A stretch of 64,000 nucleotides of DNA from contig NZ_CP147520.1 of NCBI RefSeq assembly GCF_037201975.1, positions 4,278,001-4,342,000 of the forward strand, read 5' to 3'. This stretch comes from Streptomyces sp. TG1A-60. Lineage in GTDB: Bacteria; Actinomycetota; Actinomycetes; Streptomycetales; Streptomycetaceae. The number at the start of each line of letters is the position of its first letter. Position 1 is the first letter of the stretch. The position numbers were made by a program, and so were the translations under genes. Positions 1 to 64,000 of this stretch are shown one piece after another. The notes under the pieces were generated by a model. The model worked only from the letters and a program-made list of their open reading frames with translations, ran no database searches and was not told where the DNA came from.

Positions 1-1
1 G

Positions 2-646
2 CATGCCTTCTACGACGAGGCGATCCAGCAGGGCCGGAACACTGCGGAGAACCTCCAGGCGGCCACGTCGGAGCGGTTCAACACCCTCGTGGAATCCCTC
101 GGAGTCGAGACCCCACGTACCGCCCTGGATCTGGGGTACGGGGCTGGCGCTTACACCATTGCGTTAGCGCGCGCCGGATTCCGCGTGACAGCCGTCGATC
201 AGATCCCCACCGACGTTCTGCTTCACCGTATCGACGGCGCGGGCGAGTGGGCCCGCCGGATCGACCCGCGCGAATGCCTCGCCGAGAACTACGCCATCGA
301 CGAGGACTTCGGGGTCGTCGTCGCCAGGGACGTCCTGCATTACCTCGCGAGACACGACGTCGAGTCCCTGCTCACGAACGCGGTCGTTCACGCACTCGGG
401 GGCAACCGCCACTACCTCGAAGTCTTCACAGGGATCACGCGCAGAGCCGCTAACGGTCAGCTGCGCCGCATCGAGGGGGAGGCAGACTACTCCCCGGACT
501 CTTTCCGGCAGGTCATCGAGCGGATCTACGACGGCTGGGACCTCACGCTGCTCTGGTCCGAGCACGCGGAACAGGACCGCCGAACCGGGCGCAACTGCTT
601 CGAGGCGACCCGGGCCACCGTCATCGCCGCCAACCGGTCAGCCTGA
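2..646 (+). CDS. Class I SAM-dependent methyltransferase (5' end outside window)
   Basis: The reading frame is open from base 2, so the N-terminus lies before the window; an internal GTG at 89 is probably not the start. The translation has a glycine-rich motif I (ALDLGYGAGAY), an acidic residue closing the second strand (VTAVDQ) and a motif-IV-like segment (VVARDVLHYL). This is the Rossmann-fold arrangement of class I methyltransferases. The substrate cannot be told from the sequence. The next gene starts 9 bp downstream on the same strand and is a family 2 glycosyltransferase, so the two may belong to a glycan or glycoside tailoring operon that continues to the left. Confidence 0.75.
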   Translation, partial: HAFYDEAIQQGRNTAENLQAATSERFNTLVESLGVETPRTALDLGYGAGAYTIALARAGFRVTAVDQIPTDVLLHRIDGAGEWARRIDPRECLAENYAIDEDFGVVVARDVLHYLARHDVESLLTNAVVHALGGNRHYLEVFTGITRRAANGQLRRIEGEADYSPDSFRQVIERIYDGWDLTLLWSEHAEQDRRTGRNCFEATRATVIAANRSA

Positions 647-654
647 TCAGAGAC

Positions 655-1590
655 ATGGAGAACGCCGTGAAGTCGAGCACGCCCGAGGGGATCAGCTTCG
701 TCATCCCCTGCTTCAACTCGGGGGGCTACCTCGTGGAAGCCGTCGAGTCTCTGATCCAGCAGCCCCACATGTTCCCGTACGAAGTCGTGATCGTGGATGA
801 CGGCTCCGACGACCAGCCCACGCTTCGCGCCATCGCGCTGTGCGCGGAACGCGCCGAGGTCCGCATCGTCCGCCAGGAGCACAGCGGACACCACGCCGCC
901 AGGAACGCCGGCATCGACGCCGCATCCTTCGAGTACGTGATGCAGCTCGACGCCGACGACCGGCTCGCCACGGATCCTGAGCTGCTGAAGGCCGGCAGCT
1001 ACCCGGACCGAGCCGTCAAGCTCCTCAAGACGCACCAGCACGTGGCCTTCGTCCACACCATGTCGCAGATGATGGGCGACTTCGACGGGCTCACCATCTC
1101 CTCCTACCCGTGCCGCGAGGAACTGGTCCTGCGCAAGCACCACGTGCCCACCTCGATCGTCTACCGCCGAGACGACGCCATCCACGGCGGCCTCTACGAC
1201 CCCCACGTACGGAAATGGGGAGACTGGGCATTCGCCGTGAACCTCCTCGCCGGACGCTTCCGCAGAGGAGAGGCCAACCACATCGTGTGCATCGCCGGCC
1301 CGCTGCACGAATACCGGGTCCACTCGCGCACACGACGGGTCTCCAACGCCGAGATCTCCGAGTTCGACATGACCCTGCTGGTCGTGGAAAAGAACCTCGA
1401 CCTGTTCCGGCACCACTTCGACCGCGACGACTCGGCCGAGGACATCGCGCGCCTCGTCCTCGCCTCGAAGCCGTCCCGGCTCGTCGACCTGATCCGGATG
1501 GCCGAGTTCGACCTCGAACAGGCCCTCGCGGTCGCCCGCCAGCGGCAGTTCTCCCTGTCGAGCCCCTTCGAGGCCCTCGGCATCCCGTAG
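655..1590 (+). CDS. Family 2 glycosyltransferase
   Basis: 311 residues with the GT-A fold signature of GT2 enzymes. The N-terminal nucleotide-binding strand is ISFVIPCFNSGGYL (residues 13-26), followed by VVIVDDGSDD (about 44-53), an ARNAGI segment (about 82-87) and a metal-binding DxD region LDADDR (98-103). It probably transfers a sugar from a nucleotide-sugar donor. There is no signal peptide or membrane segment, so it should act in the cytoplasm. It lies 9 bp after the methyltransferase, with only a weak Shine-Dalgarno sequence, and is followed by a strong hairpin shared with the convergent valS. Donor and acceptor are not predictable. Confidence 0.85.
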   Translation: MENAVKSSTPEGISFVIPCFNSGGYLVEAVESLIQQPHMFPYEVVIVDDGSDDQPTLRAIALCAERAEVRIVRQEHSGHHAARNAGIDAASFEYVMQLDADDRLATDPELLKAGSYPDRAVKLLKTHQHVAFVHTMSQMMGDFDGLTISSYPCREELVLRKHHVPTSIVYRRDDAIHGGLYDPHVRKWGDWAFAVNLLAGRFRRGEANHIVCIAGPLHEYRVHSRTRRVSNAEISEFDMTLLVVEKNLDLFRHHFDRDDSAEDIARLVLASKPSRLVDLIRMAEFDLEQALAVARQRQFSLSSPFEALGIP

Positions 1591-1608
1591 CCGCGCCCGC
1601 TCCATGAA

Positions 1609-1639
1609 GGAAGCCCCGGACGATGCGTCCGGGGCTTCC
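1609..1639. terminator. Bidirectional intrinsic terminator between glycosyltransferase and valS
   Basis: A 13-bp perfect inverted repeat (GGAAGCCCCGGAC with its complement) and a 5-nt loop lie in the 64-bp gap between two convergent genes. It can stop transcription from both sides. Confidence 0.8.
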
Positions 1640-1654
1640 TCGCTGGTCTGGCTA

Positions 1655-4284
1655 TTAGGCAGGCGGCAGGTTGTCGATCTGGTTCTGCAGCCGCACGAGG
1701 TCCCCTTCGGCCTTCGCGAGACGGGTACGGATCTTCTCGACCACGCTGTCCGGCGCCTTCGCCAGGAACGCCTCGTTGCCGAGCTTGGCCTCCGCCTGGG
1801 CCTTCTCCTTCTCGGCCGCAGCGAGGTCCTTGGCCAGCCGCTTGCGCTCGGCCGCGACGTCGATCGTGCCGGACAGGTCGAGCGCGACCGTCGCGCCGGC
1901 AACCGGGAGGGGCGCCGTGGCACTGAAGCCGTCGCCCTCGGGCTGGAGCCTGAGCAGCTGACGGATGGCGGCCTCGTGGGCAGCGAGCTGCGTACCCGAC
2001 AGGTCCAGGCGGGCGGGGACCTTCTGGCCGGGCTGCAGGCCCTGGTCCGAGCGGAAGCGGCGAACCTCGGTGATCACCTGCTGGAGGCTCTCGATCTCCG
2101 CCTCGGCCGCAGCGTCACGGAATCCGCTGTCCGCCGGCCAGTCGGCGATCACGACGGACTCGCGGCCGGTGAGCGTGGTCCACAGCGTCTCTGTCACGAA
2201 CGGAACGATGGGATGCAGCAGCCGCAGCGTCACGTCCAGGACCTCGCCCAGGACGCGTGCTGAGACCTTGGCCGCGTCGCCGCCGGCCATGAACGTCGTC
2301 TTGGAAAGCTCGACGTACCAGTCGAAGACCTTGTCCCACGCGAAGTGGTACAGGGCATCGGCGAGCTTCGCGAACTGGTAGTCGTCGTAGTACGCGTCCG
2401 CCTCGGCCACGACGGTGTTCAGCCGGGACAGGATCCAGCGGTCCGTGGCCGAGAGCTGCTCGGCCGGGGCAGCTCGCCCTCGATCGTGGCGCCGTTCATC
2501 ATCGCGAACCGCGTCGCGTTCCAGATCTTGTTGGCGAAGTTCCGGGACGCCTGGACCCAGTCCTCGCCGATCGGCACGTCGGTACCGGGGTTGGCGCCCC
2601 GCGCGAGCGTGAACCGCAGAGCGTCGGAGCCGTACTTGTCCATCCAGTCCAGCGGATTGACCGTGTTGCCGAACGACTTCGACATCTTCTTGCCGTGCTC
2701 GTCACGGACCATGCCGTGGAACGCGATGGTGCGGAAGGGGATCTCGCCGTCCATCGCGTACAGGCCGAACATCATCATCCGCGCGACCCAGAAGAACATC
2801 AGGTCGTACCCGGTGACCATGGCCGAGTTCGGATAGAACTTGGCCAGGTCCGCGGTCTTCTCGGGCCAGCCGAGTGTCGAGAAGGGCCACAGGCCGGACG
2901 AGAACCAGGTGTCGAGGACGTCGGTGTCCTGCACCCAGCCCTCCCCGGTCGGCGGCTGCTCGTCGGGACCGACGCACACGGTCTCGCCGTCCGGGCCGTG
3001 CCAGACGGGGATGCGGTGGCCCCACCACAACTGCCGTGAGATGCACCAGTCGTTGAGGTTGTCGACCCAGTCGAAGTACCGCTGCGACAGGTCTGCGGGA
3101 TGGATGTCCACCCGGCCGTCGCGGACCGCGTCGCCAGCGGCCTTGGCGAGCGTCTCGACCTTGACCCACCACTGCAGAGACAGTCGCGGCTCAAGGGTCG
3201 TCTTGCATCGCGAGCAGTGGCCCACCGAGTGGACGTACGGCCGCTTCTCCGCGACGATCCGGCCGTCGGCGCGCAGCGCGGCGACGATCGCGGAACGTGC
3301 CTCGAAGCGGTCAAGCCCCTCGAAAGGCCCGTGGACCGTGATCACGCCGCGCTCGTCCATGACGGTCAGTGACTCCAGGTCATGCCGCTGACCGATGGCG
3401 AAGTCGTTCGGGTCGTGGGCGGGCGTGACCTTGACGGCACCGGTGCCGAACTCCGGGTCGACGTGCGTGTCGGCGACGACGGGAATCGTGCGCCCCGTCA
3501 GCGGCAACTTGATGCGCTTGCCGACCAGGTGCTTGTAGCGCTCGTCGTCGGGGTGAACGGCCACGGCGGTGTCACCGAGCATGGTCTCCGCACGCGTGGT
3601 GGCGACGACGACCGTGTCGTCCCCCTCGCCGTACTTGATGGAGACGAGCTCGCCGTCGTCATCCTGGTAGTCGACCTCGATATCCGAGATCGCCGTCAGA
3701 CAGCGCGGACACCAGTTGATGATGCGCTCGGCGCGGTAGATCAGGCCGTCGTCGAACATCTTCTTGAAGACGGTCTGGACGGCACGGGACAGCCCCTCGT
3801 CCATGGTGAAGCGGTCACGGCTCCACGCGACGCCGTTACCCAGACGCCGCATCTGGCCTGCGATCTGACCACCGGACTCGGCCTTCCACTGCCAGACCCG
3901 CTCGACGAACGCCTCACGACCCAGGTCGTGCCGGGACTTGCCCTCCTTGGCGAGCTCCCGCTCGACGACGTTCTGCGTCGCGATACCGGCGTGGTCCATG
4001 CCGGGCTGCCACAGCGTCTCGTAGCCCTGCATGCGCTTACGGCGGGTGAGGGCATCGATCAGCGTGTGCTCGAAGGCGTGGCCCAGGTGCAGGGAGCCGG
4101 TGACGTTGGGCGGCGGGATGACGATGGTGTACGCGGGCTTGTCGCTCTTCGCGTCGGCCTCGAAGTAACCGCGCTCTACCCAGCGCTCGTACAGCGGCCC
4201 CTCTACCTCGGCCGGCGCATATTGGGTCGGCAGTTCGGGGGCGCTGTTCGGCCCGCTGTCGGGGCGCTGAGTGTTGTCGGTCAC
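1655..4284 (-). pseudogene. valS: Valyl-tRNA synthetase (valS) with an apparent single-base frameshift
   Basis: Class Ia synthetase charging tRNA-Val. The N-terminal part has the HIGH-like box (SLHLGHAFE), the CP1 editing domain, a CPRC zinc-type motif and the KMSKS loop ([10 protein letters not shown]). The C-terminal part has the anticodon-binding domain and the terminal coiled coil. The frame breaks at a run of four G on the + strand (2466-2469). Adding one base restores a continuous 876-residue protein of normal length, through the expected sequence around [15 protein letters not shown] chose GTG 4284 as start because related proteins begin there; a TAGAAT hexamer seven bases upstream would fit a leaderless mRNA. 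An ATG at 4293 is the alternative. I would expect the housekeeping valS next to folC, so this may be a second copy. It could be a real pseudogene, a resistance-type paralogue or a sequencing error. Confidence 0.85.
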
Positions 4285-4549
4285 GACGGCCATTCTAGGG
4301 CCGGGGCACTCCTGGGCTCGCCTGACTATTGCGGGCACGCCGGGACGTGGTCAGGACAGAAAAGTGGTCGCACGGAGGTAATTCAAGTGTGACCAAGAAC
4401 ACTCCCGTGCGACCGGTTCCTAGCCTACCCCTCCGCTCCGGCGGAACCGCAATTCCCCAGGCAGCTCCGGGGACCCGGCAGCGTCGCCCTCCCAGGTGAC
4501 TCGAAGAAATAGGTCGTGGGAGGTGCCGTGCTGTCGGCACTCTGGCCCG

Positions 4550-5179
4550 ATGTTGTTGAAGCTCACCGGGTCCAGTTGCTCGGGCAAGACGACCCTGGCA
4601 TACGCGGCGGCTGCCCGGATCGGGAAAATCGCCGTGCATGACTTCGACGAGCTCGGTGTGCCAGAGGGCGCCGACCGGCACTGGCGCCACCGCATGACCG
4701 AGATGTGGGTGCGACGGGCGTTGGAGTACCAGGACCGCGGCATCGATCTTTTGCTCTCCGGGCAGTCCCCCTTGGGAGAAGTACTGGCCGCGCCCTCCGC
4801 CCCGCTGCTGGATGGCATCGCCGTATGCCTGGTCGATGTCGCTGATCCGGTCCGTCGCGCTCGCCTCGCCGAGCGTGACGTCGGACGTTGGGATTCCCAG
4901 GCGATCGACGCCTTCCTTGGCTGGGCTGAATGGCACCGCAAGCACGCCGTCGACCCGTCTCACCGGCCCGACGTCATCATCGACGACAGCTGGCCCGAGA
5001 TGGTCTGGAGCCGCTGGGCTGGCTGGAATACCGGTGATCTCCGATGGCACACTCACCTGCTCGACACCACGGACCGACCAATCACGGATTCCGTGGACCA
5101 GGTCGAGCAGTGGATCAACGAGCAGCGCGGCGTGCACCGGGTCGGCCAGCTCCCCCTGAGCCGCGGTTGGGCTTCGTGA
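4550..5179 (+). CDS. P-loop AAA/kinase-like protein
   Basis: About 209 residues starting MLLKLTGSSCSGKTT, with a Walker A motif (GSSCSGKT) right at the N-terminus. It has an early acidic strand (HDFDEL), an SGQSPLGE segment and a VDVADP strand with a downstream Arg-rich lid-like region (RRARLAERD). This is the arrangement of small nucleoside/nucleotide kinase-like P-loop proteins. The substrate is unknown. The frame extends upstream to GTG 4496, but ATG 4550 puts the P-loop at its usual N-terminal place; a GGGAGG lies about 25 nt before it, too far for a normal ribosome site, so the start is uncertain. It converges on the Mrr-like gene across a perfect hairpin. Confidence 0.6.
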   Translation: MLLKLTGSSCSGKTTLAYAAAARIGKIAVHDFDELGVPEGADRHWRHRMTEMWVRRALEYQDRGIDLLLSGQSPLGEVLAAPSAPLLDGIAVCLVDVADPVRRARLAERDVGRWDSQAIDAFLGWAEWHRKHAVDPSHRPDVIIDDSWPEMVWSRWAGWNTGDLRWHTHLLDTTDRPITDSVDQVEQWINEQRGVHRVGQLPLSRGWAS

Positions 5180-5243
5180 TCCACAGCGCCTCGTCAGGCG
5201 AAATGTTCCCGGCTGGTGAGCCCGAATCCACCACCCACACGTC

Positions 5244-5284
5244 CGCCACTCGCCTCTGCCCTCCAAGCGCAGAGGCGAGTGGCG
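5244..5284. terminator. Bidirectional terminator hairpin
   Basis: A perfect 16-bp inverted repeat (CGCCACTCGCCTCTGC and its complement) with a 9-nt loop lies between the convergent kinase-like gene and the Mrr-like gene. Confidence 0.75.
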
Positions 5285-5330
5285 CCGCGGCGGCCGGGGA
5301 GCATGATCCGGCCTCGCCCATCGGGACCAG

Positions 5331-6032
5331 TTACTTGCCGTACGCCTGCTTCCAACGCGTCCGGTGGCGGGAGTCGCCCTGTCCTCGGCCGTTCACCTCG
5401 CTCAGTGACAACAGGGAAGCCCCGTTGTTCCACAGCCCGAGGTGATCCCGGTGCACGGCGAGGATGCCGTGCTGCAGAGCGAACTTCTCGGAAGGACGGC
5501 TGAACCGCGTGGTCGTGACGAACACGGCCAGGTCGGCCCCGAAGTGCACCTTGGCACCCAGCAGATCGCGCAACTCCCGGCTCGCGATCGTGCTGCTCGG
5601 CGCATAGCGCTTGCACTGGATCACCATGGTCCGCCCGTCCGGGAGACAGCCAACGACGTCGGCGCCGTTGTCGTTCGCACCGCCCACCCGCCGCACCTGC
5701 ATGCAGCCGTCCCGTCGGCACAGGCTTGCGACCAGATCCTCGAACTCAGTGCCGGTCATCGCGTCCACCTCGGCGAGGGTCCGGTGCCCTGCCTTCACCG
5801 CCTCTTCCTGCCGCCAGAGACGGTCCCGGCCGCGCACGAGCCGGTCCGTACGCCACAGCCACCAGCCCACCGCACCGACGCCACCGAGAACCGATGCACC
5901 TGTGATGTACGGCCACACGGCTGACCAGAACACCACCAGCAGGACCAGCACCAAACCACCGCCGGCCGCCAGCGCCTTCAGCCGCGCCGCCCGCCTCCTG
6001 CGGGCAGCCGCACCACGTTTACGCCCAGCCAC
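5331..6032 (-). CDS. Membrane-anchored Mrr-like restriction endonuclease
   Basis: 233 residues from GTG 6032, which follows a GGAGGGG ribosome site. A strongly basic N-terminus (about 1-20) precedes two hydrophobic segments (about 23-40 and 44-59). A C-terminal Mrr_cat type nuclease domain follows: TEFEDLVASL helix (94-104), then the PD-(D/E)xK core GADVV (catalytic Asp about 125) and IQCKRY (Gln 139, Lys 141). Mrr-family proteins cut modified DNA. Membrane-tethered forms like this are common in actinobacteria and their target is mostly unknown. It sits beside a CoiA-like nuclease gene, so a defence or DNA-uptake role is possible, but only by context. Confidence 0.8.
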   Translation of the reverse strand: MAGRKRGAAARRRRAARLKALAAGGGLVLVLLVVFWSAVWPYITGASVLGGVGAVGWWLWRTDRLVRGRDRLWRQEEAVKAGHRTLAEVDAMTGTEFEDLVASLCRRDGCMQVRRVGGANDNGADVVGCLPDGRTMVIQCKRYAPSSTIASRELRDLLGAKVHFGADLAVFVTTTRFSRPSEKFALQHGILAVHRDHLGLWNNGASLLSLSEVNGRGQGDSRHRTRWKQAYGK

Positions 6033-6268
6033 GATCGAAGCCCCTCCCCCACAGGTCCGTGTACGGCAGTCTGAGCAACCTGAGGCAGCGACAGAAGGGC
6101 GCGAGTCGGCCATGGCCGGATTGGACTGCCAGGCGGGGCGGTGTAGCCGCGGTAGCGGTGAACGACGCGACCGCCTCGACATCAACGGCAGCGGTCTCTT
6201 CCGCTCTTTCCAGTGGTTACAGGGTTGATCGACTCCGTAGAGGCCGGGTGTGCCACGACACTCGCGGC

Positions 6269-6547
6269 GTGGCCGACACAACATCGCAGGAACCGGACGG
6301 CGCCGCCCCGTCCCCGGAGAATGAGCCCGGGTCAGCGGGAAAGGCGGCTGGCACCGGCCGGGTGCAGTTCTCCCTCGTGCGCTGGGTGCTCGCGCCTCGA
6401 ACGATATTGCAGGCCCGCCGCCTGGTGGCCGAGTTCAGGCCGGGGATGGACGCCCAGACCGCCTGGATGATGGCGCGGCTGGCTCAGCACCCGGACGAGC
6501 TCCCGTACGCGATGGGGCACCTGAACGGTGAGGAGCAAACCGGCTGA
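6269..6547 (+). CDS. Small hypothetical protein
   Basis: About 92 residues from GTG 6269. The first 35 residues are acidic and disordered-looking. The rest is a compact, probably helical segment (VQFSLVRWVLAPRTILQARR, then a region rich in Met, Trp and Ala). There is no transmembrane segment or catalytic motif. The frame is open further upstream, but that part reads as low-complexity. There is no convincing Shine-Dalgarno site. The neighbours on both sides run on the opposite strand. I do not recognise a family. Confidence 0.4.
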   Translation: MADTTSQEPDGAAPSPENEPGSAGKAAGTGRVQFSLVRWVLAPRTILQARRLVAEFRPGMDAQTAWMMARLAQHPDELPYAMGHLNGEEQTG

Positions 6548-6619
6548 TTGCTCAGGCAACTAAGCAGGGTCCAGCGCCCCACAGGCGCTCGCTCCGCCTC
6601 TGAAGTAAAGGCTTCTCGG

Positions 6620-7951
6620 CTATCGGCCGTTGAGCTCGGCGCGGCACACCGCGCAGTACATGGCCGCAAAACGTCCGTGCCGACGCATCAACTGACCGCA
6701 TCCTGCGCACAGCCCTAACTCCCACGGAGGGCATCCCAGCGCGGCCGAGGCGGCAGCCCGCTCGACGGACGTGATCAGCGTCGGCTTCACAGACCGCTGC
6801 AGCGGCATCCGCGGCAGGGTGACACCACCGGTCGGTTGCCCGAGATCGCGGATGGGCCGCGCATCGCTGACGAACCAGCCCTCTTCCCCAGAGCGGCACG
6901 TTCGGTCGATCTCCTGGTCGGCGAAGGTGATCTGGTCGTCCTCCTCCAGTTCCGGCGCGACGGGAAGCGGCGCCTTCTCCCCGACCAACTCCCGCCACAG
7001 CTCGCAGTCGTCCGCCGGCACCCACATGTGCCGGCCGGCCCGGCCGCTGCCGCGATTGGGCACGTAGACGGGAACACTCTCCCCTGTCGCGCTGGAGAGA
7101 ACGAGATCCTCGATATGGACTGGCTTCTTCTCCGGCTGGCACAGCGCGGGCAGAAACCACTCGGCATGAATCTCGTCGCAATGGCCTGCTCCCTCGGACA
7201 GAGGGCAGTGGCGATCGCTGCTGGGCAGGCACTTCCAGACCTGGAGGTAGCGATATCCACCGCGGATCACCATCTCCTTGCCGTTGGTTATGTCCTTCCA
7301 TGGCATGTCGTCCACACGGGCCCACGGCGCCCGGTCGATCAACGAAGCTGTACGGTCCTTCGCCACCCACAGGGGCGTGATCTCGTGCTGCACGGCGTTG
7401 CGAGACCTGCGGTGGACGCTGCTGGGACTGATGTGGTGGTACTGGATCTCCCAACCAATACGGATGCCCGCGGGGCCTGTAACGAGGGCATCGGAGACGG
7501 TCCGCCTGTTCCCCGCGGGGACTTCGGCTTTGGCGTTCAGACCGCATCGCGAAGCAGTCTCGACGATCCGCTCCTTCGTTGCCTTGTGCTGCGCGCTCTC
7601 CGCCGGCGTCGCCTTGTGGGTGATCGGCAGGTGCGCGGCCACCAGAGGGAAGCGCCCGCCGACGCGAGCACGCCGGATGAACATCCACGGCGACTTTCCG
7701 CCTGCTTCTGAGGCGCATTTCTTTCCCTGGTGGTGTGCAAGGCACTCCAGCAGTTGGGGGTTTCGATCAGAGACGCTGGTCATGATCTCTTGGAGCAGAC
7801 CGGGGTAGCCGTCGACTCCGAGGTCGGGTTTCGTCAGGATGATCTCAATGCCGTACTCGGTGTGCCACACGCCATTGGCCATCCGTCCAGCATAGAAACG
7901 CCCACTGACACTCCGACAGACCGCATCACGGACCGATGAGTCCATCATCAA
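6620..7951 (-). CDS. CoiA-like nuclease with C-terminal zinc ribbon
   Basis: Up to 443 residues; an internal ATG at 7882 (MANGVWHTEYG) is an alternative start. The middle carries the CoiA pattern: a His/Glu-rich lead-in (SAQHKATKERIVE, about 119-131), then SDALV (Asp 154), IGWEIQ (Glu 168-x-Gln 170) and an RRSRNAVQHEI helix. This is a PD-(D/E)xK nuclease core with the ExQ variant. The C-terminus holds four cysteines in CAGC...CAVC spacing (415-436), a zinc ribbon. Firmicute CoiA acts in transformation; in Streptomyces the role of such proteins is unknown. A truncated paralogue of its C-terminal half lies at 26.3-26.8 kb beside tRNA-Ser, so this family is tied to the mobile history of the island. 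Confidence 0.65.
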   Translation of the reverse strand: MMMDSSVRDAVCRSVSGRFYAGRMANGVWHTEYGIEIILTKPDLGVDGYPGLLQEIMTSVSDRNPQLLECLAHHQGKKCASEAGGKSPWMFIRRARVGGRFPLVAAHLPITHKATPAESAQHKATKERIVETASRCGLNAKAEVPAGNRRTVSDALVTGPAGIRIGWEIQYHHISPSSVHRRSRNAVQHEITPLWVAKDRTASLIDRAPWARVDDMPWKDITNGKEMVIRGGYRYLQVWKCLPSSDRHCPLSEGAGHCDEIHAEWFLPALCQPEKKPVHIEDLVLSSATGESVPVYVPNRGSGRAGRHMWVPADDCELWRELVGEKAPLPVAPELEEDDQITFADQEIDRTCRSGEEGWFVSDARPIRDLGQPTGGVTLPRMPLQRSVKPTLITSVERAAASAALGCPPWELGLCAGCGQLMRRHGRFAAMYCAVCRAELNGR

Positions 7952-8184
7952 TGGCGAACACAGGCGACCAACGGCAGGCGGAAGCAGACCGGTTGCTCAC
8001 CAGAGTGCCCCCGAAGGCGGCTTTGACTGATCGCATCGCTGTCAACAGCATCTCGCCTTACGCACCGCCACTCGAACGAAAGTTCCCGTCTAGAGTCCCC
8101 TTCGGCGTCCATCGCGAACGGCGAAAACCCGCCCATGTGCAGCGCGAGTACGTCACCATCCCGACATGAACCGGGGAGGAACGT

Positions 8185-9678
8185 GTGGGTAAGCGCGAAC
8201 GCCGTCGCAAGCGGGAACGAGCCAAGAAGCACCAACCGCAACAGCAGCCGGCCGCTCCGCAGCCAATCATTCAGGAATACCCAGAAGGCGCCCCCCGCAT
8301 CCGCGTCGTGATCAATCATGATGCTCCCGAAGATGCCCAGCGGATCAGTGCCCTCTACTGGGAGATCAAGGACGACGGCACATGGGCCCGAACCGTCAGC
8401 AGCATCGGAGTGGCCAGCAACATCGGAGCGGTGGCAACGGCGCACTCTCACGCCATCCTGCTGAGCTCCCTATGCGCGAACTGCTCCGAACCGATCAACG
8501 TCGCCAACCGGTCCTGGGCCAACAAGGTCGGCGGCAAGTACCTCGACGTCGAAGCCCCCACCTACCTCTGCGGCGACTGCTCGGCAATCCAGAAGCGTGA
8601 GAAGGCCGAACGGCAGCAGCTCGCCGCTGAGCAGAAGCGTGCCGAGCAGGCGCGCGAGAAGCAGAAGGCCGAAGAATTCAAACACCTGGTTGGCGAGGCA
8701 ATCGAGGACGAGGAGGCGAAGACCGAGGCCATCAGCCGCCTCCCAGATGACAACCCTCGAGCCATGGCCCTCTATGTGGCGTTGGTCAGCTACGCCACCC
8801 GAAACCCCGGCAAGCAGCTCCCGAGCATCACGGGTATCGGCCCGATGGGTTGGACCGGCGACACCGCACAGGACAGGGAACTCCTGCTGGCGCTCTACTA
8901 CTCGAACCTGCTCGCCATCTCCCGGGAAGCCCCGTCCCGAGCATTCGGCCTCTCCAAGGACGGTGGCGACATCACGTTCGGCGCCAATGACGTCGTGTGG
9001 AGGCTCATCGGCGACCGATCAGCCGCTCAGGAGCGCGTCAAGGAGATCGCGAACAGGTTCAAGACTCAGCCTGGCCCACAGGGTGCCGCAGCGCGCGAAG
9101 CCTTCACCTCGTTGACGGACGAGATGGAAATCGCCAACGTCGCCTCGTATCTCAACGGCCTACTCACCAAGAAGTACGACTACCCCGAAGTCCCGGAGGC
9201 ACGGCGGGAAGAACTCACGGACGTCATCCGCAAGGGTTTCGGACATGGATATACCTCTGGACAGATGATCTGTTTCGCGTGGCGGGCCGCCGACTCCGCC
9301 GCGGCCTGGAAGGAGCGCAACCAGCGGATGGGACCGCCGGAAGCCGCTTCTGCCTCGGTGACTTCCCTGAACGGGAAGATCGACAAAGCTATCGAACTCC
9401 ACCACGCCATTCCTGAGTACGAGGTCCCCCGCTGGCACGAGGCGCCCCTCGCGCTCAGCAGCTTCCGACGGCTGTCCGCAGATATTCGTTGGGTGTACAA
9501 CCGCGAAGTCATCGAGGCGTGTCCCCACTGCGACCACCATGGTCTGCAGGAAACCATTCATCCCGAGACCGGGGCAACGGCCATGCGTCGCTGCGTCCAT
9601 CCCGCTGAGATCCCGGACCAACTTCAGGACGAAGAGCCGAACTGGTGGGACGACGCGCCCGATCCGGCCGACGTCTGA
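8185..9678 (+). CDS. Hypothetical protein with zinc-finger cysteines
   Basis: 497 residues from GTG 8185, preceded at 4 nt by GGGGAGGA. The first 20 residues are almost all Lys/Arg/Glu, then Gln/Pro-rich. A CANC pair (97-100) and CGDC pair (129-132) form a likely zinc site, followed by a charged coiled-coil segment (about 135-175). Near the C-terminus a second cysteine/histidine group (ACPHCDHHG and a later RRCVHP) may bind another metal. The very end is acidic. There is no catalytic signature I recognise. The basic tail and zinc sites suggest nucleic-acid binding, which is inference only. Confidence 0.6.
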   Translation: MGKRERRRKRERAKKHQPQQQPAAPQPIIQEYPEGAPRIRVVINHDAPEDAQRISALYWEIKDDGTWARTVSSIGVASNIGAVATAHSHAILLSSLCANCSEPINVANRSWANKVGGKYLDVEAPTYLCGDCSAIQKREKAERQQLAAEQKRAEQAREKQKAEEFKHLVGEAIEDEEAKTEAISRLPDDNPRAMALYVALVSYATRNPGKQLPSITGIGPMGWTGDTAQDRELLLALYYSNLLAISREAPSRAFGLSKDGGDITFGANDVVWRLIGDRSAAQERVKEIANRFKTQPGPQGAAAREAFTSLTDEMEIANVASYLNGLLTKKYDYPEVPEARREELTDVIRKGFGHGYTSGQMICFAWRAADSAAAWKERNQRMGPPEAASASVTSLNGKIDKAIELHHAIPEYEVPRWHEAPLALSSFRRLSADIRWVYNREVIEACPHCDHHGLQETIHPETGATAMRRCVHPAEIPDQLQDEEPNWWDDAPDPADV

Positions 9679-10221
9679 GCCCGACACTCGCTGGCTGCCC
9701 CACAGGCCGCGCTCGCGTGGGGCTGCGCAAAGGCTGTGCCCCCTGGTATCTCTGGACGCTCGTGATCGAGATCCGGGGGCGTGGCGTGCGGGGCGATGAA
9801 CTTCTCTCCGTGCGTTTCCTGATGCACATTGATCGCTACGGTAGTTCGCACGGAGTCCTCGTTGATCCCCGGAGCAAGCGCCGCGCCGACTTCTTCGGGC
9901 AACGGCACAGTGGCGGCTGAGTCGTCGCAGAGGCCAAGGGCCGATCCAACCCCATCGACTACAAGCTGAAGCGCGGCATGCAGTCCCGAAGCGAACGGTG
10001 CGCTCCATCGGTGGGGTAGCTCCCGTGATCGCATACGGCTGCGCTGCTTGTTTCGAGGATCGACTGTGGCCAAGTGGGCTCCGGACTGGTCACGGAGTCC
10101 ACTTGGTCGCGTACGGCCGTTTCACGCTCGTCGGACGTCAACTCTGCTCAGGGCGGCACCACGGCCGATCGGGAGCGAACTCTGCCTGAGCCTTCCACTG
10201 GCCAGGGCTACGGTTTCGGCC
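9679..10221. other. 543-bp stretch without a convincing gene
   Basis: Short open frames cross this stretch, for example one ending at 9920, but none has a ribosome site or a recognisable domain. The frame ending at 9920 contains a plausible protein-like tail (VIEIRGRGVRGDELL, then HIDRYGSSHG) and may be the decayed end of a lost gene. I see no repeat, tRNA or strong hairpin here. Confidence 0.4.
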
Positions 10222-10749
10222 ATGCGTGAGGTGGAGTACGAGAGCTACGGCTGTCCGCTGGAGGACTACCAGCTCACCCGAGCCGATCACCGACAGCAAA
10301 AGCAGTGGGAGGACATCAGACATTGGGTGGAGAAGCACGCCGCTGAGGAGGAGGCCGAAGAGCGGGCAGACCCTGTGCTCGCGGCAGATCGCCGTGCTGT
10401 CGTAGAAAAGGTGCTGAACATGCTGCATAGCTGCAAGACGCCTGAGCACGACATCATGCGGTGGCGTGTACGGCTGTATTGCGGCCACATCGTCGAGACT
10501 CGGCGGCATCGTGAGAATGGTAAGCCCACGCTGCACGGCTCGTCGTCAGAGCAGTGCTCGGAGTGCGGGAAGGACCCATCAGGGATCGTGGCCTTCGAGC
10601 CCATCGGGCTGGCCGGTAAACCGCCCTCTCCTCCGAAGCCAGCGGCTTCTCCGCCTCCAAAGAAGCCGACCCGTGCGGAGCTTGAGCAACGTGTAGCCGT
10701 GCTGGAGAGGGAGAACGAGCGTCTCCGCTCGCGGGGGAGCGAGGGGTAG
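10222..10749 (+). CDS. Hypothetical protein with Cys/His motif and C-terminal coiled coil
   Basis: 175 residues from ATG 10222; the longer frame upstream looks like non-coding Arg/Ser-rich translation. The N-terminal half is charged and helical. The middle has YCGHIVETRRH followed by EQCSECGKD, a possible CxH...CxxC zinc site. A Pro/Lys linker leads to a short leucine-heptad coiled coil (LEQRVAVLERENERLRSR), suggesting dimer formation. The family is not recognised. It stands alone, convergent with the Nudix gene that ends 27 bp away. Confidence 0.55.
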   Translation: MREVEYESYGCPLEDYQLTRADHRQQKQWEDIRHWVEKHAAEEEAEERADPVLAADRRAVVEKVLNMLHSCKTPEHDIMRWRVRLYCGHIVETRRHRENGKPTLHGSSSEQCSECGKDPSGIVAFEPIGLAGKPPSPPKPAASPPPKKPTRAELEQRVAVLERENERLRSRGSEG

Positions 10750-10776
10750 CTTCCCAGCCAGACCTGGGTCGGTGAG

Positions 10777-11187
10777 TCACATCAGCGTGGCGTCGAGATG
10801 CTGCTGCACCGGCTCGAAGAGCCCGTACGGCACGTAGGTGGGGATTTCGGCGAGGGCCACCCACGCGAGCTCGGCCAGCTCCTCGGTGTCCGCGACGTAC
10901 GCCGTACCACCCACGACCTTGCAGACCGTGTACGACATCAGCCGACCCGTCTTCGGGTGGATCCGCTCGCCAATGAGCTTGACAGCGGCCACGTCCAAGC
11001 CGATCTCTTCCTTCGTTTCGCGCACGGCGGCGTCTTCACGTGCCTCGCCTGGCTCGACCTCGCCTGCGGGGAACTGCCAAGAGAGCTGGCCCTCGCTGAC
11101 CCGGCGCCGCACCATGAGCACGCGGTTGTTGTGGATGACGATGGCCGCAGCGATGCCCGGCCGCTCGTCTGCATTCTGCTGCGTCAT
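10777..11187 (-). CDS. Nudix hydrolase
   Basis: 136 residues from ATG 11187, which follows GGAGGAG. A full Nudix box is present: G-x5-E-x7-RETKEEIG, with every consensus Glu kept, so it should be a catalytically competent Mg-dependent pyrophosphohydrolase. N-terminal strand AAAIVIHNNRVLMVRRR is typical of the MutT-like group. The substrate (an oxidised or unusual nucleotide, or a nucleotide-sugar) cannot be assigned. Contrast with the degenerate Nudix protein encoded at 18.4 kb. Confidence 0.85.
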   Translation of the reverse strand: MTQQNADERPGIAAAIVIHNNRVLMVRRRVSEGQLSWQFPAGEVEPGEAREDAAVRETKEEIGLDVAAVKLIGERIHPKTGRLMSYTVCKVVGGTAYVADTEELAELAWVALAEIPTYVPYGLFEPVQQHLDATLM

Positions 11188-11415
11188 GTCCGCTCCTCCA
11201 GCACGGCGAGTACGGGCGGAAAGATCGTATCGACGGGGATGAAGCGGGTCACCGCGCTTCAACGGGAGGTACGCAAGCGCCGGTCGCCGCTGCCCGAGAG
11301 CCGACGGCTGAAGGGCCACCCATGGTGTCGGGTGACGGGATCGGTGATCGCCACTACGCGATCACCGACCTTCTCGACGACCTTGCGGGGAGCATCTGCC
11401 GCATCGGCACGTTCG

Positions 11416-11898
11416 TCAGGTCTGACCGCCTCGGGTAGCCATCGCAGCCGAAGCCTCGGCCAGCACCACCCAGGCCGCCTTGGTTCCGCAGTTCGTGACC
11501 TGGAACCCCCACTGTCCCTGGGTCAGCTCGTTCACGATGTGCAGGCCCCGTCCGCGCTCAGTGAGCAGCCCGCTCACTACCTCGGACGCGGTGGCTTCCG
11601 GCGAGGGCACGGCAGCCAGGTAGAGGTCCGTAGGAAGAAGAGGATTCCCGTCGTGGATCTCGCAGATGTATCTTCCCGCAGCAGATCGAAGGTGTACCTC
11701 GTACGGGCCGCGCGCGTGCTCGTGCGCGTTCGCCACGAGCTCCGAGACGGCCAGGACCCCGTCGCTGATGACGTCTCCTGACAGGCCCAGACCCTTGAGG
11801 ACACGTCGCAGAACCGCGCGGGCTTCTCCGGTCGGGTTGATGGTGTGGTCGGTCCAGTGGTACACGAGGCCGAGAGCGGCGGACGGCGCGCTGATCAT
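11416..11898 (-). CDS. RsbW-like ATP-binding protein (HATPase_c family)
   Basis: 160 residues from ATG 11898, which has GGAGGT about 10 nt upstream. It is a stand-alone GHKL ATPase domain with an N-box (VSELVANAHEHA), a G1-type box (IHDGNPLLP, Asp conserved) and a G2-type box (ERGRGLHIVNEL). Streptomyces encode dozens of such single-domain proteins. Some are anti-sigma kinases; most have unknown partners. No anti-sigma antagonist or sigma factor lies beside it. The divergent nucleotidyltransferase gene shares its upstream region, which contains the candidate operator at 12112-12131. Confidence 0.8.
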   Translation of the reverse strand: MISAPSAALGLVYHWTDHTINPTGEARAVLRRVLKGLGLSGDVISDGVLAVSELVANAHEHARGPYEVHLRSAAGRYICEIHDGNPLLPTDLYLAAVPSPEATASEVVSGLLTERGRGLHIVNELTQGQWGFQVTNCGTKAAWVVLAEASAAMATRGGQT

Positions 11899-12111
11899 CG
11901 GGCGGCGGACCTCCTGTGGGTGACGTCGGTGGCCGTCTCCCGGAGCTGCGACGTGGTCGCGGAAGCGCGTCAGGTACGCCGCTGAGAGGCGTACGGCCGC
12001 AGGAAGCACCCCGGCTTCGGGCGCGCGGCCCCGGGAGGATCGTGGCTCAGGCACCAGTCACGAGGCCGGTCGCGAGTCACGCACTCAACGATGGCCGCCG
12101 GTGCCCCTGAT

Positions 12112-12131
12112 GCTCATGGGCGTTTATGAGC
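12112..12131. promoter_or_regulatory. Candidate operator, copy 1
   Basis: A GCTCAT ... ATGAGC inverted repeat with 8 bp between arms lies in the gap between the divergent HATPase and nucleotidyltransferase genes. Read on the minus strand it gives GCTCATAAACGCCCAT, which differs by one base from the motif at 15998-16013 in front of the RiPP-like operon. The shared rare sequence suggests one regulator for both sites, most simply the XRE protein encoded at 14.4-16.0 kb. Confidence 0.45.
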
Positions 12132-12226
12132 GCGAGGGGTCAACGAGCGACAAGGCACTCCAGCGCGACCGCCGACCCGCCGTCGGCCTGTGCTTCCGCT
12201 CGGCTGGTCACTGGGAGTATGGGCGG

Positions 12227-12850
12227 GTGATTGCTGACGTGTTGGGACGCTGGGTGCCGGATCGCCCCGAGGATGTGGCCACGGTCTTCGCCAAGGCGGA
12301 CTTCCCGTGGTGGATCGCCGGTGGCTACGCGATCGAACTCGCGGTCGGCCGCGAGCTGCGCGCGCACGGCGATCTCGACGTCCTCGTCCTCCGGCGTGAC
12401 CAGGGCCTCGTACATGAACTGCTGGCCGACTGGGACCTGCACGTGGCGGATCCGCCCGGCCAGGGGGAGTTGAGACCGTGGCGTCCTGGAGAGGTCCTTC
12501 GGCCGCCGCTCCACGACATCTGGTGCCGCCGCACATCCAAGGCGCCCTGGTCGGTGCAGCTCATGTTGGACGAGGTCGAGGGCACCCAGTGGGTCTCGCG
12601 GCGTACCCAGGAGATCCGGCTCCCGATCGACCAGCTCGGGCGAACGAGCGAGGCGGGCATCCCGTATCTCGCGCCCGAGGTACAGCTCTTCTACAAGGCA
12701 AAGGCGACCCGGGACAAGGACGAGACCGACTTCGAAGCGGTACTGCCACTGCTCGACGCTCCGGCACGCGCCTGGCTGGCGGACGCGATCAAGGTGATCG
12801 CGCCCAACCACCCCTGGCTTCGCCTGCTCCTTCCGGTCAGCCGAACGTGA
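12227..12850 (+). CDS. Nucleotidyltransferase, aminoglycoside-adenylyltransferase-like
   Basis: 207 residues from GTG 12227, with GGGAG 10 nt upstream. The catalytic strand reads WIAGGYAIELAVGRELRAHGD followed by LDVLVLRRDQ. This gives the GG...D-x-D pattern of the polymerase-beta-like nucleotidyltransferase fold, as found in ANT(2'')-type and lincosamide adenylyltransferase-like proteins. A later FYKAKATRDKDETDF segment is also typical of the group. It may modify a small molecule or be a metabolic enzyme; resistance is not implied. Its stop overlaps the convergent DUF296 gene by 14 bp. Confidence 0.7.
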   Translation: MIADVLGRWVPDRPEDVATVFAKADFPWWIAGGYAIELAVGRELRAHGDLDVLVLRRDQGLVHELLADWDLHVADPPGQGELRPWRPGEVLRPPLHDIWCRRTSKAPWSVQLMLDEVEGTQWVSRRTQEIRLPIDQLGRTSEAGIPYLAPEVQLFYKAKATRDKDETDFEAVLPLLDAPARAWLADAIKVIAPNHPWLRLLLPVSRT

Positions 12851-13295
12851 GCAGCGGAACGTCGTAGAGGTCGGGGTTTCGGGGCCGGGTCATCGTGGGC
12901 GACGTGACCTCCACGATCAGCAGCTCGCTGAGGAACTGGACCTTGGCGCTGAGGAGATGGCTAGTCCTGCCGTCGGCCGACTGGGCCTTCAAGCCGGCGG
13001 AGACGTGGATGTGCGGAAGTATCCCGCTGGTGGCCGGGTCATGGGCGAGCGTGCCCGCGCCGAACGCCTCGACGTTGGTGACGTACGTCTTCGCCCAGAC
13101 CGGTGCGTCCGGGTCCGCGAGCTTCTCGCAGGCACCCACGATTTCGGCCTCCGCGAAGGCCCCGATGAACGAGGGGATGTAGCCCTGCCGTACGTCGTTG
13201 TCCCGGCAGAAGGTGGACAGCGCCTCGAAGAAGTCCTCCCCGTGGTCGAAGGTGACGCCGAAGGTACGGCCGACGGTCAGCTCGTGAGCGCGCAT
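12837..13295 (-). CDS. PPC/DUF296 domain protein
   Basis: 152 residues making up one complete PPC (DUF296) domain. It starts VGRTFGVTFDHGEDFFEALSTF and continues with the family's GYIPSFIGAFAEAEI core and PHIHVSAGL strand (His pair typical of metal-binding members). Bacterial PPC proteins form trimers; their function is largely unknown, though plant relatives carry DNA-binding AT-hooks that are absent here. It starts 27 bp after the asparaginase gene on the same strand, so the two are probably co-transcribed. Confidence 0.8.
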   Translation of the reverse strand: MRAHELTVGRTFGVTFDHGEDFFEALSTFCRDNDVRQGYIPSFIGAFAEAEIVGACEKLADPDAPVWAKTYVTNVEAFGAGTLAHDPATSGILPHIHVSAGLKAQSADGRTSHLLSAKVQFLSELLIVEVTSPTMTRPRNPDLYDVPLLTFG

Positions 13296-13322
13296 GTGCG
13301 GGTGTCTCCTGACGGGATGGGA

Positions 13323-14324
13323 TCAGCGGGCGGAGGCGGTGGTGAAGGTCTCGCGGACCGTTGCCCCGTCGGCGCCCTGGGCAAGCAGGGCGTGGAGGAG
13401 GAGCCGCGCATGGTACGGGCTGAGGTCTCCGGCGCCGATGAGTCCTCGCCCGAGGAGGTCCTTCTCGGAGCCGGGGAAGCCGTACGTGTCGGACAGGACG
13501 GGTCCGTTGCCGATGCGGGAGGCGAGGACCACGGGGATGCGGGACGCGAGCTTGGTGAGCCCTTCGACGAGGCGCTCCGGGACGTGGCCGACGCCGAAGG
13601 CCGCGACCACGAGTCCGTCGCAGTTGCCGTCCCACAGGTCGAGCAGGGTGCCGTCGTCGCCGAGGGTGACGGTGTAGAGCCCGACGCGCGCCTCACGGTC
13701 GGGCGCGCTGACGAGCGGTCCGCGGGACGGCAGGCCACCCATCATCCGCACCCGGTTCTCCGCGACCCGCGCGATCGGGCCGCTTGCTGGTGAGGTGAAA
13801 GCGGCGGGGCTGGTGGTGTGGGACTTGCGGACGGTCCGGGCCGAGTGGATCTCTTCGCCGAGTACGACGAGGCAGCCGGCGCCCCGCAGGCCGGGGGCGG
13901 CGGCAGCCAGGACGGCGGCATGGATGTTGGCCGGGCCGTCTGCGCCGGGCAGTGTGGGGTTACGCATCGCGCCGGTGACGACGACTGGCTGCTCGTGGCC
14001 GTGGTAAAGCTCGAGGAGGAAGGCAGTCTCCTCGATGGTGTCGGTGCCCTGGGTGATGACGACGCCGTCGACGTCCCCGGCCTCAAGCTCCGCCGTGATC
14101 GCGGCCGATAGTGCGGTGAGGTCCTCGAAGGTCAGGGAGGCGCCGGGCAGACGTCGGAAGTCTCGGACTTTGAGTTCGATGCCGCTCGTGGCCAGGGCGG
14201 GTACCGCGGCGAGGAGTTCGTGGGCCGAGAGCGCGGGTACGACGCCTCCGGTGGTGGGATCGGTGGTCATGGCGATCGTGCCGCCGAGGGAGAAGACCGC
14301 CACGTTCCTGACCGACTTCGTCAT
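13323..14324 (-). CDS. L-asparaginase / glutaminase family amidohydrolase
   Basis: 333 residues, normal for bacterial type I/II asparaginases. The first catalytic threonine sits in SLGGTIAM near the N-terminus and the second in VVITQGTDTIEETA, the two PROSITE-type signatures of the family. There is no signal peptide, so the enzyme is cytoplasmic. It would release ammonia from asparagine or a related amide. It is followed closely by the DUF296 gene. It lies between the XRE regulator gene and DUF296 on the same strand, with 94 bp separating it from the regulator stop. Confidence 0.9.
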   Translation of the reverse strand: MTKSVRNVAVFSLGGTIAMTTDPTTGGVVPALSAHELLAAVPALATSGIELKVRDFRRLPGASLTFEDLTALSAAITAELEAGDVDGVVITQGTDTIEETAFLLELYHGHEQPVVVTGAMRNPTLPGADGPANIHAAVLAAAAPGLRGAGCLVVLGEEIHSARTVRKSHTTSPAAFTSPASGPIARVAENRVRMMGGLPSRGPLVSAPDREARVGLYTVTLGDDGTLLDLWDGNCDGLVVAAFGVGHVPERLVEGLTKLASRIPVVLASRIGNGPVLSDTYGFPGSEKDLLGRGLIGAGDLSPYHARLLLHALLAQGADGATVRETFTTASAR

Positions 14325-14418
14325 ATCCCCTGCTCCCCTGTCCGGACGCCGCCGAGCGCGGCCTCACGAGTGGTTCACGCAGGCTATCGGGTCGGCTCCG
14401 TACGGGTACGCGGGATGA

Positions 14419-15954
14419 TCACAGCTGCTCGGCCACGAACCGGCAGGCGGTTTCCAGCCCTTCGAGGCCGAGCAGCCGGCTGCGCGGCCGGGCGAGCCGC
14501 TCCGTGCCGACGGCCGACAACTGGGCGCACCTGCGACCGAGCCAGGAGGCGTCGAGGCCGAGATACTGCGCCGTCGCCGCGAGGCGCTGCCCGGCCTGCT
14601 CAGCCGCTGTGGTCGAGTGGTGGCTGACGTGGTCCGTCACATCCGCGAACGTCCGCAGGGCTCCCGGCCGCGCGGTGACCGCGAGGTGGGACGCTCCCTC
14701 GGTCCGTACCCAAGAGGCGATGACAGCCCGGCGCCCGGGGGAGAGGGCGAAACCGTCAGTCTGTGCGAAGCCTCCGTCGTCGGTCACCCAGGTGCGGATG
14801 CCGAAGGACTCCATGAGCGCGATGGCGAGGAACAGCAGAACGCGCTCGTAGGCCGGCGAGGAGGCGACTGCCGTCTCGGGAACGCAGAATCCCCGGCCGC
14901 TGGTGCCGCCCGGACGTCGGGGGGCCGTTCGTTCGAGGTAGCGATACTTGTGCCGGAAGAACAGCCATGTGGCGGCCTCTTCGCCACGCTGTTCCCTGGT
15001 CCAGAAGACGGGTGCGTCACCCAGGTGGTCACGGTTGCCCAGGATGTACCGGGCCGCGGTCTCCGAGCCGATGAGCATCCGGGAGACTTCGGTCAGTCCC
15101 TGGTCGGCGGCGATCGGCGCGCCTGGGGAAACGGTGAGCGACGCCAACGAGGTGTGCAGGGGCTGGTCGTCGCCGAGTAGTGCCGCCTCGAATCCCGACA
15201 CGGCCCACAGGATGCCGTAGGTCAGGTCGTCCAGTTCGTACGCGGCGGGTATGTCGACCGGTTCGGAGGCCGTGGCGCGTACGCCGCTCGGTCGGGCGTC
15301 GGTGACGAACTGCCTTGCCGCTCCGTCCACCGTGCGGTTCGCGACGACGAGCACGCGCATCGGCATGGTGCGCCAGGCATCCAGCTCCGGGCGGGAGTCG
15401 AGTCGCAAACTGTCACCGAGGAAGGAGGCTGCGGGAAGCGTCAGCACGGGAAGCGCCGTCGTCGAGACGGACCGGCCAGCGGGTAAGAGAAGCTGGCCCG
15501 GCCCTTCCGGCAGCGCCGCGTACCCACGGGCTCCGGTGTCCACCGTTCCCGGGCGGCCCGTGGCGTCCGGGGTGTGCGGATCGGCCGTGGGCAGGAGCCC
15601 GAGCAGCTCCTCCGGAACTCCCAACGCATCGGTCCACTGGACGAACTGCCGTCGGTCGCGGATCTGTTTGAGACCGCGTTCCAGTCTGCTGACCTCGGCC
15701 TGGTCGATGCTGACCATCCGCGCCACGCCGGCCTGGGAGAGGCCCGTGTGCTTCCTGAACAGCTTGACGACGGTACCGAGTTCCCACGCGGCCACGGCTC
15801 GCCGGACCGTCGGATCCCGCCAGAAGGCCGGGTCGGCTCGTCGGGCGGCCGACCCGGCCTGGCACGAGGCACATCGAGTGCCGGCGTTGAAGCGGCTGAG
15901 TAGGGCACCGCAGCGCGTGCACCGCCGCTGTCCGCTGTCGACCATGGTCGGCAT
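14419..15954 (-). CDS. Zinc-ribbon/XRE-type transcriptional regulator
   Basis: 511 residues. The N-terminus holds a CTRC...CASC zinc ribbon (12-31). A helix-turn-helix of the XRE type follows (TGLSQAGVARMVSIDQAEVSRLERG, roughly 70-94; I quote it in parts: TGLSQAGVARM then VSIDQAEVSRLERG). The remaining 400 residues form a large sensor-like region with no clear motif. The gene is divergent from the RiPP-like operon that starts at 16.1 kb, the usual place for a pathway-specific regulator. The intergenic region holds a GCTCAT direct repeat (15998-16013). Confidence 0.75.
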   Translation of the reverse strand: MPTMVDSGQRRCTRCGALLSRFNAGTRCASCQAGSAARRADPAFWRDPTVRRAVAAWELGTVVKLFRKHTGLSQAGVARMVSIDQAEVSRLERGLKQIRDRRQFVQWTDALGVPEELLGLLPTADPHTPDATGRPGTVDTGARGYAALPEGPGQLLLPAGRSVSTTALPVLTLPAASFLGDSLRLDSRPELDAWRTMPMRVLVVANRTVDGAARQFVTDARPSGVRATASEPVDIPAAYELDDLTYGILWAVSGFEAALLGDDQPLHTSLASLTVSPGAPIAADQGLTEVSRMLIGSETAARYILGNRDHLGDAPVFWTREQRGEEAATWLFFRHKYRYLERTAPRRPGGTSGRGFCVPETAVASSPAYERVLLFLAIALMESFGIRTWVTDDGGFAQTDGFALSPGRRAVIASWVRTEGASHLAVTARPGALRTFADVTDHVSHHSTTAAEQAGQRLAATAQYLGLDASWLGRRCAQLSAVGTERLARPRSRLLGLEGLETACRFVAEQL

Positions 15955-15997
15955 TCTCCCCCGCTCTGCGACCGCTGGGACATGTTCCGCTGGCAGG

Positions 15998-16013
15998 GCT
16001 CATAAACGCTCAT
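15998..16013. promoter_or_regulatory. Candidate operator, copy 2, in the divergent regulator/operon region
   Basis: GCTCAT-AAAC-GCTCAT, a hexamer direct repeat, lies in the 147-bp gap between the XRE regulator and the biosynthetic operon. The same 16-mer with one change occurs on the other strand at 12112-12131. Confidence 0.45.
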
Positions 16014-16101
16014 AGGCGTGGGCCTTCGTGGCGGCCATCGTGGTGGAGCACCACCGACCGGAGCCGCGTGCCGCGACTCCCCGGACGTGAGGATCCGACT
16101 T

Positions 16102-16863
16102 GTGACCTCCTTGACCCTGCCGCCCCGGCCTCCCGGTTCGCCGCCGCTGGCCCTTGCCTGGCAGACGCTGGCGGACGGGCTGCTGACCCAGCGGCTCCAT
16201 CTCCATCTGGACGAATGGCGGGCTGCCGTCGCCGAGGAGAACGCGCTGCCGGACGTGCCGGGCGCCGATGTCTCCGTGCTGGCCCAGCGCCCGTCTCCGC
16301 TGCCGGCAGGCGACGAGTCCGCTATGGCGCTGATGGAGGACATCGGGCTCGGCTTCTGGTGGGAGCTGCCCCAGCGACACGGAACGGAGTCGCGGAACCG
16401 GCGCGGGGCACTTCACCGCGCCGCCGACACCGCTGCCCAGAACATCCTCGCGGAGCAGTCCAGGGCTGCCTGGTCCGACGCAGTGACCGCCGTCAGCGCC
16501 GCCGCCGCGTGGTGGGTGGGCTTCTTCGCGGTCATCCGCCACCGCGGGGTGCACCACATCACGCTGGAACCGCACCCTGCCCCGCTCCACGAGCAGGCCC
16601 TGGACACCGCGGTGAGCGTGGTGGCCAACGGCATGGCCACGCGGGTGCTGGAGGCAGAGCTACGCGGCTCCGACGACGACCCGGCCCTCCGCGCCGCGTA
16701 CTGCCGGGCCATCGAGGCCGGCATCTGCGCCGAGCCCGAGCTTCCCCGCCTCATCAACGAGTTGGCGGAGCTGCGGCTGGTGGACCTGGTGTCCACCACG
16801 GCCCGCTGGCGGAGCCGCTTCACCAAGTACGCGGGCGGCACGGGGGCGGGGCAGGTCGAATGA
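16102..16863 (+). CDS. Hypothetical protein, first gene of the RiPP-like operon
   Basis: 253 residues from GTG 16102 (an AGGA lies 8 nt upstream); GTG 16087 is an alternative. It is Ala/Leu-rich and probably all-helical, with one hydrophobic stretch (AAAAWWVGFFAVIRHRG). There is no catalytic motif I know. Its stop overlaps the next start (ATGA at 16860), so it is translated with the thymidylate-kinase-like gene. Position as first gene of the operon, directly after the candidate operator, suggests it belongs to the pathway. Confidence 0.6.
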   Translation: MTSLTLPPRPPGSPPLALAWQTLADGLLTQRLHLHLDEWRAAVAEENALPDVPGADVSVLAQRPSPLPAGDESAMALMEDIGLGFWWELPQRHGTESRNRRGALHRAADTAAQNILAEQSRAAWSDAVTAVSAAAAWWVGFFAVIRHRGVHHITLEPHPAPLHEQALDTAVSVVANGMATRVLEAELRGSDDDPALRAAYCRAIEAGICAEPELPRLINELAELRLVDLVSTTARWRSRFTKYAGGTGAGQVE

Positions 16864-17546
16864 ACCACCGCTATCCGTTCATCGTCATCGAGGGGCTCGA
16901 CGGCACCGGCAAGACGACGCTGCGCAAGGGGCTGTTCCGGCTCTGGGAGGGGCTCTACGGCGTCACCCCGCTGTGCGTACTCACCACCAACTTCCTCGCG
17001 GTCGACCAAGCCGCCGCCATCGTCACCGGCAAATACCAGCCGAACGCCGGGAACCGTGACGCCTACCTGTCCGCGATCGCGGCGGACAAGCGGGCCACGC
17101 TGGATCGCCTCGTGCTCCTCCAGCGACCGGCCCGGCCCGTGATCGCGGATCGCTGGCTTCTCAGCGAGCTGGCCTTCTTCGCCGTGAAGCACGGCATGAG
17201 GGCGTCGGAGACGTACGAGGCGCTGGCCGCGCACCTCACCGTCGCCCCCGATCTCACGCTCGTCTTGGACCTGGAGACCGACGCCTCGATGAGCCGGGCG
17301 CAGGCCCGCCAGGGCGACGCCGTCCGGGCCGACTGGGACGTGCACGACGTCCAGAGCCGGGTTCGCGAGACCTACGAGGCCGTGGTCACGAAGCCCGACG
17401 AGTTCCCGCTCCTCGGCGATGTGGTCCGCCTGGACGCCCGCCGACCCCGGTCCGAGGTGCTGCTCGCAGCCTGGGACGTACTGCGCGAACGGCAACTGGT
17501 GCCGTCGCTCGCCGCCCACGCGGAAGGAGGAGAGACCCATGGCTGA
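16860..17546 (+). CDS. Thymidylate-kinase-like P-loop protein
   Basis: 228 residues. The P-loop is IEGLDGTGKTT (10-20), the sequence typical of dTMP kinases, followed by an RPVIADRWLLSE segment that matches the DRx motif and LTLVLDLETD. The family normally phosphorylates dTMP. In a biosynthetic operon it more likely phosphorylates a pathway intermediate or a modified nucleotide. It overlaps the unknown gene upstream by 4 bp and runs 8 bp into the PEP-mutase-like gene, so translation is coupled. Confidence 0.75.
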   Translation: MNHRYPFIVIEGLDGTGKTTLRKGLFRLWEGLYGVTPLCVLTTNFLAVDQAAAIVTGKYQPNAGNRDAYLSAIAADKRATLDRLVLLQRPARPVIADRWLLSELAFFAVKHGMRASETYEALAAHLTVAPDLTLVLDLETDASMSRAQARQGDAVRADWDVHDVQSRVRETYEAVVTKPDEFPLLGDVVRLDARRPRSEVLLAAWDVLRERQLVPSLAAHAEGGETHG

Positions 17547-18408
17547 CGGCACGAAGGGGACGCGTCTGCGTGAGGCCCTCGCCGACAGCGAGCGGAAGCA
17601 CCCGCTCCTGGCGATCGGTGCGGTGAACGCGCTCGCCGCGCACGTCGCGGTGGAGGCGGGCTTCGACGCCCTTTGGGTGAGCGGTCTGGAGGTGTCGGCG
17701 GCCTCCGGGCTGCCTGACGCCAACGTCCTGGGCCCCCGGGACCTGTCCGACGTGGTCGCCTCGCTAGGCCGTGTCACCGAACTACCCATCATCGTGGACA
17801 TTGACAACGCGGGCGGCTCGGGGCGCACGGCGGAGCGGTTCGCGTACGACCTGATGCGCGCCGGAGCCGCTGCGGTGTGTGTCGAGGACAGCGCGTACCC
17901 GAAGTGCAACAGCTTCGCTGCCCACCGGGCGCAGACCCTCGCCGACCGGGACCTTCTGTGCGAGCAGGTGGGGCGTATACGGAAGGTCGCCGGTGACGGC
18001 CTCGTGGTCGTGGCCCGCACCGAGGCCCTGATCGCCGGCGAGGACATGGCCACGGCGATGGCCCGCGCCGAGGCATACGCCGAGGCCGGAGCGGATGCGG
18101 TGCTCATCCATTCCAAGGACGCGACCGGTGATCAGGCGCGGACCATCGGGCGTGCGTGGAGTCACGGCGTGCCGCTGGTCAGCGTGCCCACGGCGTTCCC
18201 CGACCTGAGCGCCGCCGAACTCGGCGAGGCTGGCTTCCGCCTCTGCATCTACGCGAACCAGCTCAGCCGTGCCGCCCTCGCGGGTATGCGCACCGCCGCT
18301 CGTCAGTTCCAGCGCGGAGGGAGCTTCCGCTCCACCGTCGCGGGGTCTCTGGCGGAGGTCGGCGACCTGATGCGCGTCGGCGAGCCGGAGGCGCTGTCGT
18401 GTCTCTGA
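17539..18408 (+). CDS. PEP mutase / isocitrate lyase family protein
   Basis: 289 residues from ATG 17539, behind a strong GGAAGGAGG. It is a TIM barrel of the PEP mutase/isocitrate lyase superfamily. Visible motifs are the substrate loop ASGLPDANVL (Asp 60), the metal-binding VDIDNAGG (Asp 87, Asp 89) and EDSAYPKCNS (116-125). True PEP mutases of phosphonate pathways carry EDK-x5-NS at the last site. Here the NS is kept but Lys is Ser, placing it near the PEP mutase/phosphonopyruvate hydrolase branch with altered chemistry possible. A D-2-hydroxyacid dehydrogenase two genes on could reduce a phosphonopyruvate-like keto acid. Confidence 0.8.
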   Translation: MADGTKGTRLREALADSERKHPLLAIGAVNALAAHVAVEAGFDALWVSGLEVSAASGLPDANVLGPRDLSDVVASLGRVTELPIIVDIDNAGGSGRTAERFAYDLMRAGAAAVCVEDSAYPKCNSFAAHRAQTLADRDLLCEQVGRIRKVAGDGLVVVARTEALIAGEDMATAMARAEAYAEAGADAVLIHSKDATGDQARTIGRAWSHGVPLVSVPTAFPDLSAAELGEAGFRLCIYANQLSRAALAGMRTAARQFQRGGSFRSTVAGSLAEVGDLMRVGEPEALSCL

Positions 18409-18869
18409 CGCCCGAGCTGCCTCGGATCAGCGTCTCCGTGAAGGCGGCGATCGTGCGCGACGGCACCGTCCTGCTGCTGTCGTACGACGACGAAGCCGGG
18501 TTCCACTACAACCTCCCGGGAGGCAAGGCCCAGGTCGGCGAAGACCTGCGCCAGGCCGTGAACCGCAAGGTCGCACAGGAGACCGGCCTCCAGGTCGTGG
18601 CCCGGCGTCTGCTGTGCGTCGTCGAGTACGTCCCCGAGTCGTGGCAGGGCGAGTTCGGGGACGTACAGAAGGTCCAGTTCAACTTCCTCGCCGAGCAGGT
18701 GGACGACGCCGAGCCGCGCATGCCGGAACCTCCGGACCCGATCCAGGTGGGCTTCGAGTGGGTTCCGCTGAAACGCCTGAATGACGTGTACCTGCTGCCC
18801 AGGATCAACCGCCCGCTGTCGGCGGCGTTGAGCGGGGAGCTCGCCGACCCCTTCGTGGACAGGTGGTGA
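18399..18869 (+). CDS. Nudix-fold protein with degenerate Nudix box
   Basis: 156 residues from GTG 18399, overlapping the stop of the preceding gene by 10 bp. The Nudix fold is clear (AAIVRDGTVLLLSYDDE, then LPGGKAQVGE). However, the box reads G-x5-E-x7-RKVAQETG in place of REUxEExG: the catalytic Glu after Arg is Lys and the first Glu of the EE pair is Gln. Hydrolysis may be weak or absent, so it may bind a nucleotide or nucleotide-linked intermediate instead. Its place between PEP mutase-like and methyltransferase genes makes it part of the pathway. Confidence 0.75.
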   Translation: MSLTPELPRISVSVKAAIVRDGTVLLLSYDDEAGFHYNLPGGKAQVGEDLRQAVNRKVAQETGLQVVARRLLCVVEYVPESWQGEFGDVQKVQFNFLAEQVDDAEPRMPEPPDPIQVGFEWVPLKRLNDVYLLPRINRPLSAALSGELADPFVDRW

Positions 18870-18874
18870 CCTTC

Positions 18875-19540
18875 ATGGATCCGACTCTGAAGGATTTGCA
18901 GGAGTGGCTACTGCGGGAGCACTCAGGGACGGTCTGTGCCGACCGGCTCGACGTGATCGCCGACGAGCTCGCCGACCTGACCGCCCGCAGTCTGCCGGGG
19001 GCCGTGGTCGAACTCGGCTGCTACAGGGGCGCGATGGCCCTCTGGATCCGCAGCGTGCTCGACTCGCTGGGCGACCGCGACCGCGAGATCCACGTCTACG
19101 ACTCCTTCCAGGGCATGCCCGCGCCCGGCGCCGAGGACTCGGACCACCTGGCGGCGGGCGAGCTCCGGTCGTCCCCGGACGACGTGCGCGCCACGCATGC
19201 GGCCTGGGGCAGGCCGGCGCCGGTCATCCATCCGGGGTGGTTTGACGAGACCCTTCCCAAGGAGCTGCCCGACGAGATCGCGTTCGCCTATCTCGACGGC
19301 GACTTCTACGACTCGATCCTCACGGGCCTCACGCACTGCGTCACCCGCCTGGTACCGACGGGTGTGTTGCTCGTCGACGACTACGCGGACACGGCGGTCA
19401 ATCCGCGGGCCTGGGACGGGCTCCCCGGGGTGAAGCGTGCCTGCGACGCGTACTTCGGTGGGCCTTCGCCCGTGACCGTCGTCGTCGGTGAGGGTGATCT
19501 CGCCTTCGGCCGTTATGAGAAGCCGGAGTTCCGCGGATGA
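18875..19540 (+). CDS. TylF/MycF-like class I methyltransferase
   Basis: About 221 residues from ATG 18875 (in-frame GTGs at 18863 and 18866 are possible starts). Motif I is VVELGCYRGAMA. It is followed by the family's IHVYDSFQGMP, the LDGDFYDS metal/SAM loop and a VLLVDDYAD strand. This is the pattern of TylF (macrocin O-methyltransferase) proteins, which need a divalent metal and usually methylate a hydroxyl. Here the acceptor is unknown, perhaps a hydroxy acid made by the next gene product. Its stop overlaps the dehydrogenase start by 4 bp. Confidence 0.8.
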   Translation: MDPTLKDLQEWLLREHSGTVCADRLDVIADELADLTARSLPGAVVELGCYRGAMALWIRSVLDSLGDRDREIHVYDSFQGMPAPGAEDSDHLAAGELRSSPDDVRATHAAWGRPAPVIHPGWFDETLPKELPDEIAFAYLDGDFYDSILTGLTHCVTRLVPTGVLLVDDYADTAVNPRAWDGLPGVKRACDAYFGGPSPVTVVVGEGDLAFGRYEKPEFRG

Positions 19541-20460
19541 GCGCTGTCCTGGTGCTACGCGGTGCGGCGGACGCGAGCGCGATCCGCCGCGCCCTGCCCG
19601 ATGTCCTCGTACACGAGTTGCCGGATCTGGACTCGCCTCCGCCCGCCGACACGGCCGTGCTCGTCCTGCGTTCAGGCGTCCGTCTTGGCGAGAGGGAGCT
19701 CGACGCGCTCCCTCGTCTGCGGCACGTCGTACGGACCGGCTCCGGCATCGACCACATCGACGTGAGCGCCCTCCGGCAGCGTGGAATCACTCTGCACCGC
19801 AACGCCGAGGCCGGCGCGGGTGCCGTGGGCGAGTGGGTCCTCGCCGCTGCCCTCGCACTGGCCCGGCGGATCCCCTTCGGGCAGCACGCACTGCTCCTCG
19901 GCCGACACGAGAAGCAGGCATGCATGGGCGCGTCACTCAGCACCCTGGCCACCGGGATCTGGGGCGCTGGCCCGGTGGGGTTGGCCGTCGACTGGGCCCT
20001 CGCCCCCCACGTGGGCCGCACGGCCTTCGCCGCGTGGTCGTCGAACCCTCCCGGTCTGCGAGCGCGGCCGCCGACAGCCCTCATGGAGCAGTCGCAGGTA
20101 CACGTGATCGCTCTGCCGTTGCGCCCCACGACCGAAAATCTCTTCGGCGAGGACTTCCTCGAACGCGTCGCTCCGCAGCGGCCTCTGCTCATCTGCGTAG
20201 GGCGGCTGGAGACCCTCGACGTCGCGGCCTGCCTGCGGGCACTGGCGGACGGGAGGCTCTCGGGCCTCGCACTCGACCCGGTCGAGCGGCAGCACCTGCC
20301 GCTCCTCACCGGCTCCACGACGCCGCTCAACTTCCTGGCCTCGCCCCACATCGGCGCACAGCGCTCCGACGTGCGCGGCGCACTCGACCGATGGGCCATC
20401 GATCTCCTCAGGGAGATCACCGCCGACGACAAGATCCTGATCGAAGGAGGCCACCGGTGA
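19537..20460 (+). CDS. D-isomer-specific 2-hydroxyacid dehydrogenase family protein
   Basis: 307 residues. The N-terminal catalytic lobe contains RTGSGIDHIDV. The NAD-binding lobe has a shortened glycine motif (GIWGAGPVG). The catalytic triad region is present as ICVGRLETLD (Arg), ALDPVE (acidic residue) and SPHIGAQRSD (His). It would interconvert a 2-keto acid and a D-2-hydroxy acid with NAD(P)H. Because a PEP-mutase-like gene is in the same operon, a phosphonopyruvate reductase role is an attractive but unproven reading. It overlaps both neighbours by 4 bp. Confidence 0.8.
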   Translation: MSAVLVLRGAADASAIRRALPDVLVHELPDLDSPPPADTAVLVLRSGVRLGERELDALPRLRHVVRTGSGIDHIDVSALRQRGITLHRNAEAGAGAVGEWVLAAALALARRIPFGQHALLLGRHEKQACMGASLSTLATGIWGAGPVGLAVDWALAPHVGRTAFAAWSSNPPGLRARPPTALMEQSQVHVIALPLRPTTENLFGEDFLERVAPQRPLLICVGRLETLDVAACLRALADGRLSGLALDPVERQHLPLLTGSTTPLNFLASPHIGAQRSDVRGALDRWAIDLLREITADDKILIEGGHR

Positions 20461-21326
20461 ACCCATCGGCACGACGGCGCCGGGAGATCGCCGACAGAGT
20501 CGCCCAGGCCCTGCTCGCATCCGGTGAGGCCCGCGAGGTCTGGCTGGAGGGGGCCCTCGCCTGCGGCTTTGCCCACGCGGCGAGCGACATCGACCTGCGT
20601 GGCATCGTGGACGACCCCCTTCCGGCATGGGAGTCACGCATCGTGGACGGCGTCCGTGTCGACCTCCAGGCGACAGCGCCGCAACAAGCCGAGAAACTCC
20701 GTCACCTGCTCCACTCCTTCGACGTCCACCGCGACGATCTCGGATCGTTCCGCCGGGTACGGGCCTCGATGCACGACCTCATGTGTCTGCGCACGGCTCT
20801 CTCGTACGGCTCCGGACGCTGGAATCCGGTGCTCGACCCCAGGGAGCGCCAGGGCTACCGACGCTGGGCGGTCGCCGACCAGGCGGAGGTCGCGGCGAGC
20901 CTCGCCGAAGACCTGACCGGCCTCGTCGAGGACGGCCTGGCCGAATCGGCCGGCGTCGTGTGCCGGAAGCTGGAGACCTGCCTCGCCGCGCTCGGCTGCG
21001 CGGCTGCCGGCCACCCGGTCCTGGGCGACAAGTGGCTGCCGCTGCTTGCCAGCGCTCCGTTCCATCCGCCGATCGCCCCGCCCCGCCCCGAAACGTGGGA
21101 GTGGTTCCGTCCGGTTCAGCGACGCGTGACCAGAGCGCTCCTGGACTGCTGGCCCGTCGACGACCCGCTGCAGAAGCCTCCCGACCTGGGAGGTGCCCCT
21201 GACGTCGGTTGGCTGCCCCAGCGGTACGCCGACGGATGGTTCCTTCGCTGCGGCGACGTCCACATCCCCATCACCGGCGGACAGCTCCTCGGGTGGCTGT
21301 CCACGGTCTCCACCGATGGCGCGTAG
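20457..21326 (+). CDS. Nucleotidyltransferase-fold protein
   Basis: 289 residues from GTG 20457, overlapping the previous stop. The N-terminus shows the polymerase-beta-type nucleotidyltransferase core: VWLEGALACGFAHAASDIDLRGIV, here given in parts as VWLEGALACGF and ASDIDLRGIV, with the D-x-D metal pair followed by a third acidic strand (VDGVRVDLQA). The C-terminal half is helical. It may adenylylate or otherwise activate a pathway acid or sugar. The family alone does not reveal the substrate. It is separated from the radical SAM gene by 30 bp that include a GGGAGG ribosome site. Confidence 0.7.
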   Translation: MNPSARRRREIADRVAQALLASGEAREVWLEGALACGFAHAASDIDLRGIVDDPLPAWESRIVDGVRVDLQATAPQQAEKLRHLLHSFDVHRDDLGSFRRVRASMHDLMCLRTALSYGSGRWNPVLDPRERQGYRRWAVADQAEVAASLAEDLTGLVEDGLAESAGVVCRKLETCLAALGCAAAGHPVLGDKWLPLLASAPFHPPIAPPRPETWEWFRPVQRRVTRALLDCWPVDDPLQKPPDLGGAPDVGWLPQRYADGWFLRCGDVHIPITGGQLLGWLSTVSTDGA

Positions 21327-21356
21327 ACCGCGCCTCTCCTCCTCGGGAGGTCTCTG

Positions 21357-23216
21357 ATGCCCGTCACCCGCACCACCCCCACGCACCTGGAGAGTCTCTA
21401 CGCCCCAATGTCGAGCACCGGGCCGGACACGGCGGTCTCCGTCATCCTCAAGCTGCGGGGAGAGACCTGCGACATCGACTGCCTGTACTGCTTCGAGAAG
21501 CGCAAGGAGTCACCGGGCGGCGCCCGTATCAGCGCGGAACAGGTCCACCGCCTCGGTTCGATCTTCTCCGGGCGTCCGCTCAGCGTCGAACTCCACGGCG
21601 GGGAGCCCCTGACCGCCGGCCGGGAACGGATTGCGGAGATCCTTGACGCGCTCGCCACACAGCCGAACGTCATCCGCGTGAGCCTCCAGACCAACGGCCT
21701 CCAACTCGACGACGCCTGGCTGGACCTGTTCGAGCAGCACTACCCGGAGCTGAAGATCGGCATCTCCCTCGACGGGGACGCGCTGGGGAACTCGTGGCGA
21801 GTGGGCTACGACGGCCGCCCCACGTACCCGCGAGTGGTCGAAGCCCTGAAGCTCCTCGGCCGTCGGGAACGCCGCGTCGGCGTCATCTGCGCCGTCACCC
21901 CGTACGTCCTCGACCGGGCCTCCGAGGTCATGGAGCACCTCGCCTCCTTTCCCGCCGTGACGACGGTCAGCCTTGTGCCGTGCTTCGACGCGGCGGTCAC
22001 CCGCTCGACCACGGTGGTCGGATCCCGTGCGCCGACCAGTCGGGCACTCCAGCGACGGGCCATCGGCCCCACCGGCCCGGCCTGGGCCGTCACGCCTCGT
22101 CAGTACGCCGACTTCGTGTTGGAGGCCGCCCACCACTGGGTCGCCGATGGCGTGTTCCGCCGCGTCAAGCTGGAGCCCGTCGTCTCCGTCATCCGCCGTC
22201 TGAAGGGTCTGGGGACCCGTTCCTGTCACTTCTCCGATTTGAAGTGCGACCACGTCCTCACCCTCTATCCCGATGACCGCCTGGGAAGCTGTGACGAGCT
22301 GCCCTGGCCGCAGGCCGGCCTCGCCTCCCTCGGCGACGTCCACACCGAGGCGGACGTGGCCAGCGCCCAGGGCGGCTCTCCCTTGCTTCAGCAGGCACGC
22401 TCCCTGGTCACGAGGTGCACGACCTGCCACTACCGCGACACCTGCGGCGCAGGCTGCCTGGCGGTCCGCCTCCGTTTCGCCGCCGCGGGCGACGAAGACG
22501 CGTACTGCGACCACCGCATGCGCCTGATCGACGGCGTCGCCGCCCTCCTCGCCCAGCCAGACCTCCCGCCCGGTGCCTCATGCTCCCGGTTGCGCTGGCG
22601 TCCCGTCCGCCCCAACAACATGCACCACGTCTCCGCCTTCCTGGCCCGCTGGGACGACCCCACTGTTCCCCGCCCGCCCGCGCGTCTCCAGGTCAGCGCC
22701 AACGGGAACATCAACACGGTCGGCCTCCCTGGCGTGCACGAGGCAGACGATCTCGACCCCTACCATCCCCAGTGGTATGACGGCATCGAATCCGGCATCC
22801 GCCCGGTCGTCGACGCGCTCACCTCAGGCTGGAACGCCGTCACCTACGACAGCTGCCAGGGTCACGCCTACGCAGACCTCCCCGGAGCCGAGCCCCGGTT
22901 CCTCTCGGTCGGCATCCTGCCGCGCGACCGCGCCGAATACGCGCGCACAGCTGCACGCCTATGCCGTGCCGCCAGCCGAGCCGAGTCCTCCCTGCCGGGC
23001 GCGTGTTCGCTGGCCCTCGGTCGTGGCGAACTCGCCTGCCGCACCACCGGCCGGGTGCATCCGACCCTCGACCTCTCTCTCGTGCCCGCTGCCGGCACCA
23101 CGTCGGCCGAGTACTTCGAGGACCTCGCCCAGGCGGTGCGCGTACTCACGGTGGCCCTGGCCGAAGCCGCCTCCGCCCCGCCGTCCACCCCCTGCGCGTG
23201 CGGAGGCGACCAGTGA
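21357..23216 (+). CDS. Radical SAM/SPASM protein, likely peptide maturase
   Basis: 619 residues. The [4Fe-4S]/SAM motif is CDIDCLYC (Cys 38, 42, 45), followed by the ELHGGEP SAM-binding motif. A SPASM-type auxiliary cluster region holds eight cysteines (290, 297, 312, 354, 357, 363, 367, 384) including the CxxCxxxxxCxxxC run, enough for two extra Fe-S clusters. Such proteins typically install C-C, C-O or C-S crosslinks in ribosomal peptides. Beyond residue 400 lies an unusual extension of about 220 residues with an SCQGH motif. The gene is followed without a gap by the 2OG oxygenase and soon by a short peptide gene, the likely substrate. Confidence 0.85.
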   Translation: MPVTRTTPTHLESLYAPMSSTGPDTAVSVILKLRGETCDIDCLYCFEKRKESPGGARISAEQVHRLGSIFSGRPLSVELHGGEPLTAGRERIAEILDALATQPNVIRVSLQTNGLQLDDAWLDLFEQHYPELKIGISLDGDALGNSWRVGYDGRPTYPRVVEALKLLGRRERRVGVICAVTPYVLDRASEVMEHLASFPAVTTVSLVPCFDAAVTRSTTVVGSRAPTSRALQRRAIGPTGPAWAVTPRQYADFVLEAAHHWVADGVFRRVKLEPVVSVIRRLKGLGTRSCHFSDLKCDHVLTLYPDDRLGSCDELPWPQAGLASLGDVHTEADVASAQGGSPLLQQARSLVTRCTTCHYRDTCGAGCLAVRLRFAAAGDEDAYCDHRMRLIDGVAALLAQPDLPPGASCSRLRWRPVRPNNMHHVSAFLARWDDPTVPRPPARLQVSANGNINTVGLPGVHEADDLDPYHPQWYDGIESGIRPVVDALTSGWNAVTYDSCQGHAYADLPGAEPRFLSVGILPRDRAEYARTAARLCRAASRAESSLPGACSLALGRGELACRTTGRVHPTLDLSLVPAAGTTSAEYFEDLAQAVRVLTVALAEAASAPPSTPCACGGDQ

Positions 23217-23931
23217 TCCACATCGCCGAGACTCTGTCCATCCGTACTGTGGAGGGCTTCCTCAAGCCGGAGGAGATCGAGCAACTCAACCTCGTCATGG
23301 ACGACACACTCGGCTCCCTCGGGCGCGACCGTACGGCACAGCCCGCCGTACCACCATCCATGAGATCCCCGGTCACTCAGCCGCCGAGGCGCAGGACGTC
23401 TACGAGCCGGTCGGCCGGATCGAGGTGACCGACATCCCGTCCGAGGCGACCACCCTCCTCGACCAGGCCCTGAAGCTGCACATGGCCGTCATCACGCGCA
23501 CCCTGCCGTCGGTCACCGGCCACCGGCCGTGGATCTACCTCGAATACGGCCCCGGCCAGTACGTCACCCCGCATGCCGATGGCATCGCTCCCGATCCCCT
23601 CACTCGTCCCCGCCAGATCGCCGCCGCGACGGTCACGCTCACGGACGTTGACGACACCGGCGGCGCGTTCTACGTGGAGACCACGGGCAGCGACGCCGTC
23701 TGGACCACCGACGAGGCGCCGGCCGGGTCGGGTTACGCCCAGGGAATGCGCTTCGCGCACGAAGGGACGGACATGTCCTCCCCCTGGTTCCGCACCATGC
23801 CACGCACCCGATGGAGCGTCGCACCCGCTCCCGGCACGCTCGTGGTCTTCGGCAGTCAGCTCGTCCACGGCACCGAACCTGTCCTCGCCAGCCGCGTTCG
23901 CAAGTTCCTCACGCTCTTCGTCTCCGAGTAG
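23213..23931 (+). pseudogene. 2-oxoglutarate/Fe(II) oxygenase-like gene with an apparent single-base frameshift
   Basis: Starts at GTG 23213, overlapping the radical SAM stop. The first 43 or so residues (IHIAETLSIRTVEGFLKPEE...) are in one frame and the rest (TTIHEIPGHSAAE... to the end) in the next. Adding one base near 23342-23344 (a CCC run) gives a continuous 239-residue protein. The core shows the facial triad: HxD in VTPHADG, and a distal His in LVHGTEP followed by an Arg/Lys (SRVRKF) for 2-oxoglutarate. It would hydroxylate, desaturate or epimerise the peptide or a small intermediate. Since the rest of the operon looks intact, a sequence error is at least as likely as true loss. Confidence 0.7.
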
Positions 23932-24018
23932 GAGGCTTCCCCGCCATGACTGGCCCCCGCGGCCCGCCCCGCAGCCGCACCCCCAACCCACGGCCCCGAC
24001 CAGAGGAGAGAGCGAGCA

Positions 24019-24177
24019 GTGGCAGAAGACAAGACATTCGACGAGTTCCTGGAGGCAGTCGCGTCCCTGCGCGACAGCGATCCCGTGCGCACCACCGCGC
24101 ACACCTCCAACGCGGCCACCGAGACCTGGCTGGCGACGGTGCAGCCCGCCACCGCTGAGCCCACCACCGAGTCCTGA
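24019..24177 (+). CDS. 52-residue candidate RiPP precursor peptide
   Basis: GTG 24019, preceded by GAGGAGAG at a normal distance, encodes 52 residues. The N-terminal half (VAEDKTFDEFLEAVASLRD) is acidic and amphipathic-helical, as in leader peptides. The C-terminal half is rich in Thr, Ala, Ser, Asn and Pro, with one Trp at 37 (ATETWLATVQ) and the ending PTTES. There is no Cys, so no lanthipeptide or sactipeptide crosslink is possible. It lies between the 2OG oxygenase (87 bp upstream) and the HExxH protein gene (57 bp downstream), directly in the maturase operon. The identification as precursor rests on size, composition and position. Confidence 0.6.
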   Translation: MAEDKTFDEFLEAVASLRDSDPVRTTAHTSNAATETWLATVQPATAEPTTES

Positions 24178-24234
24178 CCCGCCACGGGGCCGGGCCCGAC
24201 CCGGTCCGGCCCCGTTCCACCCCTGGAGCCCCAG

Positions 24235-25152
24235 ATGAGCGCTCTCTCCCCGGAAGCCCTGGTCGCCCTCGGTGGCATCGCTGACCATCAGCGCCTACGG
24301 ACCAGCCGTATCACCTCCGTGCTCGCCAACTGCCTCGGCTCTTCCGCCCTCGACTACGCCGTGGCCCACCATCTACTTGAAGGCGCCGAACACGCGGCGC
24401 GCGCCCGGGACGCGAACCGCCTCGCCTGGTACCGCTGTACGACGGTGGGAGACCTGACCCACCTGTCGGCCGGCCCGCACATCGTGCTCAACCCGCGCAC
24501 CGCGGACCTGCTCCGCTCGGAGATCTCCGAAACCGCGTACTACCTCGTCGGCCCTGACACCAGCCCCGCCCCACCCGAGGCCCTTGGCCTCGTTCGTGCC
24601 GCCATCGCCTCCGCGACCGAGCACGGATTCGGGATCCTGCTCACCCAGCAGGCCGCCGTCATCTGCCTGCTCAACCGTCGCCGACTCGACGAGACCCTCC
24701 ACAGCTGGGCCCTCACCCGCCTCCCGGGCACCGTCTTCACCGACTACACCGCCCACCCCGAGGTCCTGGCCCGCGACCTGATCCACGAGGCCGCCCACAA
24801 CTGGCTCAACGACGCCCTCGCAGCACACGACGTGCGCCTCCCTACGGACGTCACCTTCTTCTCGCCCTGGCGAGGCACTGACCGTCCCGTCTTCGGATTC
24901 CTCCACGCGTGTTGGGCGTTCGCCCTCACCGTGCTCTACGCACGAGAGGCGCGGCGCAGCGCCACGGGCGCCGTCGCACGCTTCCTCGACACCCACCTGC
25001 GCCACCAAGCGGTTCAGTTCGCTGCCGCCACCGAGCAGATGGAACAGGCCCTCTCGTACGTAACCGCACACGAGATCCGTGAACGGATCGGTCACGCCGT
25101 CGGCAAGGTCGTGGGTCCAGCGGGATCAGAAGCATCACCATGTTGCTTGTAG
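24235..25152 (+). CDS. HExxH-motif putative peptide-modification protein
   Basis: 305 residues from ATG 24235 with GGAG upstream. The key motif is LIHEAAHNWLN (His 184, Glu 185, His 188). It is followed by FFSPWRGTDRPVFGFLHACWAF, given here in parts as FFSPWRGTDRP and GFLHACWAF (third His about 224). This spacing, with SPWR and RP before a downstream His, fits the HEXXH-motif family found beside radical SAM peptide maturases (TIGR04267-like). Some members have been described as iron/2-oxoglutarate peptide hydroxylases. It is probably not a protease. It is the last gene of the operon and likely acts on the adjacent 52-residue peptide. Confidence 0.75.
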   Translation: MSALSPEALVALGGIADHQRLRTSRITSVLANCLGSSALDYAVAHHLLEGAEHAARARDANRLAWYRCTTVGDLTHLSAGPHIVLNPRTADLLRSEISETAYYLVGPDTSPAPPEALGLVRAAIASATEHGFGILLTQQAAVICLLNRRRLDETLHSWALTRLPGTVFTDYTAHPEVLARDLIHEAAHNWLNDALAAHDVRLPTDVTFFSPWRGTDRPVFGFLHACWAFALTVLYAREARRSATGAVARFLDTHLRHQAVQFAAATEQMEQALSYVTAHEIRERIGHAVGKVVGPAGSEASPCCL

Positions 25153-25295
25153 GCGTTCGGCAGGAGGCGAGCCCCCTCGGTTCGTCCGCGACTACCTGTC
25201 ACTCCGATCGTGAGTAAGTACCAGGCTGAGGACCCTGGACGTCACCCGCCGCTGGTGTCCTCCCCCTGATCCTGATGGACCTGGCGGATCATGGA

Positions 25296-26239
25296 CTACT
25301 CGCTGCGCTGCCAGGAAGGGCGCTGCTGGTGACCCTTCACTTCGGCGATCCGGAGGGCCGCCGTCACGAGGAACTGGCGGCAGAACTCAAACTCCTCTTG
25401 ATCGGCAAACCGGCCGTGTTCCTCATCGCGCCGCGCGATGACTGCATCCCGGTCCTCGTCGTTAGGCCAGACGTCCGGCAGTAGCTCGCGGAAGCGCAGG
25501 TACTGGGGAAGTCGAGGCCCACCGACATGATGCGCATTGCTTCTTGGATCTCCACGACGGCTTCACTGACATCGCCGAGGCGAGCGCCGAGGCGGGGGGC
25601 CTGGTTGTTGCCCATCTTTCGGAAGGCGCTCTCCAGGCTCCCAGTAAAGAAAGCGTCGTGGCGCAAAGTCCTGCCGAATCCACGCATGGCCCGGCTGTTG
25701 CCGATCAGCAACGCGAACGCCCGCGCCACCAGGACCATGGCTAGGGCCCGTGATCCATCGGCAGCATGCTGGCTCGCCTGCTTCGCCTTGACACGCACTT
25801 CGTCCTGCGGGATTACGTCCGCCATATCGATGGAATCGAAGGACACCTGGCTGAAGACCCGCGGCACGTTCTCATCGAAGAATGCCGTGACGTCCACCCG
25901 AGCTTGGTCGAGGGCCTCAGGGGTCGGCATGTTCCCTGCATGCTTCAGTCCGTTGCGGTGGTCGTTGAGGCGCCGCATGCCGGCCGACTGGCTGAGGAGA
26001 ACCCCATTGGGCGTCTTTTTCAAACGGTCCCAGTAGTCGAGGAAGTTGGTCTTCCTGTCCAACTGCGCTCCGAGGTGGTCCCCCGCGAGCACAAGGAACA
26101 GTTCTACCGAATCGTGGAACGTGAGTAGCGCGGTCACGTTCAGGGGCGCAGGCAGTCGGAACTGCTGCATGGCCTGGTCGTACACCAGCCGCACGAAAGC
26201 CAGCCGCTTAGCTGTCTGCGGATCAAGCGCCGTCGTCAT
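25296..26239 (-). pseudogene. Hypothetical protein gene with an apparent single-base frameshift
   Basis: ATG 26239 follows GGGGGT. The first 243 residues (starting MTTALDPQTAKRLAF) are helical and cytoplasmic-looking, with a conserved-looking GLKHAGNMPTPE segment. At a run of four G on the + strand (25505-25508) the frame fails. In the next frame the sequence continues convincingly (QYLRFRELLPDVWPNDEDRD, later FCRQFLVTAALRIAEV) to a stop at 25296-25298. Adding one base gives 314 residues. I do not recognise the family; an abortive-infection-like or HEPN-like helical protein is possible but unsupported. Its start region abuts the truncated CoiA-like fragment. Confidence 0.6.
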
Positions 26240-26312
26240 CGGTACCCCCTGCCAGGTGAGGTGGATCAACGCTACCCGGTCCCGGTCCTCTTTCAGCCCC
26301 CCAACGGTGCAA

Positions 26313-26824
26313 GGTGACCTCGTTCTGCCCTGGAGCGATCTCGCGCGCGGAGCGCCACGGGGGAGAACGTCCCGGTCTACGCGCCCATCCGCGGCAACGG
26401 CCGGTCTGGTGGGCACATGTGGGTGTCGGCGGACGACCGCACGCTGTGGGAGGAGATCGTCGGGGGAACGGACCTCTCTTCCCCGGCCTCGGTCGAAGAG
26501 GACGACGACGTGATCACTTTCACCGAGCAGGAGATCGACCGAACCTGCCGGGCGGGAGAGGAAGGGCGGTTCGGCAGCGACGCCCGGCCCCTCCGCGACT
26601 TCGGTCAGCCGACCGGTGGCATCACCCTTCCCCGCATGCCTGTGCAGGGCTCTCGTGATCCGATGCGGATCACCCCGGTCGAGCGGGCCGCCGCCTCCGC
26701 CGCGCTGGGATGCCCGACGTGGGAGCTGGGGCCCTGCGCCGGGTGCGGCCAGCTGATGCGCAGGTACGGGCGGTACGCGGCGATGTACTGCCGCGTGTGC
26801 CGGGCCGTCCTCAACGGGCGGTAG
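26313..26824 (+). pseudogene. Truncated CoiA-like gene (C-terminal half only)
   Basis: From about 26357 to 26824 the + strand encodes the same C-terminal region as the gene at 6620-7951: SATGENVPVYAP, HMWVSADD, FTEQEIDRTCR, FGQPTGGITLPRMP and the zinc ribbon CAGC...CRVC. A matching GDLVL stretch just upstream lies in a different frame. The N-terminal nuclease core is missing, replaced by the opposite-strand unknown gene. It is therefore a remnant, ending 91 bp before the 3' end of tRNA-Ser. A direct repeat AACTGCAACCA-AA-ACTGCAACCA follows at 26830-26852. Confidence 0.75.
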
Positions 26825-26859
26825 CCGGGAACTGCAACCAAAACTGCAACCACGCACGA

Positions 26860-26893
26860 CGAAGGGCCCCGCCGCGAACGGTGGGGCCCTTCG
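26860..26893. terminator. Terminator hairpin downstream of tRNA-Ser
   Basis: GAAGGGCCCCGCC and GGTGGGGCCCTTC pair with one G-T mismatch around a 6-nt loop. It can end both the minus-strand tRNA-Ser transcript and anything reading through the CoiA remnant. Confidence 0.7.
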
Positions 26894-26914
26894 ACATCGT
26901 GCCCGGTGAGGCAC

Positions 26915-27002
26915 TGGCGGAGGATACGAGATTCGAACTCGTGAGGGGTTGCCCCCAACACGCTTTCCAAGCGTGCGCCCTAGGCCTCTAGGCGAATCCT
27001 CC
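26915..27002 (-). tRNA. tRNA-Ser (anticodon GGA)
   Basis: 88 nt with a GGAGGAT/ATCCTCC acceptor stem, a D-arm GCCTAG...GGC, anticodon loop CTTGGAAAG (anticodon GGA), a long variable arm as in all tRNA-Ser, the TTCGAAT T-loop, discriminator G and an encoded CCA. The 3' end faces the accessory region. tRNA 3' ends are common integration sites, but I found no integrase gene or second copy of the tRNA end in the window. Confidence 0.95.
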
Positions 27003-27146
27003 GCCGGGAACATTACATGACGGCGGAGGGTGTTTGCGAACTCGTTCGAGGTCGGGCGATCGTCGGGCGATCAAGGTGCCGGTGAGATGCGGGCGAGGTG
27101 GGGGAGGCGGGTCGGCGGACCCCGGGGATCGGGTAGGCTGAGGGCA

Positions 27147-27232
27147 GCCCCTCACGCGGCGCTATCTGACTGAACTCCCCCAGGGCCGGAAGGCAGCAAG
27201 GGTAGGTTGGCTCTGGCGGGTGCGTGAGGGGT
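27147..27232 (+). ncRNA. ffs: Bacterial small SRP RNA (4.5S type)
   Basis: Terminal stem CCCTCACGC with GCGTGAGGG closes a hairpin. Its apical part holds the conserved SRP core: CCAGGGCCGGAAGGCAGCAA with GGGTAGGTTGGCTCTGG. This domain binds Ffh. Placement between tRNA-Ser and dnaX is usual in Streptomyces. Confidence 0.93.
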
Positions 27233-27441
27233 CTTCCGCATTCTGGTGTCCTGGGACCAGTCTTCGGGGCTGTGCGGCCGGGGGCCGGTGGCTGTTCGGC
27301 GGCTGTGACAGCCGGGGCATGACTGTCCGGGGCCGTGGCTCTTCGGGGCTTGGTGGACCGAGGCCGTGGCCGGACCCTGACGGGGCCGTTCTCGTTCGGT
27401 GGCGGGTCGGGTTGTCAGTGGGCGCCTATAACCTCGTATGC

Positions 27442-29853
27442 GTGTCGTCTCTCGCGCTGTACCGCCGCTATCGCCCGGAGTCGTTCGCCGAGGTCATCGG
27501 GCAGGAGCATGTCACCGGCCCGTTGCAGCAGGCGCTGCGGAACAACCGGGTCAATCACGCGTACCTGTTCAGCGGGCCGCGCGGGTGTGGCAAGACGACC
27601 AGCGCACGCATCCTGGCGCGGTGTCTGAACTGCGAGCAGGGGCCCACGCCGACGCCGTGCGGGGAATGCCAGTCCTGCCAGGACCTGGCGCGGAACGGCC
27701 CGGGGTCGATCGACGTCATCGAGATCGACGCGGCCTCCCACGGTGGTGTGGACGACGCCCGTGAGCTGCGCGAGAAGGCCTTCTTCGGCCCCGCGAGCAG
27801 CCGGTACAAGATCTACATCATCGACGAGGCCCACATGGTCACCTCGGCCGGTTTCAACGCGCTGCTGAAGGTCGTCGAGGAGCCGCCGGCGCACCTCAAG
27901 TTCATCTTCGCGACCACCGAGCCCGAGAAGGTCATCGGGACGATCCGGTCGCGTACGCATCACTATCCGTTCCGCCTCGTGCCGCCCGGCACGCTCCGCG
28001 AGTATCTCGGCGAGGTCTGCGGCAAGGAGAGGATCCCGGTCGAGGAGGGTGTCCTCCCCCTGGTCGTGCGCGCCGGGGCCGGCTCCGTACGTGACTCGAT
28101 GTCCGTCATGGATCAGCTGCTGGCGGCGGCGACGGACGATGGTGTGACGTATGCCATGGCCACCTCTCTGCTCGGTTATACGGACGGGTCGTTGCTCGAC
28201 TCGGTCGTCGAGGCCTTCGCCGCCGGGGACGGGGCCGCGGCCTTCGAGGTCGTGGACCACGTCATCGAGGGCGGCAACGACCCGCGGCGGTTCGTCGCCG
28301 ACCTGCTGGAGCGGCTGCGGGACCTGGTGATCCTGGCCGCCGTGCCCGACGCCATCGACAAGGGCCTCATCGATGCGCCCGCCGAGATCCTGGAGCGGAT
28401 GCGGGCCCAGGCCGGCGTCTTCGGCGCCGCCGAGCTCAGCCGCGCCGCCGACCTCGTCAACGAGGGACTCACCGAGATGCGCGGCGCCAACTCGCCCCGC
28501 CTCCAGCTCGAACTGATCTGCGCCCGCGTACTCCTCCCCGCGACCTACGGCGACGAACGGTCCGTCATGGCCCGCCTGGACCGCCTGGAGCGCGGGGTCA
28601 ACTTCTCCGGGCCCGGAGCCGGACCCGCCATGGGGTACATCCCCGGGCCCGACGCGCATGGGGGAGCGGGTGCTCCCATGGGCGGGGGCATGGCTTCGCA
28701 GGCCCCACAGGCCCCACAGGCTCCGCCGGGTGGCGGACCTGCGGCGGCTCGGGCCGCCGTTCGGGGTGCCGGGGCGCCGGGAGCGCCGGGTGCCGCTGGT
28801 GCCGCCGCGCCGGGTCAGGATGCGTACGGTTCCGGGGACACCGGCGGCGGCCAGGCGGGCCCGGGTGGGGCTGCCCCCGCCCGAGTGGCACCGGCCGCCC
28901 CTCAAGAGGCTTCGCCGATCGCCCCGGCTGCCGCGCCTGGAGCTCCGACCGCGCCCGCGAACCAGGGCGCCAACCCCAACCCCAGCCCCAAGCCGCACTC
29001 CAACGCGCCCGCCTCCCAGGCGACCGGCGTCCCCGCCGGCTCCTGGCCCACCCCGGCCACCGCGGGCAGCGGCCGGCGGCCCGGCGGTTGGCCGACGGCC
29101 GCGCCCGCCGCCGGCGGCGGTGGATCGGCGCCCGCGACCCCGGCCGCCTCCGCACCCGCCCCGTCGGGGCCGCCCGCCACGTACGCCCAGTCCGGCCCCC
29201 CGGTGGGCTCGGCCCCGCAGGCCCCCGCCGCCTACAACGCCGCCCCGGGCGGACCCGACCCCCGCACCCTCTGGCCGAACATCCTGGAGACGGTGAAGAA
29301 CCGCCGCCGGTTCACCTGGATCCTGCTCAGCCAGAACGCGCATGTGGCCGGGTTCGACGGCACGACCCTGCAGATCGGCTTCGTCAACGCGGGCGCGCGG
29401 GACAACTTCGCCAGCAGCGGCAGCGAGGACGTCCTGCGGACGGCGCTGGCCGAGCAGTTCAACGTGCACTGGAAGATCGAGGCGGTCATCGACACCTCGG
29501 GCGGCTCGGCCCCTCCGCCGGGCGCCGCCGGCGGCTACGCGGCCTCCTCTCCGGTTTCCGGTGGCTACGGCGGCGGATACGACGGTGGCGGCGGCTCCCC
29601 GGCCCCGGCTTCACGTCCCGCCGCGCCCCAGCCTTCGGCCCCGGCCCCCCGCCCGGCTTCCCCGGGCCCGGCCGCGCAGCCCGCCCCGGCCGCCGTACCA
29701 CCTCCGGCCCCCGAGCCCCCGCCTGTCTCCCCCGAGGACGACGTCCCCGAGGACGACGACCCCGACCTCGACGAGTCGGTCCTCTCCGGACGCGAACTCA
29801 TCGTCCGGGAACTGGGGGCGACGGTGGTGGAGGAGATCGCGCACGAGTACTGA
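27442..29853 (+). CDS. dnaX: DNA polymerase III gamma/tau subunit
   Basis: 803 residues from GTG 27442 (SSLALYRRYRPESF). It is the clamp-loader ATPase of the replisome. The Walker A motif is GPRGCGKTT (45-53). A four-Cys zinc module follows (CLNC...CGEC..C), then Walker B/DEAH region IIDEAHM, the sensor-1 region FATTEP and the SRC-like IRSRTHHY. Residues about 385-600 are a very long Gly/Ala/Pro-rich linker, which makes the protein larger than E. coli tau. A folded tau-like C-terminal segment (LWPNILETVKNRRRFTW) follows, then another Pro-rich linker and a short acidic C-terminal tail. No clear Shine-Dalgarno precedes the GTG, so a leaderless message is possible. The frame extends upstream, but that part overlaps the SRP RNA. 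Confidence 0.95.
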   Translation: MSSLALYRRYRPESFAEVIGQEHVTGPLQQALRNNRVNHAYLFSGPRGCGKTTSARILARCLNCEQGPTPTPCGECQSCQDLARNGPGSIDVIEIDAASHGGVDDARELREKAFFGPASSRYKIYIIDEAHMVTSAGFNALLKVVEEPPAHLKFIFATTEPEKVIGTIRSRTHHYPFRLVPPGTLREYLGEVCGKERIPVEEGVLPLVVRAGAGSVRDSMSVMDQLLAAATDDGVTYAMATSLLGYTDGSLLDSVVEAFAAGDGAAAFEVVDHVIEGGNDPRRFVADLLERLRDLVILAAVPDAIDKGLIDAPAEILERMRAQAGVFGAAELSRAADLVNEGLTEMRGANSPRLQLELICARVLLPATYGDERSVMARLDRLERGVNFSGPGAGPAMGYIPGPDAHGGAGAPMGGGMASQAPQAPQAPPGGGPAAARAAVRGAGAPGAPGAAGAAAPGQDAYGSGDTGGGQAGPGGAAPARVAPAAPQEASPIAPAAAPGAPTAPANQGANPNPSPKPHSNAPASQATGVPAGSWPTPATAGSGRRPGGWPTAAPAAGGGGSAPATPAASAPAPSGPPATYAQSGPPVGSAPQAPAAYNAAPGGPDPRTLWPNILETVKNRRRFTWILLSQNAHVAGFDGTTLQIGFVNAGARDNFASSGSEDVLRTALAEQFNVHWKIEAVIDTSGGSAPPPGAAGGYAASSPVSGGYGGGYDGGGGSPAPASRPAAPQPSAPAPRPASPGPAAQPAPAAVPPPAPEPPPVSPEDDVPEDDDPDLDESVLSGRELIVRELGATVVEEIAHEY

Positions 29854-29946
29854 GCGAGTGACCGTCGAGTGCCGAGCGGGCAGTGAGCGAGTGGCCAGGA
29901 GCGACACGGGAGTGGCGAGGGAACGACGCGCGGGCAGTGAAGTGAG

Positions 29947-29978
29947 TGGTGCCTGCCGTGCTCGCGCGGCAGGCACCA
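29947..29978 (+). terminator. Hairpin after dnaX, in a 405-bp gene-free gap
   Basis: A 12-bp perfect inverted repeat (TGGTGCCTGCCG and complement) around an 8-nt loop lies about 95 bp after the dnaX stop. There is no T-run. The rest of the gap to purD (29854-30258) holds GAGCGAGTG-like short repeats before the hairpin and a pyrimidine-rich, C-biased stretch after it, with no gene. Confidence 0.6.
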
Positions 29979-30258
29979 GTCGGCGCCCTGCCCCTGCCTT
30001 CCTCCCCAGCCGGCCTCCTCCAGCTCCCTTCACCGCACCCCACTCGGCCCCGTCTCCCCACAGCCCCCGGCCCCCTCGCCGTGCCTCCCCAGCCCCTTCA
30101 CCCAACTCCTCGCGCTCCCCAACCCCTCCAGTCCACTTACCCAGCCCCGGTCAGCCTCCGTCCCCCACCCGCCCTCGTACGATCCACCCATCCCCCGCGA
30201 TTGCACACTTCGGAAGCCCGCACAAAGCCACCCGCCCCCTCCGGTTAGGCTGAGCCCC

Positions 30259-31512
30259 GTGAAGGTCCTCGTCATTGGTAGCGGTGCTCGTGAGCACGCG
30301 CTGTGCCGTTCGCTGTCCCTCGACCTCGATGTCACCGCACTCCACTGCGCGCCCGGCAACGCGGGCATCGCGGAGGTGGCCGAGTTGCACTCGGTCGACG
30401 CGCTGGACGGCGCCGCCGTGGCCGCGCTGGCCACGCGACTGGAGGCCGGTCTGGTGGTCGTGGGCCCAGAAGCCCCACTGGTCGCCGGTGTCGCCGACGC
30501 CGTGCGCGAGGCGGGCATTCCGGTGTTCGGGCCCTCCGGGGAGGCCGCGCAGCTGGAGGGCTCCAAGGCCTTCGCCAAGGAGGTCATGGCCGGAGCCGGC
30601 GTGCCCACCGCGCGCTCGTACGTCTGCATGACCCCCGACGAGATCGACGAGGCGCTGGACGCGTTCGGCGCGCCGTACGTCGTGAAGGACGACGGGCTGG
30701 CGGCCGGCAAGGGAGTCGTGGTGACGCCGGACCTCGCCCAGGCACGTGAGCACGCGCTCGCCTGCGGCCGGGTGGTCATCGAGGAGTTTTTGGACGGCCC
30801 AGAGGTCTCGCTCTTCGCGATCACCGACGGCGTGACCGTCCTCCCGCTCCAGCCCGCGCAGGACTTCAAGCGCGCGTTGGACGGCGACGAGGGCCCCAAC
30901 ACCGGCGGCATGGGCGCGTACTCGCCGCTCCCGTGGGCCGACCCGAAGCTGGTCGAAGAGGTCCTGCAGACCGTGCTGCAGCCGACCGTCGACGAGATGC
31001 GCCGCCGGGGCACCCCGTTCTCCGGCCTGCTCTACGCGGGCCTGGCGATCACCGGCCGAGGCGTACGGGTGATCGAGTTCAACGCCCGGTTCGGCGACCC
31101 GGAGACCCAGGTCGTCCTCGCCCGCCTCAGGACCCCGCTGGCCGGAGTCCTGCTCGCCGCAGCCAAGGGGACCCTCGCCGACCTCGAACCCCTCCGCTGG
31201 AGCGACGACGCGGCCGTCACCGTGGTCGTGGCCTCGCACAACTACCCCGGCACCCCCCGCACCGGCGACCCGATCACCGGCCTCGACGAGATCGCCTCCG
31301 TGGACGCCCCGCACGCGTACGTCCTGCACGCCGGGACCAAGCGCGCCGGTGACGACGTCGTCAGCGCCGGCGGACGCGTCCTCTCCGTCACGGCCACCGG
31401 CAAGGACCTCACCCAGGCCCGCGACCGCGCGTACACCGCCGTCGCCCGCATCGGCCTCGACGGCTCCCAGCACCGCTCGGACATCGCGGCGAAGGCGGCA
31501 ACGGAGGCGTGA
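30259..31512 (+). CDS. purD: Phosphoribosylamine-glycine ligase (GAR synthetase)
   Basis: 417 residues from GTG 30259. It catalyses step 2 of purine synthesis, joining glycine to phosphoribosylamine with ATP. Family features are the N-terminal [13 protein letters not shown], the ATP-grasp region [16 protein letters not shown], the [12 protein letters not shown] strand, the signature [18 protein letters not shown] and the metal site [11 protein letters not shown]. It is a single-domain enzyme, not fused to purN or purM. Unlike purSQL it stands alone, 405 bp after dnaX and 620 bp before the next gene. Confidence 0.97.
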
Positions 31513-32131
31513 CCAGCCGACGGCCGTCCAAGGGGACCTGACCGGCCGACGGCCGCCAACCGAGGGGTGTGACCGGTCGGCGGGCGTCGGCCAACGCGTG
31601 ACCTCCGACGGTTTTCACACGTGGCGTCGTCACCTGCCGACTGTCGTCAAGCGGGGCGTCACCGACTGACAGCTGTCAAGAGAGTGCGATCGGCATGCGG
31701 ATCGCCCCGCGGCGCAACCACGACCCTCCGCGCGCCCGTACGTCCTCCTACACCCATCCGCCCCTCCGCGGCATCAGCTTGAGAACCACCACCAACGGGG
31801 TACGAACGCCAGGCCCCGGAATCCCTCGGAGACCGCCAGGAATCCCTGGAAAACCCGTCGGAATCCGGGGCCCGATCCTTGCCCGGCGTCATCCACCTTT
31901 CCCCAAAGCCATTCCATCGAGTGAGCGATGGTCCATCCGGCTGACGGCGGCCGGGGCCCCAACTAGGGTGCGGCGCAAGTGTTCCGGCACTTGGCCCACC
32001 GGCATTGCGATGTCAGTGGCGGGTGCCACAGTGGGGGAGTGAGCAACGTCAGGGCATGCGGCGGCGACCACGGTGACGAGCAGTCGTCGTCGTACGCGCC
32101 GCACGGGACGAGCAGGGGGTGACGTCGGGTC
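31513..32131. other. 619-bp gap without a convincing gene
   Basis: It begins with imperfect GC-rich repeats built on GACCGGCCGACGGCCG-like units (about 31510-31600). A later segment carries repeated GGAATCC words (about 31815-31875). Short open frames on both strands have no ribosome site or domain. Near 32030 the sequence leads into the membrane protein gene. I see no RNA gene. Confidence 0.5.
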
Positions 32132-34285
32132 GTGACCGGTATGGCAGGTGGTGAGGAGGCGGGCGCGCGGGCCGCGCGCTCCCGGGCCCTCGCCGTGCTG
32201 CGCGTCCGCAGCAGGGCGCTGGCCGTGGCGTTGCTGCCCGCGGCCGTCGCCGTCGTCCTGCTGGCCGGTGGGGCCACGGGCCATCTGACCGGTCCTGGCT
32301 GGTCCAGGGCGGGCTGGGGCGTGTCCGGCCTCGCCGCCGTCGCGCTGCTCGCCGCCGCCGGTATCGCGCTCGTCGTCGCCCGCGCCAGGCCCGCCATGAG
32401 CCCCACGGTCTCGATCACCGAGGAGGCCGCCCCCGATCTCTACCGACTGGTCCGGGACCTGGCCGACCGTCTCGACGTGCCTCCCCCTTCCGCGATAGCG
32501 CTCACCCCGGACTGCGACAGCTGGCTGGAGGACCGCACCCACCCGTCCCACAGCCCGCCCGCTCCCTCCTCGACGGTCGGCGCCACCGGCGGGAGGGCCG
32601 ACGAGATGGCGGACGCGCGCGGGCTGTCCCCCGGCCTGCCATCCGGGTTGTCCTCACCGAGACGGCACCGCGCGCCCACCGCTCCCGTGCTGGTGATCGG
32701 CTCACCGTTCCTGTGGTGGATGCGGGTCGGTGAGCTACGGGCGGTGCTGGCACCGGTCGTCGCGGGTACGGGACCGTCGGCGCAGCCGGACATAGCCGCG
32801 GCCCGCCGTTTCGTACGAGGGCTGGACGCCGCCGTGGCCGTCACCTCGGCGCCGACGCACGGCCCGCCCGTGCGGACCGTGCTGGCCGGGGTCGGCTGGG
32901 TGACCCGGCTGCTCCTGCGCAGCTGTCGGGGGCACGCGGCCGAGATGGAGCGAGGGGTCGCCGCGGCGGCGGCCGAGCGTGCACAGGCTGTGGACTACGG
33001 CCTGCGGATCGTCGCCCAGGAGCAGATCGGTCTGGCCTACGCGGGCTGGGACCGCCTCCTCACCCGGGTCGCGCTGCCCGCCTGGCGGATGGGCCGCTGG
33101 CCGTCCCGCCTGGACGCGGGTGTCGTCGCCGCGCTCACGGAGCTGTCCCGCCGCGACCGCCTTGCCGAGGGCTTCGCCTCCCGGCTCGGCGAGCGTCCCG
33201 CCTGCGACCTCCTCGAAGAGCCCGGCACGGTCGACGAGGCCGCGTCCCTCCTCGCCGCCCGCCTCTTCCACGGCGGCCCCGCCGAGACCGGCCCGGACTG
33301 GGCCCCGGTCGACTGGCACGAGTACCCGGACGAGGTCGTCGACCGCAAATGGCGCACGGACGCGGCCCGCCTCCACCGAGTCCTGGACACGCTGGGCATC
33401 CGCCACACCACAAACCCCCTAGCCCCGGACCCAACCGGCCCAGCCCCCGGCGGCCCCACCCTGTCCCGAGTACTGAACCACCTGACCGCCCCACCCGCGG
33501 TTCACGCCCGGGACGCCGAAGCGCCCGCCGCCCACAGCCGCGTCCCCGAAGCGCCCGCCGCCCATGCCCGGGACGCCGAAGCGTCCAGCCAGCGGGAGCC
33601 GGCCCCCGAAGCCCTTCACGACCGTGAGCAGGAGCACGACCCCGCCCTGGAACCAGACCGCCACCCCATATCGGGCCGCACCGAAACGGACACAGCCGTC
33701 ACGGACACTGCCGCCGATGCCGATGCCGATGCCGATGCCGATGCCGATGCCGATGCCGATGCCGATGCCGATGCCGATGCCGATGCCGATGCCGATGCCG
33801 ATGCCGATGCCGATGCCGCATACGCCGACGCCGCCTACGCCGATGTCGACGCCGAGGACGAGGACGAACCCGGCCTCACCACCCCCCAGTCCTCCGCCCT
33901 CGCCCTCGCGCTGACCGCCGAGTTGGCGCGGGAGGAGGCCGCGGCCCCGGCCGCCGCACCCAGCGGAGCCGAGGCACAGGGTCCGGACCGGGCCCTGTGG
34001 GACGACGGGCTGCTGCCGCTGTTCCCGATGCAACCGCCCCGGACGGGCCGCGAGCTGCTGGCCGAGCACGTCACCGCGATGGTCTGCTGTGCGGCGATGG
34101 ATACGGCGGGCGCGATCCCGGGTCTCGACTGGCTGGACGGTCCCTCGCTCCTCGTCAACGGCGAACGGGCGGCCGACCTCACCCCCCGGGTTCTCACCCT
34201 CGTGGAGGACGGCGACCCCGCCCCCCTCCGCGACTGGCTCCGCCACCTCGGCGTCCGCCCGGAGAAACCGGTCCGCCTGGTCTGA
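32132..34285 (+). CDS. Membrane protein resembling an M48 peptidase but lacking HExxH
   Basis: 717 residues from GTG 32132 (ATG 32141 also possible). Two hydrophobic segments lie at about 31-50 and 62-83. The following region resembles HtpX/M48 proteins (LYRLVRDLADRLDVPPP, then PVLVIGSPFLWWM and GELRAVLAPVVAGTG). Where active enzymes have HExxH after the conserved EL-x-AVL, this protein has APVVAG, so it should be a pseudo-peptidase. From about residue 440 it is disordered: imperfect HARDAEAPAA repeats, then an Asp-Ala dipeptide run encoded by a 17-copy hexanucleotide repeat. A folded C-terminal part of about 110 residues ends the protein. Its function is unknown; it sits between purD and a dimethylformamidase-like gene. 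Confidence 0.65.
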   Translation: MTGMAGGEEAGARAARSRALAVLRVRSRALAVALLPAAVAVVLLAGGATGHLTGPGWSRAGWGVSGLAAVALLAAAGIALVVARARPAMSPTVSITEEAAPDLYRLVRDLADRLDVPPPSAIALTPDCDSWLEDRTHPSHSPPAPSSTVGATGGRADEMADARGLSPGLPSGLSSPRRHRAPTAPVLVIGSPFLWWMRVGELRAVLAPVVAGTGPSAQPDIAAARRFVRGLDAAVAVTSAPTHGPPVRTVLAGVGWVTRLLLRSCRGHAAEMERGVAAAAAERAQAVDYGLRIVAQEQIGLAYAGWDRLLTRVALPAWRMGRWPSRLDAGVVAALTELSRRDRLAEGFASRLGERPACDLLEEPGTVDEAASLLAARLFHGGPAETGPDWAPVDWHEYPDEVVDRKWRTDAARLHRVLDTLGIRHTTNPLAPDPTGPAPGGPTLSRVLNHLTAPPAVHARDAEAPAAHSRVPEAPAAHARDAEASSQREPAPEALHDREQEHDPALEPDRHPISGRTETDTAVTDTAADADADADADADADADADADADADADADADADADAAYADAAYADVDAEDEDEPGLTTPQSSALALALTAELAREEAAAPAAAPSGAEAQGPDRALWDDGLLPLFPMQPPRTGRELLAEHVTAMVCCAAMDTAGAIPGLDWLDGPSLLVNGERAADLTPRVLTLVEDGDPAPLRDWLRHLGVRPEKPVRLV
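33713..33814 (+). repeat. Perfect hexanucleotide microsatellite, 17 copies of GCCGAT
   Basis: 102 bp made of 17 uninterrupted GCCGAT units inside the pseudo-M48 gene, encoding alternating Ala-Asp. The unit is a multiple of three, so copy-number change would lengthen or shorten the acidic linker without breaking the frame. Confidence 0.97.
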
Positions 34286-34462
34286 CCGGATCGACCGCAA
34301 GCCCCCCGGTCCGCCAACTCCCTATCCGGAGCACCTTGTTCCACTCTCACCAATTCGCGACGAACGGTGACGGGACACGTGCGTAATGTGATGTGCTGGG
34401 ATCGGTCGCGTACGTAGCAAGGGCTTGCGACAGCTCACGGGGGACGAGGGAGGGGACAACTC

Positions 34463-35965
34463 ATGGGCTCGGAGGATCACATCCGCCGCTGGGAATCGGG
34501 CGCGCTCGCCCACGCCGTGACGGACCCCTTCGGCCAGGGCCCGGTCCCCTGGCTACGGGGCAATGTGACCTACTTCGACGACACCGGCCAAGTGGTCCCC
34601 TGGTACGTGGACCCGGGCCCGCCCGAGTCCGGCGCCCCGGCCAAAGGCGCCCGCGTGCCCGCCCCGCGCACCCCGGCGGGCCCGCGCTCCGCCGACGACG
34701 TGCACCGGCAGATCAAGGGCTTCACGGCAACCGGTGCCGCCGCACCCGGCGAGTCCATCGACTTCCACATCACCGTGGACCCGCCCCAGGAATTCGGCGT
34801 CGACATCTATCGCATCGGCCACTACGGCGGCGACGGCGCGGCGAAGATCACCACCAGCCCCCGCCTCTCCGGCATCGTCCAGCCGCCGCCCCTCACCGCC
34901 GACCGCACGGTCTCCTGCCACCACTGGTGGCTCTCCTGGCGGCTGCAGATCCCGACCTACTGGAACGTCGGGGCGTACGTGGCGGTCCTGACCACCGCCG
35001 ACGGCTACCGCTCGCACGTGCCGTTCACCATCCGCGACGACCGCCAGGCCGACCTGCTGCTCCTGCTCCCCGACATCACCTGGCAGGCGTACAACCTGTA
35101 TCCGGAGGACGGCCGTACCGGCGCCAGCCTCTACCACGCCTGGGACGAGGACGGCCGGCTGCTCGGCGAGTCCGAGGCGGCGACGACCGTCTCCTTCGAC
35201 CGCCCGTACGCCGGCGCCGGCCTCCCCCTCCACGTAGGCCACGCCTACGACTTCATCCGCTGGGCCGAGCGCTACGGCTACGACCTCGCCTATGCCGACG
35301 CCCGCGACCTGCACTCCGGCCGTGTCGACCCGACCCGCTACCGGGGGCTGGTCTTCCCGGGGCACGACGAGTACTGGTCGCCGCGGATGCGCCGCACCGC
35401 CGAGATCGCCCGCGAGACCGGCACGTCGCTGGTCTTTCTCTCCTCCAACACCATGTACTGGCAGGTGGAGTTGAGTCCGTCCCCGTCCGGTGTCCCCGAC
35501 CGCCTGCTCACCTGCCGAAAACGCCGGGGCCCCGGAAAACCTGCCCTCTGGCGCGAGATCGACCGCCCTGAACAGCAGTTGATCGGCATCCAGTACGTGG
35601 GCCGGGTCCCAGAACCCCACCCCCTGGTCGTACGCAACGCCGACCACTGGCTCTGGGACGTGACCGGCGCCCACGAGGGCGACGAACTGGACGGCATGGT
35701 CGCCGGCGAGGCCGACCGCTACTTCCCGCGCACCCCGCTCCCCGAGCACCAGGGCCGTATCCTCCTCGCCCACTCCCCGTACCGGGACAGCGACGGGATC
35801 GTCCGCCACCAGGAGACCTCCCTCTACCGAGCCCCCTCCGGTGCCTGGGTCTTCGCGTCCGGCACGTTCGCCTGGTCCCCGGCCCTGGACCGTCCGGGCC
35901 ATGTCGACACCCGTGTCCAGCGAGCCACCGCGAACCTCCTGGACCGCATCTGCAAGCGTGACTGA
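34463..35965 (+). CDS. N,N-dimethylformamidase large-subunit-like protein
   Basis: 500 residues from ATG 34463, behind a GGGAGGGG site. It has an N-terminal Ig-like part ([18 protein letters not shown]) followed by the catalytic-type region of the dimethylformamidase large subunit family: [48 protein letters not shown]. Characterised relatives are iron amidohydrolases of two subunits. No small subunit gene is nearby, so this lone homologue, found in many Streptomyces at this spot, probably has another substrate. No signal peptide is visible. Confidence 0.75.
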
Positions 35966-36156
35966 CGACCACCGCCCGGCCGCAGACGACGACCACCCGC
36001 CAACCGCCGACGCCAACCGCCGACGCCTGCCGACGACCGCCGAAGAATGCCGACGCGTGCCCATGGCGCCGCCGACCCGCGAGCCCGACCCTCGGTCCTG
36101 ATCGATCCCGGTGTACGGGACAATCAAGCCATTGGACATCACCACGGGGAGGAACC

Positions 36157-37056
36157 GTGTCCGGATTCGTAGAAAAGCCCGAGCCGATCCAGGTTCCGGG
36201 CCTGGTGCATCTGCACACCGGCAAGGTGCGCGAGCTGTACCAGAACGAGGCGGGCGACCTCGTGATGGTCGCCAGCGACCGAACGTCCGCGTTCGACTGG
36301 GTCCTGCCGACGGAGATCCCCGACAAGGGGCGCGTCCTCACGCAGCTGTCCCTCTGGTGGTTCGACCAGCTCGCCGACCTGGTCCCGAACCACGTTCTGA
36401 GCACCGAACTCCCGCCGGACGCCCCCGCCGACTGGGCGGGCCGCACCCTCGTCTGCAAGTCGTTGCTGATGGTCCCGGTGGAGGCGGTCGCCCGCGGCTA
36501 TCTCACGGGTTCGGGCCTCGCCGAGTACCGGGAGACCCGTACGGTCTGCGGCCTCGCTCTTCCCGAGGGCCTGGTCGACGGTTCGGAGCTGCCGGCGCCG
36601 ATCTTCACCCCGGCCACGAAGGCCGCCGTCGGCGAGCACGACGAGAACGTGTCGTACGAGGAGGTCGCCCGCCAGGTCGGCGCGGAGGCCGCCGCCCAGC
36701 TGCGCCAGGTGACCCTCGCCGTGTACAGCCGCGCCCGGGAGATCGCACGCGACCGGGGCATCATCCTCGCCGACACCAAGTTCGAGTTCGGCTACGAGGA
36801 CGACACCCTGGTCCTGGCCGACGAGGTCCTCACCCCGGACTCCTCCCGCTTCTGGCCGGCCGACCTGTGGGAGCCGGGTCACGCCCAGCCGTCCTTCGAC
36901 AAGCAGTTCGTCCGGGACTGGCTGACCTCCGCCGAGTCCGGGTGGGACCGCAGGAGCGAGCAGCCCCCGCCGCCGCTGCCCGAGGAGATCGTCGCCGCGA
37001 CCCGGGCGAAGTACGTGGAGGCGTACGAACGTCTGACGGGCATGAGCTGGAGCTAG
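36157..37056 (+). CDS. purC: Phosphoribosylaminoimidazole-succinocarboxamide synthase
   Basis: 299 residues from GTG 36157 with GGGGAGGA just upstream. It catalyses ATP-dependent joining of aspartate to CAIR. Recognisable segments are GKVRELYQ near the N-terminus, [10 protein letters not shown], the [13 protein letters not shown] signature and [11 protein letters not shown] followed by [13 protein letters not shown]. It is the longer, about 300-residue type found in actinobacteria. It stands as its own unit and is followed by a terminator and tRNA-Gly on the other strand. Confidence 0.97.
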
Positions 37057-37070
37057 CTCCAGGGGAACGC

Positions 37071-37103
37071 AGAAGACCCCGGTCGTGACGACCGGGGTCT
37101 TCT
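37071..37103. terminator. Terminator between purC and tRNA-Gly
   Basis: AGAAGACCCCGGTCGT and its complement form a near-perfect hairpin in the gap between two convergent units. A very similar hairpin follows the second tRNA-Gly at 41171-41205. Confidence 0.85.
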
Positions 37104-37112
37104 GCGTTCAAG

Positions 37113-37185
37113 AGCGGACGACCAGGTTCGAACTGGCGACCTCAACCTTGGCAAGGTTGCGCTCTACCAACTGAGCTACGTCCGC
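37113..37185 (-). tRNA. tRNA-Gly (anticodon GCC)
   Basis: 73 nt: acceptor GCGGACG/CGTCCGC, D-arm GCTCAGTTGGTAGAGC, anticodon loop CTTGCCAAG, T-loop TTCGAAC, discriminator T; CCA is not encoded. It lies just downstream of the response regulator gene on the same strand. Confidence 0.95.
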
Positions 37186-37208
37186 GCTGCGCCGTGGCGC
37201 GAGGCCTA

Positions 37209-37850
37209 CTATACCCAACCTCGCTCCCGTGCGAGCCGCACTGCGGCATGCCGGTTTTCCACCCCGAGCTTGGACACGGCCGAGGACAGGTAGTTCCGGA
37301 CGGTGCCCTGGGACAGCGCGGCCCGCTCGGCGATCTCCGTGACGGGCGCGCCGTCGGCGGCCAATTCGAGTACCTCGGCCTCCCGCGCGGTCAGCGGCGA
37401 GTCCCCGGAGGAGATGGCGTCGGCCGCCAACTCCGGGTCCACATAACGGTTCCCGGAGTGCACGGTCCGGATGATCTCCGCGAGGCGCTGCGCGCTGACG
37501 GTCTTGGGGACGAACCCCCGCACACCCGCCTCAAGAGCCCGCTTCAGATGCCCGGGCCGCCCGTGCCCGGTGACGATCAGTACCCGGCAGCCGGGCAGTT
37601 CCGCCCGCAGCGATGTGGCGACCCTCACACCGTCCGCCCCCGGCATCTGCAGGTCCAGCACCGCCACATCCGGCTCGTGCGCCCGTGCCATCGCCAGCGC
37701 CTCAGGCCCGCTCGCCGCCTCCGCGACCACCAGCAGGTCATCCTCCAACGCCAGCAACGCGGCCAGCGCCCCCCGGATCAGGTGCTCGTCATCGGCGAGC
37801 AGCAGCCGCACGGGCCGCCCCGCCCCCGTCGGCTCCGCTGCGCCCGTCAT
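37209..37850 (-). CDS. NarL/LuxR-family response regulator
   Basis: 213 residues from ATG 37850, overlapping the kinase stop by 4 bp. The receiver domain has LLADDEHLIRGAL, the phosphoacceptor Asp in DVAVLDLQMPGADG and the Lys in GFVPKTV. A GerE-type helix-turn-helix ends the protein (LTAREAEVLELAADG...TVRNYLSSAVSKLG). It pairs with the sensor kinase directly upstream and very likely controls the ABC exporter genes next to it, as in many actinobacterial kinase-regulator-ABC groups. Confidence 0.93.
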   Translation of the reverse strand: MTGAAEPTGAGRPVRLLLADDEHLIRGALAALLALEDDLLVVAEAASGPEALAMARAHEPDVAVLDLQMPGADGVRVATSLRAELPGCRVLIVTGHGRPGHLKRALEAGVRGFVPKTVSAQRLAEIIRTVHSGNRYVDPELAADAISSGDSPLTAREAEVLELAADGAPVTEIAERAALSQGTVRNYLSSAVSKLGVENRHAAVRLARERGWV

Positions 37851-39187
37851 GACGCGATCCCCCGTACGACCGTCGAGCCGGCCGCGGCCGACGCACCCGT
37901 CGAAGCCGAAGCCGAAGCCGAGCCCGAGGTGGAAGCCGAGCCCGCGGCGGACGCCGACTCCGCCGAGGTCAGCGGTACCCGGGCCACCACCCGGAACACC
38001 TCCCCGCCCACCGGCCCCGCCTCCAGCGTCCCGTCCACCACCGCCAGCCGCTCCCGCAGGCCGGTGAGCCCGGACCCGGCGCCGACGGAACGCCCGGTGT
38101 CCCCTGCCTCCTCGCCGGGGGCCCGTATCCCGTCGTTCTCCACGGTCAGCACCACCTGCCCCTTCGTCACCTGCAACACCACCGTGCACTGATCGGCGTT
38201 CCCGTGCCGCAGCACGTTCGTCGTCCCCTCCCGCACCACCCAGGCGAGCGCGGACTGCACCTCGCCGGGCAGCCCGGCGGCGTCCGCGCGGTCGACCGAG
38301 CAGTCGATGCCTGCCGCCTCCAACACGCCCTGCGCACCGGCGAGTTCGGCCCCGAGGTCGGCCTCCCGGTACCCCCGTACGACCTCGCGCACCTCGCGCT
38401 GCGACTCCTGCGCGATCCGCTGGACCTCGATCATCTGCTCGACGGCCTCGGGCCGTTCCCGGCGGGCCAGCTGGACGGCCAGCTCGCTCTTCAGGGCGAT
38501 GACCGCGAGGTTGCGGCCGACCACGTCGTGCAGGTCCCGCCCGAAACGGAGCCGTTCCTCGGCGACGGCGAGCCGGGCACGGGTCTCGCGGGCGGCGTCG
38601 AGTTCGTAGACGGCCCTGAGGAGCCAGACGGAGAAGACGGAGGTGAAGGCGAAGAACGACGCGCTGACCAGCACCGCCACGGACGTGGCCAGAGCATCGG
38701 TCGCGGGGGCGCCCAGGGCGAGCCCCAGGGCGCCGGAGCCGCCCGTGAAACCCGCGAGCAGGTACAGCACGCGACGCCGACTGCGGATGCCGAGCGTGAT
38801 GAGGCCGAGGCTGAAGATCATCACCCCGCCGAACATCCCGCCCAGCGCGGTGGCGGTGTCGTCGGCGTTCTCGCGGCCGGCGAGGGTGAACGCGACGACG
38901 CCGAGCAGCACGCCGGCGACGCCGAGCGCCCACATCAGCCGCAGGGGCTGCGCGCGGGTGCCTCGTACCCAGTCGAGTGCCCGCGCCCCGGTCGTCGCGC
39001 CGAGCGCCCCGTGCCCGCACACCAGAGCGAACAGCCAGCCCGAGTGCGGCAGCGGCACCTGGCTGAGGAGCGGCAGCCCGAACGCGGCGACCTCGATCAC
39101 CGCGAACGAGTGGAACGACCACCGCGTGTACGTCTCCACCTTCGCGGGCGTGCTCTTTCCCCGCCACCATGCCCTCGGCCCCCGCAT
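37847..39187 (-). CDS. Sensor histidine kinase, NarL-partner type
   Basis: 446 residues from ATG 39187 (GGGGAG upstream). About six membrane segments fill residues 25-200. A dimerisation/phosphoacceptor helix of the HisKA_3 type follows (RFGRDLHDVVGRNLAVIALK, His conserved) and then an HATPase domain (VVREGTTNVLRHG; GSGLTGLRERL). The last 45 residues are a Ser/Ala-rich low-complexity tail that looks variable. The signal is unknown; membrane or cell-envelope stress is the usual guess for this type. Confidence 0.9.
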   Translation of the reverse strand: MRGPRAWWRGKSTPAKVETYTRWSFHSFAVIEVAAFGLPLLSQVPLPHSGWLFALVCGHGALGATTGARALDWVRGTRAQPLRLMWALGVAGVLLGVVAFTLAGRENADDTATALGGMFGGVMIFSLGLITLGIRSRRRVLYLLAGFTGGSGALGLALGAPATDALATSVAVLVSASFFAFTSVFSVWLLRAVYELDAARETRARLAVAEERLRFGRDLHDVVGRNLAVIALKSELAVQLARRERPEAVEQMIEVQRIAQESQREVREVVRGYREADLGAELAGAQGVLEAAGIDCSVDRADAAGLPGEVQSALAWVVREGTTNVLRHGNADQCTVVLQVTKGQVVLTVENDGIRAPGEEAGDTGRSVGAGSGLTGLRERLAVVDGTLEAGPVGGEVFRVVARVPLTSAESASAAGSASTSGSASASASTGASAAAGSTVVRGIAS

Positions 39188-39200
39188 GGCCCAACTCCCC

Positions 39201-40025
39201 TCATCGGCGCGGTTCCCAGCGGAACCACCGCCGTACAGCAAACACCGCGAGCACGGTCCAGGCCAGCGCGGTGGCGACGGCGCCCAAGGCGTCGTAGGCG
39301 GACAGGTCGCCCGTCCAGCCGCCCCGTACCAGCGTGATGACGGGGGACAGGGGCAGCAGCTCGAGGAAGGACGCCACGCGGTCGGGCAGCACTTCGAGCG
39401 GCACGGTGATGCCCGACCCGAGCAGCGAGACGAACATCAGCGGCAGGCAGGTGACCTGCGCGCTCTCGGCGGTACGGCTGAGGCCCGCCGTGACCGCCGC
39501 CAGCGCCACGCACATGGCGACGCCCAGCAGCACACCCAGCACGGCCAGATGCGGCGCGGGCGGCGCCCCGAGGTCCAGCAGGACCGTGCAGCCGACCGCG
39601 AGGAGCACGCACTGCGCGAGCCCGATGCCGGCGGCGGGCAGCGCGGCCCCGGCCAGGATCTCCGGGTCGCGCAGCTCACCGGTCCGCAGCCGCTTCAGGA
39701 CGAGTTCCTCACGGCGTACGACGTAGATGTTGGTCAGTGCCGTGTAGATCGCGAAGAGCAGGGAGAAGCCGATGGCGGCGGGGAGCATGACGGTCCCGAC
39801 GCTCAGCCCCGCCTCGCCCAGGTCCATCTCGTCCGTCGCCGACCGCACAGTGAGCGGCAGCAACAGCGGCACGAACAACGCCGTGAACAGCGTGGCCCGG
39901 CTGCGCCCCAGCAGTGTCAGCTCGGCGCGGGCGAGCGCGGTCATCCGGCTCTTGAGGGTCGTCGTCCCGGCCGCGACGACCGGCGCCGGGTCCGTCCCCT
40001 TCGCCGTACCCGTGGTCGTGCTCAT
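39201..40025 (-). CDS. ABC-2 type transporter permease
   Basis: 274 residues with six predicted membrane segments. It has an N-terminal cytoplasmic stretch, then hydrophobic stretches such as LFTALFVPLLLPLTV and MLPAAIGFSLLFAIY. The pattern NIYVVRREELVLKRLRTGEL is characteristic of ABC-2 permeases. It overlaps the ATPase gene by 4 bp and ends 13 bp before the kinase start, so all four genes (ATPase, permease, kinase, regulator) form one operon. The cargo (drug, peptide or lipid) is unknown. Confidence 0.9.
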   Translation of the reverse strand: MSTTTGTAKGTDPAPVVAAGTTTLKSRMTALARAELTLLGRSRATLFTALFVPLLLPLTVRSATDEMDLGEAGLSVGTVMLPAAIGFSLLFAIYTALTNIYVVRREELVLKRLRTGELRDPEILAGAALPAAGIGLAQCVLLAVGCTVLLDLGAPPAPHLAVLGVLLGVAMCVALAAVTAGLSRTAESAQVTCLPLMFVSLLGSGITVPLEVLPDRVASFLELLPLSPVITLVRGGWTGDLSAYDALGAVATALAWTVLAVFAVRRWFRWEPRR

Positions 40026-41041
40026 GCCGCCACCCCGTCCTTGCGCGATCCCGTGCCCGTACGGGATTCCGTACCCGTACGCGCTGCCTCCGCCGACTCC
40101 CGGGCGATCCGCAGGAACGCCTCCTCCAGCGAGGCCGACCGCACCTCAAGGCGCCGCAGTTCGACGCGCGCCCGTTCGGCCCACAGCAGCAGTCCGGTGG
40201 CCGCCCGCTGGAGTTCGTTCGTGCGCAGGACCACCACGCGGCCGTCCTCCTCGTGCACGGTGACGCCCAGTTCACCGAGCGGCGGCAGATCGCCCAGGAA
40301 GTACCCGGTCGGCAGCTCGAAGGAGATGCGGGATGGCTGGGAGGCGGTCACCTCGGCCGGGGTGCCGGTCGCGGCGACGCCGCCCTCGTGGAGGATGGCG
40401 AGCCGGTCGGCCAGGCCCTCCGCCTCCTCCAGGTAGTGCGTGGTGAGCAGCACGGTCGTCCCCCCGTCGCGCAACTCCCGTACCAGTTCCCACGTGTCCT
40501 GGCGGCCCTCCGCGTCGAGCCCGGTGGTCGGCTCGTCGAGGAAGAGCACCTCGGGGCGCCCGAGGAGCGCGAGCGCCAGGTCCAGGCGCCGCTTCTCACC
40601 CCCGGACAACTGCTTGACCCGCACGGCGGCCCGCCGCGCGAGCCCGACCATCTCCAGCGCCTCCCCGACGGGCCGCGCTCCGCTGGTGCAGCCCGCCCAC
40701 ATCCGTACCGTCTCCGCGACGGTCAGTTCGGAAGGGAAGCCGCCCTCCTGCAGCATCACGCCGATCCGGGGGCGTACGGCCGCGCGCTCCCCGTAGGGGT
40801 CGTGCCCGAGGACCCGCACCCGCCCGCCGGACGGCGGCGCGAGTCCCTCCAGCAGTTCGACCGTGGAGGTCTTGCCCGCGCCGTTGGTGCCCAGCAGTGC
40901 GAAGAGTTCTCCCCGGCCCACGGAGAACGAGATCCCCCGCACGGCCTCGAAACCGCCCCCGTACACGCGCCGTAGGCCGGTGACCTCGATCACGTTCTCA
41001 TGATCGAGGGTGTTCACGCCCTTGCGCCCGTTCGTTTTCAT
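40022..41041 (-). CDS. ABC transporter ATP-binding protein
   Basis: Up to 339 residues. It has Walker A (LLGTNGAGKTS), the Q-loop (IGVMLQEGG), the ABC signature LSGGEKRRLD, Walker B LFLDEPTTGLD and the switch His in LLTTHYLEEAE. The C-terminal extension with a conserved ASLEEAFLRI helix is of the DrrA/CcmA exporter type. ATG 41041 is the longest start; GTG shortly after is possible because no strong ribosome site is seen. First gene of the ATPase-permease-kinase-regulator operon. Confidence 0.92.
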   Translation of the reverse strand: MKTNGRKGVNTLDHENVIEVTGLRRVYGGGFEAVRGISFSVGRGELFALLGTNGAGKTSTVELLEGLAPPSGGRVRVLGHDPYGERAAVRPRIGVMLQEGGFPSELTVAETVRMWAGCTSGARPVGEALEMVGLARRAAVRVKQLSGGEKRRLDLALALLGRPEVLFLDEPTTGLDAEGRQDTWELVRELRDGGTTVLLTTHYLEEAEGLADRLAILHEGGVAATGTPAEVTASQPSRISFELPTGYFLGDLPPLGELGVTVHEEDGRVVVLRTNELQRAATGLLLWAERARVELRRLEVRSASLEEAFLRIARESAEAARTGTESRTGTGSRKDGVAA

Positions 41042-41170
41042 GCCTTCAGCGTCTCGGCGGTACGGGCCGGACGGCAGTGCGCGGTGTCATCACCCTGCAT
41101 GACAAATGTCAGACGCAGCCCGCCGGGCAGGACCGGACACGCGAAGAAGACCAACGAAGGAGACCAAACG

Positions 41171-41205
41171 AAGAAGACCCCGGTCGTGATGACCGGGGTC
41201 TTCGT
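41171..41205. terminator. Terminator after the second tRNA-Gly
   Basis: Hairpin of AAGAAGACCCCGGTC with GACCGGGGTCTTCGTT, nearly the same as the one beside the first tRNA-Gly. Confidence 0.8.
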
Positions 41206-41210
41206 TCAAG

Positions 41211-41283
41211 AGCGGACGACGAGGCTCGAACTCGCGACCTCAACCTTGGCAAGGTTGCGCTCTACCAACTGAGCTACGTCCGC
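41211..41283 (-). tRNA. tRNA-Gly (anticodon GCC), second copy
   Basis: 73 nt. It matches the copy at 37113 in acceptor, D and anticodon arms. The T-stem carries compensating changes (CGAG/CTCG instead of CCAG/CTGG), so both copies keep pairing and are likely functional. Confidence 0.95.
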
Positions 41284-41361
41284 ATTGCCTCCGACCGGCT
41301 CCCACCGATCGGCGCGGTGACTACTTTACCTGATCCACAGGAGTGGTCGGTGAGTGGTCAG

Positions 41362-41433
41362 AGCGGGTGACAGGAATTGCACACTGCGCCTTCCCCCTGG
41401 AAGGGGGATGTTCTACTACTGAACTACACCCGC
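41362..41433 (-). tRNA. tRNA-Gly (anticodon TCC)
   Basis: 72 nt with acceptor GCGGGTG/CACCCGC, D-arm GTTCAGTAGTAGAAC, anticodon loop CTTCCAG and T-arm CTGTGCAATTCCTGTC-like region with a non-standard T-loop (GTGCAATTC). It sits upstream of tRNA-Gly(GCC) on the same strand, likely one transcript. Confidence 0.88.
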
Positions 41434-41612
41434 GTGACTCCGGCGAGCCGGGCCTTTCGGCCTTGCCCCTCGGCGTGCTCCAGACTCTAGCCGATCTGCC
41501 GGGGGGCAACGCAAGTCGGTTGTCCCCGTGGAACAAGTCGGTCGTTCCCGGGGGCCAAGTCGGCCGTCCCCGGGGCCCGCTGACGGACCCTGAGGACGGC
41601 CGGCGCGGGCGC

Positions 41613-41930
41613 CTACTGCGCCTCGGCGAAGGCCTCGTAGACCCTCTTGGGGATCCGGCCGCGCGCGGGGACCTCCAGCTTGTTGGCCTGGGCCCAGGCG
41701 CGGACTGCCGCCGGGTCCGGGGCGACCTGGGTCTGTTTGTAGGCCTTGCCCGACCTCGACCGCTTGCGGCCTGCCTCCACGTAGGGCGCGAGCGCCTTAC
41801 GCAGTTTCCTGGCATTGGCTTCGTTCAGGTCGATCTCGTACGACTTGCCGTCGAGTCCGAAGGCGATCGTCTCCGCCGCTTCCGAGCCGTCGATGTCGTC
41901 GGAGATGGTGACCACGACACGCTGCGCCAC
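41613..41930 (-). CDS. lsrL: Lsr2-family nucleoid-associated protein (LsrL)
   Basis: 105 residues. The N-terminal dimerisation domain (RVVVTISDDIDGSEAAETI, GLDGKSYEIDLN) is joined by a basic linker (AGRKRSRSGK) to the DNA-binding domain, which ends in the minor-groove RGR motif (VPARGRIPKRV). Lsr2 proteins bind AT-rich DNA and silence acquired genes. Streptomyces have two; from memory the one beside purS is called LsrL. Its own upstream region is strikingly AT-rich for this genome, so it may silence itself. Confidence 0.93.
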   Translation of the reverse strand: MAQRVVVTISDDIDGSEAAETIAFGLDGKSYEIDLNEANARKLRKALAPYVEAGRKRSRSGKAYKQTQVAPDPAAVRAWAQANKLEVPARGRIPKRVYEAFAEAQ

Positions 41931-42187
41931 GAATATCGGTCCCTTCGTGCGACATCTCTCCGTCGACGTGCCCTCACGTCGGGAAGATGTCGGCTGTCCG
42001 GCTGTTATATGGGCAAAGTATCGGCTATTGCCAATTCATTTGTACAGTGCCCGTCATTACATTGTGAGCACAGACTTAATCCGTCCGCGTGTCTCTCGCG
42101 CAATAGGTATCAGGGATCTTTCCCGGAAGTTTTCACGAGGGTGAGCACCCGATACCGGATCGTGACCGCCGTCACCGGCATTCCCTG

Positions 42188-42234
42188 TAGATTCCTACGA
42201 ATCTACTCGCGTAGAAATTTCGTGCGGGTAGTCT
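42188..42234 (+). promoter_or_regulatory. Putative purS promoter with two overlapping inverted repeats
   Basis: TAGATTC-CTAC-GAATCTA (42188-42205) is a perfect 7-bp inverted repeat, and TCTAC-TCGC-GTAGA (42202-42215) overlaps its right arm. A TAGTCT hexamer at 42229-42234 could be the -10 element. The palindromes would then cover the -35 zone, the right place for a repressor. The 341-bp gap 41931-42271 is otherwise gene-free and unusually AT-rich between about 42000 and 42100. Confidence 0.4.
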
Positions 42235-42271
42235 GAAGGAACCTGCTCAGCACCACACACCGGGAGTGCCA

Positions 42272-42535
42272 GTGGCACGCGTCGTAGTCGACGTCATGCT
42301 CAAGCCGGAGATCCTCGACCCCCAGGGCCAGGCGGTGCAGCGCGCGCTGCCGCGCCTCGGTTTCGAGGGCGTCTCCGACGTACGTCAGGGAAAGCGATTC
42401 GAACTGGAAGTTGACGGACCGGTGGACGGCGCCGCGCTCGCCCGCATCCACGAACTGGCGGAATCCTTCCTGGCCAACACCGTGATCGAGGACTTCACCG
42501 TCAAGGTGGAGGAAGTCGCGGAGGCCGGAAAGTGA
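42272..42535 (+). CDS. purS: FGAM synthase subunit PurS
   Basis: 87 residues from GTG 42272, which has GGGAG 5 nt before it (the GTG at 42266 overlaps that site). PurS bridges PurQ and PurL so that ammonia from glutamine can reach FGAR. Typical segments are [18 protein letters not shown], the [11 protein letters not shown] turn and LLANPV-like region written here as [10 protein letters not shown]. It overlaps purQ by 4 bp. Confidence 0.95.
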
Positions 42536-43212
42536 CCGCTCGTATTGGCGTCGTCACCTTTCCCGGGAGCCTGGACGACCGGGACACGCAGCGCGCGATC
42601 CGCCTCGCGGGCGCCGAACCGGTTCCCCTCTGGCACAAGGACAAGGACCTCCACCAGGTCGACGCCGTGGTGCTGTGCGGCGGTTTCTCCTACGGTGACT
42701 ATCTGCGCGCCGGAGCCATCGCGCGCTTCTCGCCGGTGATGGAGCCCCTCATCGAGCAGGCGAAGGCCGGACTGCCGCTCCTCGGCATCTGCAACGGCTT
42801 CCAGATCCTCACCGAGGCCCACCTCCTCCCCGGCGCGATGCTCGGCAACGACCACCTCCACTTCATCTGCCGCGACCAGAAGCTGCGGGTGGAGAACGCG
42901 GACACCTCCTGGACCACCGACTACGAGTCCGGGCAGGAGATCCACATCCCGCTGAAGAACATGGACGGCCGGTACGTCGCCGACGCGTACACGCTCGACA
43001 AGCTGGAGGCGGAGGGCCGGGTCGCGTTCCGCTACCTGGACTTCAACCCCAACGGCTCGCTCCGGGACATCGCCGGCATCTCCAACGAGGCCGGCAACGT
43101 CGTGGGCCTCATGCCCCACCCGGAGCACGCCGTCGAGCCCCTCATCGGGTCCGGCCGCACCGACGGCCTCCCCTTCTTCACCTCGATTCTCAAGAAGCTG
43201 GTCAACGCATGA
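42532..43212 (+). CDS. purQ: FGAM synthase glutaminase subunit PurQ
   Basis: 226 residues. A triad-type glutamine amidotransferase: the nucleophile Cys is in [11 protein letters not shown], and the catalytic His/Glu pair in [11 protein letters not shown]. The N-terminus [15 protein letters not shown] and [13 protein letters not shown] are family hallmarks. It supplies ammonia to PurL. Start and stop overlap purS and purL by 4 bp, giving tight translational coupling. Confidence 0.97.
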
Positions 43213-45467
43213 GCCGGACGCCTCTGGACACGGTCGAGCACGCGGCCGCGACCCCCGACGTCGAGCTGCCCTGGGCCGAACTGGGCCTGAAGAAGGACGA
43301 GTACGAGCGGGTCGTGGAGATCCTCGGCCGCCGGCCCACCGGTGCCGAGCTCGCCATGTACTCCGTCATGTGGTCCGAGCACTGCTCCTACAAGTCCTCG
43401 AAGGTCCACCTCCGCCAGTTCGGAGAGAAGGCCCCGCAGTCCGACGCCCTGCTCGTCGGCATCGGCGAGAACGCCGGTGTCGTGGACGTCGGCCAGGGCT
43501 ACGCGGTCACCTTCAAGGTCGAGTCGCACAACCACCCCTCGTACGTCGAGCCCTACCAGGGCGCGGCCACGGGCGTCGGCGGCATCGTCCGCGACATCAT
43601 CGCGATGGGCGCCCGCCCGGTCGCCGTGGTCGACCCGCTGCGCTTCGGCGCCGCCGACCACCCCGACACCAAGCGCGTCCTCCCGGGCGTCGTCGCCGGC
43701 ATCGGCGGCTACGGCAACTGCCTCGGCCTGCCGAACATCGGCGGCGAGGTCGTCTTCGACGCCTGCTACCAGGGAAACCCGCTGGTCAACGCCGGGGCCA
43801 TCGGCGTCATGCGGCACGAGGACATCCACCTCGCCAAGGCCTCCGGCGCGGGCAACAAGGTCATCCTCTACGGGGCCCGCACGGGCGGCGACGGCATCGG
43901 TGGCGCCTCGATCCTGGCGAGCGAGACCTTCGACGACGCGAAGCCCTCCAAGCGTCCCGCCGTCCAGGTCGGCGACCCCTTCCAGGAGAAGCTCCTCATC
44001 GAGTGCACCCTGGAGGCCTTCCAGGAGAAGCTGGTCGTCGGCATCCAGGACCTCGGCGCGGCCGGCCTGTCCTGCGCCACCTCCGAGCTGGCCTCCAACG
44101 GCTCCGGCGGCATGCGCGTGACCCTGGACGACGTACCCCTGCGCGACTCCACACTCTCGCCCGAGGAAATCCTCATGAGCGAGTCGCAGGAACGCATGTG
44201 CGCGGTCGTCGAGCCGGAAAAGGTCGACCGCTTCCTCGCGATCTGTGACAAGTGGGACGTCATCGCCACCGTCATCGGCGAGGTCACCGACGGCGACCGC
44301 CTGGAGATCTACTGGCACGGCGGCAAGATCGTCGACGTCGACCCGCGCACGGTCGCGCACGACGGCCCCGTCTACGAGCGCCCGTACGCCCGCCCCGAGT
44401 GGCAGGACGCGCTCCAGGCGGACGACGCGAACAAGCTGCCGCGCCCCGCGACCGGCGAGGAACTGAAGGACCAGGTCCTGAAGCTGGTGGCCTCCCCGAA
44501 CCAGGCCTCCAAGTCCTGGATCACCAGCCAGTACGACCACTTCGTGCAGGGCAACACGGTCCTCGCCCAGCCCGAGGACTCCGGCATGATCCGTGTCGAC
44601 GAGGAGAGCGGCCTGGGCGTCGCCATCGCGACGGACGGCAACGGCCGGTACGCGAAACTGGACCCGTACCACGGCGCCCAGCTGGCCCTGGCGGAGGCGT
44701 ACCGCAATGTCGCCACCACCGGCGCCAAGCCCCTCGCGGTCTCCGACTGCCTGAACTTCGGCTCGCCCGAGGACCCGGCGGTCATGTGGCAGTTCGCCGA
44801 GGCCGTACGCGGTCTCGCGGACGCCTGCCAACAGCTGGGCACCCCGGTGACCGGCGGCAACGTCTCCCTCTACAACCAGACGGGCGAGGTGGCCATCCAC
44901 CCCACCCCGGTCGTCGCGGTCCTGGGCGTCATCGACGACGTCGCCCGGCGCACGCCGGTCGCCTTCCAGGAGGAGGGCCAACTGCTCTACCTCCTCGGCG
45001 ACACCCGTGAGGAGTTCGGCGGCTCGGCCTGGTCCCAGGTCGTCCACGACCACCTCGGCGGTCTGCCCCCGCGGGTCGACCTGGAGCGCGAGCGACTGCT
45101 GGCCGAGATCCTGATCTCCGCCTCCCGCGACGGCATGATCGACTCCGCGCACGACCTGTCCGACGGCGGTCTGATCCAGGCCGTGGTCGAGTCGGCCCTG
45201 CTCGGCGGCAAGGGCGCCCGCCTGATCGTCCCGGACGGCCTGGACGCGTTCACCTTCCTGCTGTCGGAGTCGGCCGGCCGCGCCGTCGTGGCGGTCCCCC
45301 GCTCCGAGGAGGTCCGCTTCAACGACATGTGCGGCGCGAGGGGCCTGCCGACCACACGCATCGGCGTGGTCGACGGTGGCTCGGTCGACGTCCAGGGCGA
45401 GTTCGTGCTGACGCTGGACGAGCTGCGGACCGCTCACGAGGGCACTGTCCCGGCGCTGCTGGCGTAG
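43209..45467 (+). CDS. purL: FGAM synthase large subunit PurL
   Basis: 752 residues, the small (Bacillus-type) PurL that needs separate PurS and PurQ. Signature segments include [18 protein letters not shown], the nucleotide-binding [35 protein letters not shown] and the second-half [15 protein letters not shown] and AHDLSDGGL. It converts FGAR to FGAM with ATP and ammonia. Last gene of purSQL, followed by a hairpin. Confidence 0.97.
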
Positions 45468-45480
45468 TTCCTCGTACGAA

Positions 45481-45519
45481 GGAGCCCCTCCCGGACGGAG
45501 ATTTCCGGGCGGGGCTTCT
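45481..45519 (+). terminator. Terminator after purL
   Basis: GAGCCCCTCCCGGA pairs with TCCGGGCGGGGCTTC around a short loop, starting 14 bp after the purL stop. Confidence 0.75.
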
Positions 45520-45531
45520 CCGGGTCTTGGG

Positions 45532-45705
45532 TCAGCGGACGTAGTTCTCGAGGATCTCCGTGTCCAGCTCGATGCCGATCGGACCGGGGACGAGCACCTT
45601 CTCGCCGAACCTGGCGGTGTGCACGTCGCGGTAGCCGCCGACCAGCCGGTCCGGGCTGCTGTGCACGCTGACAGTGCACGAGTCCCGGTCGATCAGAAGG
45701 TAATA
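45532..45705 (-). pseudogene. Remnant of a Uma2-family (DUF820) endonuclease gene
   Basis: The last 57 or so codons encode YYLLIDRDSCTVSVHS, FGEKVLVPGPIGIELDT and an ending of ENYVR. This is the C-terminal strand set of Uma2-type PD-(D/E)xK proteins that are abundant in Streptomyces. The N-terminal two thirds with the catalytic Asp are missing; the next gene starts on the opposite strand where they should be. A decayed fragment. Confidence 0.65.
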
Positions 45706-45716
45706 GGCTCCCCACC

Positions 45717-46514
45717 ATGCCCCCGGCCAGGAACCGCCCCCGCAGCCACGACCCCGCCAGGACACGCAATGCCGTGCTGGCCCAGTTCGGGAACGTAGGG
45801 GAGGCGGTGGGCACCCTCACCGCCGAGCAGTTCGCCCTGCCGACCCGGCTCGGGGCGTGGACCGTGCGGGACCTGGCCGCGCACCTCACCAGGGCCGTCG
45901 AGAGCGTCAGCCGCGCCCTGGAGCGGCCCGAGCCCGCGAAGGCGGAGCTGAACCCGCTCGACCACGCCTCCGCGACCGCCGCGTACGCCGAGGCCATCGC
46001 CGAGGACAGCCACACCCTCGCCGAGGCCGACCCCGACATCACCGCCCTTTACACCCGGGTCGGGCAGCGGATCACGGCCGCGCTGGCCACCGTCGGAGCG
46101 GGCCGGGTCATCGACACCCGCGCCGGCGGCATGATGCTCGACGACTACCTGCTCACCCGCACCATCGAACTCGTCGTCCACACCGACGACCTGAACACCG
46201 CCGTCCCCGGCCTTGACATCCCGTACGACCGGCACGCCCTCGCCACCTGCGTCCGGCTGCTCGCCGACACCCTCGCCGCGCGGGCGCCCGGTGGTGCGAC
46301 GGAGGTGCGGATCCCGCCGTACGCCGTCGTGCAGTGCGTGGAGGGGCCGAGGCACACCCGGGGCACCCCGCCGAACGTCGTCGAGACGGACCCGATGACC
46401 TGGATCCGCCTCGCCACCGGCCGCCTGGAGTGGGCGGTCGCCCTGGACGAGGCGAAGGTCAGCGCGAGCGGCGAACGGGCCGACCTGAGCAGGCTGCTTC
46501 CCCTGATGGGCTGA
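45717..46514 (+). CDS. Maleylpyruvate isomerase N-terminal domain (MDMPI/DinB-like) protein
   Basis: 265 residues from ATG 45717. The N-terminal four-helix bundle of the mycothiol-dependent type is present (TRLGAWTVRDLAAHLTRAV, with the conserved W-x-V-x-D-L-x-A-H-L pattern whose His binds metal), and later ELVVHTDDLN holds the second His/Asp motif. The C-terminal part (about 200-265) is a sterol-carrier-like domain. Members use mycothiol as cofactor or are of unknown function. Its stop codon TGA is duplicated at the far end of the adjacent MITE-like element. Confidence 0.8.
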   Translation: MPPARNRPRSHDPARTRNAVLAQFGNVGEAVGTLTAEQFALPTRLGAWTVRDLAAHLTRAVESVSRALERPEPAKAELNPLDHASATAAYAEAIAEDSHTLAEADPDITALYTRVGQRITAALATVGAGRVIDTRAGGMMLDDYLLTRTIELVVHTDDLNTAVPGLDIPYDRHALATCVRLLADTLAARAPGGATEVRIPPYAVVQCVEGPRHTRGTPPNVVETDPMTWIRLATGRLEWAVALDEAKVSASGERADLSRLLPLMG

Positions 46515-46676
46515 GAGCCTGTCGGGTGACCTCCGGTCTGCCGCCCGAACCCTGGCACGCGCGCTCGCCGCGTTGCCGAAACGTTCTCATGGCTCCGCTA
46601 TGAGGACGCTCCGGCGCCTTGCATCGCACGCACCAGGGCTCGTTCGCCTGACAACCGGAGGTCACCCGACAGGCTC
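46515..46676. mobile_element. MITE-like element, 162 bp, with 23-bp perfect terminal inverted repeats
   Basis: The ends are perfect inverted repeats of 23 bp, each beginning GAGCCTGTCGGGTGACC inward. They are flanked on both sides by TGA (46512-46514 and 46677-46679), a 3-bp target duplication of the TNA type made by one IS5-family subgroup. The interior has a short hairpin (CTCAT...ATGAG) and no gene. The left TGA is the stop codon of the upstream gene, so insertion left that protein intact. Confidence 0.75.
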
Positions 46677-46749
46677 TGAGGGGTCCGCGCACCGTGCCCG
46701 GCGGGAAAACGAGGGGGAACCGCCCAGGCACCCCACCCGTCCCACCGGC

Positions 46750-47577
46750 ATGGACACCCAGCGACTGACCCGCACCGCCCTGCCCCTGACGGCCCTGGCC
46801 CTGCTGCCACTGCTCGCGGCCTGCGGCACCGAGTCCGCCGGCGACGGCCCCGGCAGCCGGTCGGTGGGATCCGGCTCCCGGGCCGAGGTCACCGGCGTCC
46901 ACTGGAAGGTCGACAGCCTCACCGTGGGCGGCAGGACCGAGCAGGCCCCCGACGACGCGTATCTGAGGATCAGCGACGACGGCGAGGTCCACGGCAACTA
47001 CGGCTGCAACACCTTCGGCTCGACCGCCACCTTCAAAAAGGACGGCATCGACTTCGCGACCGCCCGATCCACCGAGATGGCCTGCGGCGACGCCTCCATG
47101 AAGTTCGAGGAGACCCTGGCCCGCATGCTCGACGCCGGGACTTTCACGCCCGGGACCGCCGACGGCGAGCTCACCCTCACCACCGCCGACGGCGACACCG
47201 TCAGGCTCAGCGAGGAGAAGCCCGCCGAGCTGTACGGCACCAGGTGGCGGATCGACTCCCTCCTCGACCACGAGGTCGCCACCTCGCTCCCCGAGGCGGC
47301 CGAGGGCAAGGCCTGGTTCACCCTCGACAAGAAGGCGGGCACCCTCAGCGGCAGCCTCGGCTGCAACGAGGTGGCGGCGCAGGCGACGGTGAGCGAGGGC
47401 GAGATCACCCTCGGCAACCCGCGCACCACCCGCAAGATGTGCTCCGACTCACTCATGGCCGCCGAGCGGACCCTCCTGGAGCTCTTCAAGGGCACGGTGG
47501 AATACCGGATCGATCACCGCACTATCACGCTGACCAGCGAAAACAACGTAGGGGTCGGTGCTGTTGCCGACAAGTGA
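46750..47577 (+). CDS. Lipoprotein with two META (HslJ-like) domains
   Basis: 275 residues from ATG 46750. A signal peptide ends in a lipobox LLAAC (Cys 25), so it should be anchored to the outer face of the membrane. Two META domains follow (about 45-140 and 150-265). Each has the YGCNTFGSTATF or LGCNEVAAQATV type GCN motif and a TRKMC or STEMAC strand. META/HslJ proteins are linked to heat shock and novobiocin resistance in E. coli; here the role is unknown. It follows the MITE-like element and precedes purF. Confidence 0.85.
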   Translation: MDTQRLTRTALPLTALALLPLLAACGTESAGDGPGSRSVGSGSRAEVTGVHWKVDSLTVGGRTEQAPDDAYLRISDDGEVHGNYGCNTFGSTATFKKDGIDFATARSTEMACGDASMKFEETLARMLDAGTFTPGTADGELTLTTADGDTVRLSEEKPAELYGTRWRIDSLLDHEVATSLPEAAEGKAWFTLDKKAGTLSGSLGCNEVAAQATVSEGEITLGNPRTTRKMCSDSLMAAERTLLELFKGTVEYRIDHRTITLTSENNVGVGAVADK

Positions 47578-47610
47578 CGTCCGGGGGCCCGCGGTCGCGG
47601 CCCGGGGCGG

Positions 47611-47654
47611 GCGAGATCACCGGATTCGGACCGGTGCGCGATCTCGCCTACACT
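47611..47654 (+). promoter_or_regulatory. Putative purF promoter inside an inverted repeat; leaderless start
   Basis: TACACT (47649-47654) is a good -10 hexamer and sits 7 nt before GTG 47662, so purF mRNA may be leaderless. TTCGGA (47625-47630), 18 nt further up, is a weak -35. The region is embedded in a broken palindrome GCGAGATCACCGG ... CCGGTGCGCGATCTCGC (47611-47647), which may be an operator or the terminator of the gene before. Confidence 0.4.
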
Positions 47655-47661
47655 CGGTGGC

Positions 47662-49188
47662 GTGCCACGTGGTGACGGACGACTCAACCACGACCTTCTC
47701 CCCGGCGAGAAAGGCCCTCAGGACGCCTGTGGCGTCTTCGGTGTCTGGGCTCCGGGTGAAGAGGTCGCCAAGCTCACGTACTTCGGGCTGTACGCCCTCC
47801 AGCATCGGGGCCAGGAATCCGCGGGTATCGCGGTCAGCAACGGCTCCCAGATCCTCGTCTTCAAGGACATGGGCCTCGTTTCCCAGGTCTTCGACGAGAC
47901 CTCGCTCGGCTCCCTCCAAGGTCACATCGCGGTCGGTCACGCCCGCTACTCGACCACCGGCGCCTCCGTGTGGGAGAACGCCCAGCCGACCTTCCGTGCC
48001 ACCGCGCACGGCTCCATCGCGCTCGGCCACAACGGCAACCTGGTCAACACGGCCCAGCTCGCCGAGATGGTCGCCGACCTGCCCAAGCAGGAGGGCCGTA
48101 CGCCGCGTGTGGCGGCCACCAACGACACCGACCTGCTCACCGCGCTCCTCGCGGCCCAGGTCGACCCCGACGGCAAGCCGCTGACCATCGAGGAGGCCGC
48201 CCACGCGGTCCTCCCGAAGGTGCGCGGCGCCTTCTCCCTCGTCTTCATGGACGAGCACACCCTCTACGCGGCCCGCGACCCGCAGGGCATCCGTCCGCTG
48301 GTCCTCGGCCGCCTGGAGCGCGGCTGGGTCGTCGCCTCCGAGTCCGCCGCCCTCGACATCTGCGGCGCCTCCTACGTCCGCGAGATCGAGCCGGGCGAGT
48401 TCATCGCCATCGACGAGAACGGTCTGCGCAGCTCACGATTCGCGGACGCGAAGCCCAAGGGCTGTGTCTTCGAGTACGTGTACCTGGCCCGCCCGGACAC
48501 CGACATCGCCGGCCGGAACGTGTACCTCTCCCGCGTGGAGATGGGCCGCAAGCTCGCCAAGGAAGCCCCCGTCGACGCCGATCTGGTCATAGCGACCCCG
48601 GAGTCCGGAACCCCGGCCGCCATCGGCTACGCGGAGGCCTCGGGCATCCCGTTCGGTGCGGGTCTGGTGAAGAACGCGTACGTCGGACGTACGTTCATCC
48701 AGCCCTCCCAGACGATCCGCCAGCTCGGCATCCGGCTGAAGCTGAACCCGCTGAAGGAAGTCATCAAGGGCAAGCGCCTGGTCGTGGTCGACGACTCGAT
48801 CGTCCGCGGCAACACCCAGCGCGCACTGGTCCGGATGCTGCGAGAGGCGGGTGCCGCGGAAGTCCACATCCGGATCTCCTCTCCCCCCGTGAAGTGGCCC
48901 TGCTTCTTCGGCATCGACTTCGCCACCCGCGCCGAGCTCATCGCCAACGGCATGACGATCGACGAGATCGGCACCTCGCTCGGCGCCGACTCCCTGGCGT
49001 ACATCTCCATCGACGGCATGATCGAGGCGACCACCATCGCCAAGCCGAACCTCTGCCGGGCCTGCTTCGACGGCGAGTACCCGATGGAGCTGCCGGACCC
49101 CGAGCTGCTCGGCAAGCAGCTCCTGGAGACCGAGCTGGCGGCCGGACCCGCCGCCACGGCCGCGGCCGACGCGATCCGACGCCCGTAA
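47662..49188 (+). CDS. purF: Amidophosphoribosyltransferase
   Basis: 508 residues from GTG 47662. It makes phosphoribosylamine from PRPP and glutamine, the first committed purine step. A short propeptide precedes the N-terminal nucleophile Cys (about 23 in QDACGVFGVW), so the protein is self-processed. The Ntn glutaminase domain (GLYALQHRGQESAG) is followed by the PRPP-binding loop (LVVVDDSIVRGNT). Cysteines near the end (WPCFFGID, NLCRACF) match the Fe-S cluster ligands of the Bacillus-type enzyme, which is oxygen-sensitive. purM follows after 67 bp. Confidence 0.97.
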   Translation: MPRGDGRLNHDLLPGEKGPQDACGVFGVWAPGEEVAKLTYFGLYALQHRGQESAGIAVSNGSQILVFKDMGLVSQVFDETSLGSLQGHIAVGHARYSTTGASVWENAQPTFRATAHGSIALGHNGNLVNTAQLAEMVADLPKQEGRTPRVAATNDTDLLTALLAAQVDPDGKPLTIEEAAHAVLPKVRGAFSLVFMDEHTLYAARDPQGIRPLVLGRLERGWVVASESAALDICGASYVREIEPGEFIAIDENGLRSSRFADAKPKGCVFEYVYLARPDTDIAGRNVYLSRVEMGRKLAKEAPVDADLVIATPESGTPAAIGYAEASGIPFGAGLVKNAYVGRTFIQPSQTIRQLGIRLKLNPLKEVIKGKRLVVVDDSIVRGNTQRALVRMLREAGAAEVHIRISSPPVKWPCFFGIDFATRAELIANGMTIDEIGTSLGADSLAYISIDGMIEATTIAKPNLCRACFDGEYPMELPDPELLGKQLLETELAAGPAATAAADAIRRP

Positions 49189-49255
49189 GACTTGCCGTAG
49201 ACAGCCGGTAACACCTGCTTATCTGCCGCAGTACGACACGAAAGTTCTCACCGTC

Positions 49256-50326
49256 ATGTCTGAGACAACTGGTGCCAGCTACGCAGCTGCGGGCGTCGAC
49301 ATCGAGGCGGGCGACCGCGCCGTAGAGCTGATGAAGGAGTGGGTGAAGAAGACGCGGCGCCCCGAGGTCCTCGGCGGCCTCGGCGGTTTCGCCGGCCTCT
49401 TCGACGCCTCCGCCCTCAAGCGCTACGAGCGCCCGCTGCTGGCCTCCGCCACGGACGGCGTCGGCACGAAGGTCGACATCGCGCGCCAACTCGGCGTGTA
49501 CGACACCATCGGCCACGACCTGGTCGCGATGGTGATGGACGACATCGTGGTGTGCGGCGCCGAACCGCTGTTCATGACCGACTACATCTGCGTCGGCAAG
49601 GTCCACCCCGAGCGCGTCGCCGCCATCGTCAAGGGCATCGCCGAGGGCTGTGTCCTCGCAGGCTGTGCCCTCGTCGGCGGCGAGACCGCCGAACACCCCG
49701 GCCTCCTCGGCCCGGACGACTTCGACGTCGCGGGCGCCGGCACGGGCGTGGTCGAGGCGGAGCGGCTGCTCGGCCCGGATCGTATCCGTACGGGCGACGC
49801 GGTGATCGCCATGGCGGCCTCCGGCCTTCACTCGAACGGGTACTCGCTCGTCCGCCACGTCCTGCTGAACCAGGCCGGTCTCTCCCTGGACGCCGAGATC
49901 GCCGACCTCGGCCGCACCCTCGGCGCGGAACTCCTGGAGCCCACCAAGATCTACTCGCTGGACTGCCTGGCCCTCACCCGCACCACCGAGGTCCACGCCT
50001 TCAGCCATGTCACCGGCGGCGGCCTGGCCGCCAACCTGGCCCGTGTCATACCCGACACCCTGCACGCCACTGTCGACCGCTCCACCTGGACTCCGGCCCC
50101 GATCTTCGACCTCGTGGGCAAGACCGGTCAGGTCGAACGCCTGGAGCTGGAGAAGACCCTGAACATGGGCGTGGGCATGATCGCGATCGTCCCGCAGGAC
50201 TCGGCAGACGTGGCCCTCACGACCTTGACGGACCGCGGCGTCGAGGCCTGGGTGGCAGGCGGGATCACGGACCGTGCCGACCACACCACGGGCGCGGAAC
50301 TGGTGGGCGACTACGCACGAAGCTGA
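49256..50326 (+). CDS. purM: Phosphoribosylformylglycinamidine cyclo-ligase (AIR synthetase)
   Basis: 356 residues from ATG 49256. It closes the imidazole ring of AIR with ATP. Family segments: SYAAAGVDIEAGDRAVELMK, LLASATDGVGTKVDIA, DDIVVCGAEPLFMTDY, the glycine-rich VGGETAEHPG and the SHVTGGGLAANL loop. No strong ribosome site is seen. Transcribed with or soon after purF. Confidence 0.97.
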   Translation: MSETTGASYAAAGVDIEAGDRAVELMKEWVKKTRRPEVLGGLGGFAGLFDASALKRYERPLLASATDGVGTKVDIARQLGVYDTIGHDLVAMVMDDIVVCGAEPLFMTDYICVGKVHPERVAAIVKGIAEGCVLAGCALVGGETAEHPGLLGPDDFDVAGAGTGVVEAERLLGPDRIRTGDAVIAMAASGLHSNGYSLVRHVLLNQAGLSLDAEIADLGRTLGAELLEPTKIYSLDCLALTRTTEVHAFSHVTGGGLAANLARVIPDTLHATVDRSTWTPAPIFDLVGKTGQVERLELEKTLNMGVGMIAIVPQDSADVALTTLTDRGVEAWVAGGITDRADHTTGAELVGDYARS

Positions 50327-50339
50327 ACAGCAGTACGCC

Positions 50340-50450
50340 CCTGATGGAGGCCGAAGGCCCATCCACCAGGGGCGCGGGGAACTGCGCGAGCAACCACACA
50401 CAACCCGCAGTCGCCAAACACAGTGGTCCCCGAGCTATGAGGCGCTCCCG
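50340..50450. repeat. Streptomyces-type interspersed intergenic repeat
   Basis: The gap after purM contains CAGGGGCGCGGGGAACTGCG followed by CGAGCAACC-type sequence and a CCCGCAGTCGCC tail. From memory this word is scattered through intergenic regions of many Streptomyces genomes. The left part (CCCCTGATGGAGGCC ... GGCCCATCCACCAGGGG) forms an imperfect hairpin that may serve as the purM terminator. Confidence 0.55.
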
Positions 50451-50529
50451 CCCCAAGCGGAGCGCAACCGCACAAAACCCGGTCCGGCGGTGGCAACCCG
50501 CTCGGACCGGGTGAAGCGCGGCTAGAGCG

Positions 50530-50781
50530 TCAAGCTCCGCGACGATGCGACGCGGGACCGGACTGATCGTCCTCGTCCTCATCGTCGCTGTTATAGAGAT
50601 CCGCGTACTGCGCGTACGGGTCGTCGTCTTCGTCATCCTCGAACGGCTCGCCATTCGGCGGCTGGCTCGAAGTCGAAGCGCCCAGCTCATTGGCCAGACG
50701 CGACAGGTCAGTCCCGCCGCTGCTGTACTTCAGCTGGCGGGCGACCTTCGTCTGCTTGGCCTTTGCCCGGCCGCGCCCCAT
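50530..50781 (-). CDS. DUF3073 domain protein
   Basis: 83 residues from ATG 50781. The N-terminus is basic (MGRGRAKAKQTKVARQLKY), with the conserved SGGTDLSRLANEL block. The C-terminal half is very acidic (EDDEDDDP, YADLYN, DDEDEDD). This is the whole of a DUF3073 protein, conserved beside purM in Streptomyces. Function unknown. The 322-bp upstream gap (50782-51103) separates it from vdh and holds a few AT-rich bases near 50985 but no gene. Confidence 0.88.
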   Translation of the reverse strand: MGRGRAKAKQTKVARQLKYSSGGTDLSRLANELGASTSSQPPNGEPFEDDEDDDPYAQYADLYNSDDEDEDDQSGPASHRRGA

Positions 50782-51103
50782 GGCTCGACCCCCTCGAATA
50801 CGGGGCTCGGTGGCCCCAGAGTCTTGACACGCGTTCATGATCTGGAACGGGCTCTCCGTGGAAAGACCCGTCCGTAGGGCTTCCACGGTACCTGAGCCCG
50901 CGCCCATACGGTACGTCGCCCGCAGCACGTGCCGGTACCCAGGACCTGCGAGGAGCCCTTTCCCCGCTGGTCAACGGCGATTTTAACCGTTTCTCGGCAA
51001 GCGACCCGCCGACGGACGTGAGAGTTCTCTCTCAAGCCGCCGACGGGTACCGGCCGGCGCCGTGCCCCGCCGTACGGCCGCCGCGGGGTGCCCGCGCGGA
51101 GGA

Positions 51104-52207
51104 TCAGCGACCGCGCGCCGAGGCCGCCTCGTGCATCCGCTGCTCGGCGATCCGGTCGGCGGCGGCGACCGGCGGAATACCATCCGTCTTCGCACATGCG
51201 AAGATTGCCAGCGTGGTGTCGTAGATCTTCGCGGCCTTCGCCCTGCACCGCTCGAAGTCGAACCCGTGGAGTTCGTCGGCGACCTGGATGACCCCGCCGG
51301 CGTTCACCACGTAGTCCGGCGCGTAGAGGATCCCGCGGTCGGCGAGGTCCTTCTCGACACCGGGGTGAGCGAGCTGGTTGTTGGCCGCGCCGCACACCAC
51401 CTTGGCGGTGAGGACGGGCACGGAGTCCTCGTCGAGCGCTCCGCCGAGCGCGCAGGGGGCGTAGATGTCGAGACCGCCGGCACCGTCGCCCCGGACGAGC
51501 GCGTCGGTGTGGGCGACGGCGGTGACCCCTTCCGGGTGCCGGTCGAGGATCCGCCGTACGGCGTCCGCCCTCACGTCCGTGACGACGACCTCGGCGCCCT
51601 CGGCCCGCAGATGCTCCACGAGGTGGTGGCCGACCTTGCCGACGCCCGCGACGCCGACTCTGCGGCCCCGCAGCGTCGGGTCGCCCCACAGGTGCTGGGC
51701 GGAGGCCCGCATGCCCTGGTAGACCCCGAAGGCCGTCAGGACGGACGAGTCGCCTGCGCCGCCGTTCTCGGGCGACCGGCCGGTCGTCCAGCGGCACTCG
51801 CGCGCCACGACGTCCATGTCGGCGACATAGGTGCCGACGTCGCACGCGGTGACGTACCGGCCGCCCAGGGAGGCCACGAACCTCCCGTAGGCGCGCAGCA
51901 GCTCCTCGGTCTTGATCCGGTCGGGATCGCCGATGATCACGGCCTTGCCGCCGCCGTGCTCGAGACCGGCCATGGCGTTCTTGTAGGACATCCCGCGCGC
52001 GAGGTTCAGCGCGTCGGAGACGGCCTCCGCCTCGGTCGCGTACGGGTGGAAGCGCGTGCCGCCGAGAGCGGGGCCCAGCGCGGTGGAGTGGAGGGCGATG
52101 ACGGCCTTGAGGCCGCTGGCCCGGTCCTGGCAGAGCACGACTTGCTCATGACCGCCCTGGTCCGAGTGGAACAGGGTGTGCAGGACGCCGTCAGATACGT
52201 AGGTCAC
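51104..52207 (-). CDS. vdh: Valine (branched-chain amino acid) dehydrogenase
   Basis: 367 residues from GTG 52207. NAD-dependent oxidative deamination of valine, leucine or isoleucine to the keto acid. The substrate domain has [14 protein letters not shown] and [13 protein letters not shown] (catalytic Lys pair region), then TACDVGTY. The Rossmann domain starts [13 protein letters not shown], and APCALGG and [11 protein letters not shown] complete the family pattern. In Streptomyces Vdh feeds branched-chain precursors to polyketide pathways. Standard position between DUF3073 and the gene before bldC. Confidence 0.93.
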
Positions 52208-52429
52208 TGTGGTGACTCCTGGGTAAGAAGCGGCGGTCGGTGACAGGCTCCCGTACGGGTGGCGGGGCCTGTGAGCATGAGATTAGAGCCTGCGTCCGCC
52301 CTACAGCGGCGCAGCTTCGGGATCACCCCCTCCCGGAGTACGACCGTGGTGTGATCCGCGCAGTTTTCCGGCCCGCCCCTGTGTGGGCTCCGCAGGTTTC
52401 CCCGGTGGCTGCCGGGGGATGGAGCATGG

Positions 52430-53272
52430 GTGCCCAAGGTGTCCTCGGTGATCGTCCCGTACGCGTCCTACCTCCGCGTGTACGAGCCGCTGGCGGCCTT
52501 CCCCGAGCCCGAGCGCGGCCACTGGGCCCGCTACGCCCGGCGCCCCGACCGGCCCTCGTGCCAGGACGAGCTGCGCCGTTCGCTGGCCGACCTGGTGCCC
52601 GTCCCGCCGATCCCGGTGCCGGTGCACGAGAGCGACGACGCCTTCGTGCTGGAGGTCGACGGCGTGGTCTGTGTCTGCCCCTGGCGCACCAGGCTGCGCG
52701 GCTGGCAGGCTCTCGGCGACCTCGCCGAGGAGCTGCCCGCCCCGGTCCTGGACGCGGTGCTGCCGCCTCTGGTGCGCCGGCAGGCGAGTCAGGACTACGA
52801 GCGGTGGATGGCCGGCAATCCCGACGCCCGGCCGTGGATTCGCACCTCGACCTGGCAGGTGCCGCTCAACTGGTTCGTCCTCGTCTCGGACGAGGAGCGG
52901 ACGTACGAGAAGGGGTCGGGCGAGACCTCGCCCGTGCTTCGCTATCGCACGCCCATGGTGCAGGCCCGGCGGCGCGTGGCGCGCGGGCTGCGGGCCCTGC
53001 GGGACACCATCGACGAGGGGCCGCTCATCGACGGCCTGATCGACGTGGGCCGCTGGCTGGAGGAGTTCCACCCGCGTTCCCTCGTCGAGCTGGACTACGG
53101 CGGCCTGGTGCACGTGCTGCCCGCCGACGAGCTGGACGGCGACCACTCCGCCGCCGACGTCGCCGAGGGCATCGAGGCCCTGCGCAGCGGGGACGGCCTG
53201 GCGGCCGGCGAGGCGTACGGGCGGCTGGTCGAGCGGTGGCGGGCGGTACGGGAGCGGCGCTCGGCGAACTGA
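52430..53272 (+). CDS. Hypothetical protein upstream of bldC
   Basis: 280 residues from GTG 52430. No known catalytic motif. Conserved-looking segments are YLRVYEPLAAFPEPER, a VCVCPWRTRLRGWQAL turn, and PLNWFVLVSDEERTY; it ends in a basic helix. There is no signal peptide or membrane segment. It is found at the same place next to bldC in other Streptomyces, so it is probably a conserved genus-level protein. Divergent from vdh by 222 bp. Confidence 0.75.
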   Translation: MPKVSSVIVPYASYLRVYEPLAAFPEPERGHWARYARRPDRPSCQDELRRSLADLVPVPPIPVPVHESDDAFVLEVDGVVCVCPWRTRLRGWQALGDLAEELPAPVLDAVLPPLVRRQASQDYERWMAGNPDARPWIRTSTWQVPLNWFVLVSDEERTYEKGSGETSPVLRYRTPMVQARRRVARGLRALRDTIDEGPLIDGLIDVGRWLEEFHPRSLVELDYGGLVHVLPADELDGDHSAADVAEGIEALRSGDGLAAGEAYGRLVERWRAVRERRSAN

Positions 53273-53617
53273 ACCGGGCGAACCGGTTGAACCAGCTCGA
53301 TCTCTCAGCCGTACCTGTGACGTGTGAGGCCGGTGGGAAAAGGCTTTCCACGAGGGCTGAAGCGTGGTGAACTGTCCACCCTTGGCCCTGGCTTGACACG
53401 GTGAAGTTCCAGGTGGGCGCCATCGTGGGACGTAGGCCCCGATCCGGGCTTTTCCGTCAAGCAGGCGTCAAGCGTGACGGATTGCACTTACACGGGCCTT
53501 GCCTCTTACGCACCTCCTCGTGTCAAAATAGGACAAGGAGTCTGGGGGAGGCTCTTTCTGCCCACGTGTGGGTGGAATCTCAGCATTGCACGCTATTGGG
53601 GGGTCTCGTGACTCCCG

Positions 53618-53650
53618 CACGCCACTGTGACTGATCGTCACAGTGGCGTG
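53618..53650. promoter_or_regulatory. Perfect 14-bp inverted repeat in the long bldC upstream region
   Basis: CACGCCACTGTGAC and its complement with a 5-nt centre lie 233 bp before bldC. There is no T-run, so it may be an operator rather than a terminator. The gene-free gap 53273-53882 (610 bp) is unusually long. It also contains an AT-rich segment near 53525 and a small leader hairpin (GAACCGA...TCGGTTC, 53846-53865) just before the bldC ribosome site. Confidence 0.5.
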
Positions 53651-53882
53651 ACTGTCCGCTATGGCATGGTCCATCGGCATCCGTCGCTGATGAACACCTG
53701 GGAGGGCAATTCCATCGGTTTGGCCGACGCGGCTGGACGGATGGTGTAGTTGTAGTGCCGAGGACAAGCCGTTCGTCCTATAACCGACTCGACTCGCGTC
53801 CGCCATTTCGGGCAACGCGGGTCAAGGTGCAGAATTTAGAGGAAAGAACCGAGAAGGTTCGGTTCTCCCGAGGAGGCCGCTC

Positions 53883-54089
53883 ATGACCGCTCGCACCCCT
53901 GATGCCGAGCCGCTGCTGACCCCGGCTGAGGTCGCCACCATGTTCCGTGTCGACCCCAAGACGGTCACGCGGTGGGCGAAGGCCGGCAAGCTCACGTCCA
54001 TCCGCACGCTCGGCGGGCACCGCCGTTACCGCGAGGCTGAGGTCCGCGCACTGCTCGCGGGCATTCCGCAGCAGCGCAGCGAGGCCTGA
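53883..54089 (+). CDS. bldC: Developmental regulator BldC (MerR-like)
   Basis: 68 residues from ATG 53883 with GAGGAGG before it. It is a stand-alone MerR-type winged helix: LLTPAEVATMFRVDPKTVTR is the helix-turn-helix and TLGGHRRYREAEV the wing. As far as I remember the sequence is identical to S. coelicolor BldC. BldC binds head-to-tail on direct repeats and delays entry into development. The long upstream region suggests elaborate control. Confidence 0.97.
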   Translation: MTARTPDAEPLLTPAEVATMFRVDPKTVTRWAKAGKLTSIRTLGGHRRYREAEVRALLAGIPQQRSEA

Positions 54090-54234
54090 ACCATCGCATA
54101 ATCGGGCATTTCGGCTGGTCCCCCATCGGCCGGGAGCTCGAGAGCACCGCTCGAACAGTTCCAAGCGACGCGGGTTCTGCCCCAACAGATCCCACGCCCC
54201 AGCGCGCAGAGCAGGCAACAAGGGTGCGTCGTAG

Positions 54235-54272
54235 ATCGCGCTGGACTCCGCCGGGTCCAGCGCGATTTTTTT
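54235..54272 (+). terminator. Strong intrinsic terminator downstream of bldC
   Basis: ATCGCGCTGGAC pairs perfectly with GTCCAGCGCGAT across an 8-nt loop and is followed by seven T, which is rare in such GC-rich DNA. The gap 54090-54584 also holds an AT-rich patch around 54400-54430 with a GTGCAATTGCAC palindrome, but no gene that I can support. Confidence 0.93.
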
Positions 54273-54584
54273 GTGCCCGGGGTGTGGCCGGCGTGTGTGG
54301 GGCGCGCGGGCGGGGGCGGGTCCGGAAGCGGCGCGTTGTGAGCGCGCTTGTCGGACTCTGGGGAGGGTTGTCGGATCTCCTGTGCAGTACCTCCGGGGCT
54401 GGTGCAATTGCACATATTAAATTGACCAGTTGTAGAAGGTCTGTGAGAGCCGATGTTCCGGAAACCTGCACGGTGACACCCATCACACGCCGGGAACCTT
54501 GTTACTGGCTGGTATCTACGGTAGAGGGCGGGGGAGTTGAGTGCGGTGTGTCCCTCGCCCGGTGTGTTCCCCGCGGGAGGCGTC

Positions 54585-54788
54585 TCACGCTCTGGAAGGG
54601 GACTCGTCCTCCGTCGGCTCCTTCAGGAATCCGTCTGCGCCGTTCTCGCCGCCCGTCGTGGGCTCCGTCGCCAGCCGCAGCAGGCGGTGGCAGATCGGGC
54701 AGTGGCGGGTGAGGTGGCGGTACGCGGAGGCGGCCGACAGGTGAGCACGGAGTAACGCGCGGGTCTCATGTCGAACGGACGCCGCCAT
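54585..54788 (-). CDS. Small conserved protein (DUF6274-like)
   Basis: 67 residues from ATG 54788, directly after a strong AGGAGGTGG. MAASVRHETRALLRAHLSAA is followed by RHCPICHRLLRLA, a CxxC that may bind zinc with the neighbouring His residues, and an acidic tail. I recall it as a short Streptomyces protein between bldC and hrpA, later named DUF6274. Function unknown. Confidence 0.7.
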   Translation of the reverse strand: MAASVRHETRALLRAHLSAASAYRHLTRHCPICHRLLRLATEPTTGGENGADGFLKEPTEDESPSRA

Positions 54789-54949
54789 TCGCCACCTCCT
54801 GGGGTCTCGGGGCCCTGAGACTGAGGTACCGGCGGAATGTGACGCCGTCAACCCCCGCGGCATCGAAGCCACTCGAAGGAGGCCTCGGCCCCCGCCCCCG
54901 TGACGGGCCCGGCATCGTCGTGGTCGTGGTCGCGGTCGTGTGGCGGCAA

Positions 54950-54988
54950 CGCGAGAGGCCCACATCCTCAGCGGATGCGGGCCTCTCG
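54950..54988. terminator. Terminator after tRNA-Asp
   Basis: GAGAGGCCCACATCC with GGATGCGGGCCTCTC forms a hairpin just past the 3' end of the minus-strand tRNA-Asp. Confidence 0.75.
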
Positions 54989-54997
54989 TCATCAACG

Positions 54998-55072
54998 CGG
55001 TCCTGACGGGATTTGAACCCGCGGCCTCCACCTTGACAGGGTGGCGAGCACTCCAAACTGCTCCACAGGACC
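54998..55072 (-). tRNA. tRNA-Asp (anticodon GTC)
   Basis: 75 nt: acceptor GGTCCTG/CAGGACC, anticodon loop CTGTCAAG, T-loop TTCAAAT, discriminator G, no encoded CCA. It is identical to the copy at 59393-59467, and the two flank hrpA as direct repeats. Confidence 0.95.
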
Positions 55073-55172
55073 AGGTTTCGCAGTCCGCGCCCTGTTGCCG
55101 CGCTGGCCTGCGAGAAGAGACTGTACAGGAGCCGGAGGGCCGCGGTCGAACTCACCGACCGTGCAGGGGCCG

Positions 55173-58100
55173 TTACGGGACCGCCGCGTCGATCGCCTTC
55201 ACGATCCGCTTGTCGGAGACGGGGTAGGCCGTGCCGAGGGCGTGGGCGAAGTAGCTGACCCGCAACTCCTCGATCATCCAGCGGATCTCCAGGACGGAGG
55301 AGGGGACGGGCCGGCCCGGGGGAGCTGCTCCAGGAGCCAGGCGTACTCGTCGCGCATCTCGTGGACCTTCTCCATACGGGACGTGTCCCGATGGACGCCG
55401 GTCGGCATCTGCTGGAGGCGTCGGTCGGCCGCCACCAGATAGCGCATCAGGTCCGGGAGGCGGCGAAGTCCCGCCTCCGTCACGAAACCGGGCTTCACAA
55501 GGGCGTCCAGCTGCCCCCGTACGTCCGTGAGGTTGGCGAGGAGGGTTGGGCTCCGCGTGGACTTCAGACGGCGCTCACAGGCCTGCCAGGCGGCCAGCAC
55601 CTGCTGCACCTGACCGACCGTGCGGACCGTCGTGTCGACGATCTCGGCTCGCACCTTGTCGTACAGCTTGCGGTACGACGACTCGTCCCACGCCGGCCCG
55701 CCGAAGTCGGCGATCAGCTTGTCGGCCGCCGCCATCGCGCAGTCGTCGAACAGGGCCTGGATCGAACCGTGCGGATTCGCGGACAGCGCCAACTTCTGCG
55801 CGTTGGTCAGCTTTTCGGAAGCGAACTTCGCGGGGTTGACCGGGATGTTCCGCAGGATCAGCCGGCGGGTGCCCTTCCACATCGCCTCCGCCTGCTCCGC
55901 CTCCGTGTCGAAGAGGCGTACGGAGACGGTGTTCGCCGTCGGTCCGTCGTCGACGAGGGCCGGGTACGCCTTCACCGGCTGCCCGGCGCGGCGCGTCTCG
56001 AAGACGCGGGTGAGCGAGCCGATCGTCCAGTCCGTCAGGCCCGTGCGCTCCAGGGACTCGCCGCCCTCGCGCTCGGCCGTGGCCGCCGCGGCCTGGGAGA
56101 GGGCCTTGCGCGCCCTCGGCTTCAACCGCAGTCGCAGCGACTCCAGGTCCTTGTCCTCGGCCAGCTTCCGGCGCCGCTCGTCGACGATCCGGAAAGTGAT
56201 CTTCAGGTGGTCGGGGACGCGGGACCAGTCGAAGTCCTCGGGCGTCACCGGCACGCCCACCATGCGCTTCAGCTCGCGCGCCATCGTCACCGGCAGTGGC
56301 TCCCGCAACGGCACGGCCTGCTCCAGGAAGCGCTGCGCGAAGTTCGGCGCCGGTACGTAGTTCCTGCGGATCGGCTTCGGCAGCGATCGGATCAGTTCCG
56401 TCACCAGCTCCTCCCGCAGGCCCGGGATCTGCCAGTCGAAGCCCTCGTCCGTGACCTGGTTGAGAACCTGGAGGGGGATGTGGACGGTCACGCCGTCCGC
56501 GTCGGCGCCCGGCTCGAACTGGTACGTGACCCGGAACTTGAGCTGTCCCTGGCGCCAGGAGTCCGGGTAGTCGGCCTTGGTGACCGCTTCCGCCGACTCC
56601 CGGATGAGCATCTCCCGCTCGAAGTCCAGGAAGTCGGGCTGCTCGTGCCGCTCGCGCTTCCACCAGGAGTCGAAGTGCGCGCCGGAGACGACGTGTTCGG
56701 GGACCCGCTGGTCGTAGAAGTCGAAGAGCGTGTCGTCGTCGACCACGATGTCCCGGCGCCGGGCACGGTGCTCCAGCTCCTCGACCTCGCTGAGGAGTCT
56801 GCGGTTGTCGGCGAAGAACTTGTGGTGCGTACGCCAGTCGCCCTCGACGAGCGCGTTGCGGATGAACAACTCGCGGCTGGCCTCCGGGTCGATCCGGCCG
56901 TAGTTGATTTTCCGCTGGGCAACGATCGGTACGCCGTACAGCGTGACCTTCTCGTACGCCATCACGGCCGCCTGGTCCTTCTCCCAGTGCGGCTCGCTGT
57001 ACGTGCGCTTGAGGAGGTGCTCGGCGAGCGGTTCGACCCATTCCGGCTCGATCCTGGCGTTGACGCGGGCCCAGAGGCGGCTCGTCTCCACCAGCTCCGC
57101 CGACATCACGAACCGCGGGGGCTTCTTGAAGAGGGCCGAGCCCGGGAAGATCGCGAACTTGGCGTTCCGCGCGCCCAGGTACTCGTTCTTCGCCGTGCCT
57201 CTCCCGCTCTCCCCGCCGGCGTCCTTCACGTCCTTCATACCGATGTGGGAGAGCAGGCCGGCGAGGAGGGAGAGATGGACGTGCTGCTCGGGGGCGTCGT
57301 CCTCGTTGAGGTGGATGCCCATCTGCTTGGCCACGGTCCGCAGCTGGCTGTAGATGTCCTGCCACTCGCGGATGCGCAGGAAGTTGAGGTACTCCTGCTT
57401 GCACATCCGGCGGAAGGACGACGAGCCGCGCTCCTTCTGCTGCTCGCGGACGTACCGCCAGAGGTTGAGGAACGCGAGGAAGTCACTCGTCTCGTCCTTG
57501 AACCGGGCGTGCTGCTGGTCCGCCTGGGCCTGCTTGTCGGCGGGGCGTTCCCGCGGGTCCTGGATGGAGAGCGCGGCGGCGATCACCATGACCTCACGGG
57601 CGCAGCCGTTCTTGTCGGCCTCGACGACCATCCGGGCCAGGCGCGGGTCGACGGGCAGCTGGGAGAGCTTGCGGCCCATCTCGGTGAGGCGCTTGCGTGC
57701 GTCCTTCTGCGCCGGGTCAAGTGCGCCGAGTTCCTGGAGCAGCTGGACGCCGTCGCGGATGTTGCGGTGGTCCGGCGGGTCGATGAAGGGGAACTTCTCG
57801 ATGTCGCCGAGGCCGGCCGCGGTCATCTGGAGGATGACGGAAGCGAGGTTCGTCCGGAGGATCTCCGCGTCCGTGAACTCGGGCCGCGCGTCGAAGTCGT
57901 CCTCGCTGTACAGGCGGACGCAGATGCCGTCGGACGTACGGCCGCAGCGGCCCTTGCGCTGGTTGGCGCTGGCCTGGGAGATCGGCTCGATCGGGAGGCG
58001 CTGGACCTTCGTACGGTGGCTGTAGCGGGAGATGCGGGCGAAGCCCGGGTCGATGACGTACTTGATGCCGGGGACCGTGAGGGAGGTCTCGGCGACGTTC

Positions 58101-59158
58101 GTGGCCAGAACGATCCTGCGGACTGTTCCCGCGTCGGGCCGCTGGAAGACGCGGTGCTGCTCGGCGTGCGAGAGCCGGGCGTAGAGGGGCAGGACCTCCG
58201 TGAAGCGGTACTGCTTCTTGATCAGCGCGTCGGCGGTGTCGCGGATCTCCCGCTCTCCCGAGAGGAAGACCAGGATGTCGCCCCTGCCCTCTCCCTGGAG
58301 TTCCTCGACGGCGTCGCAGATCGCGGTGATCTGGTCCCGGTCGGCATCGTCGCCGTCCTCTTCGAGGAGGGGGCGGTAGCGCACCTCGACCGGATACGTA
58401 CGGCCGCTGACCTCGACGATCGGGGCGTCGCCGAAGTGGTGGGAGAAGCGCTCGGGGTCGATGGTCGCGGAGGTGATGACGACCTTGAGGTCGGGGCGCT
58501 TGGGCAGCAGCTGCGCCAGATACCCGAGCAGGAAGTCGATGTTGAGGGACCGCTCGTGGGCCTCGTCGATGATGATGGTGTCGTAGGCGCGCAACTCGCG
58601 GTCCGTCTGGATCTCGGCGAGCAGGATGCCGTCGGTCATCAGCTTCACGAAGGTCGCGTCCGGGTTCACCTGGTCGGTGAAGCGGACCTTCCAGCCGACG
58701 GCCTCCCCCAGGGGTGTCCGCAGCTCCTCCGCGACACGCTCGGCGACCGTACGGGCGGCGATACGACGGGGCTGGGTGTGCCCGATCATGCCGCGCACGC
58801 CACGCCCCAGCTCCATACAGATCTTCGGGATCTGGGTCGTCTTGCCGGAGCCGGTCTCGCCCGCGACGATGACGACCTGGTGATCGCGGATGGCCGCCGC
58901 GATCTCGTCCTTCTTCTGGCTGACCGGCAGCTGCTCGGGGTACGAGATCGCCGGCACGCGTGCGGCGCGCTCGGCCATACGGGCCTCGCCCTTGGCGACC
59001 TCCGTCTCGATCTCGGCGAGGACGGCGGCCCGGGCCTCGGGCTTACGGATCTTGCGCGCGCCTTCGAGCCTGCGCCCGAGCCGGTGCGCGTCGCGCAGGG
59101 ACAGCTCGGCCAGGCGGGGGGCGAGGGCGCCGAAGGCGGGGGCGGGGTGAGTGGACAT
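55173..59158 (-). CDS. hrpA: DEAH-box ATP-dependent RNA helicase HrpA (apparent frameshift near C-terminus)
   Basis: Helicase core at the N-terminus: motif I AGETGSGKTTQ, motif II DEAHERSLN, motif III SATID, then QRKGRCGRTSDG (motif VI). HA2/OB domains and a long DUF3418 C-terminal region follow. One frame stops at 55274 after the unnatural tail PRAGPSPPPSW. Adding one base in the G5 run at 55318-55322 restores a good ending (VLEIRWMIEELRVSYFAHAL ... KAIDAAVP) and a stop at 55173, giving 1328 residues. I place the true end there. HrpA-type helicases act in rRNA/mRNA processing and ribosome rescue. Confidence 0.92.
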
Positions 59159-59251
59159 ACGCGACCCAGGATCTCACCTCCGGGAAACGAGGGGCGAACG
59201 CTTTTGTGTCCGGTCGAGGAGAGGAGGGGCGGACGCCGTTTCCAGTGAACG

Positions 59252-59288
59252 ACGAAGTCCCCCTCCGGTAGCCGGAGGGGGACTTCGT
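59252..59288. terminator. Terminator of the tRNA-Glu/Asp/Phe unit
   Basis: A 17-bp perfect inverted repeat (ACGAAGTCCCCCTCCGG and complement) with a 3-nt loop stands between tRNA-Phe and hrpA. Confidence 0.85.
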
Positions 59289-59294
59289 TCAATG

Positions 59295-59368
59295 TGGCTG
59301 GGGCCGGGGTCGAACCGGCGACCTATCGCTTTTCAGGCGATCGCTCGTACCAACTGAGCTACCCAGCC
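59295..59368 (-). tRNA. tRNA-Phe (anticodon GAA)
   Basis: 74 nt: acceptor GGCTGGG/CCCAGCC, anticodon loop CTGAAAA, T-loop TTCGACC, discriminator A, no complete CCA. Confidence 0.95.
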
Positions 59369-59372
59369 GCGA

Positions 59373-59388
59373 TGTTTCACGTGAAACA
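59373..59388. other. parS centromere site
   Basis: TGTTTCACGTGAAACA, a perfect 16-bp palindrome equal to the consensus ParB-binding site, in the 24-bp gap between tRNA-Phe and tRNA-Asp. ParB loads here and spreads to organise chromosome segregation in sporulating hyphae. Streptomyces parS sites cluster around oriC, so this places the window in the central chromosome. Confidence 0.95.
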
Positions 59389-59392
59389 CCAG

Positions 59393-59467
59393 CGGTCCTG
59401 ACGGGATTTGAACCCGCGGCCTCCACCTTGACAGGGTGGCGAGCACTCCAAACTGCTCCACAGGACC
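59393..59467 (-). tRNA. tRNA-Asp (anticodon GTC), second copy
   Basis: 75 nt, base-for-base the same as the copy at 54998-55072. It lies between tRNA-Glu and the parS site and is probably co-transcribed with tRNA-Glu and tRNA-Phe. Confidence 0.95.
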
Positions 59468-59503
59468 AAGGATGCGTACGACAGTCTCGCACACGTTCTT
59501 GCG

Positions 59504-59576
59504 TGCCCCCAACGGGATTCGAACCCGTGCTACCGCCTTGAAAGGGCGGCGTCCTAGGCCGCTAGACGATGAGGGC
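59504..59576 (-). tRNA. tRNA-Glu (anticodon TTC)
   Basis: 73 nt: acceptor GCCCTCA/TGGGGGC, D-arm GTCTAGCGGCCTAGGAC, anticodon loop CTTTCAAG, T-loop TTCGAAT, discriminator A. First gene of the Glu-Asp-Phe series. Confidence 0.95.
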
Positions 59577-59680
59577 TATCGGCCCGCCTGGGCGCTTCGC
59601 AGCGCGTCGGGGACGTGAGAAGCATATGGGATGGCGGGAGGTATCGCCAAAACGGTTTACGGGACCGCTCGCGCGGCGGG

Positions 59681-61393
59681 TCACGGGCCGCTCGGTGACC
59701 CGGCGCCCGACCCTTCGGGCGATACGCCGGGTGAGGTGTCCGGTGATGCGCCGCGCGAGGTGCTGGGGGAGGTGCCGGGTGCTGTACCGGGTGAGGTCTC
59801 GGGTGACGTGCTTCCCGAGGGGGGCGGGGGCTGGTTGGCTCCGGGCTGGTTCTCCTTCGGGAGGTGGCGGCTGACCTCGGCCGTGGTGAGGCCCAGGCCG
59901 CCCAGTTTGATCTGGTCCCAGGCCTGGAGGCGGTGGCTGTCGCGGTCGAGGTAGAGGACCGAGGCCTCGATGGGGGCGGGATACTCCCCCTCCAGAGCGC
60001 GCAGCCCGCTGCCGCCGGTGGAGCCCTCGATCCGGAGGCGGGTGCCCTCGTCCAGCACCTCCATCTTGGGGCGGTGCACATGCCCGGCGAGGACGAGCGG
60101 CACGTCGCCGTCCGTCTCCCGGGCGGCGTCCGGGTTGTGGGCGACGGCGATGTCCACAGGGGTGCCCGCCGCCTTCTGGGCGCGCAGGGCGGCTGCCAGA
60201 CGCCGCCCCGCCGCCTCCTCCGAGGGGAGGTCCGCCTTGTCGGACGAGCGGTCCGGGGTGAACTGCGGGTCGCCGATCCCCGCGAACCGCAGCCCGCCCA
60301 CGGTCACCGCCTTCCCGTCGTCGAGGACGTGCGCGTTGTCGATGCCCTCCAGATAGCGCTGGGTCGAACGCGAGTCGTGGTTGCCGCGGACCCAGACGTA
60401 CGGCGCCCCGAGGTCGGCGATCGGGTCGAGGAAGGCGTTCTCGGCGGCGGTGCCGTGGTCCATGGTGTCGCCGGAGTCGACGATGACGTTGATCTCGTAC
60501 TGCGCCACCAGCGACGCGATGATCCTCCAGCTCGCGGGGTTCAGATGGATGTCCGAGACGTGCAGGACACGGATCGTGGTCGGGTCGGACTGGTACGCGG
60601 GGAGCGTGGACGTGACGTCGTACAGCTTGGTCACGTTCGTCACCAGACGCGCCAACTCCTTCTGGTAGACGTCGAACTCGGTGACGATGTTGCGCGCGTT
60701 GCCGACGATCGACGGTGCGGAGGAGAGCAGCCCCGAGAACTTCGGCTCCAGGACCGAGTTGGCGTTCCAGGTGGCGGCGGCCGTCCCGCCGGCGCCCGCC
60801 AGCAGTACGAAGGCGAGACCGCCGGCGGCGAGGGCCCGGCGGGGGCGCCGGTACACGGCGAGGCCGAGCGCGGTGGCCCCGGACACGACGGCGACGCCCG
60901 ACCGCAGGGCCAGGTCGAGGGTGCCGTGCTGGACGTCGGAGGCGATCTCCTCCTGCAGCCCGGAGATCCGCTCGGGGTGGTCGACCAGCGCCTGGGCGCG
61001 CTCCGGGTCGAGCTGGTCGACGTTCACGTCCAGGCGAACGGGAGCGTTGTGGCTGCTCAGCTCCAGGGCGCCGAGCGGGGAGACGTTGATCTTCGTGCCG
61101 CCGGTGAGGGACGGGCGCAGGGCCATCGTCGTGTTCATGGGGCCGACGGGGGTGCGTACGTTCCCCACGATCAGCAGGCCCAGCCAGGCACCCAGCAGGA
61201 CGACCGCGACCAGGCCGAGGACACGCCCCCAGGGGTGGGGGTGGTGGACCAGTTCGAGGGTCGGGTGCAGGCGGCGCGAGCGGTAGTGCCGCGCCAGTGC
61301 GCGGGGGGCGTGCGGCAGGGCTCGGGGGATGCGGCGCAGGGCCGTACGCAGGGCGTTGACGACGGTGGCGGGGGCGGCGGGGACGCGGGCCAT
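59681..61393 (-). CDS. Membrane metallophosphoesterase
   Basis: 570 residues from ATG 61393; the frame stays open far upstream but that part is low-complexity. Hydrophobic segments at about 56-77, 162-183 and 188-205 anchor it. A calcineurin-like phosphoesterase domain follows: VSDIHLN (281-283), VDSGDTMDHG (309), VRGNHDSR (337-340) and LAGHVHRP (about 440), all metal ligands present. The last 60 residues are Pro/Ser/Thr-rich. It probably hydrolyses an extracytoplasmic phosphoester; substrate unknown. Confidence 0.9.
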   Translation of the reverse strand: MARVPAAPATVVNALRTALRRIPRALPHAPRALARHYRSRRLHPTLELVHHPHPWGRVLGLVAVVLLGAWLGLLIVGNVRTPVGPMNTTMALRPSLTGGTKINVSPLGALELSSHNAPVRLDVNVDQLDPERAQALVDHPERISGLQEEIASDVQHGTLDLALRSGVAVVSGATALGLAVYRRPRRALAAGGLAFVLLAGAGGTAAATWNANSVLEPKFSGLLSSAPSIVGNARNIVTEFDVYQKELARLVTNVTKLYDVTSTLPAYQSDPTTIRVLHVSDIHLNPASWRIIASLVAQYEINVIVDSGDTMDHGTAAENAFLDPIADLGAPYVWVRGNHDSRSTQRYLEGIDNAHVLDDGKAVTVGGLRFAGIGDPQFTPDRSSDKADLPSEEAAGRRLAAALRAQKAAGTPVDIAVAHNPDAARETDGDVPLVLAGHVHRPKMEVLDEGTRLRIEGSTGGSGLRALEGEYPAPIEASVLYLDRDSHRLQAWDQIKLGGLGLTTAEVSRHLPKENQPGANQPPPPSGSTSPETSPGTAPGTSPSTSRGASPDTSPGVSPEGSGAGSPSGP

Positions 61394-61489
61394 TGGGGCC
61401 GTATGCCCAGGGGTGGGGGCGGATATGCGGTGGCTGGGTCGGGGGCCTGGTCTGTGTGCCTGGGTGGGGCGGGGGTGCAGCGGGGGAGC

Positions 61490-61685
61490 TGGTGGCCTGG
61501 ACGCCCTTCTGGGCTCGCGTCTCTGGCGTGGCGGGCGTAGCGCTGGTGTCTGTGGCGTGGCTGGTGTCCGTGGCGTCCCTCGTGTCTCCGGCATCGCTTG
61601 TACCGCGTGTATCGCGCCGTATCGTCGGTGTCCCTGGTATCGCTTTGTGTCCCTGGTGTCTGCTCGTACGAGCGGGTCGTGCATG
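61490..61685. repeat. Degenerate GTGTC/GTATC tandem-repeat stretch in a 303-bp gap
   Basis: The gap 61394-61696 between two divergent genes contains irregular repeats of GTGTCCCTGG, GTATCGC and GTGTCTGTGG-type words spaced about 15 bp apart. It breaks into no clear unit and encodes low-complexity sequence in every frame. No promoter could be assigned. Confidence 0.45.
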
Positions 61686-61696
61686 ACAATGGCCGT

Positions 61697-62047
61697 GTGC
61701 TGGAGATGACGCGCGAGGAGTTCGAGGAACTGGTCGCCGAGGCGCTGGACCGGATCCCGCCGGAACTGACGCGGCTGATGGACAACGTGGCGGTGTTCGT
61801 CGAGGACGAGCCGCCCGCCGACGACCCCGAGCTGCTCGGGCTCTACGAGGGGACTCCGCTCACCGACCGCGGGGAGTGGTACGCGGGGGTGCTGCCGGAC
61901 CGGATCACGATCTACCGGGGGCCGACCCTGCGGATGTGCGACACACGGGAGGACGTGGTCGCGGAAACCGAGGTGACCGTGGTGCATGAGATCGCGCACC
62001 ACTTCGGCATCGACGACGCGCGGCTGCACGCGTTGGGCTACGGATAG
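61697..62047 (+). CDS. Zincin-like metallopeptidase family protein (PF06262-like)
   Basis: 116 residues from GTG 61697 (LEMTREEFEELVAEALD); ATG 61706 is an alternative. It ends in VTVVHEIAHHFGIDDARLHALGYG, given in parts as VTVVHEIAHHFG and IDDARLHALGYG. The HExxH motif is followed by an Asp-rich third-ligand region. The preceding LLGLYEGTPLTDR is conserved in this small family, typical of actinobacteria. No protease activity has been shown that I know of. It is intact and of normal length. Confidence 0.85.
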   Translation: MLEMTREEFEELVAEALDRIPPELTRLMDNVAVFVEDEPPADDPELLGLYEGTPLTDRGEWYAGVLPDRITIYRGPTLRMCDTREDVVAETEVTVVHEIAHHFGIDDARLHALGYG

Positions 62048-62306
62048 ACGGTCGCCGACTCTGGCCGGGCGGGCTGGGGCCCGGTGGCCGTCGCGGCCGA
62101 TGGCTGAGCCCGGGTCGCGGGCGCGGCCGATGGCTGGGTCCCGGTCGCGCGTGAGGGCTGAGTTACCGGTCTCGCGCGAGGACTGAGTATCCGTCAGGGC
62201 CGGGGGACGAGTCCACGTCGCGGGCGAGTCCGACGCGTGTCTTCTTGTGGGCGGCGGGAGTTGGGCAGGGGGACTCCTCTTCCCGCCCCCCTCGGAGGTG
62301 GCCGCC

Positions 62307-62846
62307 GTGCGCGCCTTGAACGTATCCGTCCGTCTGGCCGCCACGGTCATGGCCGTCGCGGCAGCCGCCGGCTGTATGAGCGTGGGGGACGACGGGCGGA
62401 AGCCCGGGCCGTCGCCCTCCGCGGGACAGCGGGGCGGGGTGAAACCGGACGGGGGCTCCGCCGTGACGGGCGGAGGCGGTACGGGATACCAGGCCGGGCA
62501 GGGGAAGCGGCATGGCTCCGCCTCGCCCGACCCTTCCGCGTCCGAGTCGGCTTCCCCGGCCGCGAAGCCGTCCGGGGCCGCGAAGCCGTCCGGGAAGACG
62601 ACGCCGCCGAAGGACGGCACGGGCGACGGGAAGGGGAAGCGGCCTGAGGAACCCGAGCCGACGAAGGGGGTGCCGTCGCCTGCGCCCACGCCGCCGGAGC
62701 CCGAGCCCGAGCCTGAACCGGAGCCGACGAAGCCGGTGGAGTCGCCCTCGCCGGAGCCCTCCGCCGAGCCGTCGTCGTCCGCGCATGCGCAGGGGGCGCA
62801 GCTGGCGGAGCGGGAGCCGGCGCCTCGGGCGGGGGACGCGGTGTAG
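62307..62846 (+). CDS. Proline/glutamate-rich lipoprotein
   Basis: 179 residues from GTG 62307, with GGAGGT 7 nt upstream. The signal peptide (VRALNVSVRLAATVMAVAAA) ends at AGC, a plausible lipobox. The rest is disordered: Gly/Lys-rich, then Ser/Ala, then a PEPEPEPEPEP run. It is likely a cell-surface spacer protein of unknown role, variable in length by nature. Confidence 0.7.
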   Translation: MRALNVSVRLAATVMAVAAAAGCMSVGDDGRKPGPSPSAGQRGGVKPDGGSAVTGGGGTGYQAGQGKRHGSASPDPSASESASPAAKPSGAAKPSGKTTPPKDGTGDGKGKRPEEPEPTKGVPSPAPTPPEPEPEPEPEPTKPVESPSPEPSAEPSSSAHAQGAQLAEREPAPRAGDAV

Positions 62847-63242
62847 GACTTCGGTGGTCGGGCGGGGTGTCCGTTCGGGTGGGGCGCCCTGGTTGTTTGT
62901 CCGTTCGGAGTCCGCGCGGGGCTCCGCCCGCGCACGTCTTCCGCGCATCGGCACCCGGCGCCGCCCCTCCCCCTCCCCCTTCCTCTCCGCAGGCCTGGTC
63001 GCACGTGACCGCGACTGGCTAGCGCCTGCCGCTGACCTGCGGGTATGGGACCGGTTTGCCTTGGGGGGCGGTGGGTGCGTATGGTGGTAGATCGTTTGAT
63101 CCCATTTGCCCGGCGCCACCGCAGAGCGCGCCGTGTGGCGCGTACTCTCCTTTGCCGTGGCGGACCGCATAGAGGCGGTCGTGTGCGAATCACGGAGTTG
63201 ACGGGCGCGTGCCGACGAGACTCCGGAAGGTTTCGCATACGC
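62847..63242 (+). promoter_or_regulatory. 396-bp leader/promoter region of the DEAD-box helicase
   Basis: No gene. Near 62918-62940 a GCGCGGGGCTCCGCCCGCGC hairpin can end the lipoprotein transcript. Further on, TTTGCCTTGG (63057) and GTATGGT (63078) could form promoter parts. The remaining 150 bp before the start codon contains GCGCGCC...GGCGCGT and CCGC...GCGG inverted repeats, so a structured 5' leader is possible, as is common for cold-shock RNA helicases. Confidence 0.35.
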
Positions 63243-64000
63243 ATGTCCATTTCCAGTACTGATCACGTCGTCGTGCCCGAGAACGGCGAGGACGTCGAGG
63301 GCGCCCAGAGCGCCTCCGTCGAGGCGGCCCCCGAGGGCACCTTCGCGGACCTCGGCCTCCCCGAGGGCATCGTGCGCAAGCTCGCGCAGAACGGCGTGAC
63401 CACCCCCTTCCCGATCCAGACCGCGACCATCCCGGACGCCCTGGCCGGCAAGGACATCCTCGGCCGTGGCCGCACCGGCTCCGGCAAGACCCTGTCGTTC
63501 GGCCTGCCGGCCCTGGCGACGCTGGCCGGCGGCCGGACCGAGAAGCACAAGCCGCGCGCCGTCATCCTCACGCCGACCCGTGAACTCGCGATGCAGGTCG
63601 CGGACGCGCTGCAGCCGTACGGGGACGTCCTCGGGCTGAAGATGAAGGTCGTCTGCGGCGGTACGTCCATGGGCAACCAGATCTACGCCCTGGAGCGCGG
63701 CGTCGACGTCCTCGTCGCCACCCCGGGCCGTCTCCGCGACATCATCAACCGTGGTGCCTGCTCCCTGGCGAACGTCCAGATCGCCGTGCTCGACGAGGCC
63801 GACCAGATGTCGGACCTGGGCTTCCTGCCCGAGGTCACCGAGCTGCTCGACCAGATCCCCGGCGGCGGCCAGCGCATGCTGTTCTCCGCCACGATGGAGA
63901 ACGAGATCTCCACCCTGGTCAAGCGCTACCTCAACGACCCGGTCACGCACGAGGTCGACGCCGCGCAGGGTGCCGTGACGACCATGTCGCACCACATCCT
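63243..64000 (+). CDS. DEAD-box RNA helicase (3' end outside window)
   Basis: ATG 63243; the frame runs off the right edge with 252 codons present. The N-terminal 30 residues are acidic. RecA domain 1 shows the Q-motif (PFPIQTATIP), motif I GRTGSGKT (76-83), Ia PTRELA (111-116), the GG and TPGR (160-163) boxes, DEAD (184-187) and SAT (about 207). It unwinds RNA duplexes in ribosome assembly or mRNA decay. The long upstream region suggests leader-based control. Confidence 0.93.
   Translation, partial: MSISSTDHVVVPENGEDVEGAQSASVEAAPEGTFADLGLPEGIVRKLAQNGVTTPFPIQTATIPDALAGKDILGRGRTGSGKTLSFGLPALATLAGGRTEKHKPRAVILTPTRELAMQVADALQPYGDVLGLKMKVVCGGTSMGNQIYALERGVDVLVATPGRLRDIINRGACSLANVQIAVLDEADQMSDLGFLPEVTELLDQIPGGGQRMLFSATMENEISTLVKRYLNDPVTHEVDAAQGAVTTMSHHI

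Follow-up and report, generated by a model that had tools for sequence, protein, structure and literature searches.

The window, a stretch of 64,000 nt from Streptomyces sp. TG1A-60, carries eleven genes, g1 to g11, that run on the plus strand from 16102 to 25152 (Table 1), as the sequence-only reading of this DNA had claimed. Four of the gene junctions (g1/g2, g5/g6, g6/g7 and g8/g9) are 4-bp overlaps, one fewer than that reading had counted; the overlaps of 8–10 bp that it reported do exist (8 bp in g2/g3 and 10 bp in g3/g4), along with one of 7 bp in g4/g5. The remaining neighbors are separated by gaps of 30 bp (g7/g8), 87 bp (g9/g10) and 57 bp (g10/g11). A simple scan for promoters and terminators found none. 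Among 25 named homologous operons the 4-bp overlap recurred in 18 for g1/g2, in 18 for g5/g6 and in 19 for g6/g7, and the overlaps of 8, 10 and 7 bp recurred in 17, 19 and 20 operons, respectively; start codons in these operons were set by alignment to the window proteins and were not newly called. Since identical overlaps recur in homologous operons, the coupling of the genes is not a matter of chance, and the coupling proposed earlier is borne out. The domain identities proposed from the sequence alone also hold: PF02223, PF13714, PF00293, PF05711, PF02826, PF04055 and PF13640 were matched above cut-offs, and the HExxH protein matched TIGR04267.

Table 1. Features of the operon and its flanks (window coordinates; bit scores are given against cut-offs)
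Feature	Position	Strand	Evidence or remark
Aminoglycoside-2''-adenylyltransferase-like gene	12101..12850	+	PF10706 33 bits vs 21; flanking, kept beside classical operons
PCC-domain protein, last gene of divergent set	12837..13295	-	PF03479 47.6 bits vs 25
Asparaginase-like gene, divergent set	13323..14324	-	TIGR00520 168.8 bits, below cut-off 314.3
Divergent regulator, N-terminal Cys pairs and helix-turn-helix	14419..15954	-	PF13560
g1, all-helical protein, function not named	16102..16863	+	no Pfam or NCBIfam match
g2, thymidylate-kinase-like (TMK-like) kinase	16860..17546	+	PF02223 44.1 vs 27 bits
g3, putative PEP mutase of the EDS-X5-NS clade	17539..18408	+	PF13714 147.9 bits vs 31.5
g4, Nudix-fold protein, degenerate Nudix box	18399..18869	+	PF00293
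g5, TylF-like O-methyltransferase	18863..19540	+	PF05711 102 bits vs 23
g6, D-2-hydroxyacid dehydrogenase, proposed phosphonopyruvate reductase	19537..20460	+	PF02826, PF00389
g7, nucleotidyltransferase-like protein (NTase)	20457..21326	+	conserved G...SDxDL motif
g8, radical SAM/SPASM peptide maturase	21357..23216	+	PF04055 above cut-off
g9, 2OG-Fe(II) oxygenase gene, frameshifted in this genome	23213..23931	+	PF13640
g10, 52-aa RiPP precursor	24019..24177	+	conserved leader and core
g11, HExxH protein, aKG-HExxH peptide beta-hydroxylase family	24235..25152	+	TIGR04267 60.6 vs 40 bits
tRNA-Ser 3' end copy	26854..26970	not assigned	117 bp, 98% identity to locus L002

On the small-molecule side, the predicted structure of g1 (pLDDT 87.8) had no confident PDB match. 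We found 139 homologs of g1, none with a functional name among the 120 listed, and its C-terminal tail, W-R-G-x-F-x-K-Y-x-G-G-T-G-A-G-Q-V-E, is near-invariant. The kinase g2 keeps the P-loop and the DR motif, scores below the cut-off of the dTMP kinase equivalog TIGR00041 (63.6 vs 83.25 bits) and is a constant member of the loci, accompanying the HExxH gene at all 50 of the named loci that carry it. The description of g4 as a degenerate Nudix protein was correct: within the PF00293 fold, the complete REUXEE box is lost, with Lys in place of the first Glu in all 31 boxes printed of 32 rows (the box of L046 was not among them). In g6 the GxGxxG and PHxG motifs are conserved, and the D..E pattern was unmatched in two of 32 rows, L070 and L071. 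The g7 protein has no real Pfam match and no convincing solved relatives by sequence; it keeps an hG...DxD-type motif, and its distant relative in L071 matches PF01909. This motif pattern was unmatched in the type B rows L042, L043 and L046, although at least 95% of 31 rows still share the Asp residues of the aligned columns.

The peptide half begins with g8, whose radical SAM cysteines (C38, C42 and C45) and SPASM cysteines (C312, C354, C357, C363 and C384) are invariant in 32 sequences; a C-terminal extension of 200 aa lies outside the span of the listed matches. The family earlier assigned to g9 was right, but a frameshift had been overlooked. The N-terminal part, from the GTG at 23213, and the remainder, up to 23931, lie in different frames, with the break near 23.32–23.35 kb; of 25 named relatives, 24 keep one uninterrupted frame here. 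At least 95% of 58 sequences share residues H184, E185 and H188 of g11, for which sequence comparison produced no convincing solved relatives.

The g10 peptide, which has no Cys, is a RiPP precursor with a leader (approximately residues 1–24), a core T26-A-H28-T29-S30-...-W37 and a variable tail. Across loci the core pattern T-x-H-[TS]-[SA]-x6-W is near-invariant and the C-terminal tail varies freely. The invariance of H and W is in part by construction because the pattern-based peptide finder demanded H..W; the tblastn set, with H-[TS]-[SA] in 57/57 peptides, is also biased, as its matches need likeness to the window peptide. The peptides of L048 and L102 and the first peptide of L071 were taken by hand from ORF listings. 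We take H-[TS]-[SA] to be the aromatic-X-X core motif of triceptide-type radical SAM cyclophane RiPPs, a match that is suggestive only, because the motif is short. Database searches yielded 24 relatives of g10, none given a functional name. Absence of the short peptide from homologous loci had been named as evidence against a single pathway; every one of the 50 named loci carrying the HExxH gene proved to have a precursor, detected by tblastn or pattern in 49 and from the ORF listing in L102.

For g3, the earlier label of a PEP-mutase-like protein stands, given its Pfam match and the presence of PEP mutases among its closest solved relatives (the best PDB match was 5unc, followed by 2dua, a phosphonopyruvate hydrolase, and 1m1b). 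What had been overlooked is that the aligned metal-binding Asp pair, the Glu, the PK-x-NS lid, the Arg and the His are all kept; these are presumably the catalytic residues of the mutase. The EDKX5NS signature is absent: the window sequence reads EDSAYPKCNS, with the Lys replaced, and EDS-X5-NS occurs in 118/120 of the g3 homologs among the matches listed. The EDS-X5-NS proteins form a separate clade in the tree (33 rows, 100/99 support, midpoint rooting). The best NCBIfam match of g3 is the PEP mutase model TIGR02320, at 202.6 bits against an equivalog cut-off of 319.55; five EDK-type controls, trimmed to the matched region, scored 272–309 bits, also below the cut-off and above g3. In the portion of PMC12723261 available to us, EDKX5NS is the criterion of a published pepM screen, and with EDS in place of EDK the g3 clade would therefore be dropped by a screen so defined. 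In two genomes a member of the EDS clade adjoins, instead, a split phosphonopyruvate-decarboxylase-like pair. For example, the clade relative in L137 lies next to a two-subunit TPP enzyme, and TIGR03297 is the best match of both halves. Candidate consumers of phosphonopyruvate, with putative substrates, are g6 in the operon and the split pair in L137.

Of 55 named related loci, 25 hold the whole gene set contiguously and in one order, although in one of the 25, L055, the contig ends before the peptide is reached; the 57-locus set counts several genomes twice, once from the unnamed and once from the named collection. In 22 of the 55, a Hanks-type protein kinase takes the place of the PEP-mutase half beside the peptide half; serine-hydrolase/beta-lactamase-like genes follow in 19 of these 22. 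Conversely, 2 of 13 genomes have the EDS-type mutase in clusters of another kind that lack the peptide half. The same gene order, which the sequence-only reading had suggested looking for in other actinobacteria, is present at the 25 loci, co-occurrence of all the genes fails in the 22, and separate occurrence of the halves, which would speak against a single pathway if seen in most genomes, gives a mixed picture. Since each half can be found without the other, the peptide half is a chassis with exchangeable modules. A plasmid-borne version with nine genes, from Kitasatospora cathayae, defines a minimal set. Of 297 Streptomycetaceae genomes, 11 encode the NTase, and all 11 also have the radical SAM gene; together with the full sets and the constant precursor, this supports the earlier claim that the genes form one coupled pathway built on a short ribosomal peptide. 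L071 has the dehydrogenase, NTase, Nudix protein, TMK and a g1 relative with no PEP mutase; the substrate of the dehydrogenase may therefore be something other than phosphonopyruvate. We also considered whether g1, a 210-aa protein (u210) of the kinase type and similar TMK-adjacent proteins of other types make up one family. HHalign lent this grouping no support, and we rejected it (g1 vs u210 probability 0.08%; u210 vs other partners at most 22%), and only the L071 relative matched g1 (96%).

The classical form of the operon is accompanied by a divergent set comprising the regulator, the asparaginase-like gene, the PCC-domain gene and the aminoglycoside-adenylyltransferase-like gene. The regulator is present in 21, and the asparaginase-like gene in 20, of the 25 PepM-type named loci; the PCC-domain protein has 91–98% identity in most classical loci and 71–76% in L038, L039, L070 and L074. 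Downstream lies a tRNA-Ser (26915–27002), whose 3' end is duplicated approximately 41 kb upstream, next to an integrase fragment. The duplicated end is likely an attachment site; the operon is conserved and mobile in Streptomyces. The sole Rfam match was an SRP RNA at 27143–27239.

Our preferred reading, to which we give slightly less than even chances, is that the operon makes one modified ribosomal peptide built together with a phosphonate. The radical SAM enzyme would cross-link the core, most likely into a three-residue cyclophane at His28-Thr29-Ser30, and the HExxH protein, plus the 2OG enzyme where intact, would hydroxylate it. As TylF was found only at loci where the 2OG gene occurs, it may methylate the hydroxyl group put on by the 2OG enzyme. 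In parallel, the mutase would convert PEP to phosphonopyruvate, and the dehydrogenase would reduce the latter to phosphonolactate, pulling the unfavorable equilibrium. The TMK-like kinase and the NTase could then activate the phosphonate or attach it to a core hydroxyl, with the Nudix-fold protein and g1 as possible binding partners. We infer the attachment to the peptide; the acid, which the sequence-only reading had called nucleotide-activated, is probably a phosphonate. In the sister clusters the Hanks-type kinase would stand in for the phosphonate module; the common theme would therefore be a phosphorus-containing group on the same peptide. More tentatively, we propose a class of RiPP–phosphonate hybrids in which a radical SAM-cyclized peptide is decorated by a C–P block from an EDS-type PEP mutase of the same operon, one missed by motif-based pepM screens, and in which sister clusters phosphorylate the same core by Hanks-type and TMK-type kinases.

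A single RiPP pathway could also run with g3 catalyzing some other reaction of the isocitrate-lyase/PEP-mutase superfamily, the decorating acid then being an ordinary 2-hydroxy acid. The missing signature Lys, the TIGR02320 score and the retention of dehydrogenase and NTase in L071 without the mutase point this way, as does the separate clade; the first three, with the broken 2OG gene of the window and our failure to identify a transporter, a leader protease or an immunity gene, count against our preferred reading. We consider this alternative somewhat unlikely, given that the presumed catalytic positions are kept, that decarboxylase-like pairs adjoin the clade in two genomes and that, within NCBIfam, g3 matches a PEP mutase model best.

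It is quite unlikely that the precursor is a scaffold from which a modified fragment of one or a few residues (e.g., a cross-linked His-Thr-Ser) is excised to become a small molecule or signal carrying the phosphonate. The leader is conserved along with the core and no excision enzyme was recognized in the PEP-mutase type, whereas a near-invariant core with a freely varying tail, unlike the variable cores of many antibiotic RiPPs, would suit a scaffold, as would the many small-molecule enzymes, the lack of a recognized exporter in the operon and the hydrolase-like genes of the kinase-type loci. Least probable, in our judgment, is that one transcript yields two separate products that are co-expressed and not joined: a RiPP, and a phosphonate or nucleotide metabolite independent of it. 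The peptide half does occur alone or with other modules, and a second type of cluster also harbors the EDS mutase; still, g1, the NTase, the degenerate Nudix protein and the dehydrogenase were seen only together with the radical SAM gene, the TMK accompanies every HExxH gene, and the overlaps are conserved across genera.

Returning to the reading of a peptide built together with a phosphonate, we found no paper uniting PEP mutase with a RiPP pathway, or phosphonates with RiPPs, in the literature searched (including PMC12141560), which was judged largely by title and abstract; that literature also gave no instance of 'thymidylate kinase' used in connection with RiPPs. The product may thus be of a kind that we did not find described. 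Phosphonates and RiPPs are two large natural-product groups. If the operon joins them, it would reveal a phosphonate branch that EDKX5NS screens overlook, together with a peptide chassis that pairs a single core with exchangeable phosphorus modules and can be tested with only nine genes. Even if it does not, the EDS clade is of considerable size, as is the TMK-containing peptide family, and members of both have no functional names beyond superfamily among the matches listed.

Class III/IV/V lanthipeptide and phosphorylated lasso-peptide systems have a kinase and, in some lasso systems, a nucleotidyltransferase as well. The likeness lies in kinases acting on a RiPP precursor, and in the sister clusters the Hanks-type kinase weakly matches LanL-like models (NF038150, 39.6 bits vs a cut-off of 650). 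Unlike those systems, the window operon has a Cys-free precursor, a conserved kinase of TMK type and no lanthionine-cyclase or lasso-cyclase family among the domain matches of its scanned proteins. With phosphonate clusters of the phosphonolactate branch, the operon shares a PEP mutase fold with the catalytic residues and a D-2-hydroxyacid dehydrogenase in one operon; the branch itself is already published, according to the portion of PMC12871164 available to us. It differs from phosphonate clusters in having EDS-X5-NS for their EDK-X5-NS, in lacking decarboxylase, transaminase and NRPS genes, and in being coupled to a ribosomal peptide. The two-subunit enzyme that adjoins the EDS-clade protein of L137 resembles RhiEF, the split phosphonopyruvate decarboxylase of rhizocticin type; absent from the window, it shows only that members of the EDS clade have phosphonate-type neighbors in other genomes. 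ChlB/ChlBH cyclophane RiPPs likewise combine a radical SAM enzyme with aKG-HExxH. In the window these are separate proteins, g8 falls below the TIGR04269 FxsB cut-off (101 vs 370 bits) and has its long C-terminal extension, and the operon adds a kinase module and a putative phosphonate module.

The eleven genes of the operon are coupled on the plus strand, with overlaps of 4, 8, 10, 7, 4, 4 and 4 bp at seven adjacent gene pairs and gaps of 30, 87 and 57 bp at three. The sequence-only reading had counted five overlaps of 4 bp; read from the junctions, there are four. Its guessed functions agreed with Pfam and NCBIfam, with reservations: the TMK-like kinase, the PEP mutase (PepM) and the radical SAM enzyme each scored under the NCBIfam cut-off of its best model, and no real match in Pfam or NCBIfam was found for the first gene product or for the nucleotidyltransferase-like protein (NTase). 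We observed that the P-loop and the Asp-Arg motif are retained in the kinase, and that the D-2-hydroxyacid dehydrogenase has kept its dinucleotide fold and its PHxG histidine. In the degenerate Nudix protein the first Glu of the REUXEE box is replaced by Lys (31 boxes printed of 32 rows), so that, judged from this motif, binding is a likelier role for the protein than hydrolysis. The first gene product was predicted to be all-helical (pLDDT 87.8) and has a strikingly conserved C-terminal tail; its predicted structure had no confident structural match. The radical SAM enzyme carries a confidently predicted C-terminal domain with the conserved motifs D-D-L-D-P and Y-D-S-C-x-G-H, which is outside the span of the PDB matches listed and missing in the shorter enzymes of L048 and L102.

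Coordinates of the operon, of features near it and of the compared loci
Feature	Reference	Coordinates	Strand	Remark
Window	genome	4278001-4342000		7.8-Mb single contig
Eleven-gene operon	window	16102-25152	+	
Radical SAM/SPASM enzyme	window	21357-23216	+	C-terminal domain: residues 405-619
2OG oxygenase	window	23213-23931	+	frame break near 23.32-23.35 kb
Precursor peptide	window	from 24019	+	GTG start; 52 aa
PCC-domain protein	window	12837-13295		
Fragments of second operon copy	L002 (source genome)	1287-2368		genome 4262821-4263902
Tyrosine integrase, C-terminal fragment	genome	4263442-4263627		
YcaO and TfuA genes	L102 (Verrucosispora)	12117-14208		thioamidation-type
Cluster with two precursors	L071	997-13416		
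Second kind of mutase cluster	L136	7503-9976	-	
Second kind of mutase cluster	L137	9705-13657	+	

Among 50 distinct aligned relatives of the precursor peptide, Phe10, Arg24, Thr26, His28 and Trp37 were invariant and Leu11, Val14, Thr29 and Ser30 nearly so, while the tail was variable. Since the first peptide finder required H..W, which biases this count, it was redone on tblastn hits: H[TS][SA]x6W was present in 57 of 57 peptides and R-x-T-x-H-[TS]-[SA] in 55. None of the 24 relatives in the sequence database bears a functional name.

The N-terminal and C-terminal parts of the 2OG oxygenase are in different frames. The protein is a single open frame in the seven PepM-type relatives examined, and in 24 of 25 loci of this type the open frame starts before the radical SAM stop codon; the sole exception, in S. 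tagetis, is likewise frameshifted, at a different place. The frameshift in the window may be a real loss or an assembly error.

Among 297 Streptomycetaceae genomes, the radical SAM gene was detected in 18 at E <= 1e-30 (three with shorter matches only) and the NTase in 11 at E <= 1e-10, all of them within the 18. At the class level, 3 of 374 genomes, counting the one that holds the window, matched the radical SAM protein with E <= 1e-60; the closest relative by this gene belongs to the same genus. A genome scan gave 55 loci, sorted by gene content. The PepM type (25 loci) has the helical protein, TMK, PepM, Nudix, TylF-like methyltransferase, dehydrogenase, NTase, radical SAM and 2OG genes, with the HExxH gene also present in 24 (L055 stops at a contig edge). 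The sister type (22 loci) combines a canonical-looking Nudix, radical SAM, a 210-aa protein, 2OG, TMK, a Hanks-type kinase, the peptide and HExxH, and 19 of these loci have a beta-lactamase-like gene. The remaining eight are of other types or incomplete. All 50 HExxH-bearing loci carry the TMK-like gene, and 2OG accompanies TylF at 28 of 28 loci. Three loci apart from this set (L042, L043 and L046) keep the PepM set without TylF and 2OG and have the variant core TMHSSREGADDW; a public plasmid record of Kitasatospora cathayae has the same gene content. In the Verrucosispora locus, the extra YcaO and TfuA genes lie between peptide and 2OG, and the core is TAHTAAVFASDW. The PCC-domain protein, adjoining an asparaginase-like gene, is 91-98% identical across most classical (PepM-type) loci, above most operon proteins.

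The intact operon adjoins tRNA-Ser, SRP RNA, dnaX and purD. About 31 kb upstream of its first gene, fragments of a second copy keep the order asparaginase, helical protein, TMK, PepM at 93-96% identity (blastn); these pieces form a scrambled remnant. They are followed by a 117-bp copy (98%) of the tRNA-Ser 3' end with its flank, and the integrase fragment lies between the two, beside the tRNA copy. The remnant and the tRNA copy suggest repeated integration at tRNA-Ser, and the region resembles an integrative element at this tRNA gene, an earlier insertion of which has decayed. Two linear plasmids likewise bear homologous sets.

The genes, the extent to which they are conserved and the way they are coupled were observed directly. 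Judged by the enzyme families, the precursor peptide would be cross-linked and hydroxylated, while PEP would be converted to phosphonopyruvate and then reduced. The TMK parent family phosphorylates a monophosphate, and the TMK-like kinase is common to both types; we hypothesize that kinase and NTase activate the phosphonate or attach it to a core hydroxyl. In the sister type, the Hanks kinase would phosphorylate the peptide instead. That the operon encodes one RiPP pathway, whatever its exact form, is very probable; a phosphonate-RiPP pathway in the proposed form has slightly less than an even chance. L071, a cluster that encodes two precursor peptides along with two TMK-like and two Nudix genes, NTase, dehydrogenase, a relative of the helical protein, and PIG-L-like and aminotransferase-like genes, and in which PEP mutase was not found, offers a natural test of the dehydrogenase-NTase module without phosphonate. 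PMC12871164 describes a 2-hydroxyacid dehydrogenase that reduces phosphonopyruvate.

The nearest PDB relatives of the mutase are PEP mutases and phosphonopyruvate hydrolase. Its lid, PK-x-NS, is that of PEP mutase, and all the positions that we take to be catalytic there are retained. Ser replaces the signature Lys of EDKX5NS, and EDS-X5-NS was found in 118 of the 120 homologues listed. In a midpoint-rooted tree, with some long branches flagged, 33 rows of this EDS clade stood apart from 14 EDK-type rows (support 100/99). The TIGR02320 scores, 190-203 for three EDS sequences (wide context) vs 272-309 for five EDK controls, argue against the clade as a maker of phosphonopyruvate. The gene neighborhood, however, favors that role. 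With a threshold of E <= 1e-40, the mutase was matched in 46 of the 297 genomes; identity was at least 58% in 13, namely the 11 that carry the NTase and two without it (G037 and G049), where the mutase adjoins a split TPP enzyme. For each half of this enzyme in L137, the best match is phosphonopyruvate decarboxylase (TIGR03297, 63.5 and 58.1 bits); neither reaches the cut-off set for a complete protein, which half-length sequences would not be expected to do. This split-decarboxylase neighborhood is the best evidence and suggests, at the level of sequence, that the EDS clade makes phosphonopyruvate.

Around the EDS-type mutase in L136 and L137 we also observed a second kind of cluster, close to a MurF-like gene and without the peptide half, with an HprK-like kinase, the split decarboxylase-like pair, a P-loop protein (MobB/CbiA-like) and a TauD-like oxygenase; it looks like an undescribed phosphonate cluster. 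A definition of PepM by a perfect EDKX5NS match, as given in PMC12723261, would drop the EDS clade from a screen. The split TPP pair beside the EDS mutase in L137 corresponds to the RhiEF arrangement described in PMC12141560.
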